DNA from: Streptomyces mobaraensis NBRC 13819 = DSM 40847
Lineage (GTDB): Bacteria > Actinomycetota > Actinomycetes > Streptomycetales > Streptomycetaceae
Assembly (NCBI RefSeq): GCF_017916255.1
Contig: NZ_CP072827.1
Span: 1,116,001 to 1,180,000 of the forward strand
Length of the DNA: 64,000 nucleotides
Reading direction: 5' to 3'
Part shown: in pieces, positions 1-64,000 of the stretch
Position numbering within the stretch: position 1 is the stretch's first letter
Layout: each line of letters opens with the position of its first letter
Position numbers and translations under genes: made by a program
The notes under the pieces: model-generated
The model's input: the letters and a program-made list of their open reading frames with translations, nothing else
What the model was told of the DNA's origin: nothing
Databases searched by the model: none

Positions 1-254
1 GCCGGGTCGAACAGGGCGACGCTGGTGTAGGCGCCCTGGGCGGCCAGGGTGCGGAGGAGGGCGTCCACGTGCCGCAGGTAGCCGGGGTGGTCGTCGAAGC
101 CGAAGCTGGTGTAGCGCCGCATGGCGGCGAAGTCGCGTTCGTCCGCCAGGACGGCGATGGTGCCGGGTACTTCTCTGCGCAGTCGTCGGCGTGCGCTCCG
201 CCGGGCACGGGTGTCGTCGGTGTGTGCGGTGTCGGGCCGCGTCGTGTGCGCCAT
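1..254 (-). CDS. Unrecognised protein, N-terminal part (runs off the window)
   Basis: The gene begins at an ATG at 254 and is open to base 1, so only the first 84 residues are visible. A good ribosome binding site (GGGGGAG, 7 bases before the ATG) supports this start. The visible protein has a basic, disordered first 30 residues (many Arg/Asp/Thr), then a folded-looking stretch with Phe, Tyr and Leu (…FAAMRRYTSFGFDDHPGYL…). I do not recognise the family. It is transcribed leftward, in the same direction as the acetoacetyl-CoA synthetase upstream, with about 90 bp between them. Its own promoter could lie in that gap (TACTCT-type -10 in the 285-300 region, reading leftward), which would make it a separate transcript. 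Confidence 0.7.
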   Translation of the reverse strand, partial: MAHTTRPDTAHTDDTRARRSARRRLRREVPGTIAVLADERDFAAMRRYTSFGFDDHPGYLRHVDALLRTLAAQGAYTSVALFDP

Positions 255-345
255 GTTTCCCACTCCCCCTCAGCGCGGTTACCAATGCTCACTCAGAGTA
301 GTCGAGGGCACTGACAACGGCGCCGGGGGCGGGCGGGGGCGGTGG

Positions 346-2358
346 TCAGCCCTGGCGGCGGCGCCGGCCGAGGTCCGCGTAGAACGCAAGCAGCGCGGGG
401 TTGTCGACGGAGCCGGGGTTGACGGCCTGTTCGAGGGGAGTGCCCTGGAGGAGGCGCTTGACCGGGACCTCGATGCGCTTGCCGGTGAGCGTGTGGGGGA
501 TGGCCTCGACGGCTATGACCTCGTCGGGGACGTGTCGCGGGGAGAGCTGTTGGCGGATGGTCCGCTTGATGCGGTCGAGGAGCGCGTCGTCCAGGGTGGT
601 GCCGGGGGCGAGGTGCACGAAGAGGGGCATCCAGTAGCCGCCGTCGGGTTCCTCGACGCCGATGACCAGGGATTCCCGGATCTCCGGGAGCCGTTCGACG
701 GCCTCGTAGATGTCGGCGGAGCCCATGCGGACGCCCTGCCGGTTGAGGGTGGAGTCGGAGCGTCCGTGGACGACGACGGTGCCGCGGGAGGTGAGGGTGA
801 TCCAGTCGCCGTGCCGCCAGACGCCGGGGAACGTCTCGAAGTAGCTCTCGCGGTAGCGCCGGCCGTCGGGGTCGTTCCAGAAGCGGAGGGGCATGGACGG
901 CAGGGGCGCGGCGACGATCAGTTCCCCGACCTCGTCGACGACGGGCTTGCCCTGCTCGTCCCATGCCCGGAGGTCGGTGCCGAGGCAGGGGGCCTGGAGT
1001 TCGCCGACGTACACCGGGAGGGTGGGGACGGCGCCGGCGAAGCAGCTGCAGACGTCGGTGCCGCCGCTGACGGAGGCGATCCACATGTCCTCGGCGACCG
1101 CGTCGTGGATCCACCGGAAGCCGTCCGGCGGCAGCGGGGAGCCGGTGGTGGCGACGCAGCGGACGCGGGAGAGGTCGAGGTCGCGGCCGGGGTGGAGGCC
1201 GGCCTTGCGGCAGGCCATCACGTACGCGGCGGAGGTGCCGAACAGGGTGGCGCCGGTGCGTTCGGCGACCCGCCACTGGGCGGCGGTGTCGGGGTGGCCG
1301 GGGCTGCCGTCGTAGAGGACGACGGTGGCGCCGACGAGGAGGCCGGAGACGAGGAAGTTCCACATCATCCAGCCGGTGGAGGTGTACCAGAAGAAGCGGT
1401 CGCCGGGGCCGAGGTCACAGTGCAGGGAGAGCTGCTTGAGGTGTTCGAGGAGGATGCCGCCCTGGGACTGGACGATGGCCTTGGGCAGGCCGGTGGTGCC
1501 GGAGGAGTAGAGGACCCACAGCGGGTGGTCGAAGGGCACCTGCTCGAAGACCGGCTCGACGTCGCCCGAGGTCAGCTCGTCCCATTCCAGGGCGCCCTCG
1601 GGGGCGGGGGTGCCCAGCAGCGGGATGTGGACGACGGCGCGCAGGGTGGGCAGGCCGGCGCGGAGTTCGGCGACGGTGTCGGCGCGTTCGTGGCGCTTGC
1701 CGCCGTAGTGGTAGCCGTCGACGGTGAACAGGACGACGGGTTCGACCTGCTGGAAGCGGTCGAGGACGCTGCGGGCGCCGAAGTCGGGGGCGCAGGACGT
1801 CCAGACGGCGCCGACGGCGGCGGTGGCGAGGAAGGCGACGACGGCCTGGGGGATGTTGGGCAGGTAGCCGCTGATCCGGTCGCCGGGGCGGACGCCGAGG
1901 CGGCGGAGCTCGGCGGCCAGGGAGCCGACCCGGGTGCGGAGTTCGGCCCAGGTGACGGGGCGCGGGTCGAGGGTCTCGTCGGTGTGCAGCAGGGCCGGTC
2001 CGGCGGCGCGGGCGGGGTCCTCGGCGGTGCGCAGGGCGTGTTCGGCGTAGTTGAGGGTGGCGCCGGGGAACCAGACGGCGCCGGGCATGGACGCGTCGGC
2101 CAGCACCCGCTCGTACGGCCGGGAGAACCGTACGTCGCACCACTCGGCGACGGCCTGCCAGAAGGGCTCGGGCGCGGCGACGGACCAGCGGTGGAGGGCG
2201 GCGTAGCTCGCCTCGGGGTCGCCGGGGACGGGCGCGGGGGCGCCGTGCCGTTCGGCGGCGCGGGCGTGGAAGCGGGTGACCTGGGCACGGGCGACGCGGT
2301 CGGCGTCCGGCCGCCAGAGCGGCGTCGGCTGGTCGGCGTGGTGCGGTGCGGTGGTCAT
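346..2358 (-). CDS. Acetoacetyl-CoA synthetase (acetoacetate-CoA ligase)
   Basis: This 670-aa ANL-superfamily adenylating enzyme is of the acetoacetate-CoA ligase type: it activates acetoacetate with ATP and transfers it to CoA in the cytoplasm. The order is an N-terminal acetyl-CoA-synthetase-like cap (about 40-100, with PGATLNYAEHAL), the ATP/AMP P-loop YSSGTTGLPK at 284-293, the STGWMMWN motif near 327-334, the SGGTD motif in the middle, the hinge region HGDWI…HGRSDSTLNRQGVRMG, and the catalytic Lys627 in LTGKRIEVPVK. All key motifs are present and the length (~650-670) is usual. The ATG start has GGGAGC 7 bases upstream. It is divergent from the GH31 gene with a 217-bp gap. Acetoacetate use feeds acetyl-CoA and polyketide precursor pools. 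Propionate or other short acids are possible alternatives, but the acetoacetate subfamily fits best. Confidence 0.93.
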   Translation of the reverse strand: MTTAPHHADQPTPLWRPDADRVARAQVTRFHARAAERHGAPAPVPGDPEASYAALHRWSVAAPEPFWQAVAEWCDVRFSRPYERVLADASMPGAVWFPGATLNYAEHALRTAEDPARAAGPALLHTDETLDPRPVTWAELRTRVGSLAAELRRLGVRPGDRISGYLPNIPQAVVAFLATAAVGAVWTSCAPDFGARSVLDRFQQVEPVVLFTVDGYHYGGKRHERADTVAELRAGLPTLRAVVHIPLLGTPAPEGALEWDELTSGDVEPVFEQVPFDHPLWVLYSSGTTGLPKAIVQSQGGILLEHLKQLSLHCDLGPGDRFFWYTSTGWMMWNFLVSGLLVGATVVLYDGSPGHPDTAAQWRVAERTGATLFGTSAAYVMACRKAGLHPGRDLDLSRVRCVATTGSPLPPDGFRWIHDAVAEDMWIASVSGGTDVCSCFAGAVPTLPVYVGELQAPCLGTDLRAWDEQGKPVVDEVGELIVAAPLPSMPLRFWNDPDGRRYRESYFETFPGVWRHGDWITLTSRGTVVVHGRSDSTLNRQGVRMGSADIYEAVERLPEIRESLVIGVEEPDGGYWMPLFVHLAPGTTLDDALLDRIKRTIRQQLSPRHVPDEVIAVEAIPHTLTGKRIEVPVKRLLQGTPLEQAVNPGSVDNPALLAFYADLGRRRRQG

Positions 2359-2575
2359 CGTGGCTGCTCCCGGCTGTACGCGTCGTGGGCGTGGCCGCCG
2401 TGCGGCGGGTTCCCGGGGTGTGGGCCGGCGCGCGCGGCTGACGAGGACGATGCCATGTGATCGTCTTCCGCACCAGGGGTGTCGGGCCGTGCCGCCGCGA
2501 GGCGTCGGTCACCGCCGGGTGAACGGGCGGCGAACCCGCTCCGTCCGGCGGGGTGCCGGTGGCAGGGTGAACGCC

Positions 2576-4939
2576 ATGGATGCGCATGACCTGGGACGGT
2601 CGGTCAAATGGGTGACGTCGTTCAGGACGGTGGGGGCGGCGCGGGTGCTGCGGTCGGTGCGGGCCGCGTGGTGGCGGCGGCGGGTGGACGCCGCGGAGGC
2701 GCCGGGGCCGGTGGCCGAGCGGGCGCGGGTGCCCGGTCCGGCCCTCGGGGCGGATCCGGAGCCGGGCGGCGGGGTGGTGCGGTTCGCCCGGTCGTCGCTG
2801 CGGGTGCGGGTGGCGGCCGGGGGCGCGGTGTTCTGCGGGTGGGACGGCGCGGCGCCGGAACCGTCGTACGCCCTGGCGGGCCCGGTGCCGGAGGTGGACG
2901 AGCGGGTGGTGCTGGAGCCGGACACGGACGGCGGCTGGCGGGTGGTGTCGGAGCGGCTGCTGGTGGTGGTGTCACGGCACGGGGCGGTGGAGGTGCGGAC
3001 GCCGGGCGGGGTGATGCTGCGGCGTGACCAGCCGCCGCGCTGGTGGGATCCGGTGGACGCGGCGGCCGATCGGGCGGGGCCGCGGTGGACGCAGCGGTCG
3101 GAGGTGCCGGCGGACGCCCGGTTCTTCGGCCTGGGCGGCCGGTCGGCGGGGCCCCGGCTGCGCGAGGGCGCGTACCGGCTGTGGAACACCGACCCCGGGG
3201 GTTCGTTCGAGCCGGGGGACGATCCGCTGTACCTCACCATGCCGGTGCAGCTGGTGGTGGCGGACGCGGGCACGCACCTGGTCTTCCACGACAACTCCTG
3301 GGACGGGCGGGTGCTGCTGTGGGAGGGCGAGGAGGGTGCCGGTTCGGGGCACGACCGGCCGGGCCGCTGCGAGCTGCGGATGACCGGGGGGCCGCTGCGG
3401 TACTGGGTGGTCGCGGGCACCCCGGCGCGGGTGCTGCGCGGCTGGGCGGGGCTGACCGGGGGTGCCGCGGTGCCGCCCGCCTGGGCGCTGGGGCACCACC
3501 ACGCGCGGTGGGGGTTCGGCAGCGAGGCGGAGGTGCGGCGGGTGGTGGCCGGGTACCGGGAGCGGGGGCTGCCGCTGTCGGCCGTGCACCTGGACATCGA
3601 CCACTACCGGGGCCACCGGGTGTTCACGGTGGACCGGGAGCGGTTCCCCGACCTGCCCGGGCTCTCCGCCGAGCTCCGGAAGGACGGCGTCCGGCTGGTG
3701 TCCATCGTCGATCCGGGGGTGAAGGCCGAGCCCGGCTGGGAGGTGTACGAGGCGGGCGCGGCGGCCGGCGCGTTCGTCCGGGACGGCCGGGGGCGGCCGG
3801 TGCGCGGCGAGGTGTGGGCGGGCACGTCGGTCTTCCCGGACTTCACCGATCCGGCGGTGCGCCGCTGGTGGGGCGGCCTCTACGCGGAACGGCTGGCGGA
3901 AGGGTTCGCCGGGTTCTGGCACGACATGAACGAGCCGGCGGCGTTCGCGGCGTTCGGCGAGCACACCCTGCCGCGGTCGGCGCGGCACGCGCTGGAGGGC
4001 CGGGGCGGCGACCACCGGGAGGCGCACAACGTGTACGCGCTGGCCATGGCGCGGGCCGGGTACGAGGCGCTGCGCGAACTGCGGCCGGACGAGCGGCCGT
4101 TCCTGTTCTCGCGGTCGGGCTGGGCGGGGCTGCAGCGGTACGGGGGGACGTGGTCGGGCGATGTGACGACGGGCTGGCCGGGGCTGCGGGCGTCGTTGTC
4201 GCTGGTGCTGGGGCTGGGGTTGTGCGGGGTGCCGTTCTCGGGTCCTGACGTGGGCGGGTTCACGGGTTCGCCGTCGCCGGAGCTGTATCTGCGGTGGTTC
4301 CAACTGGGCTCTTACCTGCCGCTGTTCCGTACGCACGCGGCGATCTCGGCGGGGCGCCGGGAGCCGTGGGAGTTCGGCCCGGAGGTGCTGGAGCACGCGG
4401 GGGCGGCGCTGCGGGAGCGGATGCGGCTGCTGCCCTACTTCGTCACGCTGGCCCACCGGGCGCGGGTGACGGGCGCGCCGTACGTCCGTCCGGTGTGGTG
4501 GCGCTCGCCGGAGGACCGGGCGCTGCGGGACTGCGAGGACGCGTTCCTGCTCGGGGACGCGCTGCTGGTGGCGCCGGTCCTGGAGCCGGGGGCCGACCGG
4601 CGGGCGGTGCGGCTGCCACGCGGCCGCTGGTACGACACGGCGACGGGCCGCCCGCACGAGGGCCCCGGCCAGGTGCTTCTCGACGCGCCGCTCGCCCGGA
4701 TCCCGGTCCTCGCGCGGGCGGGGGCGGTGCTTCCGGTGGCGGGCGCGGACGGCGGGGTGGAACTGGAGGTGTGGGCCCCGGCGGCGGGCCGGACGGGCGG
4801 CGGGGTGCTGGTCGTCGAGGACGGCGGGGAGGAGGCCGAGGTGGTGCGGTTCACGACCGGGTGGCGGGACGGCGTGGTGATGGTGGAACGGGAGGGAGCG
4901 GCGGAGGTGGGGTTTCCGGTGCGGGTGCGGGGGGTGTAG
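2576..4939 (+). CDS. Glycoside hydrolase family 31 (alpha-glucosidase type)
   Basis: A 787-aa retaining alpha-glycosidase of GH31. An N-terminal beta-sandwich (to about residue 290) precedes the (beta/alpha)8 barrel. The nucleophile signature WHDMNEP places Asp450 as catalytic nucleophile, and WSGD places Asp529 as acid/base. The upstream GHHHARWGF and HLDIDHYRGHRVFTVD motifs also fit the family. There is no signal peptide, so it probably acts in the cytoplasm on imported alpha-glucosides. The ATG at 2576 is preferred to earlier in-frame starts because AGGGTG lies just upstream and the sequence before it has no family similarity. The true substrate (maltose, isomaltose, xylosides) cannot be read from sequence. 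It converges on the conservon genes across a GC-rich spacer. Confidence 0.92.
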   Translation: MDAHDLGRSVKWVTSFRTVGAARVLRSVRAAWWRRRVDAAEAPGPVAERARVPGPALGADPEPGGGVVRFARSSLRVRVAAGGAVFCGWDGAAPEPSYALAGPVPEVDERVVLEPDTDGGWRVVSERLLVVVSRHGAVEVRTPGGVMLRRDQPPRWWDPVDAAADRAGPRWTQRSEVPADARFFGLGGRSAGPRLREGAYRLWNTDPGGSFEPGDDPLYLTMPVQLVVADAGTHLVFHDNSWDGRVLLWEGEEGAGSGHDRPGRCELRMTGGPLRYWVVAGTPARVLRGWAGLTGGAAVPPAWALGHHHARWGFGSEAEVRRVVAGYRERGLPLSAVHLDIDHYRGHRVFTVDRERFPDLPGLSAELRKDGVRLVSIVDPGVKAEPGWEVYEAGAAAGAFVRDGRGRPVRGEVWAGTSVFPDFTDPAVRRWWGGLYAERLAEGFAGFWHDMNEPAAFAAFGEHTLPRSARHALEGRGGDHREAHNVYALAMARAGYEALRELRPDERPFLFSRSGWAGLQRYGGTWSGDVTTGWPGLRASLSLVLGLGLCGVPFSGPDVGGFTGSPSPELYLRWFQLGSYLPLFRTHAAISAGRREPWEFGPEVLEHAGAALRERMRLLPYFVTLAHRARVTGAPYVRPVWWRSPEDRALRDCEDAFLLGDALLVAPVLEPGADRRAVRLPRGRWYDTATGRPHEGPGQVLLDAPLARIPVLARAGAVLPVAGADGGVELEVWAPAAGRTGGGVLVVEDGGEEAEVVRFTTGWRDGVVMVEREGAAEVGFPVRVRGV

Positions 4940-5267
4940 GGGGCGGGGGTCGACCGGGCGGCCGGGGCCGGGCGTCCAGGCGGACGGACGTCGGGGGCGG
5001 GCGGTCGGGCCGACCGGCCAAGGGCCGGCCGGCGGCGGGGTCCGCGCGCCGTCCGAGGGCGACCGCCGGGCCGGGTCCGTCCCATGCGGGTCCCCGCCCG
5101 GCCGCGCCCGGGGCCGTCGCCGCGTGGAGCCGTCCGTCGTCCCGCCGCGGTCCGCTGTCGCCGGGCGTGCGGGCTCCGGGTCGGCCGGCCGGAGTCGGTG
5201 ACCCTCGCGGGTCTTCCGGAGGCGGGGCGCTGCCCCGGCCGTCCCCGTCGCGCGCCGCGCGCCCGTC
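4940..5267. other. Intergenic region between convergent GH31 and cvnC
   Basis: This 328-bp, very GC-rich stretch lies where cvnD, the conservon GTPase, would normally follow cvnC. I looked for the P-loop (GxxGxGKT) of a CvnD GTPase on the leftward strand and found none, and the space is too short for an intact ~190-aa CvnD. The only structure I can support is the hairpin at 5009-5033. Confidence 0.6.
5009..5033 (+). terminator. Terminator-like hairpin after GH31 gene
   Basis: Arms 5009-5019 and 5023-5033 pair over 11 bp with one mismatch, closing a three-base AAG loop, about 70 bases past the GH31 stop. There is no T-run, which is usual for Streptomyces. Confidence 0.45.
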
Positions 5268-5687
5268 TCACAGCGTGCGCAAGCCGTTGATCACCAGCCG
5301 GAGGATGCTCTCGTCGGGCGGTTCCGCCGGGGGGATCGGCCGGTCGACGCGGACGATGCCGGCTTCGAAGAGGTCGCCGACGAGGACGCGGACGACGCCG
5401 GAGGGGAGGCCGAGGCGGTCGGTGAGTTCCGCGACGGAGCGGGGGTCCTCGGCCGTGAGCTCCGCGATGCGGAGGTGTTCGGGGCCGAGCCGGTCGTCGG
5501 TGCCGTCGGGGGACCGCACGGCGATGACGAACGCCGTGCGGTCGAGCCGGTGCTGCCCGGCGCCCCGGGTGCGTCCACGGGTCATGGTGTACGGGCGGAC
5601 CACCGGGCCCGCCGCGTCGTCGTACCAGTGCTGCGGCTCTCCGGTCCTGTCAGGGGTCCCGCCGTCTCCGGCCCTCCGTCCGGTCAT
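5268..5687 (-). CDS. cvnC: Conservon protein CvnC (DUF742)
   Basis: A 139-aa DUF742 protein, the third component of Streptomyces conservons. These systems are membrane-associated complexes resembling eukaryotic G-protein-coupled signalling (CvnA sensor, CvnB roadblock, CvnC DUF742, CvnD GTPase). The N-terminus carries the usual VVRPYTMTRGRT motif, and the middle and C-terminus form the winged-helix-like part (PEHLRIAELTAEDPRSVAEL, then SGVVRVLVGDLFEAGIV). Its start overlaps the cvnB stop by 4 bp (ATGA at 5684-5687), so the two are translationally coupled. The next gene should be cvnD, but only a spacer and the convergent GH31 gene follow. Confidence 0.92.
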   Translation of the reverse strand: MTGRRAGDGGTPDRTGEPQHWYDDAAGPVVRPYTMTRGRTRGAGQHRLDRTAFVIAVRSPDGTDDRLGPEHLRIAELTAEDPRSVAELTDRLGLPSGVVRVLVGDLFEAGIVRVDRPIPPAEPPDESILRLVINGLRTL

Positions 5688-6133
5688 CCGCCGGCGGCCT
5701 CGCCGGTGCGCGGGGAGCTGGCCAGGTGGGCGCCGACGCGCTTGACGAGGAGGGTCATCTCGTAGGCGATCAGGCCGATGTCGGAGTCCGCTTCGGCGAG
5801 GACGGCGAGGGCGCTGCCCTGTCCGGCGGCGGTGACGAAGAGGAACGCGTCGTCCAGTTCGACGACGGTCTGGCGCACCTGTCCGGCGTCGAAGCGGCGG
5901 CCCACGCCCTTGGCGAGGCTGTGGAAGCCGGAGGCGACGGCGGCCAGGTGCTCGCCGTCCTCGCGGGTGAGGTCGGCGGAGGAGCCGACGGCGAGGCCGT
6001 CACCGGAGAGGACGAGGGCCTTGCGGATGGTGCCGACGCGCTCGACGAGGTCGTCGAGGAGCCAGTTGAGCTTGCCGTTGCCCGCGGGCTGTGCCGTGGC
6101 GGTGTCTGCCGACGCGTTGCGTATGGCGGTCAT
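5684..6133 (-). CDS. cvnB: Conservon protein CvnB (roadblock/LC7 domain)
   Basis: A 149-aa roadblock/LC7 protein. The domain spans about residues 20-135: LNWLLDDLVERVGTIRKALV, then LSGDGLAVGSSADL and the QTVVELDDAFLFVTAAGQ strand. In conservons this protein binds the other Cvn components and probably modulates a small Ras-like GTPase. Its ATG at 6133 overlaps the cvnA stop by 4 bp, and it in turn overlaps cvnC by 4 bp, so A-B-C form one coupled operon. The N-terminal 15 residues are a short disordered extension. Length and motifs are normal for the family. Confidence 0.93.
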   Translation of the reverse strand: MTAIRNASADTATAQPAGNGKLNWLLDDLVERVGTIRKALVLSGDGLAVGSSADLTREDGEHLAAVASGFHSLAKGVGRRFDAGQVRQTVVELDDAFLFVTAAGQGSALAVLAEADSDIGLIAYEMTLLVKRVGAHLASSPRTGEAAGG

Positions 6134-8991
6134 CGACCGTCCCTTTCGTTGGTGGTTCGTGTGCTGTCGTGCTCGGTGGGGTGCGGGGCGTCCGCCCGGC
6201 CGCGCTGCCATCCCCGTTGCAGGGACGTCATGCGGGCGCGGACCTCCTCGGGGTCGCGCGCGGTCTCGTGATCGGCCGGCTCGGCGGCGGTCCGGCGGGA
6301 TTCCCTGGCGAGGTTCTCCCGGACGAGGGGGGCGAGGCCGGCCTGGCGGACGCGGCGGGGCAGTCCGGTGGGCGGGGTGGGTTCGTCCAGGAGGTCCGGG
6401 AGGTTCGGAAGGTCCGGGAGGTCCGGGAGGTCCTGGCGATCCGGGATGCCCGAGGGTCCTGAGGGGCCCGGGCGATCGGAACGGTCCGAACGGTCGGCTC
6501 GATCGGCTGGGTCGGCTCGGTCCGCTCGGTCGCGGCGGTCCGTGGCGTCGGCGCGTTCGGCGCGGTCCGTGCGGTCGGCCACCGGGCGGCCGTGGTCCGA
6601 GACCAGCACCGGGGGCCGGGGGCGGCGCGGCAGCCCGCCGGGCGTTTCCCGGCCCGCCGTTCCGCGGCCGTCCGGGGTGCCGTGGGTGCCGGAGCCGGGG
6701 CGCCGGTCGGGGCCGCGGGAGCCGAACGCCGGGGCGGGGGCCGCGGGGCGGCGGGCGGGCGGCTGGTCGGCCGGGCGGTCGTGGACGGGCGCGTCGAGCG
6801 GAACCCGGGACTTCCAGGGCTCCCGCGGGGTGCGCGCGTCGAGGGGGCGGCGTGCGTCCCGCGGGCCGCGTGGCGCGAGCGGGGCGTCCGTGCCCAGCAG
6901 ATCAGCGCCCAGCGGACCGGCGCCCAGCGGGTCCGCGTCCACCGGGACCGCGTCCCGCACATCGAGTTTCTCGAGGGGCGAGAGCGGCGGCTCCAGCTCG
7001 ACCGGCCCGTCCTTGCGGGCCGCCTTCCGGGCCCGCGCCCCCGGGGCGGCGTCCTTCGGCGGCGCCTCGTCGAAGAGCGCGGCGGGGATCAGGACGACCG
7101 CGGTGGTGCCGCCGTAGGGCGAGGGCTGGAGCGAGACCCGCACGCCCTGGCGGCGGGCGAGCCGGCTGACGACGAACAGGCCGAGCCGGTCGGTGTCGGA
7201 GAGGTCGAACTCGGGCGCCTCCGCGAGGCCGAGGTTGGCCTCCAGCAGGGCGTCCGGGCTCATGCCGAGGCCGCGGTCGTGGATTTCGAGGGTGAAGCCG
7301 TTGGGCACCCGCTCGCCGACGACCTGCACGGCGGTGTGCGGCGGCGAGAAGACCGTGGCGTTCTCCAGGAGTTCCGCCAGCAGATGCGTCAGGTCGGCCA
7401 CGGCCGGGCCCTGGACGGCCAGCGGCGGCAGCCGGCGCAGCTCGATCCGCTCGTACGCCTCGACCTCGGAGACGGCGGCGCGGACGACGTCCATCAGCTG
7501 GACGGGCTTGCGCCACTGGCGGGAGGGGGTGGCGCCGGAGAGGATCACCAGGCCCTCGGCATGCCGGCGCATGCGCGTGGTGAGGTGGTCGAGGCGGAAG
7601 AGGTCGGCGAGTTCGTCGGCGTCCTCGGTGCGGCGCTCCATGGTGTCGAGCAGCGCGAGCTGACGGTGCAGCAGCACCTGGGAGCGGCGGGCGATGTTGA
7701 CGAAGACGTCCGACACGCCCCGGCGCATTTCGGCCTGTTTCACGGCGGCCTCGACGGCGGCGCGCTGGAGGGAGTTGAGGGCCCGGCCGACCTGGCCGAG
7801 TTCGTCGGGCGGGTACTCCAGGCGCGGCGCCTCGGTCTCGACGTCGACCTGTTCGCCGGCGGCGAGGCGGCGCAGGACGGCGGGCAGGCGGACGCCGGAG
7901 ACCTCGTGGGCCTCGCGGCGGAGCTGCCGGAGGTCCCTGACGAGTCCGCGGCCGACGCGCCAGGAGACGACGACCGAGCAGACGAGGGCGGCGAGGCCGA
8001 GCACGCCGGCGACGGCGGCCTTGGTGAGGACCCAGGTGGCGACGGGTTCCAGCCGGTCCTCGTGGCGTTCCTGCGCGTCGTGGCCGAGGCGGGCGAGGTC
8101 GTCGAGGACGGTGCCGGCGGTGGCCTGCCAGCGCTTGGTGTCGAGGGCGCGGAGGGCCTTGGCGGGTCCGGCGGAGACGACGGCCTCCTCGGTGCCCTTC
8201 AGCGTCCGGGGGCTGGTGCCCCGCCAGTAGTCGTCGTAGGTCTTCTGGTCCCGGGCGGGCAGGACGGGGAGGTTGGTCGCGTAGAGGATCCTGCGCTCGG
8301 CCATGCGGTCGGCGAGCAGGCGCAGTTCGCGGGCGCTGATGGTGCGGGCGGTGAGCGCGGCGGCGAGGAGGGCGTCCTCGCGGGACAGGGACTCACGGGC
8401 GTAGGTGAGGCCCACCAGGGCGCGGCGCTGCTGTTCGAGGCCGGCGTCCTGGACGGAGCCGAGGAGGCTGAGGAAGTCGAGGTGGGGGTCGATGACCTCG
8501 TTGTACGCGAGGAAGGCGGCGTCGCGGGTGACCGTGTCGCCCGCGACCCTGGCGCGCAGGGCGCCGAGTCCGGCGAGGCGGCGTTCCATGGTGCGGAACC
8601 AGTCGGCGGCGGTGGGGCTCATGTCCTCGCGCACGTCGCCGGAGGCGCCGGAGCGGAGGGCGGCGGCGGCCCTGTCGGTGGCGCGCTGGCGGGCGCGGAG
8701 TTCGGTGAGGGCGGCGGTACGGGCGCGGGCGGCGCCGGCGCTCCGGGAGCGGGGGCCGGCGAGGACGACGAGGGCCTGGCGGCGTTCCTTCTGGAGGGCG
8801 TCGACGACGGCCTCCGTGGGGTGGCCGATTCCGCGGGTGACCTCGGCGGCGGAGAGCAGGCGGTCCGCCTCCATGCCGGTGATGACCGTGGCGAACACCC
8901 AGAGGACGGTCAGGGACACCAAGGGCACCAGCAACAGTGCCACGATCTTCCGGCGGATCGATTTCCCGCGAAAGCGCATGGCCTCCCCCAC
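6130..8991 (-). CDS. cvnA: Conservon sensor kinase-like protein CvnA
   Basis: A 953-aa membrane histidine-kinase-like protein, first gene of the conservon. A membrane segment lies at about 16-37, an extracytoplasmic nitrate/nitrite-sensor-like helical domain at about 45-300, a second membrane segment near 320-342, then a HAMP-like linker and a helical region with ARRSQVLLHRQLALLDTME. The ATPase domain carries an N-box (LLENATVFSPP) near 540 and HDRGLGMSPD. The last ~280 residues are low-complexity, Arg/Asp/Pro-rich and built on short repeats (RADRAD…, DLPDLPDLPNLPDLL). The start is the GTG at 8991. The in-frame ATG at 8979 (MRFRGKS) is an alternative, although its GGGGGAGG lies too close. In the characterised paradigm CvnA signals through CvnB/C to a CvnD GTPase, which is missing here. 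Confidence 0.9.
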   Translation of the reverse strand: MGEAMRFRGKSIRRKIVALLLVPLVSLTVLWVFATVITGMEADRLLSAAEVTRGIGHPTEAVVDALQKERRQALVVLAGPRSRSAGAARARTAALTELRARQRATDRAAAALRSGASGDVREDMSPTAADWFRTMERRLAGLGALRARVAGDTVTRDAAFLAYNEVIDPHLDFLSLLGSVQDAGLEQQRRALVGLTYARESLSREDALLAAALTARTISARELRLLADRMAERRILYATNLPVLPARDQKTYDDYWRGTSPRTLKGTEEAVVSAGPAKALRALDTKRWQATAGTVLDDLARLGHDAQERHEDRLEPVATWVLTKAAVAGVLGLAALVCSVVVSWRVGRGLVRDLRQLRREAHEVSGVRLPAVLRRLAAGEQVDVETEAPRLEYPPDELGQVGRALNSLQRAAVEAAVKQAEMRRGVSDVFVNIARRSQVLLHRQLALLDTMERRTEDADELADLFRLDHLTTRMRRHAEGLVILSGATPSRQWRKPVQLMDVVRAAVSEVEAYERIELRRLPPLAVQGPAVADLTHLLAELLENATVFSPPHTAVQVVGERVPNGFTLEIHDRGLGMSPDALLEANLGLAEAPEFDLSDTDRLGLFVVSRLARRQGVRVSLQPSPYGGTTAVVLIPAALFDEAPPKDAAPGARARKAARKDGPVELEPPLSPLEKLDVRDAVPVDADPLGAGPLGADLLGTDAPLAPRGPRDARRPLDARTPREPWKSRVPLDAPVHDRPADQPPARRPAAPAPAFGSRGPDRRPGSGTHGTPDGRGTAGRETPGGLPRRPRPPVLVSDHGRPVADRTDRAERADATDRRDRADRADPADRADRSDRSDRPGPSGPSGIPDRQDLPDLPDLPNLPDLLDEPTPPTGLPRRVRQAGLAPLVRENLARESRRTAAEPADHETARDPEEVRARMTSLQRGWQRGRADAPHPTEHDSTRTTNERDGR
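6388..6436 (-). repeat. 9-bp tandem repeats in cvnA tail (DLP repeats)
   Basis: About five imperfect units of GAGGTCCGG/GAGGTTCGG encode a run of Asp-Leu-Pro triplets in the CvnA tail. A second, more degenerate array of CGGTCGG-type units at about 6476-6580 encodes the Arg-Ala-Asp repeats. Confidence 0.75.
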
Positions 8992-9407
8992 TGCACCCCG
9001 CGGCGCGACGGGGGTGGTGCTCCGACACTGATGCGGCGTGAGCCTACTACTGCGGGGATTACGCCTCGAAGGGCTGTACGGCCGCCCGGGCGTGGGGGGT
9101 TGGCCGTGTCGTCCCGAGTTCTCCCGTGATCAGGGGACTTCTCCCGGGGCCGGACGGACCGGAACGCCGCCGGGGGCGGTGCGGGCCCCGCCGCATGATC
9201 AAGCCGGATGGCCTGAACTCGCCCCTTTCCGGGGCGATCCCCGGCCATGGGCCGCGTGGTGCGCGGGCAGACGACAGGGCACTGAGGAGGACGTTCGCGC
9301 GCTCCGGCGCCCGCGCCCCGGCACGCGTTCTCCGGTCCGGGTTATTTTTGACATTCCTGCGGGAAAGGCCCCGAGCGGGGGGCAGCCACTGGGGGAGGTG
9401 AGCCGCC
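8992..9407. other. Intergenic region, divergent cvnA / small membrane gene
   Basis: This 416-bp gap between divergent genes should hold both promoters. The one striking feature is an AT-rich patch at 9341-9357 containing a perfect -35 hexamer TTGACA (9348-9353) reading rightward, but no convincing -10 follows at 16-19 bp. I see no gene here. Confidence 0.5.
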
Positions 9408-9773
9408 ATGGACAGGGTTCGCGACGGACGACGGCCGGACGGACGCCCACGGGCGCGCGCGCCGTTGTGGACCGAGGAGCCGGTCCACCGGCCGCGGATG
9501 CCCGACCCGGTGCGGGCGGCGGCGGTACGCGCCGTGCTCCTCGTCGCGCTGACGACGACGCTCGCCATGGCGGCGGTGCTGCTGACCCTCGCGGGGTCGT
9601 GGCTCGCCTTCCCGGTGCTGGTCGCCACGGTGGCCGGCACGGTCGCGACGACGTGGGGCGTCCTCGACGTGTGGGTGACGCGTCAGGTGTGGCGCCAGCG
9701 GCACGGGGTGGTGTCGGTGCCGAGCAGTACGGCACGGGAGATGCGGCGGATGCGGCGGCCCAGGTATCCGTGA
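9408..9773 (+). CDS. Small membrane protein, function unknown
   Basis: A 121-aa protein with a basic N-terminus (to residue 38), two closely spaced hydrophobic segments at about 39-62 and 66-88 (AVLLVALTTTLAMAAVLLTLAG; AFPVLVATVAGTVATTWGVL) and a basic cytosolic tail. A strong ribosome binding site (GGGGGAGGTGA, 7 bases before the ATG) supports translation. I do not recognise a family with a known function. It converges on the SMC-like operon, and a repeat element with two hairpins lies between the two stops, so transcription from both sides probably ends there. Confidence 0.75.
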   Translation: MDRVRDGRRPDGRPRARAPLWTEEPVHRPRMPDPVRAAAVRAVLLVALTTTLAMAAVLLTLAGSWLAFPVLVATVAGTVATTWGVLDVWVTRQVWRQRHGVVSVPSSTAREMRRMRRPRYP

Positions 9774-9783
9774 CGGGCTGGAC

Positions 9784-9885
9784 AGCCAGCCCGTCCGGCG
9801 TTTGAGGACAACCGCGCGGAGCGCGGTTTCGGGATCTGGGGCGGAGCCCCAGGAAACGGACCGGGGCACAGCCCGCCGCAGGCGC
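9784..9885 (+). repeat. Dispersed intergenic hairpin element, copy A
   Basis: Core CAGCCCGTCCGGCGTTTGAG, then hairpin 1 AACCGCGC-GGA-GCGCGGTT, hairpin 2 TGGGGC-GGA-GCCCCA, then the tail GGAAACGG…CCGGGGCACAG. It sits exactly between two convergent stops, as a bidirectional terminator would. Confidence 0.88.
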
Positions 9886-9890
9886 CCCCC

Positions 9891-12800
9891 TCAGCGCCCA
9901 GCCGGCACAGGCTCACGCTCCGACGGATCCTCCTCCGGCCGCCGGAACATCCGCGTAGCGGTGATCTCGCCGTGCACCGGCTCCGACTCCGGATCGGCCT
10001 GCGGCAGCCCGGGCCGCAGGTGCTCCTCGACGCTGATGTACTTCAGGCCCGCCCGCAGGTCCGCGTCGTTGCGCAACCGGATGACCAGCGGGAACTCGGC
10101 GAGCGCCGTGGTGTCGAACAGCCCGGTGGTGTACAGCAGCTGGACGCCGAGGGCGTCCGCGACGGCCCGCTGCAGCTCCAGCAGGTACGTCGCGTTGGCG
10201 CGGCCGATCGGGTTGTCGAGGAACAGCGTGCCCGCGTGCTTCTGCCGGTCCCGGCCGCGGTCGTTGCTGCGCAGCGCGGCCATCGTGCAGTACAGGGCGA
10301 TGGCGGCGGTCAGCAGCTGGCCGCCGGAGAAGACGTCGCCCATCTGCCCGACGGGCACCCGCTCGGCGCGCAGCACCGCGTCCGGCTTGAGGATCTCGAC
10401 GGCGACGCCGCGCGGCAGCAGGGCCGCCCGGACGCCCCGCAACAGCAGCGACATGCCGTCGCGGCGCAGGTCGGAGTTCTTCTTGACGGCGGACCGGGTG
10501 GCCTCGTCGATGACCTCGCCGAGGCGTTCGGTGAGGGTGCTCTGGTCCGGGTCCTCGAAGCGGATACGCAGGAACTCCTGGCCCGACCACTCCCCCAGCC
10601 CCTCGGGCAGCCGGGAGAGCCGCTGGGCGGAGCGGAGCGTGGTGAGCGAGGACTCGACGAGGCCGCGCAGCCGGTCGACGATCCCGTCGCGGTTGCGCTC
10701 CAACTGGTCGAGCTCGTCGGTGAGGACGCGCAGCCGGGGCGCGAAGGCGTCGGCCCAGGCGGCGGCGTGCTCGGGCAGCGCGGACGCCGGGAGTTCGCGG
10801 ATCTGCTGCCGGGCGGGGGTGCGGACCTGCTCGTAGCGCGTGGAGTTGGCGTGCCGGACGAGGACGTCGCTGGCCTCGCGGACGGCCGCCTCGGCCGCCG
10901 AGAGGTCGCCTGCGCAGCCGCGCAGCGAGCGCCGGGCCTCGGCGGCGGCCTGCCGGGCCTCCTCCAGGGTGCCGGTGTACGGCTCGGGGGCCGTCTCCTC
11001 GTCGTCGGGGGCGTTGTCGCGGAGCAGGTCGCGCAGGAGGGCGGCGGTGTCGTCGAAGCCGCCGGCGGCGTCCTCGGCGGCGCGGTGCGAGCGGAGCAGG
11101 CTCGCGTGGGCGGTCCTGGCCTCCTCCAGCGCGTCGGTGTGCGCGGTGAGTTCGGCGGTGGCGGTGCGCAGCAGTTCCTTGGCCTGGTCGGCGTCGGCGG
11201 GCACCCGCTCGTCGGGGAGCTCGGTGTGGGCCTCGCCGTCGGCGGGGGCGAGGCGTTCGGCCTCGCCGCGGAGCCGGCCGAGCTGCTCGCTGGCGGCGGA
11301 GGCGCGGCCTTCGAGCAGTTGGACGAGGGCCTCGGCGCGGGCGGCGGCGGCCTGCCGGGACGGGCCGTCGGCGCCTTCGGTGCCCTCCAGCAGCTGGGCG
11401 GCGCGGGTGCGGACCTTGTTGGTGAGGCGGTCGAGTTCGGCGCGGGCGGCGCTCTCGTCGCTCTCGGCGCGGGCCTGTTCGGCGCGCAGGTCGGCGCCGA
11501 CGCCGACCTTCTCGTACACCTGGGATGCGGCCCGGTACGCCTCGCGGAGGGCGGGCAGCGAGTCGGTGGACGCCTCGGCGTCGTCGGGCACGTCGTCCGG
11601 GGCGCCGGCGATCTCGGCGCGCTCGGCGCGCAGGGCGCGGGCGGTGCGGTGGGCGTCGTCGGCGGCGCGCTGGGCGGCGCGGCGGTCCTCGTCGGCGGCG
11701 CGGGCGCGGTCGACGCAGGCGGCGGCGCGCTCCTCGTACTCGGCGGCCTCCTCGGCGAGTTCACGGAGCCGGGTCTGCCAGTGGGCGCGTTCGCGGAGCC
11801 GGTGGGCGAGGCCCGCCAGGGCGTCGGCGACCCGGCGGGCCCGCTGGGCGGCCTCCTGCCGCTCGTCGCGGACCCGGGCGGTCTCGGCGGCGGTCTCGTC
11901 GGCCTCGGCGCGGGCGGTCCGGGCGGCGGTCAGCTCCTCCTGGGCCGTCTCGGCGGCGGTACGGCAGCGTTCGGCCTCGGCGGCGAGCTCGGCGAGCCGG
12001 CCCTCGGGGCAGCCGGACCGCCAGGAGGCGAGGCGGGCGGCGAGGGCGCGGTCGCCGGCGAGCCGGGCGGCGACGGCGCGGATCTCCTCGTCGCGGGCGG
12101 CGGCGCGCTCGCGGAGGGCGTGCCGCTCCTCGTCGGCGGCCCGTTCGTCGTGCATGGCGGGGTTCGGCGGGACGAGGAAGACGCCACTGTCGCCGTCGGT
12201 CTCGGGTACGGGCGCGAGGAGGGCGGCGGCGGTGCCGACGGCGACCGCGGAGCGCGGCAGCAGCGAGGCGTCGGCCAGGGCCTCGCGGGCGCGGCCGTGG
12301 GCGTCCGGGTCGGTGATGACGACGCCGTCGACGAGCTCGGGGCGGGCGGCCAGGACCCGGGCGTGCTCGGCGGGGTCGACGGCCTGGGCGAGGTAGCGCC
12401 AGCCGGGGAGGGCGGGGATGCCGTGCTCGCCGAGGAACTCGACGGTGGCGAGGACGTCCGGGCCGGCCGGGAGCAGGCCGCCGTCGCCGAGGGCGCCGAG
12501 GATGCGGGAGTCGTCGGCCGCGGCGGTGCGCAGGTCGAACAGCTGCCGCTCGGCGGCGGCGACGGTGTCGTCCAGCAGCTCGCGGAGGGCGTCCGCGTTG
12601 CGGTCCAGCTCCTCGGCGGTGAGCGGGCCCGCCGCCTTGCCGGGTCCCTCGGTGCCGCGCTGGGCCGGGACCTGGCCGACGGCGCCCGGCTGCGGCAGGC
12701 CGAGGAGTTCGGCGAGCCGCGGCTCGGCGCCGAGGGACTCGGCGAGGCGGCGCTCGGCGTCGTACGCGCCGGCGGCGGCCGTGGCCGCGTCGGCGGAGCG

Positions 12801-14534
12801 GGCGGCGGCCAGTTCGGCGCGGGACTCGGCGGCGGCCGTCTCCCGCGCCCGGTCGGCGGCGGTCCGGGCGGTGTCCCGGGCGGTCTCGTACGCGGCCGTG
12901 GCGGTCTTCTCCGCGTCGCTGGCGGCGAGGGCGGCGCGGGCCGGGTCGGCGTCGGGGGCGCTGTCGTCGAGCCAGCCCGCGCGGACGGCGTCGGCGGTCT
13001 CCTGCTCGACCTCGGCCAGCCGCTGCCGCAGGTGGCCGGCCTCGCTGCGGGCGCGCTGGGCCTCGGTGGCGGCGGCGGTGGCGTCGCGGTGGGCGGCCTC
13101 GCCGGTCTCCTGGAGGACCACCGACCGCTGTTCCTGCTCCTCGGCGAGGCGTTCGCCCTGCTCGGCGGCGGCGTTGAGGGCGCGGACGAGGGCGGCGGCG
13201 GCCCGGGTGCGGGCGGCGAGGGCGGGCGCGGCGTCGCGTTCGGCCTCGTGGATGGCGGCGGCGACGCGGGCGGAGCGGTCGGCGGCGGCCCGGTGCCGCA
13301 GCACGGTCTCGGCGGCCTGCCAGGCGGAGTGCAGGGTGCGGGCGTCGTTGAGCTCGCGGCGCTGGGCGGCGGCGGCCTTCTCGGCGGCGGCGAGCGCCAG
13401 GGAGGCGTGCCGGTAGGCGAGTTCGGCGGCGATCCGGGAGGCGTGCTCGCGGGCGGTCTCGGCGTCGGTGACGCGGTGCGCGGCGGCGGCCACCTGCTCG
13501 GCGAGCTCGGCGGCCCGGCCGCGCTCCTCGGCGGCGCGCGCGGAGAGCCGGCGGGCGAGGACGCGGGTGCGGCGCTCGGCGCCGGCGTGCACGCCCCGCG
13601 CCTGGTCGCGGCGGGCGCCGGACTCGACGATGCGGGAGAGCAGGTCGAGGGAGCCGGCGGTGAAGTCGCGTTCCGCGGTGAGCTCGGCGCGCCGGCCGAG
13701 CTTGTGGGCGAAGCCGTGGACGAGGTCGGCGAGGCCGTCGGTGTCCCGGGTGTCGGTGACGGCGCGCAGCAGCAGGTCGGTGAAGTCGGAGTCGTTCTTG
13801 ACCGCGAAGAGGCCGGCGGCCTCGCCCTCGTCGGCGTTCATCTCCCGCTGGTAGCGGAAGAGTTCGGGGTCGAGGCCGAGCTCGCCGAGGTGCTCGTTCC
13901 AGCGCTCGTGGATCTCCTCCCAGACCACGTCCAGGTTGGGGTACGCCTTGCCGGCCTCGGTGAGGGCGTCGCGGAACCCCTTCATGGTGCGGCGGCGGCC
14001 ACGGGCCGTGGAGGCGCCCTCGGCGCGCGGGCGCAGGGCGGTCGACTCGGCGACCGGCAGCGCGTCCAGGCTCATCCCCGGGCCGGGACGGAACGAGTAC
14101 CACGCCTCGGCGAACTTCCGCGGGTCGTTGGAGACCTGACGGCCGCGCCACTCGCTGACCTTGCCGACGACGACCGTCTCACCGGTGAGGACGTGCTGCC
14201 ACTCCAGGGCGACGTGCCCGCAGTCGTCGGCGAGCAGGAACTTGCGGAGCACGCCGGAGCTGGCGCCGCCGAGCGTGTTGCGGTGGCCCGGCAGCATCAC
14301 CGAGAAGATCAGCTTGAGCAGGACGGACTTGCCGCCGCCGTTCTCCAGGAAGAGCACGCCCGCGGGCGCGGGGCGGCGCGGCGGGCCGACGGGCTCCTCC
14401 TCGAAGAAATCCGCCTGCGCGGGCGCGGGCGACGGCACGGGCGCGCCCACCCCCCGCAGGTCCAGCACGGTGTCGGCGTAGCGCGCACCGGCGGGCCCGA
14501 TGGAGTAGAGGCGGACCCGGGACAGCTCGTACAT
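9891..14534 (-). CDS. SMC/MukB-like coiled-coil ATPase
   Basis: A 1547-aa protein with ABC-type ATPase halves at its two ends and about 1100 residues of Ala/Glu/Arg-rich coiled coil between them. Near the N-terminus the Walker A motif is ENGGGKS (64-70), followed by LLKLIFSVMLPGHRNTLGG. Near the C-terminus are the ABC signature FSGGQLLTAAIALY (about 1400) and Walker B LFLDNPIG (about 1436), with Asn where SMCs usually have the catalytic Glu. A globular interruption of the coil (about 650-820) may be the hinge. The architecture is that of MukB/MksB/JetC. The ATG at 14534 opens the MYELSRVRLYSIGPAG head motif. It is the last gene of the operon, 46 bp after the KITE-like gene. The family branch is uncertain: the head does not look like the well-known Wadjet JetC sequences. 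Confidence 0.85.
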   Translation of the reverse strand: MYELSRVRLYSIGPAGARYADTVLDLRGVGAPVPSPAPAQADFFEEEPVGPPRRPAPAGVLFLENGGGKSVLLKLIFSVMLPGHRNTLGGASSGVLRKFLLADDCGHVALEWQHVLTGETVVVGKVSEWRGRQVSNDPRKFAEAWYSFRPGPGMSLDALPVAESTALRPRAEGASTARGRRRTMKGFRDALTEAGKAYPNLDVVWEEIHERWNEHLGELGLDPELFRYQREMNADEGEAAGLFAVKNDSDFTDLLLRAVTDTRDTDGLADLVHGFAHKLGRRAELTAERDFTAGSLDLLSRIVESGARRDQARGVHAGAERRTRVLARRLSARAAEERGRAAELAEQVAAAAHRVTDAETAREHASRIAAELAYRHASLALAAAEKAAAAQRRELNDARTLHSAWQAAETVLRHRAAADRSARVAAAIHEAERDAAPALAARTRAAAALVRALNAAAEQGERLAEEQEQRSVVLQETGEAAHRDATAAATEAQRARSEAGHLRQRLAEVEQETADAVRAGWLDDSAPDADPARAALAASDAEKTATAAYETARDTARTAADRARETAAAESRAELAAARSADAATAAAGAYDAERRLAESLGAEPRLAELLGLPQPGAVGQVPAQRGTEGPGKAAGPLTAEELDRNADALRELLDDTVAAAERQLFDLRTAAADDSRILGALGDGGLLPAGPDVLATVEFLGEHGIPALPGWRYLAQAVDPAEHARVLAARPELVDGVVITDPDAHGRAREALADASLLPRSAVAVGTAAALLAPVPETDGDSGVFLVPPNPAMHDERAADEERHALRERAAARDEEIRAVAARLAGDRALAARLASWRSGCPEGRLAELAAEAERCRTAAETAQEELTAARTARAEADETAAETARVRDERQEAAQRARRVADALAGLAHRLRERAHWQTRLRELAEEAAEYEERAAACVDRARAADEDRRAAQRAADDAHRTARALRAERAEIAGAPDDVPDDAEASTDSLPALREAYRAASQVYEKVGVGADLRAEQARAESDESAARAELDRLTNKVRTRAAQLLEGTEGADGPSRQAAAARAEALVQLLEGRASAASEQLGRLRGEAERLAPADGEAHTELPDERVPADADQAKELLRTATAELTAHTDALEEARTAHASLLRSHRAAEDAAGGFDDTAALLRDLLRDNAPDDEETAPEPYTGTLEEARQAAAEARRSLRGCAGDLSAAEAAVREASDVLVRHANSTRYEQVRTPARQQIRELPASALPEHAAAWADAFAPRLRVLTDELDQLERNRDGIVDRLRGLVESSLTTLRSAQRLSRLPEGLGEWSGQEFLRIRFEDPDQSTLTERLGEVIDEATRSAVKKNSDLRRDGMSLLLRGVRAALLPRGVAVEILKPDAVLRAERVPVGQMGDVFSGGQLLTAAIALYCTMAALRSNDRGRDRQKHAGTLFLDNPIGRANATYLLELQRAVADALGVQLLYTTGLFDTTALAEFPLVIRLRNDADLRAGLKYISVEEHLRPGLPQADPESEPVHGEITATRMFRRPEEDPSEREPVPAGR

Positions 14535-14580
14535 GGCGGACTCTCGTTTGTCTTCGTCGCAGATCGGTGGGCGGGAACGG

Positions 14581-15480
14581 TCAGGAGTGGAACGGCAGGC
14601 CGGCGTCGGCGACCAGCTCCAGGTCCTCGGCGTCGTCCGGCGGCAGCAGCGTGGCGGTGCCGTCGCCGACCGGGACGACGCCCAGCTCCAGCAGCTCGGC
14701 CATGGCGGCGCTGCCGGCCATGTCACGGACCTGGAGCTGGTAGCGCGGCGTGGTGCGGTAGGCGCCGCCGGCGTCGTCGCCGGTGCGCTGGAGGAAGCCG
14801 GAGTCGACGAGGAAGGCGACGGCCTTGGCGATGATGCCCGTGGTGGAACCGGCCAGCCGGCGGGCGTCCTTGGTGGCGCCGGTGGCGCTGCGCCGCGCGT
14901 AGACCCGCCAGGCGGCCTCCAGGCCGGGGGCCTCGGTGACCGGGTCGGTGTTCTCCCCCGTCTCGGCCGCCCGCTCCTCCAGCCGGCGGCACGCCTGCCG
15001 GACGAACGCGTCGACGCCGTTGACGGTGATCCGGCCGATGTACCCGTCGTCGGCCAGGTCCTCGGGCCGGGGGAACGCCATGGCGGCGACGGCGAGGTGG
15101 GCGAGGCCGTGCAGGAAGCGGTCGCCGGAGTCGGCGGTGGCCCGGCGGGCGTAGTCGCTTATGCGGACGGCGAAGACGGAGTCCTCGGCGGCGGTGACGG
15201 CCATGCCGGCCCGCGTCGAGACCTCCAGCACGACCAGCCCGAGCCCGGCGGCGACGGCGTCGGCGAGCCGCGCGAAGGCGGGGTCGTCGCGGTGGCGGCG
15301 CAGGAGTTCGGCGTAGTCGGCGTCGCGGGCGGGCTGGAGCTTGGGCTGGAGCCCGAAGGATACGAGCCTGGCGGCGTCGGCGGCGTCGGCGGGGGTCAAC
15401 GGCGCGTTGACCGGGCGCTCCGGCTCCGCGGCGGGCGCTTCCGGGTACGCCGCCGTCTCGTCGGGTTCGTAGTCGGTCAC
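14581..15480 (-). CDS. MukE/KITE-like partner of the SMC-like ATPase
   Basis: A 299-aa protein. An acidic, disordered N-terminus (to 35) is followed by a mostly helical region and then what looks like a winged helix (GSTTGIIAKAVAFLVDSGFLQRTG…AYRTTPRYQLQVRDMAG) at about 215-280. The position between a kleisin-like and an SMC-like gene, the size and the winged-helix pattern match MukE/JetB-type KITE subunits, but sequence similarity alone is not decisive. The start is GTG at 15480 with AGGAG 8 bases upstream. The gap to the ATPase gene is 46 bp. A 277-bp intergenic region containing two repeat elements separates it from the gene before it, which is unusual inside a complex-encoding operon. Confidence 0.65.
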   Translation of the reverse strand: MTDYEPDETAAYPEAPAAEPERPVNAPLTPADAADAARLVSFGLQPKLQPARDADYAELLRRHRDDPAFARLADAVAAGLGLVVLEVSTRAGMAVTAAEDSVFAVRISDYARRATADSGDRFLHGLAHLAVAAMAFPRPEDLADDGYIGRITVNGVDAFVRQACRRLEERAAETGENTDPVTEAPGLEAAWRVYARRSATGATKDARRLAGSTTGIIAKAVAFLVDSGFLQRTGDDAGGAYRTTPRYQLQVRDMAGSAAMAELLELGVVPVGDGTATLLPPDDAEDLELVADAGLPFHS

Positions 15481-15520
15481 GGTCGGTGCTCCTGTGCGTT
15501 GTGGCTGGTCTTCGGGGAGG

Positions 15521-15757
15521 GGTGCCCCGGCCCCGCCCCTTCTCCGATTCCTGGGGGCACGCCCCCAGCCCCCCTGAAAGCGGCTTCGCCGCTTGTCCTC
15601 AAACGCCGGACGGGCTGAAGTGCGGGCTCAGGCCGGATCCAGCCCGTCTGGGGGCACCCCCTCTGGGGGAGTTTGAGGACAGCGCGCGCAGCGCGCTTCG
15701 GGGGCGCGGGGGCGCAGCCCCTGCAAGAAACGGTGAAAGGGCGGGGCCGGGGCACAC
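15521..15757. repeat. Dispersed intergenic element, head-to-head pair (copies B1, B2)
   Basis: B1 (15521-15620) reads leftward and B2 (15639-15757) rightward. B1 hairpins: AAGCGGC-GAA-GCCGCTT and TGGGGGC-GT-GCCCCCA. B2 has AGCGCGC-GCA-GCGCGCT and GGGGC-GCA-GCCCC. In B2 the core is altered: CCGTCTGGGGGCACCCCCTC plus TGGGGGAG replaces CCGTCCGGCG before TTTGAGGAC. The pair fills the gap between the first two genes of the SMC-like operon. Confidence 0.88.
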
Positions 15758-17356
15758 TCACGACGCCTCCGACCGGTCCGCCGCCATACCCGCCGCATCC
15801 AGCAGCGCAGTGCCCACAATGAGGTCGGCTCCACCGAACTCCGGATCGTCCAGAACCGTCCCGTCGTCCACGGCGAAGAGCAGCGACCGCTCCCCCTGCC
15901 GATAGGCGGTCCCGACGGCCGGGCTCGCCGCGTGGACCGCCAGCAGAGCGACCAGGTACGGCAGTTCCGGATCCCGCCGCCGCGCCTCGGCGAGCAGTCC
16001 GGACAGCCGCCGCGGAGCGTCCGGCGGCAGCGTCAGCAACTCCATGGCGTGAGCGAGCTGCTCCTCGCTGAACCGGCTGTCGTCCGGCGTCGCGATGAGG
16101 TCCGGCTCCGGCATCTCCGCGCCGAGGTGCTCCCGTTCCGCGGGCGGCGTCAGCAGCAGGTCGACGAGGTCGCCGACGCGGACGGACGCCGGGGTGCGCA
16201 GGCCCGTGCCGCGCGCGAAGAAGGCGTCGGTGACGCGCCCCGCCTGTTCGAGCGGGAGCGGCAGGACGGGGGCGAGGAGCTGCCCGTAGAGGTCGAGGCC
16301 GGCGCCGGCGGACGGCGTGGCGAACGCCTGCCGGTCCTGCTCGGCGCGGAACAGCGGGCCGGCCTCCAGTAGCCGCGACTGGAGCTGGGTGTGGCGGCGG
16401 ATGCAGTCCTTGACGATGTCGACGAGCTCGGCGGCGCGCCGCTTGTGCTCGGGGTCGACGCCGGTGGACGCCTCGTCGCGGACCTTGCGGATGTTGGTGA
16501 GGATCGCGTTCTCGTGCCGGTAGCGCTCGGCGACGTGCTGCAGCGCCTCGTCGATCATGTCCGGGACGGTGCGCAGCCAGTCGACCGCGCGGACGTTGCG
16601 CCGGGTGGCGTCGAGGGTCTTGCGGAGCGTCTCGGCGTACTGGACGGTGCGGTAGCGGGCCTGTTCGGCGGCGAGCTGGGCGTCGGCGAGCCGGCCCCGG
16701 CTGACGAGCACCTCCAGTTTGACCTCGGCGGCGATCTGCGCGCTGGTGACGTCCGTGTCGAGGGCGCCGACGAGGACGTTGACGGCCTCGTCGGTGGTGC
16801 GCAGGAAGACCGTGCCGCCGGGGCCCGGGACCTCCTCGATCAGCTTGAAGTCGTAGTCGCGGCGCACGTAGGCGCCGTCCGTGCCGAACGTCCCGTAGAC
16901 GGCGCGGAAGCCGCGGTCGACGCTGCCGACGTTGACGAGGTTCTCCAGGACCCACCGGGCGACGCGCTCGTGCTCGGCGGCGGGGCGCTCGGGCGCCTGG
17001 GCGGCGACGCGCGGCAGCAGCCGGGCCACTATCTGCTCGTGGTCGGCGCCGGTGTCGAAGTCCATGGTGAGGGTGACGAGGTCGATGGCGGCCAGGGCCA
17101 CCTCGGCCATCGCGTAGACGCCGTACTCGCCCGCGAGGTTGGCCTTGCGGACGTCGAGGTCGTGCAGCGGCGCCGTGCAGGCGAGCGCGCGCAGGCGGCG
17201 GGCCAGCCCCTCGTCGGCGGCCGGGCCCGGGGCGACGGGGCCCCCGGCTCGGGCATGGCCGGGAGCTCGGGTGGGCGCGGGCCCGTTGAGCTGGGGCGGA
17301 ACGGCCGCCGGGGCTGGAGAAGTCACGTCGCACAGCGTAGGCGGTCGGTCTGACAT
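15758..17356 (-). CDS. MukF/kleisin-like partner of the SMC-like ATPase
   Basis: A 532-aa largely helical protein and first gene of the operon. A disordered Pro/Ala N-terminus (to about 55) leads into a conserved block (LDVRKANLAGEYGVYAMAEV), a central helical/coiled region (QIAAEVKLEVLVSRGRLADAQLAAEQARYR; EHKRRAAELVDIVKDCIRRH) and a C-terminal segment that may be another winged helix. This matches the size and secondary-structure pattern of MukF/MksF/JetA kleisins, an assignment made mainly from context and architecture. Start choice is open: ATG 17356 is used here, GTG 17371 lies just upstream, and GTG 17326 sits 7 bases after a TACGCT -10-like hexamer and could be a leaderless start. None has a good ribosome binding site. 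It diverges in function from the permease genes upstream; no JetD/MksG nuclease gene is adjacent. Confidence 0.6.
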   Translation of the reverse strand: MSDRPPTLCDVTSPAPAAVPPQLNGPAPTRAPGHARAGGPVAPGPAADEGLARRLRALACTAPLHDLDVRKANLAGEYGVYAMAEVALAAIDLVTLTMDFDTGADHEQIVARLLPRVAAQAPERPAAEHERVARWVLENLVNVGSVDRGFRAVYGTFGTDGAYVRRDYDFKLIEEVPGPGGTVFLRTTDEAVNVLVGALDTDVTSAQIAAEVKLEVLVSRGRLADAQLAAEQARYRTVQYAETLRKTLDATRRNVRAVDWLRTVPDMIDEALQHVAERYRHENAILTNIRKVRDEASTGVDPEHKRRAAELVDIVKDCIRRHTQLQSRLLEAGPLFRAEQDRQAFATPSAGAGLDLYGQLLAPVLPLPLEQAGRVTDAFFARGTGLRTPASVRVGDLVDLLLTPPAEREHLGAEMPEPDLIATPDDSRFSEEQLAHAMELLTLPPDAPRRLSGLLAEARRRDPELPYLVALLAVHAASPAVGTAYRQGERSLLFAVDDGTVLDDPEFGGADLIVGTALLDAAGMAADRSEAS

Positions 17357-17410
17357 CGGGCGAAACGGCACGGGGGCAGGGGCCCGTGCGCCGGTCCGGC
17401 CCCCGTCCGC

Positions 17411-18391
17411 TCACACCGCGAATAGGTACATGATGGTCATATTGCACCCGAGCAGGATGAATGCCGTGGGCAGTTGGGCCTTGATGGGGCCGTACTGGTC
17501 CGTGAGTTCGAGCAGGGCCGCCGGGACGAGGTTGTAGTTGGCGGCCATCGGCGTCACGAGGGTGCCGCAGAAGCCGGCCAGCATGCCGACGGCGAGCACG
17601 GCCGGGGCGTTCCCGTGCGCCTGCTCGACGAGGACCGGCCAGCCGACCGCGGCGGTCATCACCGGGAACGCGGCGAAGCCGTTGCCCATGACGACGGTGA
17701 ACAGGAACATCCCCGCGCAGTAGACGACGACCGCGAGGAGCACGGACCCCTCGGGGAGCACCGCCGTGGTGATCCGGCGCACCTGTTCGCCGACCCCGGC
17801 GACGGAGAAGATCGCGCCGAGGGTGGCGAGCAACTGCGGCAGCAGCAGCGCCGAGCCCATCGATTCGAGCATCGAGCGCCCGGCGGCCACCGGCTCGGCG
17901 GGCCGCCGCTCGCGGACCAGGACCATGCCGACCACGAGCGCGACGACGGCGCCGATGCCGAGCCCGAGGATGGTCTCGCTGCCCTTCTGGAGCAGCGGCT
18001 GCCCGTTCCAGCGCGCCTTCTTGAGGCCGACGGCGCAGACCAGGGCGACGGCGGGGATGGTGAGGGCGGGGATGAACAGCCGGCCGCCGAAGCGGTCGGC
18101 GCTCTTCCGGCGCCGCACGGCCTCCTCCTCGGCCGCCTCGGCGGACCGGACGCCCCGGCCGGTCCGGCCGAAGCCCGCCAGGCAGATCATGACGAGGACG
18201 GCGGCGCCCAGCGGTTCGGGGGGCGCGCTGCCGTCCGCCACCCAGGTCGCGTAGCCGAAACCGAGGCCGAGCAGGCCCCAGAAGGCGGCGCTGCCGCGGC
18301 GCTTGGGGTTGGTGCGGTCGGTGAGCATCTGGGCGGCCATCAGCAGGAAGAGGCCGCCGACGAGCCAGAAGAACCATTCAGCCTTGATCAT
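17411..18391 (-). CDS. DUF979 membrane protein (probable 5-oxoproline permease subunit)
   Basis: A 326-aa integral membrane protein with about nine hydrophobic segments, starting MIKAEWFFWLVGGLFLLMAAQ and containing the conserved MGNGFAAFPVMTAAVGWP and GTLVTPMAANYN stretches of DUF979. Its ATG overlaps the DUF969 stop by 4 bp, so the two subunits are coupled and probably form one permease. DUF969/DUF979 pairs repeatedly neighbour pxpABC, as here, and have been proposed as the 5-oxoproline carrier. That role is context-based. The GntR/pxp operon is divergent and shares the 304-bp promoter region. Confidence 0.88.
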   Translation of the reverse strand: MIKAEWFFWLVGGLFLLMAAQMLTDRTNPKRRGSAAFWGLLGLGFGYATWVADGSAPPEPLGAAVLVMICLAGFGRTGRGVRSAEAAEEEAVRRRKSADRFGGRLFIPALTIPAVALVCAVGLKKARWNGQPLLQKGSETILGLGIGAVVALVVGMVLVRERRPAEPVAAGRSMLESMGSALLLPQLLATLGAIFSVAGVGEQVRRITTAVLPEGSVLLAVVVYCAGMFLFTVVMGNGFAAFPVMTAAVGWPVLVEQAHGNAPAVLAVGMLAGFCGTLVTPMAANYNLVPAALLELTDQYGPIKAQLPTAFILLGCNMTIMYLFAV

Positions 18392-19188
18392 CGGCCACCC
18401 TCCCGGGTGCGGTCGGAGCCGGTTCCGCGGACGTCCGGCGGAGGCGCGGCGGCCGACGGCACGGCGGCGGATGACGCGATGGCGGACGACGCGGCGCCTT
18501 TCGCCCCCGGCGCCCCCGTCGCCCCCGCATCGAGCAGCGTCCGGTCCAGCCGCAGCAGCCGCCAGCCGTGCACGGCCAGGGCGCAGACGGCCGTCGGGAT
18601 CGCCCAGAGCGCGAGGTCCAGCGGCTCCAGCCGCGTGTGGTAGGTGGTGTTGACGAAACCGGTGATGAGCAGGATGGAGCCGACGGCCAGGAAGACGTCC
18701 TCGCCGAAGAAGAAGCCGACGTTGTCGGCGCTCGCGGCGAAGGAACGTATCCGCTCCCGGACCCTCGCGGGCAGCGGCCCGCCGTGCCGGCGCTCGGCGG
18801 CCCCCTCGGCCATCGGGGCGGCCAGCGGAAGCACGGTCTGCGCGTGCCCGAAGGCGCCGGCCAGCCCGATCGCGGCGGTGAGCTGGCGGAGCAGCAGGTA
18901 GAGCGCCAGGAAGCGGCCGGTGGTGAGCCCGGCGAAGCGGGCGATCAGCCGGCGGGCCTGGATCTGGAGTCCGTGGCGTTCCAGGAGGCCGATGACCGGC
19001 AGGGTCACCGCGAAGATCGTCACGCCTCGGCTGGAGGCGAAGCCGGTGCCGAAGGCCGCCAGCACCTCGCGCGGCGAGAGGCCGCCGAGCAGACCGGTGG
19101 CGGTGCCGGCGACACCGACCACCAGCAGGGGGTTGCGCCGGGTGGCGAATCCGGCCACGACCACGAGGACGCCCAGGAGTACGAGCAT
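18388..19188 (-). CDS. DUF969 membrane protein (probable 5-oxoproline permease subunit)
   Basis: A 266-aa membrane protein with about six hydrophobic segments. It begins MLVLLGVLVVVAGFATRRNPL and carries the DUF969 blocks SSRGVTIFAVTLPVIGLLERHG and SADNVGFFFGEDVF. The last 45 residues are a low-complexity Ala/Ser/Pro tail outside the family domain. It is the first gene of the permease pair, reads away from the GntR/pxp operon and overlaps DUF979 by 4 bp (18388-18391). With its partner it is the likely importer of pyroglutamate for the PxpABC enzyme next door. Confidence 0.88.
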   Translation of the reverse strand: MLVLLGVLVVVAGFATRRNPLLVVGVAGTATGLLGGLSPREVLAAFGTGFASSRGVTIFAVTLPVIGLLERHGLQIQARRLIARFAGLTTGRFLALYLLLRQLTAAIGLAGAFGHAQTVLPLAAPMAEGAAERRHGGPLPARVRERIRSFAASADNVGFFFGEDVFLAVGSILLITGFVNTTYHTRLEPLDLALWAIPTAVCALAVHGWRLLRLDRTLLDAGATGAPGAKGAASSAIASSAAVPSAAAPPPDVRGTGSDRTREGGR

Positions 19189-19329
19189 GGGCCCCGCCTT
19201 CCGTTTGCTTCGCGTTGCTTCGCGGATGTCGTTTCGCAGGGTCGAGCCCGCCCGTTCCCCGCTCGACGTGAGCTCGACGTGAGCTCGACGGAACCCGACG
19301 GAGCTCGGCGGAGGTCAACGGGAGAAAGC

Positions 19330-19358
19330 GTGAACCGACTTGCCGAGGAGGCTAAGAT
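19330..19358 (+). promoter_or_regulatory. Candidate promoter of the GntR-pxpABC operon
   Basis: GTGAAC (19330-19335), a 17-bp spacer, then TAAGAT (19353-19358). Expected start of transcription is near 19365, inside the operator palindrome. Confidence 0.45.
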
Positions 19359-19359
19359 G

Positions 19360-19370
19360 TTGTTCAACAA
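19360..19370. promoter_or_regulatory. GntR/FadR-type operator palindrome
   Basis: TTGTTCAACAA is a perfect 5+1+5 palindrome in an otherwise GC-rich region. It lies between the permease genes and the GntR gene, at the predicted transcription start. FadR/FCD GntR regulators bind TTGT-ACAA-like sites, so autoregulation and control of both operons is plausible. Confidence 0.6.
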
Positions 19371-19492
19371 TCCTCAAGGGTTTGCGCGCGGCCTTCACCG
19401 GTGATCCGCCACGTCCGCCGGGTCAGCCGGGTCCGCCGCGCCGCTCCCCGTCCCACGAGCACACGCCGGTCACCCCCTCCCCGGGAGAAGCC

Positions 19493-20137
19493 ATGGCCCG
19501 TTCCACCGCGCAGCGCGTCTCCACCGTGCTCCGCGACCGCATCGAGGGCGGCGTCCTGCCGCCCGGCACCCAGCTCTCGGAAGAGGCCCTCGGCCAGGAC
19601 CTGGGCGTCTCGCGCAACACCCTGCGCGAGGCGTTCCGCCTCCTCGTCCACGACAACCTCGTCGAACACCAGTTGAACCGGGGGGTGTTCGTCCGCTCCC
19701 CCGGCCCGGCGGACGTGGCCGACATCTACCGGCTGCGGGCCGCCCTGGAACTCGCCGGGGTACGCGCCGCCGGCCAGGCCCCCCGCGCGCTGCGCGAGGC
19801 CGTCACGGCCGCCGTGGCGGAGGCCGAATGGGCGGCCGACGACGGCGACTGGCCCGCGGTCGCCTCCGCCGACCTGCGCTTCCACCGCGCCCTGGCCGGA
19901 CTCAGCGGCAGCCCGCGGATCGACACCACGATGGACCGGCTGCTCGCCGAACTCCGGCTCGCGTTCCACGCGATGCCGTCGCCGCGCGGCTTCCACCAGC
20001 CGTTCCTGATCCGCAACCGCACCATCGAGCGGTTCCTCGCCGAGGAGCGGTACGACCGCGCCGAAGCCGAACTGACCACCTATCTGGACGACGCCCGGCA
20101 GCTCATCGTCGACACGATGCTGGAGAACCGCCCATGA
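19493..20137 (+). CDS. GntR-family regulator of the pxp module (FCD type)
   Basis: A 214-aa regulator. An N-terminal winged helix (about 5-70: RIEGGVLPPGTQLSEEALGQ, LGVSRNTLREAFRLL) is followed by a helical FCD ligand-binding domain (about 75-205, with DLRFHRALAGLSG and conserved His residues that usually bind a metal and a carboxylate effector). ATG 19493 has GGGAGAA just upstream. Its stop overlaps the pxpA start by 4 bp, so regulator and enzyme genes are one transcript. 5-Oxoproline or another small carboxylate is the obvious effector candidate. The palindrome at 19360-19370 is the likely binding site. Confidence 0.9.
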   Translation: MARSTAQRVSTVLRDRIEGGVLPPGTQLSEEALGQDLGVSRNTLREAFRLLVHDNLVEHQLNRGVFVRSPGPADVADIYRLRAALELAGVRAAGQAPRALREAVTAAVAEAEWAADDGDWPAVASADLRFHRALAGLSGSPRIDTTMDRLLAELRLAFHAMPSPRGFHQPFLIRNRTIERFLAEERYDRAEAELTTYLDDARQLIVDTMLENRP

Positions 20138-20904
20138 CGCACCCCGCTCCCGCCCTCGACCTCAACGCCGACCTCGGGGAGGGCTTCGGCCGCTGGCGGC
20201 TGACCGACGACGAGGCCCTGCTGTCCGTCGTCACCAGCGCCAACGTCGCCTGCGGCTTCCACGCGGGCGACCCCTCCACCATGCGGCGCGTCTGCGAACA
20301 GGCCGTCGCCCGCGGCGTCCGGATCGGCGCCCAGGTCTCGTACCGGGACCTGGCCGGCTTCGGCCGCCGCGCCATGGACGTCCCGCCGGACGAACTCGCC
20401 GACGAGATCACCTATCAGATCGGCGCGCTGCGGGTGTTCGCCCGCGCGGCCGGCGGCGACGTCGCCTACGTGAAACCGCACGGCGCCCTCTACAACCGCG
20501 CGGTCACCGACGCGGACCAGGCGAACGCCGTGGTCGCGGGCGTGCTGCGGGCGGGCGGGCGACTGCCCGTCCTGGGCCTGCCCGGGTCCCGGCTGCTCGC
20601 GGCGGCGGAGGAGGCCGGACTCCCCACCGCCGCCGAGGCGTTCGCCGACCGCGCGTACACCGCCGTCGGCACGCTCGTCCCGCGCCGCCAGGAGGGGGCG
20701 GTCGTCACCGACGAGGAGGCCGTCGTGGCCCGGTCCGTCCGGCTCGCCCGGGACGCCGCCGTCACCGCGCTGACCGGTGAGGAGGTCGCCGTCCGGGCCC
20801 GCTCGCTCTGCCTGCACGGCGACACGCCCGGCGCGGCGGCACTGGCCCGGCGGGTGCGGGCGGCGCTGGAGGCGGCGGGCGTCCGGCTGGAGGCGTTCGC
20901 GTGA
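20134..20904 (+). CDS. pxpA: 5-oxoprolinase subunit A (LamB/YcsF family)
   Basis: A 256-aa LamB/YcsF protein, component A of the bacterial ATP-dependent 5-oxoprolinase PxpABC, which opens 5-oxo-L-proline to L-glutamate in the cytoplasm. Family motifs are clear: LDLNADLGEGFG (about 7-18), SANVACGFHAGD, GAQVSYRDLAGFGRR, VKPHGALYN and the C-terminal SLCLHGDTPGA. It overlaps the regulator upstream (ATGA) and pxpB downstream (GTGA at 20901-20904). Length is normal (~250). Together with pxpB, pxpC and the DUF969/DUF979 pair this is a complete uptake and catabolism unit. Confidence 0.95.
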   Translation: MTHPAPALDLNADLGEGFGRWRLTDDEALLSVVTSANVACGFHAGDPSTMRRVCEQAVARGVRIGAQVSYRDLAGFGRRAMDVPPDELADEITYQIGALRVFARAAGGDVAYVKPHGALYNRAVTDADQANAVVAGVLRAGGRLPVLGLPGSRLLAAAEEAGLPTAAEAFADRAYTAVGTLVPRRQEGAVVTDEEAVVARSVRLARDAAVTALTGEEVAVRARSLCLHGDTPGAAALARRVRAALEAAGVRLEAFA

Positions 20905-21539
20905 CCGCCCTCCGGGACGAGGCGCCGCGCCCGCTGCGCGTCGGGCGGCACGCGCTGCTGGTCGAGGTCGCCGGCACCGCAGCCGCCCAGGCCCTCCACG
21001 CCGAACTGCTGCGCCGCCGCGCGGCCGGCACCCTGCCGCCGGTCACCGAGATCGTCCCCGCCGCGCGCACGGTCCTGCTCGACGGCCTGGACGATCCGGG
21101 CGCCCTCGCGGCCGATCTCGCCGGCTGGACCGTGCCGCCGCTGCCGCCCGCCGACGGCGAACCCGTCGTGATCCCGGTGCGGTACGACGGCGAGGACCTC
21201 GCCGAGGTGGCCGCGCTCTGGGGCGTCGGCGCGGCGGAAGTGGCGGGCGTCCACTCCTCGTTCGACTTCCGCGTCGCCTTCTGCGGATTCGCCCCCGGTT
21301 TCGGCTATCTGACCGGCCTGCCACCGGAGTTGCACGTGCCGCGCCGGGCCACCCCGCGCACCGCCGTCCCCGCCGGTTCCGTCGCGCTGGCCGGGCCGTA
21401 CACCGGCGTCTACCCACGCTCCTCCCCCGGCGGCTGGCTGCTCGTCGGCCGGACGGACGCGGTGATGTGGGACCCGGGCCGCGAACCGGCCGCGCTGCTC
21501 GCCCCCGGCACCCGGGTCCGCTTCGAGGTGCTCCGATGA
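20901..21539 (+). CDS. pxpB: 5-oxoprolinase subunit B (KipI-like)
   Basis: A 212-aa KipI/PxpB family protein. The N-terminal half carries a conserved VGRHALLVEV start, and the C-terminal half the signature HSSFDFRVAFCGFAPGFGY, LPRRATPRT-like PRRATPRTAVPAGSVALAG and YPRSSPGGWLLVGRT. With PxpC it forms the ATP-dependent part of 5-oxoprolinase. The start is GTG overlapping the pxpA stop. Its own stop overlaps the pxpC start (ATGA, 21536-21539), a chain of couplings expected for a stoichiometric complex. Confidence 0.95.
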   Translation: MTALRDEAPRPLRVGRHALLVEVAGTAAAQALHAELLRRRAAGTLPPVTEIVPAARTVLLDGLDDPGALAADLAGWTVPPLPPADGEPVVIPVRYDGEDLAEVAALWGVGAAEVAGVHSSFDFRVAFCGFAPGFGYLTGLPPELHVPRRATPRTAVPAGSVALAGPYTGVYPRSSPGGWLLVGRTDAVMWDPGREPAALLAPGTRVRFEVLR

Positions 21540-22399
21540 CCGCCTTGACGGTCGTCCGCCCCGGCGCGCTGACGACCGTCCAGGACCTCGGCCGCCCGGG
21601 CCACGCCCACCTCGGCGTCCCCCGCTCCGGCGCCCTCGACGCCGCCGCCCACCGGCTCGCCGACCGGCTCGTCGGCAACCCCGAGACGTACGCGACGCTG
21701 GAGACGACGGTCGACGGCTGTGCCGTGCGCGTCGACGCGGCCGTCACGTTCGCGGTCACCGGGGCGCCCTGCGCGGTACGGGCGGACGGCCGGCCGGTCG
21801 CCTGGGGCGCGCCCGTACGCGTCCCGGCGGGCACGGTCGTCGACGTGGGCCGGGCCCGCGCCGGCCTGCGCTCGTACGTCGCCTTCGCCGGCGGCGTGGC
21901 CGTCGCCCCGGTCCTCGGCAGCCGCTCCCGTGACCTGCTCTCCGGCCTCGGCCCGGATCCGCTGACCGCCGGCGCGGTCCTCCCGCTGGGCGCCCCCTGC
22001 GGCCCGCCCGCCGCCGTGGACGCGGCCCCCTGCCCGGCGCCCCCGTCGGACGCGCTGGTGCTGCCCCTCGTCCCCGGCCCGCGCGCCGACTGGTTCGCCC
22101 CGACGGCCCTGGACGCCCTGGACCGCGGCGCCTACCGGGTGTCGTCCGCGAGCAACCGCATCGGCCTGCGCACCGAGGGCCCCGCCCTGGAACGCGCGCG
22201 CCCCGGCGAACTCCCCTCCGAGGGCATGGTCCTGGGCGCCGTCCAGGTTCCCCCGGACGGCCGCCCGGTCGTCTTCCTCGCCGATCATCCGACGACGGGC
22301 GGCTACCCGGTCATCGGCGTCGTCCCCGAACCCGCCCTGCCGGCGGCGGCCCAGGCGGCACCGGGCACACCGGTCCGCTTCGCGGTGACGCGAGCGTGA
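21536..22399 (+). CDS. pxpC: 5-oxoprolinase subunit C (KipA-like)
   Basis: A 287-aa biotin-dependent-carboxyltransferase-like (KipA/PxpC) protein. It opens with LTVVRPGALTTVQDLGRPGH and the GVPRSGALD motif, followed by YVAFAGG, GSRSRDLLSGLGPDPL, SNRIGLRTEGP and the C-terminal DHPTTGGYPVIGVV block. With PxpA and PxpB it completes 5-oxoprolinase. It is last in the operon. The next gene is convergent, and a repeat element lies between the two stops. Confidence 0.95.
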   Translation: MTALTVVRPGALTTVQDLGRPGHAHLGVPRSGALDAAAHRLADRLVGNPETYATLETTVDGCAVRVDAAVTFAVTGAPCAVRADGRPVAWGAPVRVPAGTVVDVGRARAGLRSYVAFAGGVAVAPVLGSRSRDLLSGLGPDPLTAGAVLPLGAPCGPPAAVDAAPCPAPPSDALVLPLVPGPRADWFAPTALDALDRGAYRVSSASNRIGLRTEGPALERARPGELPSEGMVLGAVQVPPDGRPVVFLADHPTTGGYPVIGVVPEPALPAAAQAAPGTPVRFAVTRA

Positions 22400-22420
22400 C
22401 CGGGTCTTGCGCGGGCATGA

Positions 22421-22536
22421 TCCAGCCCGTCCGGCGTTTGAGGACCTCGCGGCGCAACCGCGATGCGGGGTCGGGGGCGCGGCCCCGGAGGAAACGGTGA
22501 GAGGGAAACGGTGAGAGGGAGGGACCGGGGCACGAC
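22421..22536 (+). repeat. Dispersed intergenic hairpin element, copy C
   Basis: Core CCAGCCCGTCCGGCGTTTGA then GGAC, hairpin 1 TCGCGG-CGCAA-CCGCGA, a GGGG/CCCC hairpin around 22470-22487, and a tail in which GAAACGGTGAGAGG is duplicated in tandem. It lies between convergent pxpC and the glycosyltransferase. Confidence 0.85.
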
Positions 22537-22588
22537 ACCCACCACCCACGGCCGGCCGCCGCCCACCGAACCGGATCCCGACGGCCCC

Positions 22589-23743
22589 TCACCCACCCGC
22601 CCGCACCCGCGGCCCCCGCACCACCACCTCCCCGTAATGCCCGAGGAGTTCGTCGACGGCCGCCGCCCACGTGCGGGTGAGCGCGGAGGCACGGGCCGCG
22701 AGACCGTAGTCGGCGCGTTGCCGCCGACGGGTCTGCAGCGTGACCACCGCTTCGGCGAGGGCGCGCGCGTCGTCGGGACGGACGAGGAGGCCGGTACGGG
22801 CGTGCCGGACGAGGTCCGCCGGACCGCCGACGGCGGGGGCGATGACGGGAACTCCGCTGGCCAGCGCCTCCTGGACGGTGTGGCAGAAGGACTCCCGGCG
22901 GCCGGGGTGGACGAAGACGTCCAGGGAGGCCAGGATCCGGGCCAGGTCGCCGCCCCGGCGGCAGCCGAGGAAGCGGGCGCCGGGCAGGGCCGTCCGCAGG
23001 GCGGCGGCGGACGGCCCGTCACCGGCCAGCACCAGCCGCACGCCGGGCAGCGCGCACACCGGGGCCAGTAGATCCAGCCGCTTGGCGGGCACCAGCCGCC
23101 CGGCGTAGCCGACGAGCAACTCCCCGCCGGGCGCCAGCGCGTGGCGCAGTTCCAGGTCGCGGCGGTCGGGATGGAAGCGCTCGGTGTCGACGCCGGGCGG
23201 CCAGAGGAGGGCGCCGGGCACCCCGTGGTCGGCCAGGGCGCGGACGGCCTCCGTGGAGGGCGCGAGGGTGCGGGCGGCGGCGCGGTGCAGGGCGCGGGCG
23301 CGCCGCCAGGCGGCGGCCTCGGCGGCGGCAGGCCGGAGCGCGTTCCGGTCGGGGGCGCCGGCCAGGTGGAGGGCGACCGCGGGAACGCCGAGCCGGGCGG
23401 CGGCGGCGAGGCCGCGCGCGCCCAGCCGGCCGGACGCGGCCAGGTGGACGACGTGCGGCCGGTGGGCGGCGAGCGCCCGGGCCAGCCGTCCGCCGGGCAG
23501 CGGCGGGCGCCGGGCGGGGTGTCCCGGCAGCGGCGACGGCAGGGTGGGCAGCCGGATCACGGGCGCGCGGCATCCGTCGAACGCCTCGGGGGCCTCCCCG
23601 GCGCACCGGGCGGGCGGCCGGGCGGGGGCGACGACCAGCGGCTCGTGGCCGCTGAGCGCCAGCTGCCGGGCGGTCTCCCAGGTCTGGTGGGCGATGCCGT
23701 TGACGTCCGGGGGAAACGACGCGGTGACGATGGCGACGCGCAT
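22589..23743 (-). CDS. Family 4 glycosyltransferase
   Basis: A 384-aa GT-B glycosyltransferase of family GT4. The N-terminal domain begins MRVAIVTASFPPDVNGIAHQ and the C-terminal donor-binding domain has VGYAGRLVPAKRLD, LVLAGDGPS and the EX7E region FVHPGRRESFCHTVQEALASG, in which the two glutamates contact the nucleotide sugar. Length (~380) is usual. Such enzymes transfer mannose or a related sugar to a lipid or phospholipid acceptor at the inner membrane face, but the acceptor cannot be inferred. No other cell-envelope sugar genes are adjacent, so it stands alone. Confidence 0.9.
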   Translation of the reverse strand: MRVAIVTASFPPDVNGIAHQTWETARQLALSGHEPLVVAPARPPARCAGEAPEAFDGCRAPVIRLPTLPSPLPGHPARRPPLPGGRLARALAAHRPHVVHLAASGRLGARGLAAAARLGVPAVALHLAGAPDRNALRPAAAEAAAWRRARALHRAAARTLAPSTEAVRALADHGVPGALLWPPGVDTERFHPDRRDLELRHALAPGGELLVGYAGRLVPAKRLDLLAPVCALPGVRLVLAGDGPSAAALRTALPGARFLGCRRGGDLARILASLDVFVHPGRRESFCHTVQEALASGVPVIAPAVGGPADLVRHARTGLLVRPDDARALAEAVVTLQTRRRQRADYGLAARASALTRTWAAAVDELLGHYGEVVVRGPRVRAGG

Positions 23744-23939
23744 ACCGCTGTTGTCGGTGGCCGGGGCGTGCCGCGGGTCACGGGGACCTTTCCTGCCGGG
23801 GAACGTCCCGTGAGCGTTGTCCTCGCGCGGGCCCCGCGGGTTCCTCGCGGTCCTCGGGCGGTCCCGGGGGCTCGCGGGGTGGCGGGGTGCGGGCGGTGCG
23901 CCCGCGCCGGCGGGCCCGTGGCCGGGTCCGCCGGTGGTG

Positions 23940-24116
23940 TCAGTCCGTGCCGCGGATGATGTGCGGCTCGGGATCCTCCTCTTCGCCCGCCGCGTCGTAC
24001 TCGCCGCGCGGTGCGGCGCGCCGGGCGGGCGGGCCGGTGGGCTTGGGGCCCGTCGGCGTGTCGAGGACCGGTATGCGCGGCTGGACCCGCTCTTCCTGCC
24101 CTGTGGGGTTGTCCAT
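23940..24116 (-). CDS. Small acidic protein, unknown function
   Basis: A 58-aa, Pro/Glu-rich and probably disordered protein (MDNPTGQEERVQPRIPVLDT…). It has a strong ribosome binding site, GGGGGAGG, 8 bases before the ATG, which is the main reason to believe it is expressed. There are no membrane segments or recognisable domains. It lies 196 bp upstream of the glycosyltransferase in the same direction, and 233 bp of AT-richer promoter sequence separates it from the divergent SPW gene. Confidence 0.6.
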   Translation of the reverse strand: MDNPTGQEERVQPRIPVLDTPTGPKPTGPPARRAAPRGEYDAAGEEEDPEPHIIRGTD

Positions 24117-24349
24117 GGGTGGTACCTCCCCCTGAGGTGCCGTGCGGTGGGCCGGGGGCACCGGCCCCGGAAGGCAATGCCTTCCCCGCACATCCGTCCG
24201 GTACGCGCCGCCGGGATCCCGTCACCGGAACGGACCATTCACCGCTTTTCGACAAACATCCCCAAACAATCTTTTCGGGTGAACTTCCCCACAATCCGGT
24301 TAAACTACTAGCAGGTCCGAATCCTCGTTTGGGAAGGAAGGTGGCTGAC

Positions 24350-24787
24350 GTGACCGCCCCTACGTCACCCCGGATCGACCAGCACCCGGACATCTTGGCG
24401 CTCCGCGCCCACTCCGAGGAGACGACGGCGATGCCCGCCGCCCAGGCCGTGGAGGCCCTCGCCCTGCTGTGCGGCGTCTACCTGGCCGCCTCACCCTGGA
24501 TCGTCGGCTTCAACGGCTTCTCCACCCTCACCGCCAACAACCTGATCACTGGTGTCGCCTTCGCCCTCCTGGTCGGCGGCTTCGGATCCGCCTACGAACG
24601 CACCCACGGCATGAGCTGGGCCGCCCTGGCCATCGGCGCCTGGACGATCATCTCGCCCTGGGTCGTGTCCGGACACGCGTTCACCACCGGTGCCAACATC
24701 AGCAACGTCATCGTGGGCGCCGTCTGCTGCGTGGTCGCCCTCGCCCTGGCGGGCATGGGCGTGAGCAAGGCCCGCGCCCGGCGCTGA
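24350..24787 (+). CDS. SPW-repeat membrane protein
   Basis: A 145-aa membrane protein with two SPW repeats: LAASPWIVGF (about 44-53) and IISPWVVSG (about 103-111), each starting a two-helix unit. Such proteins are frequent in actinobacteria and have no proven function. The start is GTG 24350, which has AAGGAAGG at 8 bases; the GTG at 24341 overlaps that site. Upstream, 24240-24306 is unusually AT-rich for this genome, with TAAACT at 24301-24306 as a possible -10. A strong hairpin at 24885-24925 follows the gene. Confidence 0.88.
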   Translation: MTAPTSPRIDQHPDILALRAHSEETTAMPAAQAVEALALLCGVYLAASPWIVGFNGFSTLTANNLITGVAFALLVGGFGSAYERTHGMSWAALAIGAWTIISPWVVSGHAFTTGANISNVIVGAVCCVVALALAGMGVSKARARR

Positions 24788-24884
24788 CCGGCCGGCGGGC
24801 AGGCACGCCGCGACGCTTCTCACCATGGCGCCCGCCCGGCACCGACGGCCCCCCACCCGCCCGCGGCGGCACGGACGGGACGAC

Positions 24885-24925
24885 CGGGCCCGCGCGACCG
24901 TCACCTCGACGGCCGCGCGGGCCCG
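24885..24925. terminator. Strong hairpin between convergent SPW gene and small gene
   Basis: Arms 24885-24902 and 24908-24925 pair over 18 bp with one mismatch and a 5-base loop. It lies between two convergent genes. Confidence 0.7.
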
Positions 24926-24992
24926 TACGACATGCGCACGACGCCCGGGCGACGTCCGTCTACGGACAGCTCCGTCGGACGCCGCCCGGGGG

Positions 24993-25214
24993 TCAGTGCG
25001 TCAACACCTCCGCCGGGCCCGCGCCCTCGCCGGAGACCCGCCCTTCCGCGCCCCCGGCCGCCGGGGGCGCCGCCACGTGCCGCGAGGGCGGGTCGGCCGC
25101 CGCGGACCACCCGGCCCGGTCCACCCCCTCGCCGAGCGCCCAGCGCGCACGCTTCCGCAGTTGTGTGTCCATGTCACGGCGGATCCGTCCCATGATCTCA
25201 TCCATGTCGGGCAT
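24993..25214 (-). CDS. Small protein, unknown function (possible leaderless mRNA)
   Basis: A 73-aa protein. The N-terminal half is a charged amphipathic helix (MDEIMGRIRRDMDTQLRKRA), the C-terminal half low-complexity. There is no ribosome binding site, but TACTGT lies 7 bases before the ATG, which fits a leaderless transcript with the -10 directly upstream. Two in-frame ATGs follow within eight codons, so the exact start is open. No family recognised. Confidence 0.5.
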   Translation of the reverse strand: MPDMDEIMGRIRRDMDTQLRKRARWALGEGVDRAGWSAAADPPSRHVAAPPAAGGAEGRVSGEGAGPAEVLTH

Positions 25215-25317
25215 GCGGGCGACAGTAGATCATCAGACCTCAACACCGCATGGGTTCACGGGTATTCACCCGGGCGGATGAACGAATCCCCCGGTCGGCG
25301 ACCACCGGCGGCCGCGT

Positions 25318-25935
25318 TCAACCGCCCTGCGCGCCCGCCAGGGCGTCCTCGGCGGCCACGGCGTCTCCGCCGGTCAGCGCGTACCAGCGGTCCCCGCGCC
25401 GCTCCGCCAGTCCCTGGCCGGCCAGCCCGGCGACATGTTTGAGGATGGTGCGCGGCTGATAGCCGACGGCCGCGCAGAGGTCCTCGACGGACGCGCCGTC
25501 CGCGCCGCGCGAGCGCAGCCCGTCCCAGGTGCGCGCCTCGTGCCGCCCCAGCCCGGGGACGACCGCCGGGCCCGCCGCCGGACGGGCCGACGGGCCGGCG
25601 GGCGAGGGGACGTCCGCCCCGGCTTCGGCACGGACTCCGGAGGGGGCGACGACGCGACCCCGCGCAGGGGCCCCGTCCGGAACCTCCGCCCGGCCTCCGG
25701 ACGCGGCCTCCGTCCGGCCCCCGGGCACCGCCTCCGTCCGGACCCGGGACCGGGGCTCCACCACGGCCTCCACCCGAGCGTCCGCCCGCACCTCCGCCCG
25801 ACTTTCCGCCCGCACCTCCGCCCGGCCCTCCTGCCGAGCCCCCCAGCGGGCCTCCGGGCGCGACGAGCCGCCGCCGACCGGCCTCGGGGTCCGGTTGACC
25901 CGGCGGTGCCTGCGGCCCTTCTGGCGCTTGCTCAT
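25318..25935 (-). CDS. Winged-helix DNA-binding-like protein with low-complexity N-terminus
   Basis: A 205-aa protein. Residues 1-20 are strongly basic (MSKRQKGRRHRRVNRTPRP). Residues 25-130 are a low-complexity Arg/Ala/Glu/Gly region made of short repeats (RAEVRAESRAEVRADARVEA). The last 75 form a compact MarR/IclR-like winged helix (WDGLRSRGADGASVEDLCAA…PRTILKHVAGLAGQGLAERRG…WYALT). Ribosome binding site GGAGAG sits 6 bases before the ATG. A DNA-binding role is inferred from the fold pattern. It is divergent from the SEDS gene over 341 bp. Confidence 0.75.
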   Translation of the reverse strand: MSKRQKGRRHRRVNRTPRPVGGGSSRPEARWGARQEGRAEVRAESRAEVRADARVEAVVEPRSRVRTEAVPGGRTEAASGGRAEVPDGAPARGRVVAPSGVRAEAGADVPSPAGPSARPAAGPAVVPGLGRHEARTWDGLRSRGADGASVEDLCAAVGYQPRTILKHVAGLAGQGLAERRGDRWYALTGGDAVAAEDALAGAQGG

Positions 25936-26276
25936 GAACCACTCTCCGTCCTGTCACGAGGGGCCCGCCGCGCGGGCCCGGGGGTGGGGCGGCGGCCCGC
26001 GGGGCCGCGTGCCGCCGAGGGGTCAACCAGTGCCGCACCGGGCCGGTTACGCCACCGGAGCGAAGCCCGTCCGGGGGCGGACCCCCGGGCCGGAGCCACG
26101 CCGAGCGACCCGATCATGACGCAGGGCTACCACGGAGCGCCGGAGAGCAGTCCTCCTTGTCGGATATGTGACGCTGGTGGCGTGCACATAACGAATGTCG
26201 AGGATGGGACGGGAGTCACCGGATTGCGAAGGAACCGTGAGCCCCTCGGGGTTTCCCGCGACCGGGGCCGATCATC
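25936..26276. other. Divergent intergenic region, winged-helix gene / SEDS gene
   Basis: This 341-bp region must hold the promoters for both genes. The segment 26150-26200 is less GC-rich (…CGGATATGTGACG…GCACATAACG…) and is the likeliest promoter of the SEDS gene. No gene or strong dyad seen. Confidence 0.4.
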
Positions 26277-27689
26277 ATGACGGGTGTGAGCGTGGAACCG
26301 GTACGCGTGGCGGACGGCGGCGACGAGGTTCCCGCCACGGCGCCCGCCCCGCGCGGGCGGCGGCGCCGGCACGAGGCCGTCCTGCTCTCCCTCGCCGTCG
26401 CGATCAGCGTCCTCGGCTACCTCTACGCGGGGGTGGCCACCACCGGAGACGTCCCGGACGGCCTGCCGGGCTTCGCCGGCGCGATGGTCTGCCTGGCCCT
26501 GGTGCCGCACCTGGTGCTGCGCCGCTGGGCCCGCCACGCGGACCCACTGATCCTGCCGCTCGCCACGCTGCTCTCCGGCCTCGGCCTGGTGCTGCTGTTC
26601 CGGCTCGACCACGCCTACGCGGCGCGCTACCACTCCCCCGGCACGGCCCCCGGCCAGTTGCTCTGGACGGTCATCGGCGTCGCCGTCTGCGTCGGCGTCC
26701 TCGTGGTGCTGCGCGACCACCGGTGGCTCCAGCGGTACATCTACCTGACCATGGTCGTGGCGCTGGTGCTGCTGATGGCGCCGGCCGCGTTCCCCGGCGA
26801 CACCTACGGCGCCAAGCGGTGGATCTTCCTGGGGCCGCTGTCGTTCCAGCCCGGCGAGTTCGTGAAGACCATGATCGCGATCTTCTTCGCGGGCTATCTG
26901 GTCGCCCACCGCGACGCCCTGGCGCTCACCGGCCGCAAGGTCCTCGGCTTCCGCCTGCCGCCCGGCCGGCAGCTCGCCCCCATCCTCGCCGTGTGGGTGC
27001 TGAGCCTGCTGGTCCTGGTGCTCGAACGGGACCTCGGCACCTCCCTGATCTTCTTCGGGCTGTTCGTGGTGATGCTCTACGCGGCCACCGAGCGCACCAG
27101 CTGGGTGCTGTGCGGGCTGCTGATGGCCGTGGTCGGGGCCGCCGCCGTCGGCTCCACCGAGCAGCACGTCAAGGGCCGCATCGTCGCCTGGCTGCACCCC
27201 TTCGACATCTACCTGCCCAAGGCGCAGCGGCCCCCGGGGCTGATCTCGGACCAGGCCGCGCAGGCCCTGTTCTCGTTCGGCAGCGGCGGCCTCTCCGGGA
27301 CCGGGCTGGGCCGGGGCCACCCGGAGCTCATCGGGTTCGCCGGCCGGAGCGACTTCATCCTCACCACGGTCGGGGAGGAGCTGGGCCTGGCCGGGCTGAT
27401 GGCGGTGCTGCTCGTCTACGCGCTGCTGGTGGAGCGCGGGCTGAGCACGGCGCTGCGCTCCCGCGACCCGTTCGGCAAGCTGCTGGCCGTGGGGCTGGCG
27501 GCGGCGCTGGCGCTCCAGGTGTTCGTGGTGGCCGGAGGTGTCATGGGACTGATCCCGCTGACGGGCAAGGCCCTGCCGTTCCTGGCCAAGGGAGGTTCCT
27601 CGCTGGTCGCCAACTGGCTGCTGATCGCGCTGCTGCTGCGGATCAGCGACGCGGCCGGACGGGAGCGCGAGGCGGCGCGGCCGGGGTAG
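26277..27689 (+). CDS. SEDS-family peptidoglycan glycosyltransferase (FtsW/RodA/SpoVE type)
   Basis: A 470-aa polytopic membrane protein with about ten membrane segments. Family signatures: YGAKRWIFLGPLSFQPGEFVK (the WI…QPSE-type motif), the LERDLGTSL motif containing the catalytic-site Asp of SEDS polymerases, and the C-terminal GLIPLTGKALPFLAKGGSS. SEDS proteins polymerise lipid II into glycan strands with a class B penicillin-binding protein. None is adjacent, so this is a stand-alone paralogue; streptomycetes carry several. Which one (RodA-like or a sporulation-type FtsW paralogue) cannot be settled here. The ATG lacks a clear ribosome binding site; GTG 26292 is an alternative. Confidence 0.9.
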   Translation: MTGVSVEPVRVADGGDEVPATAPAPRGRRRRHEAVLLSLAVAISVLGYLYAGVATTGDVPDGLPGFAGAMVCLALVPHLVLRRWARHADPLILPLATLLSGLGLVLLFRLDHAYAARYHSPGTAPGQLLWTVIGVAVCVGVLVVLRDHRWLQRYIYLTMVVALVLLMAPAAFPGDTYGAKRWIFLGPLSFQPGEFVKTMIAIFFAGYLVAHRDALALTGRKVLGFRLPPGRQLAPILAVWVLSLLVLVLERDLGTSLIFFGLFVVMLYAATERTSWVLCGLLMAVVGAAAVGSTEQHVKGRIVAWLHPFDIYLPKAQRPPGLISDQAAQALFSFGSGGLSGTGLGRGHPELIGFAGRSDFILTTVGEELGLAGLMAVLLVYALLVERGLSTALRSRDPFGKLLAVGLAAALALQVFVVAGGVMGLIPLTGKALPFLAKGGSSLVANWLLIALLLRISDAAGREREAARPG

Positions 27690-27829
27690 CGTGCTCGGCC
27701 GTTCGCGCCGTCCGGCGGCGCGTTCGCGTGCCGTAGGGGACACGGTGGACGGGCAGTATCCCGGGGAGCACGCGCGTACCTGCCGCGACGCGCGTCACCG
27801 GGTGCCGCCTCCACCGAAGGAGCGTCAGC

Positions 27830-29500
27830 ATGCCCCACCCTCTCCCCGTCCGCCGGTCCCTCGCCATCGGCCCCACCGGCCCTACCGGCCCCACCGGCCA
27901 CCGCCGCGCCGCCGTGCGCACCGGTCTGGCCGCCGCCCTCCTCGCCTGCGCGACCGCCCTCGCCCCCGCCCTCGTCCCCGCGCCGGCCGCCGCCGCGCCC
28001 GACCGCGCCGACCCCGTCGTCCACACCGCGCAGGGGGCCCTCCGGGGGCGCGCGCACGGGGCGTACGAGACGTTCCGGGGCGTCCCGTACGCCCAGCCGC
28101 CCCTCGGCGACCTGCGCTGGCGCGCCCCCGTGCCCGTCCGCCCCTGGCACGGCGTACGGGACGCGGGGGCGTCCGGGCCGCGGTGCGCGCAGGCGGACCT
28201 GAGGACCGGCGCGCCCGTCGGCTCCGAGGACTGCCTCCGGCTCGACGTCACCCGGCCCGCCGGCCGGGCACCGGCCCGGGGCCGGCCGGTCATGGTCTGG
28301 CTGCACGGCGGCGCCTTCGTCAGCGGCTCGGCCGCCGACTACCCGGCCGGGCGGCTCGCGGCGCGCGGGGACGCGGTGGTGGTGGCCGTCGAGTACCGGC
28401 TGGGCGTCTTCGGCCTGTTCGGCCACCCGGGGCTGGGCGGAGCGCCGGACTTCACGCTCGCCGACCAGCGGGCCGCCCTGCGCTGGGTCCGGGACAACGC
28501 CCGCCGCTTCGGCGGCGACCCCGGGCGGGTGACGCTCTTCGGCGAGTCGGCGGGCGCGCTGAGCGCCTGCGCCCACCTCGTCGCGCCGGAGTCCGCCGGG
28601 CTGTTCCACCGGGCGGTGCTGCAGAGCGGGTCGTGTCTGACGAGCATGCCGAAGGGGGCCGTGATGCCGGGGGCGCCCGCGTGGTCCCCGTGGGCGCGGG
28701 AGCGCGACACCCGCGCGGCCGGCGAGGCGGCGGCGCGCCGGCTGGGCTGCGGGCGCGCGGCGGACGCGCTGCGCTGCCTGCGGGCGCTGCCGGCCGCCAG
28801 ACTGGCGACGCCCGAGCTGATGCGGGCGTTCTCCTCCGTCTCCTACGGCAACCGGCCGCTGCCGGAGGAACCGGGCCGGGCCCTGCGGGCGGGCCGCTTC
28901 CGGCGGGTGCCGGTGGTCCAGGGCACCAACCGCGACGAGATGCGGTACTTCGTGGCCGACTCCTTCGCCGCGTACCCCGTCCGCGACGAGCGGGACTACA
29001 GGGCCCGGCTGCGTGACGCCTTCGGGGACGCGGCGGCCGCCGTCGAGCGGCGCTACCCGGCCCGCGGCTTCCCCACCCCCGCCCTCGCCTGGGCCGCCGT
29101 CCTCACCGACCGCTCCTGGACGTGCACCACGCTGCGGGCGGACCGGCTGCTGGCGGCGCGGGTGCCGGTGTACGGGTACGAGTTCGCCGACCGGTCGGCG
29201 CCCAATCTCTTCGGCCTGCCCACCGTCCCCGAGGTGCCGTACGGGGCGGCGCACGGCTTCGAGCTGCCGTACCTGTTCGATGCCCGGGCGCCGTTCACCG
29301 CCGGGCAGCGGGCGCTGTCGGCGCGGATGACCGACGCGTGGACGCGGTTCGCCCGGACGTCCGTCCCCGGCCCCGAGTGGCCCGGGTTCGGCGGCCCGGC
29401 GCCGCGGGTGCTGTCGCTGGCCCCCGGGGCGGGCGGGATCCGGCCGGTGGACGCGGCGGCGGTCCACCGGTGCGCGTTCTGGGAGCGGCACGGCGCCTGA
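27830..29500 (+). CDS. Secreted type-B carboxylesterase
   Basis: A 556-aa alpha/beta-hydrolase of the carboxylesterase type-B family. A signal peptide is evident: Arg residues near 25, hydrophobic TGLAAALLACATALAPALV, then an AAAA cleavage region near 57. Motifs: FRGVPYAQPPLG, SEDCLRLDV, the oxyanion hole WLHGGAF, the nucleophile elbow GESAG with Ser240, the catalytic Glu region, and AAHGFELPYLF with the catalytic His. It would hydrolyse carboxylic esters outside the cell. An unusual (Gly-Pro-Thr) repeat, PTGPTGPTG, sits in the leader. The DNA ligase gene follows 42 bp later in the same direction but is functionally unrelated. Confidence 0.93.
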   Translation: MPHPLPVRRSLAIGPTGPTGPTGHRRAAVRTGLAAALLACATALAPALVPAPAAAAPDRADPVVHTAQGALRGRAHGAYETFRGVPYAQPPLGDLRWRAPVPVRPWHGVRDAGASGPRCAQADLRTGAPVGSEDCLRLDVTRPAGRAPARGRPVMVWLHGGAFVSGSAADYPAGRLAARGDAVVVAVEYRLGVFGLFGHPGLGGAPDFTLADQRAALRWVRDNARRFGGDPGRVTLFGESAGALSACAHLVAPESAGLFHRAVLQSGSCLTSMPKGAVMPGAPAWSPWARERDTRAAGEAAARRLGCGRAADALRCLRALPAARLATPELMRAFSSVSYGNRPLPEEPGRALRAGRFRRVPVVQGTNRDEMRYFVADSFAAYPVRDERDYRARLRDAFGDAAAAVERRYPARGFPTPALAWAAVLTDRSWTCTTLRADRLLAARVPVYGYEFADRSAPNLFGLPTVPEVPYGAAHGFELPYLFDARAPFTAGQRALSARMTDAWTRFARTSVPGPEWPGFGGPAPRVLSLAPGAGGIRPVDAAAVHRCAFWERHGA

Positions 29501-29542
29501 CCCCGGCCTGCGGCCCGGCCGGTCCCGGTGCACGATGGGGGC

Positions 29543-31246
29543 ATGCTGCTGGCCGAGCTCGCCCGGGTGTCCGCCGAGGTGGCGGCGGTCCGCGCGCGGT
29601 CCGCGAAGGTCGCGCTGCTCGCCGGGCTGTTCCGGGACGCGGAGCCGGGCGAGGGCCCGCTCGTGGTCCCGTACCTGGCGGGCCGGCTGCCGCAGCGGAG
29701 GACCGGCCTGGGCTGGAGCACCCTGCGCGACCCGCCGGCCCCGGCGGGCACGCCCTCCCTGACCGTCGCCGAGGTGGACGCCGCGCTCACCGCCATCGCG
29801 GCCGTGGCCGGCAAGGGGGCGCAGGCCGAACGGAAGCGGCGGGTGGACGCCCTGCTGGCCCGGGCCACCGAGGAGGAACAGCGCTTCCTGCTCCGCCTGA
29901 TCGGCGGCGAGCTGCGGCAGGGCGCCCTGGACGCGCTGGCCGCCGAGGGCCTGGCGGCGGCGACGGGCGCGACGCCGGACGCGGTGCGGCGGGCGGTGAT
30001 GCTCGGCGGTTCGCTGGGCGCGGTGGCCCGGGCCCTGCTGGCGGACGGCCCGGCGGCGCTGGAGGCGTTCCGGCTCCACGTGGGGCGCCCGGTGCAGCCG
30101 ATGCTCGCGCAGACGGCCAAGGACGTCGACGACGGGCTGGACCGGCTCGGGCCGTGCGCGGTGGAGGAGAAGCTGGACGGCATCCGCGTCCAGGTGCACC
30201 GGGACGGCGCCGAGGTGCGCGTCTGGACCCGCACCCTGGACGACATCACCGACCGGTTGCCCGAACTGACCGCCGTCGCACGTGAGTTGCCGGTGACGTC
30301 GGCGGTCCTGGACGGCGAGGTGATCGCCCTGGACGCGGCCGGCCGGCCGCACCCCTTCCAGGACGTCGCCGGGCGGGTCGGCACCCGGTCCGGCGCGCAG
30401 GGCGGCCTGCCCCTGTCACCGGTCTTCTTCGACGCGCTCGCCGTGGACGGCCGCGACCTGCTGGGGCTGTCCACCGCGGACCGGCACGCCGAACTGGCCC
30501 GGGTGGTGCCCGAGCCGCTGCGGGTCCGCCGGCTGGTGGCCGCCGACCCGGCCGACGCCGAAACCCGCGCGGCGGCCCGGGCGTTCGCGGCGGACGTGCT
30601 GCGGCGCGGCCACGAGGGCGTCGTCCTCAAGGCCCTCGACGCGCCCTACACGGCGGGCCGCCGGGGCGCCTCCTGGCTGAAGGTGAAGCCCGTGCACACC
30701 CTGGACCTGGTGGTGCTCGCCGCCGAACGCGGCCACGGCCGGCGCACCGGCAGGCTCTCCAACCTGCACCTGGGCGCGCGGCGGCCGGACGGCTCGTTCG
30801 CCATGCTGGGCAAGACGTTCAAGGGCCTGACGGACGCGATGCTGGAGTGGCAGACGCGGCGCCTGGGCGAGTTGGCGGTGCACGACGACGGGTGGGTGGT
30901 GACGGTCCGCCCCGAACTGGTCGTCGAGATCGCCTACGACGGGCTCCAGCGCTCCACCCGCTACCCGGCGGGCGTGGCCCTGCGCTTCGCCCGCGTCGTC
31001 CGCTACCGCGAGGACAAGCGGGCGGAGGACGCGGACACGGTGGAGACGGTCCTGACGTCGGCGGCGGGCGCCCGCATCCGCCCGGTTGGGGAGGGCCCGG
31101 TTGGGGAGGAGCCGGTTGGGGAGGAGCCGGTTGGGGAAGGCCCGGCGGCGGAGAACCCGACCCCGCCAGACCCGGCCGCGGAGGGTCCGACCCCGCAGAA
31201 CCCGGCCGCGGGGAACCCAGCCGCGGAGAGGGAACCGCCCGCCTGA
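29543..31246 (+). CDS. ATP-dependent DNA ligase with repetitive C-terminal tail
   Basis: A 567-aa ATP-dependent DNA ligase. An N-terminal helical DNA-binding domain (1-185, with RFLLRLIGGELRQGALDAL) leads to the nucleotidyltransferase domain, whose active-site Lys210 lies in EEKLDGIRVQVHRDG; motifs DGEVIAL, EGVVLKALDAPY and SWLKVKP follow. The OB-fold covers about 390-510. The last ~55 residues are a Pro/Glu/Gly tail of near-repeats (PVGEEPVGEEPVGEG, then AAENPTPPDPAAEGPT) outside the family domain. Actinobacteria carry such ligases beside the essential NAD-dependent LigA, usually linked to repair. Start ATG 29543 follows a short gap after the esterase. Confidence 0.93.
   Translation: MLLAELARVSAEVAAVRARSAKVALLAGLFRDAEPGEGPLVVPYLAGRLPQRRTGLGWSTLRDPPAPAGTPSLTVAEVDAALTAIAAVAGKGAQAERKRRVDALLARATEEEQRFLLRLIGGELRQGALDALAAEGLAAATGATPDAVRRAVMLGGSLGAVARALLADGPAALEAFRLHVGRPVQPMLAQTAKDVDDGLDRLGPCAVEEKLDGIRVQVHRDGAEVRVWTRTLDDITDRLPELTAVARELPVTSAVLDGEVIALDAAGRPHPFQDVAGRVGTRSGAQGGLPLSPVFFDALAVDGRDLLGLSTADRHAELARVVPEPLRVRRLVAADPADAETRAAARAFAADVLRRGHEGVVLKALDAPYTAGRRGASWLKVKPVHTLDLVVLAAERGHGRRTGRLSNLHLGARRPDGSFAMLGKTFKGLTDAMLEWQTRRLGELAVHDDGWVVTVRPELVVEIAYDGLQRSTRYPAGVALRFARVVRYREDKRAEDADTVETVLTSAAGARIRPVGEGPVGEEPVGEEPVGEGPAAENPTPPDPAAEGPTPQNPAAGNPAAEREPPA
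31083..31222 (+). repeat. Tandem repeats encoding the ligase tail
   Basis: Four units of about 15 bp (CCGGTTGGGGAGGAG and variants) at 31083-31142 encode the PVGE(E/G) repeats, followed by looser 27-bp-scale units encoding the NP(T/A)-rich part. Confidence 0.7.
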
Positions 31247-31295
31247 GCGGCCCCCCGCGCCCCCCGCCCCGGCCGGCCTGTGCATGATGTGGATC

Positions 31296-32171
31296 ATGAC
31301 GATCTCGGTGACGCCCCCGGCCAGGACCGGGGAGCAGCGGTTGTCCGACGGCAGGGTGCTGGGCTGGGCGGAGTGGGGTCCGCCGGACGGTACGCCGGTG
31401 CTGTTCTCCCCCGGCGCGGGCACGAGCCGGCGGCTCGGTTTCGCGGCCGGGGCGGTGGCGGGCGAGGGCGTCCGGCTGATCGCCCTGGACCGGCCCGGAC
31501 TGGGCGCCTCCTCCCCCGCGCCAGGGCGGACGTTCGCGGAGTTCGCCGCGGACGTCCGCGAGTTCGCCGACCGCCGGGGCCTCGGCCGGCCCGCCATGGC
31601 CGGCCACTCCCAGGGGGCGCCCTTCGCCCTCGCCTGCGCCGCCGCCGGGGTGACGCGGGCGCTGGCCGTGGTCGCGGGGGCGGACGAGGTGGCGGAACCC
31701 CGCTTCGCGGACGCCCTGCCGCCGGAACTCCGCTCCCTGGTGGACCTCTCGGTGCGCGAACCGGACGCGGCGGAGCGGGTCTTCGCCGACTTCGGCCCGG
31801 ACCGCCTGTGGGACCTGGTCATGCGGTCCAGCCCCGCCTGCGACCTGAAGGTCTATCAGGAACCGGGCTTCGCCGCCGCGTACCGCGAGGCGCTGGACGA
31901 AGGCTTCCGGCAGGGCGCCGCGGGCTACGCCCGGGACACCGTCCTCGCGATGGGGCACTGGGGGATCGACCTCTCGTCCGTCACCGTCCCCGTGGACGTC
32001 TGGTACGGGGCGGAGGACACCGGCCACTCCCCCGACCTCGGACGCGGCCTGGCCGCGCGGATCCCCGGGGCCGTCCGGCACGTCGTACCGGGCACCGGCG
32101 GCGCCGTCCTGTGGACGGCGGCCCGGGAGATCCTCCGGACCCTGACGGCACACGCGGACCGGCCGGCCTGA
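31296..32171 (+). CDS. Alpha/beta-fold hydrolase, possibly without the catalytic His
   Basis: A 291-aa alpha/beta hydrolase. The nucleophile elbow GHSQGAPFAL places Ser105, the oxyanion region is LFSPGAGTSRRLG, and the acid is likely Asp in VDVWYGAEDTGHS. The C-terminal position that normally carries the catalytic His reads VVPGTGGAVLWT, with Gly where His is expected, so a classic triad may be incomplete. No signal peptide. Start choice is weak: ATG 31284, 31287 and 31296 are in frame and none has a good ribosome binding site. Substrate unknown. A perfect hairpin follows its stop. Confidence 0.85.
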   Translation: MTISVTPPARTGEQRLSDGRVLGWAEWGPPDGTPVLFSPGAGTSRRLGFAAGAVAGEGVRLIALDRPGLGASSPAPGRTFAEFAADVREFADRRGLGRPAMAGHSQGAPFALACAAAGVTRALAVVAGADEVAEPRFADALPPELRSLVDLSVREPDAAERVFADFGPDRLWDLVMRSSPACDLKVYQEPGFAAAYREALDEGFRQGAAGYARDTVLAMGHWGIDLSSVTVPVDVWYGAEDTGHSPDLGRGLAARIPGAVRHVVPGTGGAVLWTAAREILRTLTAHADRPA

Positions 32172-32174
32172 CGG

Positions 32175-32204
32175 GCGGGGGTGCCGGGCGCCCGGCGCCC
32201 CCGC
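32175..32204. terminator. Palindromic terminator between convergent genes
   Basis: A 30-bp palindrome (15-bp arms with one G-T wobble, no loop) three bases after the hydrolase stop and eight bases before the convergent glycosidase stop. Confidence 0.75.
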
Positions 32205-32212
32205 GCGCTCCG

Positions 32213-34222
32213 CTACCGGTTGACGTCCGCCGGGCAGAGCCGCCGCGGCTTCGCGTCGCCCTTCAGCTTCGCGTCCACGCAGCCGCCCGGCAGGCCCTGG
32301 TACGCCTTCGTGCCGAAGTTGGCCGTCACGGTGAGGACGCCGTCGCCGAAGACCGTCCGCTGGACCGCGCGGTCGCCGGTGAGCGTGCGGAAGTCGGTCA
32401 TCGCCTCCGTCCCCGCCGCCTGGTGCAGGGGCGAGAAGTACCGCTGGAGGGCGGCGAGTTCCGGTCCCCGCTCCTTGATGGACGGGCCGTCGAGGACGAA
32501 GTTGAGCGGGGTGTTGTAGAGCATGGCGAGCAGGGCCCGCGTCGTCTTCTGCTTCGGGAGCTTGTCGTACGGGAGTTCCCAGCGCTCGGTGTTGACGAGC
32601 GAGTCGTGCAGCGCGGTCTCGTACAGGGGGACGCGGTAGGCGGGGTCGTACATCGCCTTGGCGACGTCGGCGGGGAGTTCGGCGGGCTTGAAGAAGATCC
32701 CGGGGGCCTTGGCGGGGGTGTAGCCGCCCCACTTCTCCTTGTCGCGTTCGGCCTTCCACAGCCCGTCGGCCACCGGGGTGCCGGAGCCGTGGTCGAAGGC
32801 GAGGACGCCGTTGGCCCAGGCGCCGGCGGACTCGGAGCCGAGGACGAGGCGGTCCTTCTTCGTCAGCCGTTCCATCCGGGCCAGCCGGTTGGCGCGGTCG
32901 CGGTCCTTGGTCATCGGGTGGGCCGGGCTGTGGTCGCGGAACAGCTCGCCGGCCGCGTCCACGTCGAGGAAGTAGCTGTCGGCGCCGTTCCGCGTCATGG
33001 CGCGGGTGCGGTCGGCGAGGTAGTGCTTGCCCGCCTCGGCCTTCTCGAACGCCTCGGAGCTGAGGTAGCAGCCGCGGTCGTGGAAGCCCGGCTCCGGCTT
33101 GCCGTCCGCGCGCCGGACGCAGAAGTCGGGGTAGACCGTGCCGGGCCAGACGGAGGTGGGGGCGTCGGAGGTCTTCGGGTCCTGGCCGTTGGCGAACGAG
33201 TCGTAGGGGCCGACGAGGTAGCCCGCCTCCTTCGCCGCGGCGACCGCCTTGGCGTCCATCGGCGTGTCGTCGGCGTCGTAGCCGAGCCACATCCGGTCCA
33301 CGCCGAGCGCGCGCAGCGCGCGGACGCCGTCCGCGGTGCGGGCCTGCCCCCAGGTGTAGGCGTGGAAGGCGCCCAGCAGCTTCTTGGTGGCGGGCAGGGC
33401 CTCGGCCTTGCGGCGGAGGCTGCCGAGCCGACCGTGTTCGGCGAGCCAGGCGCGGTACTCGCGGGCGGGGGCGACCGGGGATCCGTCGGTGAGGGCGAAG
33501 GCGACGGTGTACTCGGTGGTGCCCTCGCCGCGCGAGAAGCGGTGGGCGGCGGCGGTCCGCAGCCGGCCGCCCTCGGAGGTGACGCGCAGGGTGGTGCCGA
33601 TGTCGGTGGGCACCAGGTAGCCGACGCCGCGGCCCGGGCCCAGCCCGTACCCCCACAGCGGCAGCGACAGGCCGGAGTCCACGGGCGTCTCGCCGTCCAC
33701 GAGGCCGGCGCGCGGGGAGTTCCAGAAGGGGTCGGCGACGGGCAGCGAGAGCCCCTCGCCGCGGGCCAGCTGGAGGCTGGACGCGGCCCGGTCGGCGCCG
33801 GTGACCGGCCAGTTCAGCGTGGTGTCGGCGGTGCCGCCGGCCTTGACCGAGACGAGCAGCCGGCCGTGGTCGGCGCGGGCGGTGACGGACAGTCCGGCAC
33901 GCGGGTAGTCCCAGCGCGCTCCGTCGGCGGTGGCGCTGACGCGGCCGGGGGCCCCGAGCGCGCCCGCGGCGGGGGCGGAGAGCTCGGCGGTGCCGCCGCC
34001 GGCGGCGCGGGCGGTCACCCGCAGGGTGGCGGTGTCGACGGTCGCGGTGCCGCCGCGTACGGGGATGTCGACGAGGCCGCCGTGGATCCGGGGCCCGGCC
34101 GTCGCGGCCCGGGAGGGCGCGGGGGCGGCGTCGGCGGAGCCGGCGAGGGAGACGCACGGGAGGGTCGCCGCGAGGGCGACCGCCACGGCGCGGGCAGCGT
34201 GACGTGAGGTCGTGATGCGCAT
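32213..34222 (-). CDS. Secreted glycoside hydrolase, GH101/GH129-related (GHL) type
   Basis: A 669-aa secreted protein. A signal peptide ends near residue 32 (AVAVALAATLPCVSLAGSADAA). Residues 45-265 look like a beta-sandwich and 265-560 like a (beta/alpha)8 barrel with GVDRMWLGYDADDTPMD, NGADSYFLDVDAAGELF and LVLGSESAGAW, where Asp and Glu are candidate catalytic residues. It resembles the GHL group related to GH101/GH129 (endo-alpha-N-acetylgalactosaminidases), though I am not sure of the exact family. No clear ribosome binding site precedes the ATG. A LacI-type operator lies 26-39 bp upstream, suggesting sugar-responsive control. Substrate could be a mucin-type or plant alpha-linked glycan. 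Confidence 0.75.
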   Translation of the reverse strand: MRITTSRHAARAVAVALAATLPCVSLAGSADAAPAPSRAATAGPRIHGGLVDIPVRGGTATVDTATLRVTARAAGGGTAELSAPAAGALGAPGRVSATADGARWDYPRAGLSVTARADHGRLLVSVKAGGTADTTLNWPVTGADRAASSLQLARGEGLSLPVADPFWNSPRAGLVDGETPVDSGLSLPLWGYGLGPGRGVGYLVPTDIGTTLRVTSEGGRLRTAAAHRFSRGEGTTEYTVAFALTDGSPVAPAREYRAWLAEHGRLGSLRRKAEALPATKKLLGAFHAYTWGQARTADGVRALRALGVDRMWLGYDADDTPMDAKAVAAAKEAGYLVGPYDSFANGQDPKTSDAPTSVWPGTVYPDFCVRRADGKPEPGFHDRGCYLSSEAFEKAEAGKHYLADRTRAMTRNGADSYFLDVDAAGELFRDHSPAHPMTKDRDRANRLARMERLTKKDRLVLGSESAGAWANGVLAFDHGSGTPVADGLWKAERDKEKWGGYTPAKAPGIFFKPAELPADVAKAMYDPAYRVPLYETALHDSLVNTERWELPYDKLPKQKTTRALLAMLYNTPLNFVLDGPSIKERGPELAALQRYFSPLHQAAGTEAMTDFRTLTGDRAVQRTVFGDGVLTVTANFGTKAYQGLPGGCVDAKLKGDAKPRRLCPADVNR

Positions 34223-34247
34223 GGGGAGTTGATAGTGAACGGACCTA

Positions 34248-34261
34248 AGAAAGCGTTCTCA
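34248..34261. promoter_or_regulatory. LacI/CRE-type operator upstream of the glycosidase
   Basis: Read leftward the site is TGAGAACGCTTTCT, matching the LacI-family/CRE pattern TGWNANCGNTNWCA at 13 of 14 positions. It lies between the glycosidase and the divergent FUSC gene. Confidence 0.5.
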
Positions 34262-34350
34262 CAATTCCGCCCGCCGCCTCGCCGGACCGATGGCCCGGAC
34301 ATGGATCCGGCCGGACGTGGCACACACAAGAGGTGTGGCGAGAGAGAACG

Positions 34351-35502
34351 ATGTGGCGCAGGACGGTGGAAGAGGTCGCGGCGGCGGGGCGGGCGCTGCG
34401 GGGGGCCTGGCAGGGGCCGGGCCGGGAACGGGAGCTGGTGGTCCTGGCCTTCAAGGCGACCCTGGCGGCGGTGGCCGCCTGGGCGCTCGCCGCCTGGCTG
34501 CTGACGAACACCCTGGCGCTGATGGCTCCCTGGGTGGCGCTGCTGCTGGTCCGGACGACGGTCTACCGGTCGCTCGCGCAGGCGGCCCAGCAGACGCTGG
34601 CCATCGCCCTGGGGACGGTCATGGCGACCGCCGGCGGCATGCTGCTGGGCGGGACGCTGACGGCCATGGCCGTGGTGCTGCCGGTGGCCCTGCTGGCCGG
34701 GAACTGGCAGCACTTCGGCGACCAGGGGCTGGCGGGCGCCACGTCGGCGCTGTTCACCCTCGCCGGGGGCGAGTGGTCGGTGGACATCGCCGTCGACCGG
34801 GTGCTGGCCGCGCTGCTCGGCGCGGTGGTGGGGGTGGCGGTGAACGCGTTCGTCCTGCCGCCGGTCTCGCTGCGCAGCGCCCGGGAGTCCATCGGCGAGG
34901 TGGTCACCGAGTGCCGGACGATCCTGGAGGCGATGGCGGAGGGCGTCTCCGAGGGCTGTGACCACGGCCGCGCGGTGGGCTGGCAGGAGCGGGTCAGGCG
35001 GCTGCCCCGGCTGCTGGCCGGGGTGCGGTCGGCGATCGGCTGGGCCGAGGAGAGCGCGCGGTTCAACCCGCACCGCCGCCGGAGCGAGCTGCTGTGGCGG
35101 GCGAAGCCGTCGTACGAGGAGACCGCGCACACCCTGGAGCACGTCGTCGACCACCTGGAGGGGCTGTCCCGCACCCTGGTCGAGGCCACGGACCCGCACC
35201 ACCCGCGCCGGCTGCCCGGCCCGGACGCCGCCCGCCCGTACGGCGACTTCCTGCACCGGGTGGCGCGGGCCCTGTGCGCGTACGGCCGCTCGGTGACCGG
35301 CGGCGATCCGGCCGCCGCCCGGGAGGAGTTGCTGCGGGAGCTGCGCGGGGTGGAGGAGGCGCACGGGACGCTGCGCGCCCGGCTGGCCGGGCAGGCGTCG
35401 GACGATCCCGAGGCCATCGAGCTGATCGGCTCCCTGCTGGCGGAGGCCCGGCGGCTGACGCAGCGGCTGCGGGTGCCGGACGACGCGGAGGAGGCCGCCT
35501 GA
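34351..35502 (+). CDS. FUSC-family membrane protein
   Basis: A 383-aa protein with an N-terminal half of about six hydrophobic segments (from FKATLAAVAAWALAAWLL to AALLGAVVGVAVNAFVLPP) of the FUSC/aromatic-acid-exporter type, and a helical cytosolic C-terminal half (about 180-383) rich in Arg and Glu. Only one FUSC unit is present, so a dimer is likely. Such proteins are proposed efflux components for aromatic acids, but the substrate here is unknown. ATG 34351 follows GAGAGA closely; GTG 34333 is a possible earlier start. It converges on the MHS transporter, with a strong hairpin between. Confidence 0.85.
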   Translation: MWRRTVEEVAAAGRALRGAWQGPGRERELVVLAFKATLAAVAAWALAAWLLTNTLALMAPWVALLLVRTTVYRSLAQAAQQTLAIALGTVMATAGGMLLGGTLTAMAVVLPVALLAGNWQHFGDQGLAGATSALFTLAGGEWSVDIAVDRVLAALLGAVVGVAVNAFVLPPVSLRSARESIGEVVTECRTILEAMAEGVSEGCDHGRAVGWQERVRRLPRLLAGVRSAIGWAEESARFNPHRRRSELLWRAKPSYEETAHTLEHVVDHLEGLSRTLVEATDPHHPRRLPGPDAARPYGDFLHRVARALCAYGRSVTGGDPAAAREELLRELRGVEEAHGTLRARLAGQASDDPEAIELIGSLLAEARRLTQRLRVPDDAEEAA

Positions 35503-35547
35503 GCGGGCCCGCCCGGCCGGACCGCCCGAGCGAACCGCCGACCGACG

Positions 35548-35601
35548 CGTACGGCCGCGCCGCCCGTCCCCGGTTCCCCGGGAGGGCGGCGCGGCCGTAC
35601 G
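35548..35601. terminator. Perfect 18-bp hairpin between convergent genes
   Basis: Arms 35548-35565 and 35584-35601 are perfectly complementary over 18 bp, with an 18-base loop. It lies between convergent FUSC and MHS genes, so it can stop transcription in both directions. Confidence 0.8.
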
Positions 35602-35653
35602 GTGCGGTCCCGAGCCGGTTCGGGAAAGGTCCGGAAACGGCTCGGAAGAAGGT

Positions 35654-37282
35654 TCAGGAGCGGCCGTCCCCCGGCCCGTCGGGCGGCCCGGACTCCTCGT
35701 GCGCGCGCCCCGGATGGCGCAGGTGGAGCCAGACGTCCCTGGCCCGGCGGCCGGCCTCGGTACGGCTGCGGGCGACCAGGCGGCGGGCCTGCTCCGGCGA
35801 CTCCACCATCGGGCCCGAGCCGCGCAGCGGCTTGCCCGCCGTCTCGTGCAGGAAGAACGCGGAGACGAAGCCGACGACACCCGCGCCCATCAGGTAATAG
35901 GCGGGGATCATGCGGTCCCCCGACTGCTCCAGCAGCGCGGAGACCACCAGCGGGGTGGTGCCGCCGAAGAGCGAGACGGAGATGTTGAAGGAGACCGAGA
36001 GCGCGCCGTAGCGCATCCGGGTGGGGAAGAGGGCGGGGAGCGTGGAGGCGGCGGTGCCGGCGAAGACGACGAGCAGCAGCCCCAGCATCAGGCAGCCGAG
36101 CGCCGGCAGCAGCACTCCCCCGGCCCGGACGAGGAGGATCGCCGGGATCGCCAGGGCGACCATCGCCGCGCTGCCGACCATGAACATCGGCCGGCGCCCC
36201 CACTGGTCGGAGGAGCGGCCTACGGTGGTGATGGTCAGCGCCACCACGATCATCGTGCCGAGGATCAGCAGCTGGGCCGTGGTGGGGTCCTTGCCGAGGG
36301 TCTCGGTCATGTAGGTGGGCAGGTAGGACGTCACCAGGTAGTTGGTGACGTTGTAGACGATCACCAGGCCCATGCAGATCAGTACCGCGTGCCAGTGCTT
36401 GGTGAAGATCTCGCGCAGCCGGCCGTGGCCGGACTGGCGGGCCTCCTCGGCGCCCTCGGCCACCGCCTCCTCGTCCCGGGCGGCGGGGGCGACGCCGGCC
36501 TCGGCCGCCGCGCGGAAGGCGGGGGTCTCCTCCAGCCTCATCCGCATGTAGAGGCCGATCAGACCGAGCGGGCCGGCGAGCAGGAAGGGCAGCCGCCAGC
36601 CCCAGTCCGTCATCCCGTCGTCGCCGAGGACGGCGGTGAGCACGGTGACCAGGCCGGAGCCGAGCGCGTAACCCACGAAGGTGCCGAAGTCGAGCCAGCT
36701 GCCCAGGAAGCCGCGGCGCTTGTCGGGGGCGTACTCGGCGATGTACGTGGTGGCGCCGGCGTACTCGCCGCCGGTCGAGAAGCCCTGCACCAGGCGGCAG
36801 AGCAGCAGCAGGACGGGCGCGGCGACGCCGATCGTCCCGTAGGTGGGGAGCAGTCCGACGGCGAAGGTGCTGACCGCCATCATGATCATCGTGGCGGCGA
36901 GGACGCGCTGCCGGCCGACGCGGTCGCCGAGCGGCCCGAACACCAGCCCGCCCAGCGGGCGGACGAGGAAGGCGGCGGCGAAGGTGGCGAAGGCGGAGAT
37001 GACCTGGGCCCCGGGGGAGCTGGAGGGGAAGAAGACCTTGCCGAGGGTGGCCGCCACATAGGCGTACACGCCGAAGTCGAACCACTCCATCATGTTCCCG
37101 AGCGCCGCGGCGGACACGGCACGGCGGACCTCCGGGCGGTCCGCGACCGTGACCTCCTCGATGCTCAGGGACGACTTGCTCCGCCGCAGCAGCGTGCGGA
37201 GCAGCCGGTCGGTGGACGAGGTGCCGCCCCGTGCGGGGGCACCCCGTACGGTCTTCGGGGTTCGTCTGCGCTCGGCACCCAT
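35654..37282 (-). CDS. MHS-family (ProP-like) major facilitator transporter
   Basis: A 542-aa MFS transporter of the metabolite:H+ symporter (MHS) family. After a basic N-terminal 45 residues come 12 membrane segments. Signatures: GNMMEWFDFGVYAY in TM1, FGPLGDRVGRQRVLAAT between TM2 and TM3, and LCRLVQGFSTGGEYAGATTY in TM4. ProP relatives carry proline, glycine betaine or dicarboxylates, and the substrate is not determined by sequence. The start is ATG 37282 (MGAERRRTP) with AGGTGA a few bases upstream; longer in-frame extensions to 37378 lack support. The C-terminal 50 residues form a hydrophilic tail. Confidence 0.92.
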   Translation of the reverse strand: MGAERRRTPKTVRGAPARGGTSSTDRLLRTLLRRSKSSLSIEEVTVADRPEVRRAVSAAALGNMMEWFDFGVYAYVAATLGKVFFPSSSPGAQVISAFATFAAAFLVRPLGGLVFGPLGDRVGRQRVLAATMIMMAVSTFAVGLLPTYGTIGVAAPVLLLLCRLVQGFSTGGEYAGATTYIAEYAPDKRRGFLGSWLDFGTFVGYALGSGLVTVLTAVLGDDGMTDWGWRLPFLLAGPLGLIGLYMRMRLEETPAFRAAAEAGVAPAARDEEAVAEGAEEARQSGHGRLREIFTKHWHAVLICMGLVIVYNVTNYLVTSYLPTYMTETLGKDPTTAQLLILGTMIVVALTITTVGRSSDQWGRRPMFMVGSAAMVALAIPAILLVRAGGVLLPALGCLMLGLLLVVFAGTAASTLPALFPTRMRYGALSVSFNISVSLFGGTTPLVVSALLEQSGDRMIPAYYLMGAGVVGFVSAFFLHETAGKPLRGSGPMVESPEQARRLVARSRTEAGRRARDVWLHLRHPGRAHEESGPPDGPGDGRS

Positions 37283-37457
37283 GATCACCTGTCGGAGAGT
37301 CCGGGGGGACACGTGGTCCCGTTGGTCCCTTCCCGTACGGGTATGCACTTTGGCGCTGTTTATTCGCTTATGGCTCACGCGGGTGCGTCTTGCCCGGACG
37401 TCACACGTAAAACCTGCCGCCCCGGGGCCGGGCGCGTCGCGCGCCCCCGCCCCGCCG

Positions 37458-37901
37458 CTAGGCGCCCCGGAACAGCTCCAGCAGGTCCTGCCGGCCGAAC
37501 ATGCCGGCCGTCTCCACCGCCGACGGCACCCCGGCCGCCGGATCGGCGCCGTGCTCGACGAGCAGCCGGACGACCTCGTCCTCGGACTTGAAGACCGCGC
37601 CGGCCAGCGGCGTCTGCCCGCGGTCGTTGGCCCGGTTGGGGTCGGCGCCGCGGTCCAGCAGGGCGGCGACGGTCCGGGGGTGCCCGTGGTAGGCGGCGAG
37701 CATCACGAGGGTGTCGCCCCGGTCGTTGGTCAGGTTCGGCGGCACCCCGGCGTCCACGTAGGCGGCGAGGGTGTCGGTGTCCCCGTGCCGGGCCAGGTCG
37801 AAGACCTTGGCCGCGAGCTGGAGCACCTCGGGGTCGTGCGCGGGTTCGGCGGGGCCGGGGGCGGGCGCGGCGGGCTCGGGGCCGGACGTCGGCTCGGGCA
37901 T
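37458..37901 (-). CDS. Ankyrin-repeat protein
   Basis: A 147-aa protein with an acidic/Pro-Ala N-terminus (1-25) and three to four ankyrin repeats covering the rest: GDTDTLAAYVDAGVPPNLTN, RGDTLVMLAAYHGHPRTVAA, RGQTPLAGAVFKSEDEVVRL, and a partial fourth. Ankyrin repeats mediate protein binding, but the partner is unknown. In bacteria such small ankyrin proteins often neighbour catalase or stress genes, and none is seen here. It reads toward the MHS transporter with a 175-bp gap, so co-transcription is uncertain. Confidence 0.9.
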   Translation of the reverse strand: MPEPTSGPEPAAPAPGPAEPAHDPEVLQLAAKVFDLARHGDTDTLAAYVDAGVPPNLTNDRGDTLVMLAAYHGHPRTVAALLDRGADPNRANDRGQTPLAGAVFKSEDEVVRLLVEHGADPAAGVPSAVETAGMFGRQDLLELFRGA

Positions 37902-38214
37902 GGTCGTCGGTCCTCGGGGTCGGGGCCCACGGGCGGGGCCGGTCGGTCCGGGCCGCTCGCGGGCCCGGCGCGGGTCGCGGACCGTGATACGCGGTCCGGT
38001 TCCCGATCTTTCCCAGGACCCACCCTACGTACGCCCCGCCGGCCCCGAACCCCGGACGGCCCGGCCGCGGCCGAGCGGGTGAACCGGCCGCGCGCCGCTC
38101 GTGCGCCTCCTCCCCGGCGCGTCACTCGTGTGCCTCTTCCCGGATGTCCGGACGCCTGCTTGCTGTGACGCTGGGAGGACTCATGGTGACCGCCCCACCA
38201 ACAGGAGACCTCCC
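37902..38214. other. Divergent region with a palindrome, ankyrin gene / small membrane gene
   Basis: A 313-bp region. It contains the dyad GGACCG-TGATACG-CGGTCC at 37979-37997, about 80 bp upstream of the ankyrin gene, which could be an operator. On the leftward strand GGGAAC and CGTAT in the same area resemble an ECF-type promoter, but spacing is not decisive. Confidence 0.5.
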
Positions 38215-38409
38215 ATGATCCTCTCCATCTCCGGCGTCGTGCTGCTGGGCATCGTCGTGTTCCTGTTCTTCCGCAAGGACGGTCTCAAGGCCAGCCACGC
38301 CCTCGTCTGCGCCCTGTTCGGCTTCTACCTCGCCGGCACCGCCATCGCCCCCAGCATCAAGGCGGGCGGCGCCAGCCTCGCCGGGCTGCTGGGCGGGCTG
38401 CGGTTCTGA
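38215..38409 (+). CDS. 64-aa membrane protein upstream of the FtsK-like gene
   Basis: A 64-aa protein with two hydrophobic segments (about 1-19, ILSISGVVLLGIVVFLFF, and 29-48, ALVCALFGFYLAGTAIA) and a Gly/Ala-rich amphipathic end (GGASLAGLLGGL). AGGAGA sits 6 bases before the ATG, a strong ribosome binding site. It precedes the FtsK/TraB-like gene by 91 bp in the same direction. Small membrane proteins next to TraB-type genes are found on Streptomyces conjugative elements (Spd spread proteins), but I do not claim identity. The pairing suggests a joint role at the membrane. Confidence 0.82.
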   Translation: MILSISGVVLLGIVVFLFFRKDGLKASHALVCALFGFYLAGTAIAPSIKAGGASLAGLLGGLRF

Positions 38410-38500
38410 CCGCCGGCCGCGCGCGGTGCCGGTCCGTCCCGCCGCGCGCGGCGCCCGTCCACCCCCGAGTCCCACCCCGCCCCGACGTCAGGAGGCCGCC

Positions 38501-41500
38501 ATGGGCCGGCGCGGAGTCCCCCGCACCCTGACCGACCGAGCCCCGCTCACCCCCGGCCGGGAGCTCGCCCACAGCGTCACCGACAGCGCCCGCGACGTGC
38601 TGCACCCGGTCATCACCATCGGCCGCGGCCTGCGCTCGCTGGCGGCGGCCGGCCGGCGCGGCTGGGCCCGCACCCCCCGGGACCGGCGCGGCGCCGCGCT
38701 GCTGCTGGCCGCCTCCTGCATGCTCATCGTCGCCCTCATCCCCTACGGGCCCCCGCTGGCCGCCGCCGCGCTGCTGGCCGCCGGCGCGTGGCGCGGCCGG
38801 GACCGCGCCACCGCCCCGACGGCCCGTCAGGATCCGGTGGAGGGCCGACTCCAGGCCCTGTACGAGGCCCTCGTCCCGTACTTCTCCTCGCCGCTCGACC
38901 CGACGCCGCTCTACTCCCACGGCGGCGTCTGGCGGCAGGCGTTCGACGACCACGCCTTCGACGACGAGGGCCGGCTGGTCGCCCTGCGGCTGCGCTACCC
39001 GGCGTACTTCACCGACGGGGAGAGCGAGGCCCGCGCCCGCATCGAGCACCTGCTGCAGACCAAGGCGGGCCGGGGCCGGGAGTACCGCTTCGTCTGGGAC
39101 GAGGAGGAGGGCGTCCTCGACCTGTCCGTGCTGCCCGCCCTCCCCGTCGGCATCCGCGCGCAGCGCTTCGTGACCGCCCCCGGCGAGGTCCTGCTGGGCT
39201 TCACCGACCCGGAGGCCGTCCAGCGGACGCTGCCGGTGACCGACGGGAACGGCACGCGCGACGTGCCGCCGGTCATCTGGCGCACCGGCCAGCGGTCGTC
39301 CGAACCCCACCTGCTGGCCCTCGGCCGGCCCGCGAGCGGCGTCACCACGCTGCTCCGCTCGGTGCTGCTGCAGGCCCTGCACCACGGGGACGTGGTGATC
39401 GTCGACGGGGGCGGGGCGGGCGAGTACGCGTGCCTCGCCGGCCGGGAGGGCGTACTGGCCGTGGAGTCCGCGCCGCCGGGCGCGACGGCCGCCCTGGAGT
39501 GGGCCGCGCAGGAGACCCAGCGGCGGCTGGTGGCCACCAACACGGCGCGGCAGCAGGGCCGTCCGGCCCCCGAGGACGTCCGCCGCCCGCTGTGGATCGT
39601 CGTCGACCGCCCCGCGGCGCTCAGCGCCCTCGCCGCCGGTGAGGGCCGCCCCGACCCGCAGGAACTGCTCCAAGTCCCGCTCCGGCACGGCCGGGCCGCC
39701 AATGTGACGGTCGCCCTCGGCGAGCAGCTGGAGAGCGAACGGCTGCTCACCGAGGCGGTGCTCGCCCACACCCGGGCCCGGGTGGTGCTGGGCCCGGTCC
39801 CCGCCGGCCAGGTGCGCGGCACGCTCGGCGAGCTGCCGCAGACCACGCCCGTCAACGAGCTGCCCCCCGGCCGGGGTTACGCCCGCCTGGGCACCGGCCC
39901 GGTGCACCGCCTCCAGGTCCCGGCCACCCCCGACCCGTACGACGAGGGCGCCCCCGAACCCCACCGCCGCGCCGTCGCGGACCTCCTCCCGCCATGGCCC
40001 CCGACGGAACGACTCGCCGCCCCGGCGGCACACCCGCCCTCCCGACCGCCGGAGCCCTACGCCGAGGGCACGGGCGCCGACCCGGCGGCCGACGCGGGCC
40101 GCCCACCGACGGACGGCACCGGGGCACATCCGGGCGGCTGGGTCCACGCCTCCGCGCCGCGGAACGCGTCGGCCCACTACCCGGCGAACGCCCCGGGCCC
40201 ACTCTTCACGAACGGCCCGGCGCCCGGCGCGGAAGCGCCCTCAGGGAACGACGCCGCGGCCTACCTGCCACCGGACGCATCAGGCCACCACCCGGCGAAC
40301 GGCCCATGCACACACTTCACGAACGACCCGCCGCCCGGCGCGGAAGCGCCCCCACGGAACGACGCCGGGGCCTACCTGCCACCGGACACGTCGGGCCACC
40401 AACCGGTGAACGCCCAGGGCGCACACTTCACGGACTGCCCAGCGCCCGGCGCGGAAGCGCCCTCACGGAACAACGCCGCGGCCTACCTGCCACCGGACGG
40501 CCGGGGCCACGCGCCCGCGACCGGCGGCGCGCCGCCGCAGGCAGCGGGAGGCCACCCGGTGGGCGGGCCGGACCCCGAAGGCCCACGGTTCGCCGGCACC
40601 CGCGCGGAAGCGCCACCGCGCGCCTCGGCCTACCCACCGGCGGACGGCCCGTACGACCGGAGCCGGGCATTCGGCTCCGCAGCCTCCTACGCGCCGCCCG
40701 AAGCGGCCGGCCGCTACCCGGCGGACGCCCCGGGCACACGCCTCACCGACGACCCGACGCCCGGCGCGGGAGCGTCGCAGACCTCCGCCTATCCGGCGGC
40801 CGACGGCACGGCGGCCGGTCCGGACGGCTGGGGCCGTGCACCCGCGAACGGCGCTTACCCCGCGGCGCCCGACGCGTCCGGCCGCTACCCGGCCGACGGC
40901 TCGGGCCGCTACGCGATGGATCCCTCGTCTCCTGAGTACGCGATGGATCCCCCGTCTCCTGAGAGCGCACGGCACGCCGGCCACCCGCCGGTGGACGGCT
41001 TCGGCCCCTACGCCGCGAGCCCCCCGGTCCACGACGGCGCCCGGCGCGCCGACGGCCACGCGGGTTCCCCGGGGCACCGGCGGGCGGACGGCATGGGCCA
41101 CGCGCCGACGGCGGACGCCTCCGCCGGCTTCCCGCCGGCCGGTTCGGGTGGCGACGGCGCGTGGGACGCCGGCCATCGGCAGGACGCCCCGGGCGGGCCG
41201 CGGGCGGACCGCCCGGGCCACTTCCCGGTGGACCCGTCGCTCCACGGGGGCTCCCGGCGGGCCGGCCACCGGCAGGAGGCCACGAGCACCGGCGGCGGCC
41301 GGCACACCGCGGACCCCTCGGTCCGTACGAGCACCGGCCGTCACGCGAGCCCCGCCGCCCCCACCGCCTACGCACCGGCGCACGTCTACCCGGTCGGCGG
41401 TCAGGACCCCTACCGGGCAGGCGCCCAGGGCGACTTCACGGCGGACCCCGCCAACCCCGCGGACCCCGCCGCCCCCTCAGGCCACGAACGTGCGCGGCGC

Positions 41501-42343
41501 GTCGGCCGCCACGGGAGCGCCGCTGGCCACCAGGCGGGCGGCCTCGGCGAGCCGGGACACCGCCTCGTCGGCGACCGGCCCGGCGACGGTGAACGGCAGC
41601 CGTACGTACCCTTCGAAGGCGCCGTCCACCCCGAACCGCGGACCGGACGGCACGCGTACCCCCAGCCGTTCGCCGACCTGGGCGATCCGCGAGCCGGACA
41701 GTCCCCCGGTGCGTACCCACAGGGTGAGGCCGCCCTTCGGGACGGTGAACTCCCAGTCGGGCAGCCGCGCTTCGAGCGCCGCGACGACCGCGTTCCGGCT
41801 GTCGAGCACTTCGGCGCGGCGGGCGGCGACGGCCTCCTCCCAACCGCCGGTGTCCAGCAGCCGGGTGACGGCGAGCTGTTCCAGTACGGGGGTGCCCAGG
41901 TCGGCATAGGCGCGGGCCGCGACCAGGCTGCGGATCACTTCGGGGGCGGCGCGTACCCAGCCGATCCGCAGCCCGGCCCAGAACGACTTGCTGGCGGAGC
42001 CCACGGTGACCACCGTGCTGCCGGCCGGGTCGAAGGCGCAGACGGGGCGGGGCATGGCCAGCCCGGGTTCCAGGGCGAGGTCGGTCATGGTCTCGTCGGC
42101 GACCAGTACGGTGCCGGCGGACCGCGCCGCCTCGACGAGTTCGCGCCGCTGGGCCTCGGGGGCGAGGGCGCCGGTGGGGTTGTGGAAGTCGGCGATCACG
42201 TAGGCCAGCCGGGGGGCGGCGTCCCGCAGGACCTGGCGCCAGGCGGGCAGGTCCCAGCCGCCGAGCCGGTCGGCCATGCCGACGGGTACGAGCCGGGCCC
42301 CGGCCTCACGCAGCAGCTGAAGGACATTGGCGTACGACGGTGA
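38501..42343 (+). CDS. FtsK/TraB-like protein with degenerate P-loop and long repetitive tail
   Basis: A 1280-aa reading frame starting at ATG 38501 with AGGAGG 5 bases upstream. Residues 66-95 hold one or two membrane segments. Residues 110-470 resemble the FtsK/TraB pore ATPase, but the P-loop reads GRPASGVTT (275-283), with Val in place of the Walker A Lys, and the Walker B region is LWIVVDRP. ATP hydrolysis is therefore doubtful. From about 500 onward it is low-complexity Pro/Gly/Ala/His, including three tandem 37-aa units. The codon pattern supports coding to about 41480. Beyond that the frame runs opposite the MocR gene for 867 bp, and the last ~290 residues may not be real. S. coelicolor has a comparable FtsK-like gene near rbpA (SCO1416, from memory). 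Confidence 0.65.
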   Translation: MGRRGVPRTLTDRAPLTPGRELAHSVTDSARDVLHPVITIGRGLRSLAAAGRRGWARTPRDRRGAALLLAASCMLIVALIPYGPPLAAAALLAAGAWRGRDRATAPTARQDPVEGRLQALYEALVPYFSSPLDPTPLYSHGGVWRQAFDDHAFDDEGRLVALRLRYPAYFTDGESEARARIEHLLQTKAGRGREYRFVWDEEEGVLDLSVLPALPVGIRAQRFVTAPGEVLLGFTDPEAVQRTLPVTDGNGTRDVPPVIWRTGQRSSEPHLLALGRPASGVTTLLRSVLLQALHHGDVVIVDGGGAGEYACLAGREGVLAVESAPPGATAALEWAAQETQRRLVATNTARQQGRPAPEDVRRPLWIVVDRPAALSALAAGEGRPDPQELLQVPLRHGRAANVTVALGEQLESERLLTEAVLAHTRARVVLGPVPAGQVRGTLGELPQTTPVNELPPGRGYARLGTGPVHRLQVPATPDPYDEGAPEPHRRAVADLLPPWPPTERLAAPAAHPPSRPPEPYAEGTGADPAADAGRPPTDGTGAHPGGWVHASAPRNASAHYPANAPGPLFTNGPAPGAEAPSGNDAAAYLPPDASGHHPANGPCTHFTNDPPPGAEAPPRNDAGAYLPPDTSGHQPVNAQGAHFTDCPAPGAEAPSRNNAAAYLPPDGRGHAPATGGAPPQAAGGHPVGGPDPEGPRFAGTRAEAPPRASAYPPADGPYDRSRAFGSAASYAPPEAAGRYPADAPGTRLTDDPTPGAGASQTSAYPAADGTAAGPDGWGRAPANGAYPAAPDASGRYPADGSGRYAMDPSSPEYAMDPPSPESARHAGHPPVDGFGPYAASPPVHDGARRADGHAGSPGHRRADGMGHAPTADASAGFPPAGSGGDGAWDAGHRQDAPGGPRADRPGHFPVDPSLHGGSRRAGHRQEATSTGGGRHTADPSVRTSTGRHASPAAPTAYAPAHVYPVGGQDPYRAGAQGDFTADPANPADPAAPSGHERARRVGRHGSAAGHQAGGLGEPGHRLVGDRPGDGERQPYVPFEGAVHPEPRTGRHAYPQPFADLGDPRAGQSPGAYPQGEAALRDGELPVGQPRFERRDDRVPAVEHFGAAGGDGLLPTAGVQQPGDGELFQYGGAQVGIGAGRDQAADHFGGGAYPADPQPGPERLAGGAHGDHRAAGRVEGADGAGHGQPGFQGEVGHGLVGDQYGAGGPRRLDEFAPLGLGGEGAGGVVEVGDHVGQPGGGVPQDLAPGGQVPAAEPVGHADGYEPGPGLTQQLKDIGVRR
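40169..40501 (+). repeat. Three 111-bp tandem repeats in the FtsK-like gene
   Basis: Units 40169-40279, 40280-40390 and 40391-40501, each 37 codons, share the pattern SGHxPANxPGxxFTNxPxPG followed by AEAPxxNDAAAYLPPD. A decayed fourth unit follows, and scattered relatives occur to about 40800. Confidence 0.9.
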
Positions 42344-42994
42344 CTCGACGGCCACCCGCTCACCGCGCCCGGCCAGCAGCCGGCCGATGGCGGCGACGGC
42401 GCCCATCGCCCCGGTGGTCACCATGATCTGCTCGGGCATGGTGGGGATGCCGCGCGCGGTGTAGCGGTCGGCGAGGGCCCGGCGCAGGGCGGGAAGGCCG
42501 GCGGGGTAGTCGCCGTGGGTGTGCGCGTAGGGCGGCAGTTCCTCCAGCGCTCCCTGGAACGCCTGGGTCAGCCAGGGCTCGGGCGCGGTCAGCGCGGCGC
42601 AGCCCAGATCGATCATCGACCCGGCGGTCTCCGGCGGCAGCGGGTCCAGCGCCCGGGTGGGCAGCGGGCTCCCGGCGGGCACGGCGGTCCAGCTGCCGGC
42701 CCCGCGCCGGGATTCCAGGAACCCCTCGCCGCGCAGCGCCTCGTAGGCCGCGGCGACGGTGGTCCGGCTGACGGACAGGGCCGTGGCGAGCTCCCGTTCG
42801 GCGGGCAGCCGGGCGGCCACCGGCACCCGGCCCTCCAGGACGAGCAGCCGGACGCGGTCGGCGAGCGAACGGTAGGCGGGGGTGCGGCGGCCGTTGAGGG
42901 GCGTCACCCCGCCGCGCGCTTCGGGGCCGCCGCCCTGGGCGTCCAGAAGACGCGCGAGCTGCTGCGCCCCCACTGAGGCGGTCCACTGACTCAC
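41477..42994 (-). CDS. MocR-family (GntR-aminotransferase) regulator
   Basis: A 505-aa MocR-type regulator. The N-terminal GntR winged helix (about 35-105: SLADRVRLLVLEGRVPVAAR, LSVSRTTVAAAYEALRGEGF) is fused by a linker to a fold-type I aminotransferase domain. The PLP-binding Lys336 lies in GSASKSFWAGLRIGW, and PSYANVLQLL and DFHNPTG fit the family. The start is GTG 42994 with AAAGGTGG upstream. It is divergent from a YczE-type membrane gene, an arrangement known for the MocR subgroup YczR, which is thought to control that membrane protein. Three phased GTCCAC boxes lie at its start. Its 3' end is overlapped by the FtsK-like frame. Confidence 0.92.
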   Translation of the reverse strand: MSQWTASVGAQQLARLLDAQGGGPEARGGVTPLNGRRTPAYRSLADRVRLLVLEGRVPVAARLPAERELATALSVSRTTVAAAYEALRGEGFLESRRGAGSWTAVPAGSPLPTRALDPLPPETAGSMIDLGCAALTAPEPWLTQAFQGALEELPPYAHTHGDYPAGLPALRRALADRYTARGIPTMPEQIMVTTGAMGAVAAIGRLLAGRGERVAVESPSYANVLQLLREAGARLVPVGMADRLGGWDLPAWRQVLRDAAPRLAYVIADFHNPTGALAPEAQRRELVEAARSAGTVLVADETMTDLALEPGLAMPRPVCAFDPAGSTVVTVGSASKSFWAGLRIGWVRAAPEVIRSLVAARAYADLGTPVLEQLAVTRLLDTGGWEEAVAARRAEVLDSRNAVVAALEARLPDWEFTVPKGGLTLWVRTGGLSGSRIAQVGERLGVRVPSGPRFGVDGAFEGYVRLPFTVAGPVADEAVSRLAEAARLVASGAPVAADAPRTFVA

Positions 42995-43048
42995 CTTTGC
43001 GGTCCACCTTTCCGGAATTGGCCATGGATCGTTCTCGCTTACAGTCCA
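42980..43048. promoter_or_regulatory. Three phased GTCCAC boxes between MocR and yczE-type genes
   Basis: Same-orientation GTCCAC hexamers start at 42980, 43001 and 43043, spacings of exactly 21 and 42 bp (two and four helical turns). MocR regulators typically bind direct repeats, so these are likely operators. Confidence 0.6.
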
Positions 43049-43115
43049 CAGACTGCCATGCAACAGGCCACCCGCACCACTGCCGGGGCACGGCCACGAC
43101 TATTGGGGAGGGGCT

Positions 43116-43811
43116 GTGCCCACACCGACACGGGCCGCTGCGACGGCCGTCGCCGGCCGTCTCGTCCGGCTCTACGCGGGTCTGGCGCTCTACGGGGCGA
43201 GCGCGGGGCTGCAACTGCGGGCGGGGCTCGGCCTGCCGCCCTGGGACGTGCTCAACCAGGGCGTGGCCCGGCACGCCGGGATATCGATCGGCACGGCGTC
43301 GATCCTCATCGGCGTGCTGGTGCTGCTGCTGTGGATCCCGCTGCGGCAGCGCCCGGGGCTGGGCACGGTGTCCAACGTGCTGGTGATCGGCCTGACGCTG
43401 GACACGACCCTGGGCCTGGTCCCCGTACAGCACTCGCTCTGGACGCGGATCCCGCTGCTGGCCTTCGCCGTGGTGCTGTGCGGCGCGGCCACCGGGCTGT
43501 ACATATCGGCCCGCTTCGGGGCGGGCCCGCGCGACGGGCTGATGACCGGGCTGCACCGCAGGACGGGCCGCTCGGTGCGGCTGGTGCGCACCTGCATCGA
43601 GGTGGCGGTGCTGGCGACGGGCTTCGCGCTGGGCGGTTCGGTGGGCGCCGGGACGGTACTCTTCGCGGTGACGATCGGCCCGCTCGCCCAGTTCTTCCTG
43701 CGCCTCTTCGCGCCGGCTTCCGGCACACCGGCCGTCGGCGCACCGGCTCCCGGCGCTCCGGCGGCGGGCGGGGAGACCGCTCCGACGGCCGTCGGGACGG
43801 CCGGAGCCTGA
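43116..43811 (+). CDS. YczE/YitT-like membrane protein
   Basis: A 231-aa membrane protein with five hydrophobic segments between about 14 and 200 and a Pro/Ala-rich C-terminal tail (205-231). Family features: GLGLPPWDVLNQGVARHAG near 38-56 and ISARFGAGPRDGLMTGLHRRTG near 132-153, the paired PWD/PRDGL motifs of YczE/YyaS/YitT-like proteins. The start is GTG with GGGGAGGGG just upstream. Substrate and role are unknown. The divergent MocR gene and shared GTCCAC boxes point to PLP-linked control of a transport or membrane function. Confidence 0.88.
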   Translation: MPTPTRAAATAVAGRLVRLYAGLALYGASAGLQLRAGLGLPPWDVLNQGVARHAGISIGTASILIGVLVLLLWIPLRQRPGLGTVSNVLVIGLTLDTTLGLVPVQHSLWTRIPLLAFAVVLCGAATGLYISARFGAGPRDGLMTGLHRRTGRSVRLVRTCIEVAVLATGFALGGSVGAGTVLFAVTIGPLAQFFLRLFAPASGTPAVGAPAPGAPAAGGETAPTAVGTAGA

Positions 43812-43941
43812 CCTTCCGGAAGACGACGGTCCGGTCCGCGCCGGACCCGGTGCGCCAGGGAAAGCCGCGAGCCGGTAGTGTACGCCTTTGACCCACCGGA
43901 TGAACCGTTACTGCGCGCTCAAGCGCCGGGAACACTGGGTG

Positions 43942-43959
43942 ACATCTGTTGTCAGATGT
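43942..43959. promoter_or_regulatory. Inverted repeat upstream of rbpA
   Basis: ACATCTG-TTGT-CAGATGT, perfect 7-bp arms with a 4-base centre in a locally AT-rich segment, about 64 bp before the SigR -35. Candidate operator or second promoter element. Confidence 0.5.
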
Positions 43960-44022
43960 GACAAACCGGGCGCTGGTGGGTACAACAAGGGGCGGCACGA
44001 CGGGCGACGCATGTCCCTCTAC

Positions 44023-44050
44023 GGGAATCTTCACCGCCGACCGGACGTTG
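44023..44050 (+). promoter_or_regulatory. SigR-type promoter of rbpA
   Basis: GGGAAT (44023-44028), an 18-bp spacer, then GTTG (44047-44050): a near-perfect match to the SigR consensus. In S. coelicolor rbpA is a known SigR target induced by thiol-oxidative stress. Confidence 0.85.
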
Positions 44051-44111
44051 ACCGGATGACGACGACAGCGACACCTGTCCTGTGGGCGACAAGCCCGGGA
44101 GGCACGAATTC

Positions 44112-44486
44112 ATGAGTGAGCGAGCTCTCCGCGGCACGCGACTTGTGGTGACCAGCTACGAGACCGACCGCGGCATCGATCTGGCCCCGCGCCAGGCGGT
44201 GGAGTACGCATGCCCGAACGGCCATCGATTCGAGATGCCGTTCTCTGTAGAGGCGGAGATTCCGCCGGAGTGGGAGTGCAAGGCGTGCGGCGCCGTCGCA
44301 CTTCTGGTGGACGGCGACGGACCCGAGGAGAAGAAGGGCAAGCCCGCGCGTACGCACTGGGACATGCTCATGGAGCGGCGCACCCGCGAGGAGTTGGAGG
44401 AGGTGCTGGCCGAGAGGCTGGCGGTCCTGCGCTCCGGCGCCATGAACATCGCCGTGCATCCGCGGGACACCCGCAAGTCGGCCTGA
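44112..44486 (+). CDS. rbpA: RNA polymerase-binding protein RbpA
   Basis: A 124-aa actinobacterial RNA polymerase-binding protein that contacts the principal sigma factor and core polymerase, stabilises the open complex and raises basal transcription. The zinc ligands are in place: Cys34, His38, Cys56 and Cys59 (CPNGH…CKAC). The C-terminal sigma-interaction helix, THWDMLMERRTREELEEVL, is present. Length equals the S. coelicolor protein (SCO1421, from memory). The start is ATG 44112 with GGGAGG 9 bases upstream. Its SigR-type promoter links it to disulfide stress, and a perfect 20-bp hairpin follows the gene. Confidence 0.97.
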   Translation: MSERALRGTRLVVTSYETDRGIDLAPRQAVEYACPNGHRFEMPFSVEAEIPPEWECKACGAVALLVDGDGPEEKKGKPARTHWDMLMERRTREELEEVLAERLAVLRSGAMNIAVHPRDTRKSA

Positions 44487-44503
44487 CCGGCCGCACCGCG
44501 CAC

Positions 44504-44549
44504 CACAAGGGCCCGGCCACCGCGAAGAAGCGGTGGCCGGGCCCTTGTG
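44504..44549. terminator. Perfect 20-bp hairpin between convergent rbpA and fxsA
   Basis: Arms 44504-44523 and 44530-44549 are perfectly complementary over 20 bp, with loop GAAGAA. It lies 18 bp after the rbpA stop and 15 bp before the fxsA stop. Confidence 0.88.
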
Positions 44550-44563
44550 TGCCCGCGGCCGTC

Positions 44564-45076
44564 TCAGCGCGGCAGCTGCGGGTCGTCCGCGCGGGGGGCC
44601 GGCGGCTGGTCCTCCCGTATGACCTCGCCCTGGACGACCTTGCCGTCGGGCTGACGCATCCGGGCCTGTCGCATGGCGTCCCCCAGCGGGTTCGCCGCGC
44701 CCGCGGCGCGCTCGATCCGGCGGGCGGCCTCCTTCCGGATCAGTGCCCGGGTGGGCGGGAACAGGCACAGCAGCCCGGCCGCGTCCGAGAGCAGGCCCGG
44801 CACCATCAGCAGCAGGCCGCCGAGCATGGTGAGGCCGTTGCCCCCGCCTTCCGCCTCCGGCGCGGCCCCCTGCGCGCCCGCGGCCTGCATCGACCGCGTC
44901 AGCCGCTGCCAGGCGCGGCGCCCGGCCCGCTTGATCACGTACCCGCCGAGGACGACTCCTCCGGCCAGCAGGCCGAACACGGCGAGGCCGCCGGCGGCGT
45001 CGGCGACCAGGATCAGGAGCCAGATCTCCAGGACGGCCCAGGCGGCGATGGCGAGGGGGAGGAGTTTTCGCGTCAT
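44564..45076 (-). CDS. FxsA-family membrane protein
   Basis: A 170-aa protein with FxsA-type membrane segments: residues 4-24 (KLLPLAIAAWAVLEIWLLILV), 27-50 (AGGLAVFGLLAGGVVLGGYVI) and 85-115, containing the family motif LLMVPGLLSDAAGLLCLFPPTR. The C-terminal 45 residues are hydrophilic. FxsA was named from phage-exclusion suppression in E. coli; its biochemical role is unknown. It is convergent to rbpA, and a pair of repeat elements separates it from the mannosyltransferase gene that reads away from it in the same direction. Confidence 0.92.
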   Translation of the reverse strand: MTRKLLPLAIAAWAVLEIWLLILVADAAGGLAVFGLLAGGVVLGGYVIKRAGRRAWQRLTRSMQAAGAQGAAPEAEGGGNGLTMLGGLLLMVPGLLSDAAGLLCLFPPTRALIRKEAARRIERAAGAANPLGDAMRQARMRQPDGKVVQGEVIREDQPPAPRADDPQLPR

Positions 45077-45103
45077 GCGTCCAGTGTGCCTGGGCGGTGG
45101 GGG

Positions 45104-45340
45104 TTGCCCCTGACCCGCCCTTTCTCCGTTTCTGCGGGGGCGAGCCCCCGGCACCCCCGAAACCGCGCTCCGCGCGGTTGTCCTCAAGCGCCGGACGGGC
45201 TGATTCCAGCCCGTTGGGGGTGCCCCCTCTGGGGGAGTTTGAGGACGAGCGGCGAAGCCGCGACAAGCGGGGTCTGGGGCGGCAGCCCCAGGAAACGGCG
45301 AAGGGGCGGGACCGGGGCACAGCCCGCCGCAGGCGCGGGG
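45104..45340. repeat. Dispersed intergenic element, head-to-head pair (copies D1, D2)
   Basis: D1 (45104-45203, leftward) has AACCGCGC-GGA-GCGCGGTT and CGGGGGC-TC-GCCCCCG. D2 (45204-45340, rightward) has GCGGC-GAA-GCCGC and TGGGGC-GGCA-GCCCCA. D2 carries the same altered core as B2 (CCGTTGGGGGTGCCCCCTC, TGGGGGAG, TTTGAGGAC), and its tail matches copy A through ACAGCCCGCCGCAGGCGC. Confidence 0.88.
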
Positions 45341-45342
45341 CG

Positions 45343-46104
45343 CTAGCCCCGCCCGAGCGCCTTGCCCACCCGCGAGCCGACGCCCCACGACGTCACCCGC
45401 CACAGCGCCTCCGCCACGATGTCGCGGCTCATCTTGGAGTCGCCCCGCTCCCGCTCCACGAACGTGATCGGCACCTCCACCACGTGGAATCCCGCCTTCA
45501 CCGCCCGCCACGCCAGGTCGACCTGGAAGCAGTAGCCCTGGGAGGCCACCTCCTCCATCCCGAGCCCCTCCAGCGTCTCGCGCCGGAAGGCGCGGTAACC
45601 GCCGGTGATGTCGCGCAGGCGGACGTCGAGCATCAGCCGGGAGTAGGTGGAGCCGCCGCGGGAGAGGAACTCGCGGGACTTGGGCCAGTTCACGACGCGG
45701 CCGCCGGGGACCCAGCGGGAGCCGAGCGCCAGGTCGGCGTTCTTGAGGGCGGTGAGCAGCCGGGGCAGTTCCTCGGGCTGGTGGGAGCCGTCCGCGTCCA
45801 TCTCCACCAGGACGCCGTAGCCCTGGTCCAGGCCCCAGCGGAAGCCCGCCAGGTAGGCGGCGCCCAGCCCCTCCTTGCCCTCGCGGTGCAGGACGTGGAC
45901 GTGGTCGTCGTCCTCCGCCAGTTCGTCCGCGAGCTTGCCGGTGCCGTCCGGGCTGTTGTCGTCGGCGACGAGCACGTGCGCCTCCGGGACGGCGGCCCGC
46001 ACCCGGCCGACGATGGGCTTGATGTTCTCCGCCTCGTTGTAGGTCGGGATGATCACCAAGGTCGTGCCGAGCGGACCGTACCTCCGCTGACCGCCGTCGT
46101 TCAC
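45343..46104 (-). CDS. ppm1: Polyprenol-phosphate mannosyltransferase (Ppm1 catalytic domain)
   Basis: A 253-aa GT2 enzyme of the dolichol-phosphate-mannose synthase type, transferring mannose from GDP-mannose to polyprenyl phosphate on the inner membrane face. Motifs: VIIPTYNEAENI, VADDNSPDGTG, the metal-binding VEMDADGSHQPE (DAD), GSRWVPGG, and the C-terminal amphipathic ITFVERERGDSKMS. The product feeds protein O-mannosylation and lipoglycan synthesis. Its GTG overlaps the lnt stop by 4 bp. In mycobacteria Ppm1 is a single Lnt-Ppm fusion; here, as in S. coelicolor (SCO1423, from memory), the parts are separate but coupled genes. Confidence 0.95.
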   Translation of the reverse strand: MNDGGQRRYGPLGTTLVIIPTYNEAENIKPIVGRVRAAVPEAHVLVADDNSPDGTGKLADELAEDDDHVHVLHREGKEGLGAAYLAGFRWGLDQGYGVLVEMDADGSHQPEELPRLLTALKNADLALGSRWVPGGRVVNWPKSREFLSRGGSTYSRLMLDVRLRDITGGYRAFRRETLEGLGMEEVASQGYCFQVDLAWRAVKAGFHVVEVPITFVERERGDSKMSRDIVAEALWRVTSWGVGSRVGKALGRG

Positions 46105-47789
46105 TGCTGGCCCTTCTTGTCCGACTTGTCCGGGGACTCCACCACTCGTCCCCGACGACCGATCAGCAAAGCGGCCGCCCAGGAGAGAAGGCCCACCATA
46201 GCGAGCGTCCATTCGGGCGCCGCACCCGCACGGTCCGCGAGCGTCCTGCCGTCCCGGAGCGGGATCGACGTGGTGATGACCTCGCGGGTGAACTCGGGCG
46301 CGCGCCGCAGCACCGAGCCGTCCGGGCCGACGACCGCGCTGATGCCGCTGGTGGCGGCGGTCACCACGGCCCGGCCGTGTTCGACGGCACGCAGCCGGCT
46401 CATGGCGAGCTGCTGCTCGGGCTGGTCGGAGTGGCCGAAGGTGGCGTTGTTGGTCTGCACCACCAGGGCGCGGGCCCCGGCGTTCACGGTCTTCCGGACG
46501 ATCTCGTCGTAGGCGATCTCGAAGCAGATGACGTCGCCCAGCCGGGCCGGGCCGACTTTCATGACCCCGGTGTGGTCGCCGGGGTAGAAGTCGCGGGGCA
46601 CCCGCTGCAGCCGGGTGATGACCTTGCTGAGCTGCTCGCGGAACGGCACGTACTCGCCGAACGGCACCGGGTGCTGCTTGGTGTACGAGGCGCCGGGGCC
46701 GGACGTCGGGTCCCAGACGATGCCCTCGTTGAAGACGTAGCCCGGCTTGGTCGGGTGGTCGACCAGCGCGCCGACGAGCACCGGCACCCCGATCGCCTTG
46801 ACCGCCTGGTCGATGCGGTCGTACGCCTCCTTGACCCGGAACGGGTCGAGGTCGGAGGAGTTCTCCGGCCAGATGACGAGGTCGGGCTTCCTCGCCCGCC
46901 CCTCCTTCACGTCCTTCGCCAGTTGCAGGGTGGCGCTGACGTGGTTGTTGAGGATCAGCATCGGGCGGCCGAGGAAGTCCATGCCGGGCTTCTGGACGTC
47001 GCCCTGGACGACGGCGATGTTCACCGTGTCGTCGGCCTTGGTCGGGACCGGCACCGCGTACCCGGCGAGGATCACCACCCCGGCCAGCGCCGCCGCCTCC
47101 ACCGCAGGCAGCAGCGCCTTCACCGCGAGCGGGCCGCCGGCGCCGCGCCGCCGCCACACGGTGAGCCCCGCGAAGGCGAACAGTCCGCCGGCGAGGGCCA
47201 CCGCGAAGCTCACCAGCGGGGCGCCGCCCAGCGCGGCGAGCGGGGTGAACGGCGAGTGGGTGTTGGCGAAGGCCAGCCGGCCCCAGGGGAAGCCGCCGAA
47301 CGGCACCCGGTCGCGCGCCCACTCCTCGGCCACCCACAGGCAGGCCCCCCACACCGGCCACCCGCGCAGCCGGGAGGTGCGGGCCAGCCCGGCGCCGAGC
47401 GCGGCCACGAACAGCGCCTCCGCCACGGACAGGCCGACGACGGCGTCGTACCCGACGACGTCCAGCCAGCGCAGCAGCAGCACGAAGAACGGCAGGGCGA
47501 GGACGAAGCCGGTCCACGCGCCCTGGCGGCCGGTCCGGCCGTGGGTCATCAGGGCCAGCGCGGCGACCCCGAGGACGGACAGCGGCCACACGTCGTACGG
47601 CGGGAAGGCGAAGGCCAGCGCCACGCCGGTCACGGCGGCCAGGCCGGTGCGGGCGGCCTCGCGGCGGGCCAGCGCGGCCAGCCGGGCGCGGCGGCCCGGG
47701 CGGGGCGCTGCGGGCGCCGGGACGGCGTCCGGGCGGCTCGCGGCCGGGTCGCCGGCGGTCTCGGCGGTGGTGTCGGAACCCGAGGGCAC
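46101..47789 (-). CDS. lnt: Apolipoprotein N-acyltransferase
   Basis: A 562-aa membrane enzyme that adds the third acyl chain to lipoproteins outside the membrane. Eight or so membrane segments cover about 45-245, followed by the periplasmic nitrilase domain with the catalytic triad Glu309 (VIWPENSS), Lys371 (YTKQHPVPFGEY) and Cys422 (DVICFEIAYDE); a last membrane segment lies near the C-terminus. The start is GTG 47789, chosen because AGGAAGG lies 7 bases upstream; the in-frame TTG at 47816 has no such site. It overlaps ppm1 by 4 bp, linking lipoprotein acylation to mannosylation. A palindrome and hairpin lie within 65 bp upstream. Confidence 0.95.
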   Translation of the reverse strand: MPSGSDTTAETAGDPAASRPDAVPAPAAPRPGRRARLAALARREAARTGLAAVTGVALAFAFPPYDVWPLSVLGVAALALMTHGRTGRQGAWTGFVLALPFFVLLLRWLDVVGYDAVVGLSVAEALFVAALGAGLARTSRLRGWPVWGACLWVAEEWARDRVPFGGFPWGRLAFANTHSPFTPLAALGGAPLVSFAVALAGGLFAFAGLTVWRRRGAGGPLAVKALLPAVEAAALAGVVILAGYAVPVPTKADDTVNIAVVQGDVQKPGMDFLGRPMLILNNHVSATLQLAKDVKEGRARKPDLVIWPENSSDLDPFRVKEAYDRIDQAVKAIGVPVLVGALVDHPTKPGYVFNEGIVWDPTSGPGASYTKQHPVPFGEYVPFREQLSKVITRLQRVPRDFYPGDHTGVMKVGPARLGDVICFEIAYDEIVRKTVNAGARALVVQTNNATFGHSDQPEQQLAMSRLRAVEHGRAVVTAATSGISAVVGPDGSVLRRAPEFTREVITTSIPLRDGRTLADRAGAAPEWTLAMVGLLSWAAALLIGRRGRVVESPDKSDKKGQQ

Positions 47790-48341
47790 GGTCGCGCCTT
47801 CCTGCAGCTCGTTCAAGGGTCACGTGACCGTACCTCGCGGCGGGTACGGTCCGTGTCCAGGGTGCGGGAAAGCGGCGCGGAGGCCGAGAGGCGAAAGGCC
47901 CGGCCGCGGCACGGCGGGCGGGCGGGGACGGCGGGTGGGGCTCGGTGTCCTTCGGGCCGGCCGGGGAACCGCTGGCTGCGGGTCGCCCTGGAACCGTTGT
48001 CTACTGAACGTCCGGGCCCCACCCGGGTCACACCTGCCGACCCGGCGGAACGTCCCCCGCCCCCGTGCGCTGGACCTGGCTCCCAGTGGCGGCGCGCCCG
48101 TGTAGCGCGCCACCCCATGGCCCAGCGGCGTTCGACGACTGCGTGGAGTTCTCCGGTCGGGCGTCCTGTGGTGGACCCGGCCGAACCTACCCGCCCCGGA
48201 CCGCACCCTGTCAACAGCCGCTTGACCTGCGTCGTTGTGCCAAATCAGCAGGTCAGTGCGGAGGGGGTGACGCAGCGCGACAGGCCGACCGCACGTCGTT
48301 CGGCGGTACGCGCCGCGCGGACGTCACCCGTTCGGCCGGTC
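47790..48341. other. Long intergenic region upstream of lnt
   Basis: A 552-bp region between the lnt start and the amidohydrolase stop. Open frames exist on both strands but are compositionally unlike genes and lack ribosome binding sites. The only clear features are the palindrome at 47818-47829 and the hairpin at 47827-47850 close to lnt. Confidence 0.5.
47818..47850. promoter_or_regulatory. Palindrome GGTCACGTGACC and adjoining hairpin upstream of lnt
   Basis: GGTCACGTGACC (47818-47829) is a perfect 12-bp palindrome. It runs into an 8-bp hairpin, ACCGTACC (47827-47834) with GGTACGGT (47843-47850). They begin 29 bp upstream of the lnt GTG and are candidate operator or leader structures. 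Confidence 0.5.
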
Positions 48342-49958
48342 TCAGGCGGCGTACACGGTGCGTCCGGCGACCACCGTGCGGACGCAGCGGGGCAGTTGAC
48401 CGCCGGGGACCAGCTCCGGCAGGCCCGGGGTGCCCGAGCGTGGATCGGTGGACCAGTTGGCGACGCGTGCGTCCGGCACCTGCACCACCAGGTCGCCGGC
48501 CTCCCACACCGCGTAGTCGGCGGGCGCCCCCGGCACCAGCACGCCCGCGTCGTCCCGGCCGATCGCCCGCCAGCCGCCGCGGGTGTGCGCGGTGAAGGCC
48601 GCACGCACCGAGACGCGGTGCTCGGGGGTGCGGTGGAAGGCGGCGGCGCGGATCGTGCCCCAGGGGTCGAGCGGGGTGACCGGGCTGTCGGAGCCGAGCG
48701 CCAGCGGGACGCCGGCGCGCAGCATCGCCGCGTACGGGTTGAGGGTGCGGGCCCGCTCCCGGCCCAGCCGCGCGGCGTACATGCCGTCGTCACCTCCCCA
48801 GGCGGCGTCGAAGGCGGGCTGGACGGAGGCCGTGAGCGCCGACTCGGCGAACGCGGCGATGTGCTCGGGCGTGAGCATCTCGGCGTGCTCGACCCGGTGC
48901 CGGGCGGCGCGGACCCGGTCCAGTCCGACCTTCTCGGCCGCCGCCCGGACGCCGGTGACGACGGTGGTGAGCGCGGCGTCGCCGATGGCGTGGAAACCGG
49001 CCTGGACGCCGGCCTCGGTGCAGGCGGCGACGTGCGCGGCGACGGTGTCGGCGTCGAGGTGCGCGGTGCCGGTGGCTCCGGGGGCGTCGGCGTACGGCTC
49101 GTGCAGGCAGGCCGTGTGGGAGCCGAGCGAGCCGTCCACGAAGAGGTCGCCGGCCGCGCCGTGCGCACCCAGCTCCCTGATCTTCGCCAGCTGGTTCACG
49201 GAGGTGAACGCCTCGGCCCAGTAGCCGACGACGCGGGGGCCCGGCTCCTCGGCGGCCAGCCGCAGCAGCCCGGTCAGGTCGTCCTCGCCGGAGATCAGCG
49301 GACCGGCGCACTCGTGCACCGAGCCGATGCCCAGCGAGACCGCCCGGGCCAGCGCGGCGCGCTGCGCCTCGGTGCGCTGGGCGGGGGTGACGGCGGCGTG
49401 CGCGGTGCTGCGGACGGCGTGGTGGGCGTCGTCCGTCAGGGGCCCGTCGGGGGTGAATCCGCGCAGGTCACGGGCGTTGGGGACGAGGTCGAGGAGGGCG
49501 GTGGTGACCACCGCCGAGTGCACGTCGACCCGGGTGAGGTAGAGCGGCCGGCCGTCGGCGGCGGCGTCGAGTTCCGCCCGGGACGGCGGCCGCCCCTCGG
49601 GCCACCGGGCGGCGTCCCACCCGTGCCCCAGCAGGATCCGGTCACCCGGCCGGGCGGCGGCGTACGCCCGCACCCGCTCCAGCGCCTCCCCGAGCGTGGC
49701 CGCGCCGGAGAGGTCGAGGCCGGTCAGCGCCAGGCCGGTGGCAGTGGTGTGCACATGTGCGTCTGTGAACGCGGGGGTCACGAGGGCGCCCTGGAGGTCG
49801 ATCACCTCGTCGACGCCGTCGGCGAAGGAGTCGGCGGCCCCTTCCGAGCCGACCCAGGCGATGTGGCCGCCTTCGACGACCATGGCGGTGGCGAAGGGGT
49901 CGGCGGGGCTGTGCACGTCGCCGTTGCGGAGGAGGGTGGTTCGGGGGCGCTCGCTCAT
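48342..49958 (-). CDS. Amidohydrolase (YtcJ-like)
   Basis: A 538-aa metal-dependent amidohydrolase of the YtcJ/DUF6282-free 'amidohydrolase 3' type. The N-terminal composite beta-domain (to 55) leads to the metal motif FTDAHVHT (HxH) at about 65-71. Other metal-site elements are HAIGDAALT, RHRVEHAEM and the late Asp in GSDSPVTPLDPW. It is cytosolic, without a signal peptide. The substrate (an N-acyl or imide compound) cannot be named. ATG 49958 is followed by the typical RPRTTLLRNGDVHSP opening. A repeat element separates it from the Lrp regulator, which reads toward it in the same direction. Confidence 0.9.
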   Translation of the reverse strand: MSERPRTTLLRNGDVHSPADPFATAMVVEGGHIAWVGSEGAADSFADGVDEVIDLQGALVTPAFTDAHVHTTATGLALTGLDLSGAATLGEALERVRAYAAARPGDRILLGHGWDAARWPEGRPPSRAELDAAADGRPLYLTRVDVHSAVVTTALLDLVPNARDLRGFTPDGPLTDDAHHAVRSTAHAAVTPAQRTEAQRAALARAVSLGIGSVHECAGPLISGEDDLTGLLRLAAEEPGPRVVGYWAEAFTSVNQLAKIRELGAHGAAGDLFVDGSLGSHTACLHEPYADAPGATGTAHLDADTVAAHVAACTEAGVQAGFHAIGDAALTTVVTGVRAAAEKVGLDRVRAARHRVEHAEMLTPEHIAAFAESALTASVQPAFDAAWGGDDGMYAARLGRERARTLNPYAAMLRAGVPLALGSDSPVTPLDPWGTIRAAAFHRTPEHRVSVRAAFTAHTRGGWRAIGRDDAGVLVPGAPADYAVWEAGDLVVQVPDARVANWSTDPRSGTPGLPELVPGGQLPRCVRTVVAGRTVYAA

Positions 49959-50010
49959 GGGAACAGTGTGGCGTGGGCGGGGGTACGCCGGGTGCGCGGG
50001 GGTGGTTGAT

Positions 50011-50107
50011 CCAGCCCGTGCGGCGCTTGAGGACGATCGGCGAAGCCGCGACAAGGGGGGTCTGGGGGCGCAGCCCCCGGGAAACGGTGAAAGGGAGGGG
50101 CCGGGGC
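50011..50107 (+). repeat. Dispersed intergenic hairpin element, copy E
   Basis: Core CCAGCCCGTGCGGCGCTTGA then GGAC, hairpin 1 CGGC-GAA-GCCG, hairpin 2 TGGGGGC-GCA-GCCCCCG, tail GGGAAACGGTGAAAGGGAGG. It ends exactly at the stop of the Lrp gene. Confidence 0.88.
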
Positions 50108-50551
50108 TCACCCCACCCGCGGCGGACGCGCCTCGTACGGCGTCGACAGGACGATCGTCGTCCGCGTCGACACCCCCGCCAACGACCGGATCCGCGCGAG
50201 CAGATGCTCCAGCTCCAGCGGCGTGGCCACCCGCACCTTGAGGATGTAGTTCTCGTCCCCCGCGACACTGTGGCACGCCTCGATCTCGGGGATCTCCGCC
50301 AGCCGGTCCGCGATGTCGTCCGGCGCGCTCGGATCGAACGGCTTCACCGAGATGAAGGCGGTCAGCGGCAGCCCCACCGCCTCCGGGTCGACCACCGCGG
50401 CGTAGCCGCGGATGACCCCGCGCTGTTCGAGCCGGCGCACACGCTGGTGCACCGCCGAGGTGGACAGGCCGGTGGCCTTGCCCAGGTCGGTGTAGCTCAT
50501 CCGCCCGTCCTTGACGAGCAGTTCCACGATCTCTTTGTCCAGCTCCTCCAC
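50108..50551 (-). CDS. Lrp/AsnC-family transcriptional regulator
   Basis: A 147-aa Lrp/AsnC regulator. The N-terminal helix-turn-helix (LDKEIVELLVKDGRMSYTDL, GLSTSAVHQRVRRLEQRGVI) is joined to the RAM/ACT-like effector domain (about 60-147, with ACHSVAGDENYILKVRV). These proteins sense amino acids and act as octamers. The start is GTG 50551. There is no ribosome binding site, but TAGGTT lies 5 bases before it, so a leaderless message is possible. It is divergent from the gene at 50753 over 201 bp. The amidohydrolase downstream may or may not be its target. Confidence 0.93.
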   Translation of the reverse strand: MEELDKEIVELLVKDGRMSYTDLGKATGLSTSAVHQRVRRLEQRGVIRGYAAVVDPEAVGLPLTAFISVKPFDPSAPDDIADRLAEIPEIEACHSVAGDENYILKVRVATPLELEHLLARIRSLAGVSTRTTIVLSTPYEARPPRVG

Positions 50552-50752
50552 ACCGGCCAACCTACTGCGTCGCACGGCGCCCGGCACAGTCGGCGCCCCC
50601 CGCGGGCGCGCGGGACGCGTGACGAACGCCACAGGCCCGCGCCCGTGTCCCCCCGGCCGGGGCGATTACCCCGGACCGCCGACGGGAAGTGCTTGCTGTG
50701 GCCGGGGCCGAGACGCCCCTGCCAGGCCCAGCAAGAGGGGGAAACGAAGATC

Positions 50753-51136
50753 ATGCCGAGCCTGGAACGCCTGGAGAACGACGGCGACAGCAGCCCGTAC
50801 GGCCCCGACGAGCCGGCGGACTTCACCACGATGTTCCGGGTGACCTGCCCGGACTGCGCCCGTCCGATCGCCCTGCTCGCGGACGAGGACGAGCTCCCCG
50901 AGCACGCCCTCTGCCCGTCCCCGTGGAACCCGTTCGGCCTCACGGTCTGCCCGGGCTCCGGGCGCGCGGTGGAGGACGCCGAGCCGGCCGGGGAGGACGA
51001 GGGCGCCCTGGAGCTGGACACGGCCCTGCTGCTCACCCTGCCGGAGAGCCTGGACTGGCGGACGCAGCCGTTCTCGCACATCGGCGGGCCGGGCTCGCGC
51101 CCGGTGCGGGTGCCGGAGACGCGCCACAGGCCCTGA
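50753..51136 (+). CDS. Conserved acidic protein with zinc-finger-like cysteines, unknown function
   Basis: A 127-aa acidic protein. Residues 28-70 contain CPDCARP followed by ALCPSP and LTVCPGSG, four cysteines that could bind a metal ion. The N-terminus is acidic (MPSLERLENDGDSSPYGPDE) and the C-terminus has LDTALLLTLPESLDWRTQPF. No domain with a known role is recognised. The ATG is preceded by AGAGGGGG at 11 bases. It is divergent from the Lrp gene and convergent to the acyl-CoA dehydrogenase, with a hairpin between. Confidence 0.8.
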   Translation: MPSLERLENDGDSSPYGPDEPADFTTMFRVTCPDCARPIALLADEDELPEHALCPSPWNPFGLTVCPGSGRAVEDAEPAGEDEGALELDTALLLTLPESLDWRTQPFSHIGGPGSRPVRVPETRHRP

Positions 51137-51180
51137 CGCGACACCGAGGACGGACCGGCCCGGATCGGGCCGCCCCGGAT

Positions 51181-51211
51181 CGGCCGCCGTCACCCGCCCC
51201 GACGGCGGCCG
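51181..51211. terminator. Hairpin between convergent genes
   Basis: Arms 51181-51191 and 51201-51211 pair perfectly over 11 bp with a 9-base loop, 45 bp after one stop and 26 bp before the convergent stop. Confidence 0.7.
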
Positions 51212-51236
51212 GTCCGCTCACCGCGGACCCGGCCGG

Positions 51237-52409
51237 TTACCGCGACTCGGGCCCCGCCAGGTGACGGGCGATCACCATCCGCTGGATCTGGTTGGTGCCC
51301 TCCACGATCTGGAGGACCTTCGCCTCGCGCATGTACCGCTCCGCCGGGAAGTCCGCCGTGTAGCCGTACCCGCCCATGAGCTGGACGGCGTCGGTGGTGA
51401 CCCGCATCGCCGCGTCGGTGCAGAACAGCTTGGCCATGGCCGCCTGCCGGGAGAACGGCAGCCCCTGGTCGCGCAGCCGGGCGGCGGCGAGGTAGAGGGC
51501 CCGGCCTGCCTCGATCTGCGTGGCCATGTCGGCCAGCAGGAAGCGCAGCCCCTGGAAGTCCGCGAGGGGCCGGCCGAACTGCCGCCGCCCGGTGACGAAG
51601 GCCAGCGCCTCGTCCAGGGCCGCCTGGGCGACGCCGACGGCGCAGGCGGCGATGCCGAGCCGGCCGGAGTCGAGGGCCGACAGGGCGATGGGGAAGCCCT
51701 GGCCCTCCTCACCGATGCGGCGCGCGTCCGGGACGCGTACGCCGTCGAAGTGCAGCTGCGCGGTCGGCGACCCCTTCATGCCCATCTTGCGCTCGGGCGC
51801 GGCGGGCGTCAGCCCCGGGGCGTCGCCGGGCACCAGGAACGCGGTGATGCCGTGCGCGCCCTCGCCGCCCGTCCGGGCCAGGACGGTGTAGAAGTCGGCG
51901 ATCCCGCCGTGCGTGATCCACGCCTTGGTGCCGGTGAGGACCCAGTCGTCGCCGTCGCGGACGGCGCGGGTGCGCAGGGACGCGGCGTCGGAGCCGGACT
52001 GCGGCTCGGAGAGGCAGTACGCGCCGAGGAGCCCGCCGCCGAGCATCGCGGGCAGGTGCTCCGCCTTCTGCTCCTTGCCGCCGTAACCGGCGAGGCCGTG
52101 GCAGGCGAGCGAGTGGACGCTGACGCCGAGGCCCACCGTCAGCCGCGCGGCGGCCAGTTCCTCCAGGACCTGGAGGTAGACCTCGTACGGCTGGCCTCCG
52201 CCCCCGAACTCCTCCGGGTAGGGCAGACCGAGCAGCCCGGACGAGGACAGCAGCCGGAAGAGGTCCCGGGGGAAGTGCCCCGCCTCCTCCTCGGCCGCCG
52301 CCCGCGGGGCGATCTCCCGCTGCACCAGGTCGCGCACCAGCGCGAGCAGGTCCTTGGCTTCCTCGGTGGGCAGCTGGCGCTCCACCGGCTGCGGGCCGTG
52401 GTCGGTCAT
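51237..52409 (-). CDS. Acyl-CoA dehydrogenase
   Basis: A 390-aa FAD-dependent acyl-CoA dehydrogenase for the first oxidation step of acyl-CoA breakdown. Motifs: AYCLSEPQSGSDAASLRTRA (FAD and substrate binding), WITHGGIADFYTVLAR, GRRQFGRPLADFQGLRF, and the C-terminal LQIVEGTNQIQRMVIARHL in which Glu370 is the likely catalytic base, as in short- and branched-chain members. Length is normal. The start is ATG 52409 with GGGAGGAG upstream. A candidate promoter GTGACG-N17-CATACT lies further upstream. The TetR gene upstream reads the same way and may control it, which is a guess from position only. Confidence 0.94.
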   Translation of the reverse strand: MTDHGPQPVERQLPTEEAKDLLALVRDLVQREIAPRAAAEEEAGHFPRDLFRLLSSSGLLGLPYPEEFGGGGQPYEVYLQVLEELAAARLTVGLGVSVHSLACHGLAGYGGKEQKAEHLPAMLGGGLLGAYCLSEPQSGSDAASLRTRAVRDGDDWVLTGTKAWITHGGIADFYTVLARTGGEGAHGITAFLVPGDAPGLTPAAPERKMGMKGSPTAQLHFDGVRVPDARRIGEEGQGFPIALSALDSGRLGIAACAVGVAQAALDEALAFVTGRRQFGRPLADFQGLRFLLADMATQIEAGRALYLAAARLRDQGLPFSRQAAMAKLFCTDAAMRVTTDAVQLMGGYGYTADFPAERYMREAKVLQIVEGTNQIQRMVIARHLAGPESR

Positions 52410-52749
52410 GCGACGGCTCTCCTCCCTGTCGGGCGCTGAGGCGGCGGGGGCCTGGGTGTCGGCCGGACCGCCGGTGATGCCCAGTCGACAGTCCCGTGCC
52501 GGGTCGCGGAATGGGGATGACCTGCGGCTGTGGCGCTTGGAGTATGCCTGATCGCGGGGTCCTCGTCACGGCTTGACAGATCATGGTCGGACTGCAACTG
52601 GAGGGTGCGGCCGTGGCTTTCACGACGTTGTCCCGCATATACCCTTTTCGGCCGTGCGCTTCACCGGCGAGCGGCGTGAATAGCCCGTCCGGCGTTCGAG
52701 GGGGGCGGAGGCTGTGCCCCCGCCCGCTCTCCGTCGTGCCCGGGGAGAC
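52410..52749. other. Intergenic region with decayed repeat element (copy G)
   Basis: This 340-bp region lies between the TetR stop and the acyl-CoA dehydrogenase start. At 52680-52700 it holds TAGCCCGTCCGGCGTTCGAG, a core of the dispersed repeat, followed by only a vestigial hairpin (GGGGGCGGAGGCTGTGCCCC) and a truncated tail. A perfect -35 TTGACA near 52574 reads away from any gene. Confidence 0.55.
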
Positions 52750-53379
52750 TCACCACCGCGTCCGCTCCGGCGCCGGGCACGTCGGCTCGTACTCCTCGAC
52801 CATCCGCAGCGCGTCCCCCAACGCCCGCACCAGCACCCCGCACACCAGCTCCCGGGGCAACTCTCGGCGGGCGAGCCAGTCCAGCGTCACCCCTTCCACC
52901 GCCGACAGCCAGCCGACGAGGGCGGTGCGGGCGACGGGCGGAAGGTCGGTGCGCCCCCAGGCGGCCCGGGCCATCGCGGTCAGGAGCTGTTCGCGGACGC
53001 GGTCGCGGATCGCGAGGACGTCGGCGTCGAAGCCGACGCCGCCGGTGACGATGGCGCGGTACGCGGCCTGGTGGTGCTGGGCGTAGCGGAGGTAGCCGTC
53101 GACGGTGTGGTGGACGCGCTCGACGGGCGGCAGGTCGTGGGTGGAGCCGGCGCGCTGGACGAGTTCGGCGACGGCGTCCTCGATGATGGCGAGGTAGTAG
53201 CCGCGCTTGCTGCTGAAGTAGTAGTAGATCAGCCCTTTGGCGACGCCCGCGTGCCGCGCTATGTCGTCCATGGACAGGGCGTCGTAGGACGTGTCGGCGA
53301 ACAGCTTCCGCCCGACGGCGATGAGTTCGGCCCGGCGCGCCTGCGCCCGCTCGCTTCCGCGCTGTTGACTATCGTTCAA
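52750..53379 (-). CDS. TetR-family transcriptional regulator
   Basis: A 209-aa TetR repressor-type protein. The N-terminal helix-turn-helix is clear (DALSMDDIARHAGVAKGLIY, YYFSSKRGYYLAIIE). The C-terminal ligand domain is helical and unassigned. Start: TTG 53379 is used here because the only ATG in frame (53412) adds residues unlike the family and lies in the promoter of the divergent gene. It is divergent from the DUF6230-DUF6114 pair across about 90 bp, so an operator shared by both is likely, and the TTGA…TCAA flanks at the start codon are a weak candidate. Confidence 0.9.
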   Translation of the reverse strand: MNDSQQRGSERAQARRAELIAVGRKLFADTSYDALSMDDIARHAGVAKGLIYYYFSSKRGYYLAIIEDAVAELVQRAGSTHDLPPVERVHHTVDGYLRYAQHHQAAYRAIVTGGVGFDADVLAIRDRVREQLLTAMARAAWGRTDLPPVARTALVGWLSAVEGVTLDWLARRELPRELVCGVLVRALGDALRMVEEYEPTCPAPERTRW

Positions 53380-53468
53380 AATCGGCCCTAGTCTCCAACT
53401 CCACGGGAACATCCGCAGTATGGCACCACCTGCACACCACGCACTTCCCTGAGTCGCGGGAGGAAGCA

Positions 53469-54083
53469 GTGAGCGGATCAGACCGAAATCTTCCGGAGGG
53501 CCGTACCGCCTGGAAGCGGACCGCCCTGATCGCCCTGCCGGCGGTGCTCGCGGTGGGCGCGATGGCCACGGGGATGGCGCAGGGCGCGCTCGCGGCCTCG
53601 TTCGCCGTCTCCGGCACGCACTTCCAGGTGTCGTCGGGCAGGCTGACCAGCGACGGGCTGGCCTCGTACGTGCAGACCGACCGGTCCGTCGACGGCAAGG
53701 GGCATCCGGTGGCCCTGCTGGGCATCGGCAACGCCCGGCTGAGCGACATCTGCCAGGCCGCCTCCGTGCCCACGCCGTTGGGCAAGGTCACGTTCAAGCT
53801 CACGGCCGGCGGGCGGGCCGGCGAGGTGACGGCGAGCGATCTGGTGATCGACGGCGAGGACCTCGTCGGGGACGCGGAGTTCGGGACGGCGCAGATCGGC
53901 CGGGACGCGTCGACGCTCGACCGGGTGCCGGGGGTGAAGGGCGACGCCGGCGCGTTCGGGCTCCAGGCGGGGAAGGTGACGGTGGCGGGCGTGCGGTCGC
54001 ACGCCTGGTCGGCCACGGGCGGCAACTTCCGGTTGAAGGGCCTGAAGCTCCAGGTGAACCTGGACGGCGACCAGTGCTTCTGA
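53469..54083 (+). CDS. DUF6230-family protein (membrane-anchored)
   Basis: A 204-aa protein with a single N-terminal hydrophobic segment (about 19-43, LIALPAVLAVGAMATGMAQG, then ALAASF) acting as signal or anchor, and a beta-rich extracytoplasmic body (FAVSGTHFQVSSGRL; GKVTFKLTAGG; LKLQVNLDGDQCF). It belongs to a Streptomyces-type family without known function. The start is GTG with GGGAGGAA upstream. It overlaps the DUF6114 gene by 10 bp, and this order is a recurrent pair in the genus. Divergent TetR control is likely. Confidence 0.88.
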   Translation: MSGSDRNLPEGRTAWKRTALIALPAVLAVGAMATGMAQGALAASFAVSGTHFQVSSGRLTSDGLASYVQTDRSVDGKGHPVALLGIGNARLSDICQAASVPTPLGKVTFKLTAGGRAGEVTASDLVIDGEDLVGDAEFGTAQIGRDASTLDRVPGVKGDAGAFGLQAGKVTVAGVRSHAWSATGGNFRLKGLKLQVNLDGDQCF

Positions 54084-54991
54084 GGCCACCGGCGCTTCCG
54101 CGGCTCCCGGACGGCCCGGCCCGCCGCCGCTTCCGCTCCTGGCGGCGGACCCGGCCCTTCTGGGCCGGCACCCTCCTCGTCCTGGGCGGTACGGAGTTGC
54201 TGGTGGTGCCGCTGTCACCGGTGACCGTGCTGGTGAGCCTGGGGCTGGGCGGGCTGGCCGCGCTGGGTATCGGGCTGGCGCTGATCGCGGCGGGGCTGTT
54301 CCTGTGGTTCCTGCCGTCGGCACGGCACTACGTCAGCGTCAACGCCCTCATCCTGTCGGTGCTGTCGTTCGCGGCCACCAACCTGGGCGGGTTCCTGGTG
54401 GGCATGGCCCTCGGCATCGCGGGCAGCGCGATGGGCTTCGGCTGGACCCCGAGGGGCGACCGCACGCTCGCCGTCGCGCTGCCGGCCGTCCTGCTGACGG
54501 CCCTGGCCGGGCCGTCGGCGGACCGGGCGGAGGCGGCGGAGGGGCCCCCGGGACGGCCGGGGCCGCCGGTCACCGCGTCCGCCACTCCCCCGTCCGTCAC
54601 CGCCTCCCGCTTCTCGCCGCACGGCTTCACCCTCGCCGGGGTGAGCCGACTCCCCACTGCCGAGGGCCGTTTGAAGGTCATCGTCCTCAAGATGCGGGCC
54701 GCGTCGCTGAGCGACTACCGACTGCGGACGCGCGACGGCCGGGCGGCCGGGCAACTCGGCCTGAGCGCACGCTCCTTGGAGCTACGCGGAGAGGTGACGC
54801 TCCACCTCACCCGGTTCCACGGCTGCCTGGAGGGCCTCCTCTGCCTCACCTTCTCCCCCGACACCCTCCCCGCACCCCCCGTGATCCCGCCCTTCGTCTT
54901 CATGACGGACGTCACGGCCGAACAGGCCCTCGTCACCGCTGACACGATCACGGCGGCCGGGCTGGAGCTGCGCGCCCTGCCGGGAATGTGA
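54074..54991 (+). CDS. DUF6114-family membrane protein with extracytoplasmic domain
   Basis: A 305-aa protein starting at GTG 54074, overlapping the DUF6230 stop. Four membrane segments lie within about 30-150 (FWAGTLLVLGGTELLVVPL; VLVSLGLGGLAALGIGLALI; YVSVNALILSVLSFAATNLG; TLAVALPAVLLTALAG). A Pro-rich linker and a beta-rich segment (RLKVIVLKMRAASLSDYRLR) follow; the latter resembles the DUF6230 body in that it ends LEGLLCLTFSPD. Function is unknown. The recurrent partnership suggests the two proteins form a surface complex. Confidence 0.88.
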   Translation: MLLRPPALPRLPDGPARRRFRSWRRTRPFWAGTLLVLGGTELLVVPLSPVTVLVSLGLGGLAALGIGLALIAAGLFLWFLPSARHYVSVNALILSVLSFAATNLGGFLVGMALGIAGSAMGFGWTPRGDRTLAVALPAVLLTALAGPSADRAEAAEGPPGRPGPPVTASATPPSVTASRFSPHGFTLAGVSRLPTAEGRLKVIVLKMRAASLSDYRLRTRDGRAAGQLGLSARSLELRGEVTLHLTRFHGCLEGLLCLTFSPDTLPAPPVIPPFVFMTDVTAEQALVTADTITAAGLELRALPGM

Positions 54992-55097
54992 ACGGCGTAC
55001 GCCCGCACATGGACGCTCCGCCGGTCCCCCGCGCGGCGGAGGCCGCCCGTCCGGACGGATGACGTCCCGCCGTCGCCCGGTGCGCCACGCTGGAGTC

Positions 55098-55697
55098 GTG
55101 ATCGAGCGATACCCGCGAACCGTCCCGTACCGCCTCTCCCGTCGGGGATCCGGCGCGGGGCCGGGCCTCGCCGCCGCGGTGTGGGGGGCCGTCTTCGCCG
55201 TGCCGAGCTTCGTCTGGGCGACGGGCCGCACCTTCGGCGCGCGGACGACGGTGTCGCCGTCCCTGGTGGAGCTCGCCCGCGACCGGGTGACGTGGTTCGT
55301 AGCCGTCCTGTGGGTGACGGGATTCCTGAAGCTCCTCGGGGCGCTGCTGGGGATCGGCCTGACGCGTCGGCGCGGCCCGGGGCTCAGCCGTCTCATGGTG
55401 TTCTGCGGCGGCGGCGCGGCGGTCCTGCTCGTCTGGCACGGCGGCCTCTTCGTCCTGGACGGGGTGCTGGTGGAGACCGGGGCGCTGTCGGCCGCGCCGG
55501 AGATCGTGGACCTGACGCTCTGGTACCTCTGCCTGTGGGGGCCGTGGTTCATCGCCGGCGGCCTGGCCTTCGGCGCCGCCACCGCGCGGTACGCCCGCCA
55601 CCGGGACACCCCGCGCGAGGTGCGCCGCCTCGGCGCCGCGGGGGCGCTGGGCGCGCTGCTGCTGTCACTGGCGTCGGCGGTCACCGGGATCGGCTGA
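55098..55697 (+). CDS. DUF3995-like four-helix membrane protein
   Basis: A 199-aa membrane protein with four hydrophobic segments (from about 18 to 190), including AAVWGAVFAVPSFVWATGRTFG and LTLWYLCLWGPWFIAGGLAFG. The pattern resembles DUF3995 proteins, of unknown function. Start is uncertain: GTG 55098 is used, with CACGCT 6 bases upstream that could serve as -10 of a leaderless message; ATG 55059 is an alternative. The two genes upstream and the reductase downstream read the same way, but gaps of over 100 bp argue against one operon. Confidence 0.72.
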   Translation: MIERYPRTVPYRLSRRGSGAGPGLAAAVWGAVFAVPSFVWATGRTFGARTTVSPSLVELARDRVTWFVAVLWVTGFLKLLGALLGIGLTRRRGPGLSRLMVFCGGGAAVLLVWHGGLFVLDGVLVETGALSAAPEIVDLTLWYLCLWGPWFIAGGLAFGAATARYARHRDTPREVRRLGAAGALGALLLSLASAVTGIG

Positions 55698-55827
55698 TAC
55701 CGGGCGGTATCCGGTCCGCCTGTGTCGGGGACCGCCGCGCCTTCCGTGAGCGATCATGTCTGGTGCACCCTGCGGGCGCGGCCGTGGCCGCGGCTCCTCC
55801 TTTCCCGTGATTCCCGAGGAACTCATC

Positions 55828-56400
55828 ATGCGCACTCTGATCAGCACCGCCTTCGTCTCGCTCGACGGCGTCGTGGAAGCCCCGGGCGGCGAGCCCGGAT
55901 ACCGGAATTCCGGGTGGACCTTCAAGGACGTGGAGTTCCTTCCCGAGGCGTTCGAGATCAAGGGGCGTGAGCAGGAGGAGGCCACCGCGATGCTGCTCGG
56001 CCGGAGGAGTTACGAGGCGTTCGCCGCGGTGTGGCCGGACATGGAGGACTTCGCCGGTTACCGGGTGATGCCGAAGTACGTCGTCTCCACGACGCTCGCC
56101 GAGAGCGACCTGGTGACGAACTGGGGCGAGACCACGATCCTGCGCTCCCTCGACGAGGTCGCCGCGCTGAAGGAGAGCGAGGGCGGCCCGATCATCGTCC
56201 ACGGCAGTGCCGCGCTGAACCGGAGCCTTTCCGACGCCGGTCTGATCGACCGCTACCACCTGCTCGTCTTCCCGCTGCTGCTGGGCGCGGGCAAGCGCCT
56301 CTTCAGCACCACGGACAAGGACACCCAGAAGCTGCGGCTGGTGGAGCACGAGGCGTACGCCAACGGCCTGCAGAAGAACGTGTTCGAGGTCGTCCGCTGA
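55828..56400 (+). CDS. Dihydrofolate reductase-like (RibD C-terminal domain) protein
   Basis: A 190-aa RibD_C/DHFR-like protein. It opens with RTLISTAFVSLDGVVEAPGG and continues with MLLGRRSYEAFAAVWPD, KYVVSTTLAESD, PIIVHGSAALNRSL and the C-terminal RYHLLVFPLLLGAGKRLF. The fold binds NADPH, and the physiological substrate is usually unknown (the YwjB/YyaP group). ATG 55828 has GAGGAA 6 bases upstream. It lies 66 bp before the dihydroxyacetone kinase-like gene in the same direction. Confidence 0.92.
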   Translation: MRTLISTAFVSLDGVVEAPGGEPGYRNSGWTFKDVEFLPEAFEIKGREQEEATAMLLGRRSYEAFAAVWPDMEDFAGYRVMPKYVVSTTLAESDLVTNWGETTILRSLDEVAALKESEGGPIIVHGSAALNRSLSDAGLIDRYHLLVFPLLLGAGKRLFSTTDKDTQKLRLVEHEAYANGLQKNVFEVVR

Positions 56401-56466
56401 CCCGTCGCCGCCCGCGCCTACGCTGGGCCGGAACGCAGCCGTTCGTCAGGGGCAAGGAGCCGCGCC

Positions 56467-57591
56467 ATGACCACCGTTCCGCTTGACATCGCTTTCTTCC
56501 GCCGTTTCCTCGACCGCGCCGTCGAGGTGGTCGTCGCCTCCGCCGACCACCTCACCGAGCTGGACGCCGCCATCGGGGACGCGGACCACGGCGCCAACCT
56601 CAAGCGGGGCTTCACCTCCGCCGCCGGGGCGGAGGCGGTGGCGGCGGCCGGGACGCCGGGGGCGCTGCTGACCGCCGTGGGCGCGCATCTGACGAACACG
56701 GTGGGCGGGGCGTCCGGCCCGCTGTTCGGCACGGTGTTCCGGCGGATGGGCAAGGTGCTGGGCGAAGAGGCCGAGGTGACGCCCGAGGCGCTGGGGCAGG
56801 GGCTGGCCGCCGCCGTCCGCAGCGTGCGCCGGCTGGGCGACTCCGCCCCCGGGGACGCGACCATGGTCGACGCCCTCCAGCCCGCCGCCGACGCCCTCGC
56901 CGCCTCCCTCGCGGACGGCGACGACGTGCCGGCCGCGCTGCGGGCGGCGGCACGCGCCGCCGTCGAGGGCGCGGAGGCGACCGTACCGCTCAGGGCCCGC
57001 CGGGGCCGGGCCAGTTACCTGGGCGAGCGGAGCGTCGGCCACGAGGATCCGGGCGCGGCGTCCTCCGCGCTGCTCGTCACGGCGCTGTACGAGGCCACGG
57101 ACCCGGAGCTCGCCCCGCGGCGGCAAGAGGAGCCGGGCCGGCAGGAGGAACCGCGGGCCGCCGAGGTCACCCCGGATGCCTCGCCCGCCCCCGCCCCCGG
57201 CCGCGTCGGTGTCGTCCTCGTGTCGCACAGCCGTGAACTGGCCGCCGCCACGGCCGGGCTGGCCGCCGCGCTGGTCGGGACCGGTGACCCGGCGCCCGTC
57301 GCGCTCGCGGGCGGGCTGCCCGACGGGGGCGTCGGGACCAGCGCCGAGCTGGTCCGGACGGCGGTCGCGGAGGCCGGCGAGGGAGCCGGCGTGGTGGTCC
57401 TGTGCGACATGGGCAGCGCGGTGCTCACGGTGAAGTCCCTGCTCGGTACCGGGGAACTGGCGGACGCCCGGCTGGTGGACGCCCCGTTCGTCGAGGGCGC
57501 CGTCGCCGCCGTGGTGACGGCCTCGGCGGGCGGCGACCTGGCCGCCGTTCTGGCGGCGGCCGAGGACGCCCGTACCTACCGCAAGCTCTAG
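56467..57591 (+). CDS. DhaL-DhaM fusion (dihydroxyacetone kinase ADP-binding and phosphoryl-donor subunits)
   Basis: A 374-aa fusion. Residues 1-210 are DhaL, the ADP-binding subunit: DAAIGDADHGANLKRGF at 34-50 carries the Asp residues that hold Mg-ADP, and TNTVGGASGPLFGTVF and GDSAPGDATMVDAL follow. Residues 247-374 are a DhaM-type PTS EIIA domain: VVLVSHSRELAAAT with His254 at the phospho-histidine position, and VVVLCDMGSAVLTVKSLL. An acidic/Pro linker (215-245) joins them. PTS-dependent kinases need DhaK, which holds the sugar, yet no dhaK lies next to it or anywhere in the window. The gene may work with a distant DhaK or serve regulation. Confidence 0.92.
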   Translation: MTTVPLDIAFFRRFLDRAVEVVVASADHLTELDAAIGDADHGANLKRGFTSAAGAEAVAAAGTPGALLTAVGAHLTNTVGGASGPLFGTVFRRMGKVLGEEAEVTPEALGQGLAAAVRSVRRLGDSAPGDATMVDALQPAADALAASLADGDDVPAALRAAARAAVEGAEATVPLRARRGRASYLGERSVGHEDPGAASSALLVTALYEATDPELAPRRQEEPGRQEEPRAAEVTPDASPAPAPGRVGVVLVSHSRELAAATAGLAAALVGTGDPAPVALAGGLPDGGVGTSAELVRTAVAEAGEGAGVVVLCDMGSAVLTVKSLLGTGELADARLVDAPFVEGAVAAVVTASAGGDLAAVLAAAEDARTYRKL

Positions 57592-57601
57592 AAGCCGCCG
57601 G

Positions 57602-58348
57602 TCACCTGCTGAAGAGCTCGAACGCGACCGCCGGCCGGCCGCCGAACCGCTCCCCCGCCGCCTTCATGTTGCCCTCCAGGAAGGTCCGGCAGTAGCGCTC
57701 CGGTTCCTCGTCCGTCAGTGCCTCGATGTACGTGCGGTGGCAGAGCAGCGACGCCACCGCGCGGTCGAGGCCGGCGCTCGCGTCCACCGCGTGGGTGGGC
57801 CGCGGCGAGCCGGCGACGGCCACGTAGCGCACGCCGTTCCACGGGGTCAGGCCGTCGTCGACGAGCTCGGGGAAGATCCAGCGGTTCCCGGCGTCGGCGA
57901 CGGCGTCCAGGGTGGCCCGGCCGACGGCCCGGTGGTCGGGGGTGTTCCAGGCGACCCCGCCCCAGGTGTCGTGGTGGTTGAGGGTGAGGACGAGTTCGGG
58001 GCGGTGACGGCGGACGGCGGCGGCGATGTCGCGGCGCAGCGCGGTGCCGTACTCGATGACGCCGTCCGCGTGGTCGAGGAACTCGACGGTGTCCACGCCC
58101 ACGGCGGCGGCGCTCTCCCGCTGCTCGCGTTCGCGCAGCGGTCCGGCCTCGGCGGGGCTCAGGGTGTCGATGCCCGCCTCGCCGCGCGTCGCCAGGACGT
58201 AGGCGCAGGTGCGTCCCTCGTCCAGCCAGGCGGCGATGGCGGCGGACGCCCCGTACTCGAGGTCGTCGGGGTGGGCGACGACGGCGAGGGCGCGCCGCCA
58301 GTCGGTGGGCATGGGCTGGAGCTGCTGGGGGGTGGTGTGGTCCGGCAT
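57602..58348 (-). CDS. PIG-L (LmbE) family deacetylase
   Basis: A 248-aa zinc-dependent N-deacetylase of the PIG-L family. The metal motif AHPDD is at 25-29 (Asp28/Asp29 with His26). GVIEYGTALRRDIAA and LTLNHHDTWGGVAWNTPDHR, whose late His is the third metal ligand, follow. Relatives include the mycothiol enzyme MshB and deacetylases in antibiotic pathways, but there is no mycothiol context here. ATG 58348 has GGAGG 7 bases upstream. It is convergent to dhaLM with only 10 bp between and divergent from the ABC importer. Confidence 0.92.
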   Translation of the reverse strand: MPDHTTPQQLQPMPTDWRRALAVVAHPDDLEYGASAAIAAWLDEGRTCAYVLATRGEAGIDTLSPAEAGPLREREQRESAAAVGVDTVEFLDHADGVIEYGTALRRDIAAAVRRHRPELVLTLNHHDTWGGVAWNTPDHRAVGRATLDAVADAGNRWIFPELVDDGLTPWNGVRYVAVAGSPRPTHAVDASAGLDRAVASLLCHRTYIEALTDEEPERYCRTFLEGNMKAAGERFGGRPAVAFELFSR

Positions 58349-58493
58349 GGTCGGTCCTCCGCGGTAGTCGATCTTCCGCAGCCTATGCCGCACATCTCGC
58401 CGCCCGCCGGGAACCCGATCGGCGCGCGGTCCGACTACAGGTCAGGGCCCGCACGAAGCGGTCCCTATGGAACGACCCCCTGGAGTGTTTCTC

Positions 58494-59564
58494 ATGCGCC
58501 CTCGTGCGTGGTGCGGTGTGCTGGCCGCGGTGGCCCTGACGGCGACGGCTTGTGGCGGTGGCGGCGGTAACGACGGGGAGGCCGGGAAGGAGGGCGCTTC
58601 GGGGGGCTCGGGCGGCAAGGGCTTCCCGGTGAGCGTCCAGGACTGCTCGGGTGCGAAGACGACGTTCGACGGACCGCCGAAGAAGATCGTGACGAGCAAC
58701 GCCGCGGCCCTGGAGCTGCTGCTGTGGCTGGGCGCGGGCGACCGGATCGCCGGTACGGGCTTCCCGCCCGGGAAGGGCGCGGTGCCGCGGCAGTTCGCGG
58801 ACCAGGCGGCGAAGGTGCCGGTCCTGGGCAAGACGGTGATCCCCAAGGAGAAGCTGCTGGGCTCGGGCGCGGACGTCTACATCGACTCGTTCTCGTCCAT
58901 GAAGAACATGCGCGGCGCCGGTGACGCGCCCACGCCGGAGGAGTTCAAGGCGGCCGGCATCAAGCACATCTTCCTCAAGTCGACGGCGTGCGCGGCCATG
59001 AACAAGTCGCCGCGCACCGACCTGTCGGGCATCGAGTCGGACATCGAGGAGCTGGGCCGCGTCACCGGCACCTCGGCGCGGGCCGCCGAGCTGGTGGCGG
59101 ACATGCGGAAGAAGACGGACGGCGTCCGGGACGCGCTCAAGGACGTGCCGGAGGACAAGCGGCCGTCGTACTTCCTCTTCGACTTCGACGCGGGCACCAA
59201 GCAGCCCATGGCGGTGTGCAACCGGCAGGTCGCCAACGCCGTCATCACCCAGGGCGGGGGCCGCAACGTCTTCGCCGACTGCGACGGCGACTTCAAGCCC
59301 GTCGGCTGGGAGGACGTGGTGGCGAAGAATCCGGACTTCATCCAGCTCGCCGTGCGCAACCGGGGCGGCGAGGAGGCGAACCGCAAGGCGTTCGCCGAGG
59401 CGGAGGACTTCCTCAAGTCCTTCCCCGCGACGAAGGACCTGAAGGCCGTCAAGGAGGGCCGTTTCCTGCGCATCGGATCCGAGCGGACGACGATCGCCGG
59501 TGTGCGCAGCGCGGACACCGTACGGGAGATCGCGCACGTCCTGCACCCGGACAAGGTCAAGTAG
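58494..59564 (+). CDS. Lipoprotein substrate-binding protein of a metal-chelate/B12-type ABC importer
   Basis: A 356-aa class III (helical-backbone) binding protein, the BtuF/FhuD type used for siderophores, hemes, cobalamin and other metal chelates. Signal peptide with lipobox TATAC, lipidated Cys20, then a Gly/Ser/Asp linker. Domain 1 starts at GPPKKIVTSNAAALELLLWL; domain 2 includes VGWEDVVAKNPDFIQL. Four further cysteines (DCSG, STACAAMN, MAVCNRQ, FADCDGD) are unusual for this class and might affect metal binding. It is followed directly by the permease (no gap) and ATPase. The substrate is not identifiable; the isonitrile operon facing this cluster suggests an isonitrile metallophore. 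Confidence 0.92.
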   Translation: MRPRAWCGVLAAVALTATACGGGGGNDGEAGKEGASGGSGGKGFPVSVQDCSGAKTTFDGPPKKIVTSNAAALELLLWLGAGDRIAGTGFPPGKGAVPRQFADQAAKVPVLGKTVIPKEKLLGSGADVYIDSFSSMKNMRGAGDAPTPEEFKAAGIKHIFLKSTACAAMNKSPRTDLSGIESDIEELGRVTGTSARAAELVADMRKKTDGVRDALKDVPEDKRPSYFLFDFDAGTKQPMAVCNRQVANAVITQGGGRNVFADCDGDFKPVGWEDVVAKNPDFIQLAVRNRGGEEANRKAFAEAEDFLKSFPATKDLKAVKEGRFLRIGSERTTIAGVRSADTVREIAHVLHPDKVK

Positions 59565-60635
59565 ATGGCGACGCTCGCGGTGGCCGCGGAGAAGGAGGAA
59601 CGGGAGGACGGGCGCGAGCCCCGGACGTTCCTCGTGGCCGGGGTGCTGGTCGTCGCGCTGGTCGTCGCGCTGGTCGCCTCGGTGTGCCTGGGGTCGACCC
59701 GGGTGCCGGTGGGCGACGTGTGGTCGGCGGTGGTCCGGGGGGTGACGGGCGACGATCTGGCGCCCGGCACCCACGACCTGATCGTGTGGCGGCTGCGGGT
59801 GCCGCGGGCGTTGCTGGCGGCGCTGGTCGGCGCGGGTCTGGGGCTGGTCGGCACGGCCACCCAGGCGCTGGTCCGCAATCCGCTCGCCGACCCGTACCTG
59901 CTGGGCATCTCCAGCGGCGCGTCCCTGGGGGCGGTCGCCGCGATCGTTCTCGGGGTCGGCGCCGGCGGGGCGTTCGGCCTGGGCCTGTCGGCCGCCGCGT
60001 TCGCCGGGGCCCTGGCGTCGTTCGCCCTGGTGTGGGCGATGGCCCGGCGCGGCGGCGGCTTCTCCCCGCTGCGGCTGGTGCTGGCGGGGGTGGGCATCGG
60101 GCAGTTCCTGTCCGGGTTCACCCACTACCTGGTGCTCCAGGCAGGCGACGACCAGCAGACGCACGGGGTGCTGTTCTGGCTGATGGGGTCGCTGGGCGGG
60201 GCCCAGTGGTCGACGCTGACGGCGCCCCTGGTGGCCGTCGGCCTGGGGCTGGCCGCGCTGCTGGCCCGGGCGCGGGCACTGGACGCGCTGCTGATGGGCG
60301 ACGAGACGGCGGCCGGCCTGGGCGTCGATGTGGGCCGTCTGCGCCGTGAGTTGTTCGTGGTGACCAGTGTGCTGACGGGTGTGCTGGTGTCGGTGTCGGG
60401 GGCGATCGGCTTCGTGGGGCTGATGGTTCCGCACGTGTGCCGGATGGTCGTCGGCGGCGCCCACCGCCGGCTGCTGCCGATCGCCGCCCTGTTCGGGGCC
60501 GTGCTGCTGGTGGTGGTCGACCTGGTGGCCCGGACGGCCCTGCCGGACCAGGAGCTTCCGGTGGGCGTCGTCACCGCCCTGATCGGCGCCCCGACCCTGC
60601 TCTACCTGCTCGACCGCCGCCTGGAGAGGGGATAG
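59565..60635 (+). CDS. FecCD-family permease of the ABC importer
   Basis: A 356-aa FecCD/BtuC-type permease with nine to ten membrane segments. Motifs: RVPRALLAALVGAGLGLVGT, ALVRNPLADPYLLGISSGAS, HGVLFWLMGSL, the ATPase-contact loop LGVDVGRLRRELF, and GAIGFVGLMVPHVCRMVVG. Its ATG follows the stop of the binding-protein gene without any gap, so translation is coupled. The ATPase gene begins 5 bp after its stop. Two copies of this protein would form the channel. Confidence 0.95.
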   Translation: MATLAVAAEKEEREDGREPRTFLVAGVLVVALVVALVASVCLGSTRVPVGDVWSAVVRGVTGDDLAPGTHDLIVWRLRVPRALLAALVGAGLGLVGTATQALVRNPLADPYLLGISSGASLGAVAAIVLGVGAGGAFGLGLSAAAFAGALASFALVWAMARRGGGFSPLRLVLAGVGIGQFLSGFTHYLVLQAGDDQQTHGVLFWLMGSLGGAQWSTLTAPLVAVGLGLAALLARARALDALLMGDETAAGLGVDVGRLRRELFVVTSVLTGVLVSVSGAIGFVGLMVPHVCRMVVGGAHRRLLPIAALFGAVLLVVVDLVARTALPDQELPVGVVTALIGAPTLLYLLDRRLERG

Positions 60636-60640
60636 CCGGC

Positions 60641-61462
60641 ATGCGCATCGCCATCGAGGAGCTGGAGGTCGCCCTCTCCGGGCGGACGATCGTCTCCGGC
60701 GTCCACCTGCTGGCCGAGGACGGCGAGATCGCGGGCCTGGTCGGCCCGAACGGCAGCGGCAAGTCCACGGTCCTGCGCACGGTCTACCGCTACCTCAAGC
60801 CGCACGCCGGACGGGTGCTGGTGGGGGGTACGGACATCCGCTCGCTGTCCGCCCCCGAGGCCGCGCGGCGGGTGGCGGCGCTGCCGCAGGAGCGCGGCAG
60901 CGACTTCGAACTCTCCGTCCGCGCGGTGGTGGCCATGGGGCGTACGCCCTACAAGCGGGCCTTCGCGGGCGAGGACCGGACGGACGCGGAGGCGGTCGCC
61001 TCGGCACTGGAACGGGTCGGGCTGGCCGGGGCGGGGGGCCGCTCCTTCTCCGCCCTCTCGGGCGGCGAACGGCAGCGGGTGCTCCTGGCCCGTGCCCTGG
61101 CCCAGGACCCCAAGGTGCTCGTTCTTGACGAGCCGACCAACCATCTCGACGTCCGTCACCAGGTCGAGTTGCTGGCTCTGCTGCGGGCTCAGCGGCGGAC
61201 GACGTTGCTGTCACTGCATGATCTGAACGCGGCGGCTTCGCTGTGTGATCGGTTGCATGTGCTGCATGAGGGGGCTGTGGTGGCTTCCGGGGCGCCGCGG
61301 GAGGTTTTGACGCCGGAGTTGCTGGCGGAGGTGTTCGGGGTGCGGGCGGTGGTGGTGGAGCATCCGTTGACCGGGGATCCGTTGATCGCTTTCGATCACC
61401 GGGAGGTGGCGGATGCCGGCGGGGGCGGCGATGTGGCGGCGGTCGCCGCTGCCGCGGGGTGA
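60641..61462 (+). CDS. ABC importer ATPase (FecE/BtuD type)
   Basis: A 273-aa ATPase completing the importer. Walker [10 protein letters not shown] (about 36-44), Q-loop [13 protein letters not shown], signature LSGGERQR, Walker [12 protein letters not shown] and the switch His in SLHDLNAA are all intact. GGAGAGG precedes the ATG. The C-terminal 20 residues are a Gly/Ala tail. From about 61200 codon third positions become somewhat less GC-rich (many GTT/TTG/GCT) than in the neighbours. It is convergent to the isonitrile synthase, with a head-to-head repeat pair between. Confidence 0.96.
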
Positions 61463-61464
61463 GT

Positions 61465-61669
61465 TGCCCCAGCCCCGCCCTTTCACCGTTTCCTGGGGGC
61501 TGCGCCCCCAGACCCCCCTTTCGCGGCTCCGCCGCTCGTCCTCAAACGCCGGACGGGCTGAAATCAGCCCGTCCGGCGTTTGAGGACAACCGCGCGGAGC
61601 GCGGTTGCGGGGGTGCGGGGGTGGGGGGGCTCGCCCCCGCAAGAAACGGTGAAAGGGCGGGACCGGGGC
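61465..61669. repeat. Dispersed intergenic element, head-to-head pair (copies F1, F2)
   Basis: F1 (61465-61562, leftward) and F2 (61563-61669, rightward). The joined cores make a perfect inverted repeat with 24-bp arms, 61538-61561 and 61564-61587, around a two-base centre. F1 hairpins: GCGGC-GGA-GCCGC and TGGGGGC-GCA-GCCCCCA. F2: AACCGCGC-GGA-GCGCGGTT and GGGGGC-TC-GCCCCC. It lies between convergent stops. Confidence 0.92.
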
Positions 61670-62590
61670 TCACCCCACGAAGTGGCTCGGCCTGCCGTCC
61701 CGCATCACCAGCCGCCCCACCCGCTCAGCCTCCTCCCGCCGCACAAGCCGGGCAACGCTTCCCTGGAGCAGAAGCACCGTATGCCACGGCGTAGCCCACG
61801 CATCCCCCGTCTCCAGCAGCCGGATCCCGAACTTCTCGGCCCCCGCCGGCTGCGGATGGATGGACAGCCGCACCTGCCGCGGGAAGTGCTCCGCGATGAG
61901 CTCGCCCCAGGCCCGGCTCCGGGCGATCACCTCGTAGGCGCGGGACCGGCAGTCGCGCTGCAGAGCGGACCGGCTGCCGGGGAAGTCCGCCGTGTCCTCG
62001 AAGAGGAAGCGGGTGATGCCCCGGTAGAGCCGGGCGGTCTCCTCGTCCGTGCGGACCAGCGCCCGCAGGTCGTCCACGGACGGCGCGTACGCCTCGGTCA
62101 CCAGACGCCGCTTGGTGTCGTGGTCGGCGTCCCCGTGCACCGCCCGCAGGTCGAAGGTGTCGAGGTGCCGCAGCCCCTCGGCGTCGATCATGGCGCGCAG
62201 GGCGTCGCCGTACGCGTCGATGTGCGCGTCGGGGACGTGGATGACGTCGCCGAAGATGTGCCCGTCGGAGCAGATGACGATCCGCGCGCCGGGCTCGTAC
62301 GCCTCGCCGATCCGCGCGCAGAGCCGGTCGAGGAAGGCCAGGGAGAGCCGCTCCCCTTCGTCGGGGAGGTGTCCCAGCACCTTGGCCGGGTTGGGCGACT
62401 TGCAGGGGAAGCCGGGGAGGGTGAGGACGACGGGGTCGCCGGCGTCCGTGAAGTCGCGGATCTGCCGCAGCGTCCCGGGGTGGTCGGCGGGGTCCCGGGA
62501 CACCGGTCCGGTCGTCCGGTGGTACGGCAGGAGGAGGCGCAGGACCTCGGTGGCGGTGTCGGTGGCCGCCGGTGCGATGCCGGTCGTCAC
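61670..62590 (-). CDS. Isonitrile (isocyanide) synthase, DIT1/PvcA family
   Basis: A 306-aa DIT1/PvcA-family protein. These enzymes convert the amino group of an amino acid, usually Tyr or Trp, into an isonitrile using ribulose-5-phosphate as carbon source. Conserved blocks: LTLPGFPCKSPNPAKVLGH, DEGERLSLAFLDRL, ICSDGHIFGDVIHVPD, SIHPQP with EKFGIRLL, and WATPWHTVLLLQ. Length is near PvcA/IsnA. Its ATG overlaps the P450 stop by 4 bp (62587-62590), so it is translated with the P450. DIT1-P450 pairs occur in yeast dityrosine synthesis and in bacterial isonitrile clusters. The amino-acid substrate is not readable from sequence. Confidence 0.92.
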   Translation of the reverse strand: MTTGIAPAATDTATEVLRLLLPYHRTTGPVSRDPADHPGTLRQIRDFTDAGDPVVLTLPGFPCKSPNPAKVLGHLPDEGERLSLAFLDRLCARIGEAYEPGARIVICSDGHIFGDVIHVPDAHIDAYGDALRAMIDAEGLRHLDTFDLRAVHGDADHDTKRRLVTEAYAPSVDDLRALVRTDEETARLYRGITRFLFEDTADFPGSRSALQRDCRSRAYEVIARSRAWGELIAEHFPRQVRLSIHPQPAGAEKFGIRLLETGDAWATPWHTVLLLQGSVARLVRREEAERVGRLVMRDGRPSHFVG

Positions 62591-63855
62591 GGCGCCGTCA
62601 CCTCCCGCCCGTACGGGCAGCGCGGCGCGTCGTACGCCACCGGGAGCGCGGCCGTGCCGCGGCCGAGGACGGCCGGGATCCAGCGCAGTTCCCCGTCGGG
62701 GACGGCCAGGCGCAGGCCGGGCAGGCGGGCGAGCAAGGTGCCCAGGGCGACCTGGAGTTCGATCCGGGCGAGGGCGGCGCCGGGGCAGAAGTGGATGCCG
62801 TGTCCGAAGGCGAGGTGGGAGCCCTGGGCGCGGTCGAGGTCGAGGGTGTCCGGGTCGGGGAAGCGCTCGGGGTCGCGGTTGGCGGCGCAGAGGGAGACGA
62901 TCACGGAGTCGCCGGCCGGAACGCGGGTGCCGTGCAACTCGGCGTCCTCGGCGAGGAAGCGCCAGGTGGTGAGCTCGAACGCGCCGTCCAGGCGGAGCAG
63001 TTCCTCGACCGCGGCGGGCATGAGGGAAGGTTCGGCACGTAGCCGTTCCAGGGCCTCGGGGTGGCGGAAGAGGGCGACGAGGGCGGTGGTGATCTGGTTG
63101 GTCACCGGTTCCTGGCCGGCCACCAGGAGCTGGAAGATCATGGAGTCCAGCTCCTCGGCCGTGAGTTCGCCGGCGTCGCGGGCGGCGACCAGCCGGCCGA
63201 GCAGCCCGTCGTCGGGGGCGGCCCGCCGGTCGGCGACCACCTCGGCGATGTAGTCCTCCAGGCCGCGCAGCAGCGCCTCATAGGCGGGACGGCCGGGGTC
63301 GGTGGGGCCGACGGGGGCCACGACGCCGCCCCACTCGCGCCGGAAGCGGGCGGCGAGGTGCGGGGGCAGGCCGATGGTCTCGGCCAGGACCTGGAAGGGG
63401 AAGCGGGCGGCGAACATCTCGACCAGGTCGACCGCGTCGTGCGGGCCGGTGGGCGCCGGGAGCGCGTCGACGAGCGCGTCCGCCAGCTCCTGGAAGCGTG
63501 GGCGCAGCGCTTCGACGCGGCGGGGGGCGAAGGTGTCGGTGATCAGGCGGCGCATACCGGTGTGCTTCGGGGGGTCCTGGTGGAGGAGGTGCACCTGGAG
63601 GCGGGAGTGCTGGGGCTCCGGCATGATCGAGGCGCGGGCGCGCCAGCGGTCGTTGCCCAGGGCGTGGTTCTTGCCCAGCCGGGGGTCGGCGAGGGTGCGC
63701 TGGGCGGCGGCGTACCCGGTGACCAGCCAGGCCGTCACGCCGCTGGGGAAGACGACGCGGTGGATCGGGCCGGCTTCGCGCAGGCGCGCGTAGAGGGGGT
63801 AGGGGTCGCGCTTGTAGGCGGGGCCGGAGAGGGGTATGGGTTCCGGGGTCGGCAC
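62587..63855 (-). CDS. Cytochrome P450 (CYP107-like) of the isonitrile operon
   Basis: A 422-aa bacterial class I P450. Heme ligand Cys357 lies in FGHGIHFCPGAALAR, the K-helix motif is ELLR, and the I-helix reads AGQEPVTNQ, so the acid Glu249 is followed by Pro250 where most P450s have Thr for oxygen activation. It begins with GTG 63855 and GAGGAG 7 bases upstream. It is first in the operon and coupled to the isonitrile synthase, so it probably oxidises, desaturates or couples the isonitrile product. No ferredoxin is adjacent. The operon may continue upstream beyond the window. Confidence 0.95.
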   Translation of the reverse strand: MPTPEPIPLSGPAYKRDPYPLYARLREAGPIHRVVFPSGVTAWLVTGYAAAQRTLADPRLGKNHALGNDRWRARASIMPEPQHSRLQVHLLHQDPPKHTGMRRLITDTFAPRRVEALRPRFQELADALVDALPAPTGPHDAVDLVEMFAARFPFQVLAETIGLPPHLAARFRREWGGVVAPVGPTDPGRPAYEALLRGLEDYIAEVVADRRAAPDDGLLGRLVAARDAGELTAEELDSMIFQLLVAGQEPVTNQITTALVALFRHPEALERLRAEPSLMPAAVEELLRLDGAFELTTWRFLAEDAELHGTRVPAGDSVIVSLCAANRDPERFPDPDTLDLDRAQGSHLAFGHGIHFCPGAALARIELQVALGTLLARLPGLRLAVPDGELRWIPAVLGRGTAALPVAYDAPRCPYGREVTAP

Positions 63856-64000
63856 GTGCGGGCTCCTCGCTGAATCTTGATCGCTGAGGAAGTCGGCTGC
63901 GAGGAGTGGCGAGTTCCCGTACGTTCGTGCGGATTTCCGCCCACGGGTGAAGGCCGGACGGGCTGTATCTCCAGGTAGTCGGCCGGCCGGCCGACGGGGT
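63856..64000. other. Upstream region of the P450 operon, to the window end
   Basis: These 145 bp hold no gene. Reading leftward, CAAGAT about 18 bp before the ribosome binding site is a possible -10. At 63951-63964 GGCCGGACGGGCTG resembles a fragment of the dispersed repeat core. Confidence 0.4.

Follow-up and report, generated by a model that had tools for sequence, protein, structure and literature searches.

A nuclease-free JetABC operon related to Wadjet type III is conserved across Streptomycetaceae and may encode a second condensin

SMC complexes of one architecture serve both immunity and chromosome maintenance, which a review has called a paradox (PMC10586767). According to the same review, Wadjet is thought to extrude DNA, with JetD cutting once extrusion of a circle is complete, and MukBEF has replaced Smc in its hosts. 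In the actinobacterium Corynebacterium glutamicum, plasmid control depends on MksG, the nuclease of the MksBEFG system, which interacts with the kleisin (PMC10123090). In a DefenseFinder survey, 42% of actinobacterial genomes had Wadjet, and the Streptomyces systems were mostly located towards the ends of the chromosome (PMC10482375). The accessible part of a 2026 paper on SMC in Streptomyces treats SMC and a mycobacterial Mks, not the operon described below (PMC13121528); mycobacterial MksB, called a condensin in work cited there, is a possible precedent for a chromosomal role. Among open-licence PMC papers we found no description of nuclease-free JetABC in Streptomyces.

Here we describe a three-gene operon from Streptomyces mobaraensis NBRC 13819 = DSM 40847. 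The window, meaning the whole stretch of DNA analysed, comprises 64,000 nt (NZ_CP072827.1, 1,116,001-1,180,000, forward strand), and feature coordinates are window positions. The jetA-like, jetB-like and jetC-like genes lie on the minus strand at 9891-17356 in the order A-B-C, in the following setting:

15758-17356 (stop included), minus strand: jetA-like gene, MukF/JetA-type kleisin, 532 aa
14581-15480, minus strand: jetB-like gene, MukE/JetB-type KITE (winged-helix) subunit, 299 aa, GTG start
9891-14534, minus strand: jetC-like gene, SMC/MukB-like ATPase, 1547 aa, assigned from PADLOC JetC3, motifs and composition
9408-9773, plus strand: small convergent ORF downstream of jetC, 121 aa, a neighbour without a Pfam match
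5268-8991, minus strand: conservon genes adjoining the operon (sensor kinase with NIT and HATPase_c, roadblock, DUF742; Pfam PF08376, PF02518, PF03259, PF05331)
9790-9809, 15595-15614, 22426-22445, 45180-45199, 50015-50034, 52684-52703, 61538-61557 and 61568-61587: dispersed 20-base element

The jetA-like frame would encode 537 aa if an upstream GTG at 17371 were used as the start. We regard the conservon genes and the 121-aa ORF as neighbours of the operon and candidate parts of it at most. Window positions 17411-21539 hold genes for DUF979 and DUF969 membrane proteins, a GntR regulator, LamB/YcsF and the carboxyltransferase CT_C_D, which we take to be probably a cluster for 5-oxoproline uptake and hydrolysis. 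The 20-base element has eight matches in the window with at most three mismatches, for a chance expectation of 0.03; one copy falls within the 277 bp that separate jetA from jetB, and a second lies downstream of jetC at a distance of ∼80 bp.

The original prediction, made from the sequence by itself, was of a three-subunit SMC/KITE/kleisin operon, and this was borne out. The jetC-like protein has JetC3 as its best profile relative (PADLOC PDLC00588, 1419 bits) and the jetA-like protein matches JetA3 (PDLC00567, 613.5 bits), which points to the presence of both the JetC3-type ATPase and the JetA3-type kleisin of Wadjet type III. The 299-aa jetB-like protein of the window has no PADLOC match; a second-copy homologue from another genome, 48% identical to it, matches JetB3 weakly. 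In its AF2 model (pLDDT 75), the top four Foldseek rows are MukE-MukF and JetABC entries, the best at E=7.3e-4 and with low TM-scores, and the predicted fold of the jetA-like protein matches JetA and MukF entries, so that the anticipated KITE and kleisin likeness of the small proteins was found. Both folds can be assigned with moderate confidence, and fold together with gene order indicates a probable JetB3-type KITE subunit. NCBIfam and Pfam gave nothing above the curated cut-offs for any of the three proteins, including no SMC match from Pfam, and searches of PDB sequences returned no match for JetC (phmmer) or JetA (profile search). Membership of the ATPase in the RecN/SbcC/Rad50 repair families was considered and rejected, given the JetC3 score and the lack of any such Pfam or NCBIfam match. 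The expectation that the head would be unlike the Wadjet JetC families proved wrong, as the head is that of JetC3.

Along its chain JetC is rich in Ala and Arg at ∼301-600 and ∼801-1250 and richer in Gly and Pro at ∼600-800; on our reading, this would correspond to an N-terminal head (∼1-300), a coil, a hinge-like region (∼600-800), a second coil and a C-terminal head (∼1300-1500). The predicted motifs are all present, with Walker A ENGGGKS at residue 64, the signature FSGGQ at 1402 and Walker B LFLDNPIG at 1437, and at 19 of 21 nuclease-free core loci they can be read and are intact; in the remaining two (L093, L103) jetC is split by frameshifts and the C-terminal motifs alone were aligned. 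An Asn at the position of the usual catalytic Glu of Walker B had been singled out in the window's protein. It is indeed there, but it is not distinctive, since LDNP occurs in all 41 JetC rows compared, 21 from core loci and 20 from JetD-bearing loci. This suggests slow or unusual ATP hydrolysis across the type III family.

The nuclease is what the operon lacks. No JetD was found in window bases 1-34000 at E ≤ 10 with an HMM of 20 JetD sequences, in agreement with the predicted absence of an adjacent JetD, and a genome-wide search of the 7.57-Mb genome with three models gave 0 matches: PF09983 (E ≤ 10), PDLC00594 (E ≤ 0.001) and our own JetD alignment (E ≤ 10), for which the JetD of the positive-control genome (G007) scores 2.6e-107. 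The HMM at E ≤ 10 found JetD in 0/21 core loci (the window and L091-L110) and in 20/20 divergent Streptomycetaceae loci (L013, L014, L073-L090). The 20 loci that it scores also served to build this HMM, which then detected JetD in 8 of 80 named loci as well. Sixteen of the comparison loci were chosen via JetA, and all 16 of these assessable second-copy JetABC loci end in JetD; the other four (L087-L090) were chosen via JetD itself and carry it, 4/4. The operon cannot be counted as a Wadjet type III (JetABCD) system, because neither it nor its own genome contains JetD. It resembles that system (PDLC00567, PDLC00588, PDLC00594) in its homologous kleisin, KITE and ATPase, its A-B-C order and its LDNP motif, but it is without JetD, core, mostly single copy and partly syntenic, whereas Wadjet is patchy.

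Nuclease-bearing relatives occur in some of the same genomes. One Streptomyces genome (G007) carries both the nuclease-free core operon and a paralogue in which a divergent JetABC (JetA 52%, JetB 48% and, over the best 299-residue piece, JetC 48% identical to those of the window) is followed by a 396-aa JetD3 protein (PDLC00594, 366.6 bits). Strong JetD3 matches (PDLC00594, E < 1e-40) were found in 14/199 genus genomes and any PDLC00594 match in 28/199. The 14 further Streptomyces genomes have weak partial matches (e.g. G012:C1:2564112-2564393), 12 of which fall in open frames 394-533 aa long; they may represent JetD from different Wadjet types, or else some further Toprim proteins. If the 111 genomes surveyed for JetA fall inside the set of 199, as their handles imply, the ten with a divergent second JetA are exactly the ten with a strong JetD. 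Two genomes hold such genes in duplicate near both chromosome ends, JetA in G105 (C1:8876-10297 and 9228837-9230258) and JetD in G166 (C1:66624-67625 and 8038764-8039765), as if the JetD-bearing Wadjet copies were located within terminal inverted repeats.

The nuclease-free operon itself is close to universal in the genus. Core-type JetA (at least 81% identity) was present in 25/25 genomes of a first sample and in 108/111 of a larger one, with 107/108 for genomes of good quality; two of the three genomes with no JetA match are 78-82% complete and the third is in 1140 contigs. Across the family, JetA matches were found in 100/101 Streptomycetaceae genomes and 17/17 genera, the exception being a genome in 670 contigs (G279). 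The core type (at least 73% identity) accounts for 99/101 genomes and 16 of the 17 sampled genera; G223 has no core type, its sole JetA being 27% identical and followed by JetD (L086). NG dN/dS against four relatives was 0.10-0.17 for JetA, 0.20-0.26 for JetB and 0.22-0.35 for JetC, ratios that indicate purifying selection on jetABC; because of these values and the JetA homologues in 108/111 genus genomes, we take the three frames to be real genes. In a sample of 26 single-contig genus genomes with a match plus one main contig (G023), with sizes partly rounded, jetA lies at a median of 15% of the chromosome length from an end, and 20/27 fall at 10-21%. The operon is mostly single copy and the core locus is partly syntenic: the 121-aa convergent ORF is kept in 15/21 core loci, and greedy gene calls, which undercount neighbours (jetB itself was called in 11/21), placed a kinase-type conservon cluster at 11 and a DUF742-type cluster at nine. 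The DefenseFinder survey presumably demanded the full Wadjet gene set, and would therefore have passed over this operon.

Outside the family the distribution is less even. An Amycolatopsis JetA matched 16 of 148 genomes of the class, namely 11 of Streptomyces and five of one other family, Frankiaceae, and the best protein matches to one Frankiaceae JetA were named Frankia and Pseudofrankia. JetA is patchy in Frankiaceae (19/35 genomes). The same JetD HMM detected JetD in two of 21 Frankiaceae loci (L234, L235); among the remaining 19, JetD is absent from ten in which jetC is complete and followed by 1.2 kb or more, jetC is matched over a short length in two (L211, L238), and contig ends truncate seven. 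One genome (G463) harbours both the nuclease-free and the JetD-bearing kind. The named loci form a biased sample, being the 80 that rank highest among 457 in similarity to a single query; eight have JetD, 58 lack it although jetC is there with 2.6 kb or more of downstream sequence, and 14 are not assessable. The 58 comprise 53 from Streptomycetaceae, four from Pseudonocardiaceae and one from Cellulomonas.

In a JetA tree, the 16 rows of the Streptomycetaceae core group with the 11 nuclease-free Frankiaceae rows in a single clade (support 97/92), nested among JetD-bearing rows, with five label changes. The JetC tree also recovers the core as a clade (100) but places Frankiaceae in a mixed group (98) apart from it, with four label changes. 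The outgroup consisted of six rows of our choosing, all with JetD. We consider loss of JetD the likelier direction of change, the alternative being loss followed by regain; a weakly congruent JetD tree agrees with loss. No JetA column was found that is conserved but switched between nuclease-free and nuclease-bearing rows, and hence no remodelled JetA interface is visible.

We put at about an even chance the explanation that the operon is a Wadjet-III-derived JetABC that has lost its nuclease, been kept in Streptomycetaceae and become a second condensin beside Smc. Canonical Smc is encoded in the same genome by a separate gene at 5.40 Mb (935.7 bits), so that jetABC is a second SMC-type complex; the canonical condensin-type chromosome organiser of this cell is Smc-ScpAB. 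With an SMC-like ATPase, a MukF-like kleisin, a MukE-like KITE subunit and no nuclease, JetABC has the make-up of MukBEF/MksBEF and should work like them. It resembles MukBEF of Escherichia coli in the predicted folds of its small subunits, which match MukE and MukF entries, and in having no nuclease, but MukBEF replaced Smc in its hosts (PMC10586767), whereas Smc is also present here. The C. glutamicum MksBEFG, which we compared by description, is another actinobacterial complex in which an SMC-like ATPase is joined by a kleisin and a KITE-type subunit, yet it includes the MksG nuclease and has an MksB of 1111 aa (PMC10123090). Together with its kleisin and KITE partners, the ATPase would extrude DNA loops, like Wadjet and MukBEF. 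Since the motor has been kept and the nuclease is absent, loop formation without cutting is to be expected: at the end of extrusion there would be no nuclease to fire, and the outcome would be compaction and organisation of DNA, with JetABC serving as a condensin additional to Smc-ScpAB, perhaps in many-genome hyphae and during spore formation. We infer this cellular role, and favour a chromosomal job, because of the core presence of the operon.

Such wide conservation is also compatible with anti-plasmid work. Further points against the condensin reading are the few genomes that lack the core type, the frameshifted loci, the absence of switched JetA columns, the patchiness in Frankiaceae and their position apart from the core in the JetC tree. 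JetABC may still be a defence directed at incoming DNA circles (plasmids, excised integrative elements), which it would silence or compact without cutting, as proposed for Smc5/6 on extrachromosomal DNA; according to a review, Smc5/6 could compact such circles and thereby keep them from being expressed (PMC10586767). Its nearest relatives are anti-plasmid Wadjet systems, but strong JetD3 is patchy in the genus (14/199) where this operon, at a partly syntenic locus, is found in 108/111 genomes. Defence genes are not usually so constant, and for that reason we consider silencing of incoming DNA weakened and rather unlikely. More doubtful still is the idea that JetABC belongs to a full defence system with an effector gene at another locus, or with an effector of a kind unrelated to JetD, such as another host nuclease or a topoisomerase. 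MukB binds topoisomerase IV (PMC10123090), and an unlinked or JetD-unrelated effector would be invisible to the searches used; against this, the own genome has no JetD homologue, strong JetD travels with the divergent copy in the sampled genus genomes, and by eye no neighbour is obviously common to the Streptomycetaceae loci and three Frankiaceae loci.

Decay after nuclease loss is a further explanation, to which the broken frames of a few loci lend some colour: jetC is interrupted by frameshifts in L093, L103 and L145, and jetB as well in L103 and L145, through either assembly error or decay. A decaying remnant is nevertheless disfavoured and very improbable, given the intact motifs in 19/21 core loci, the low dN/dS ratios and the core type in 16/17 sampled genera. 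Core status without a nuclease suggests instead a defence machine turned permanent chromosome organiser. Stated in full, this would be an immune motor that was disarmed when Streptomycetaceae lost JetD, with Frankiaceae and Pseudonocardiaceae losing it either in the same event or separately, and that is now the permanent second condensin of filamentous sporulating actinobacteria, with an armed and patchy copy kept in some genomes; we judge its chance to be a little short of even.

A nuclease-free JetABC that is core in a major model group, and that some of its genomes carry alongside a nuclease-bearing paralogue, amounts to a natural experiment. If the role is against plasmids, it would represent Wadjet-like activity without cleavage. 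If instead the motor has been disarmed, it would document the conversion of an SMC machine from defence to housekeeping, with both states in one cell, and if the role is chromosomal, Streptomyces would have a second condensin besides Smc.
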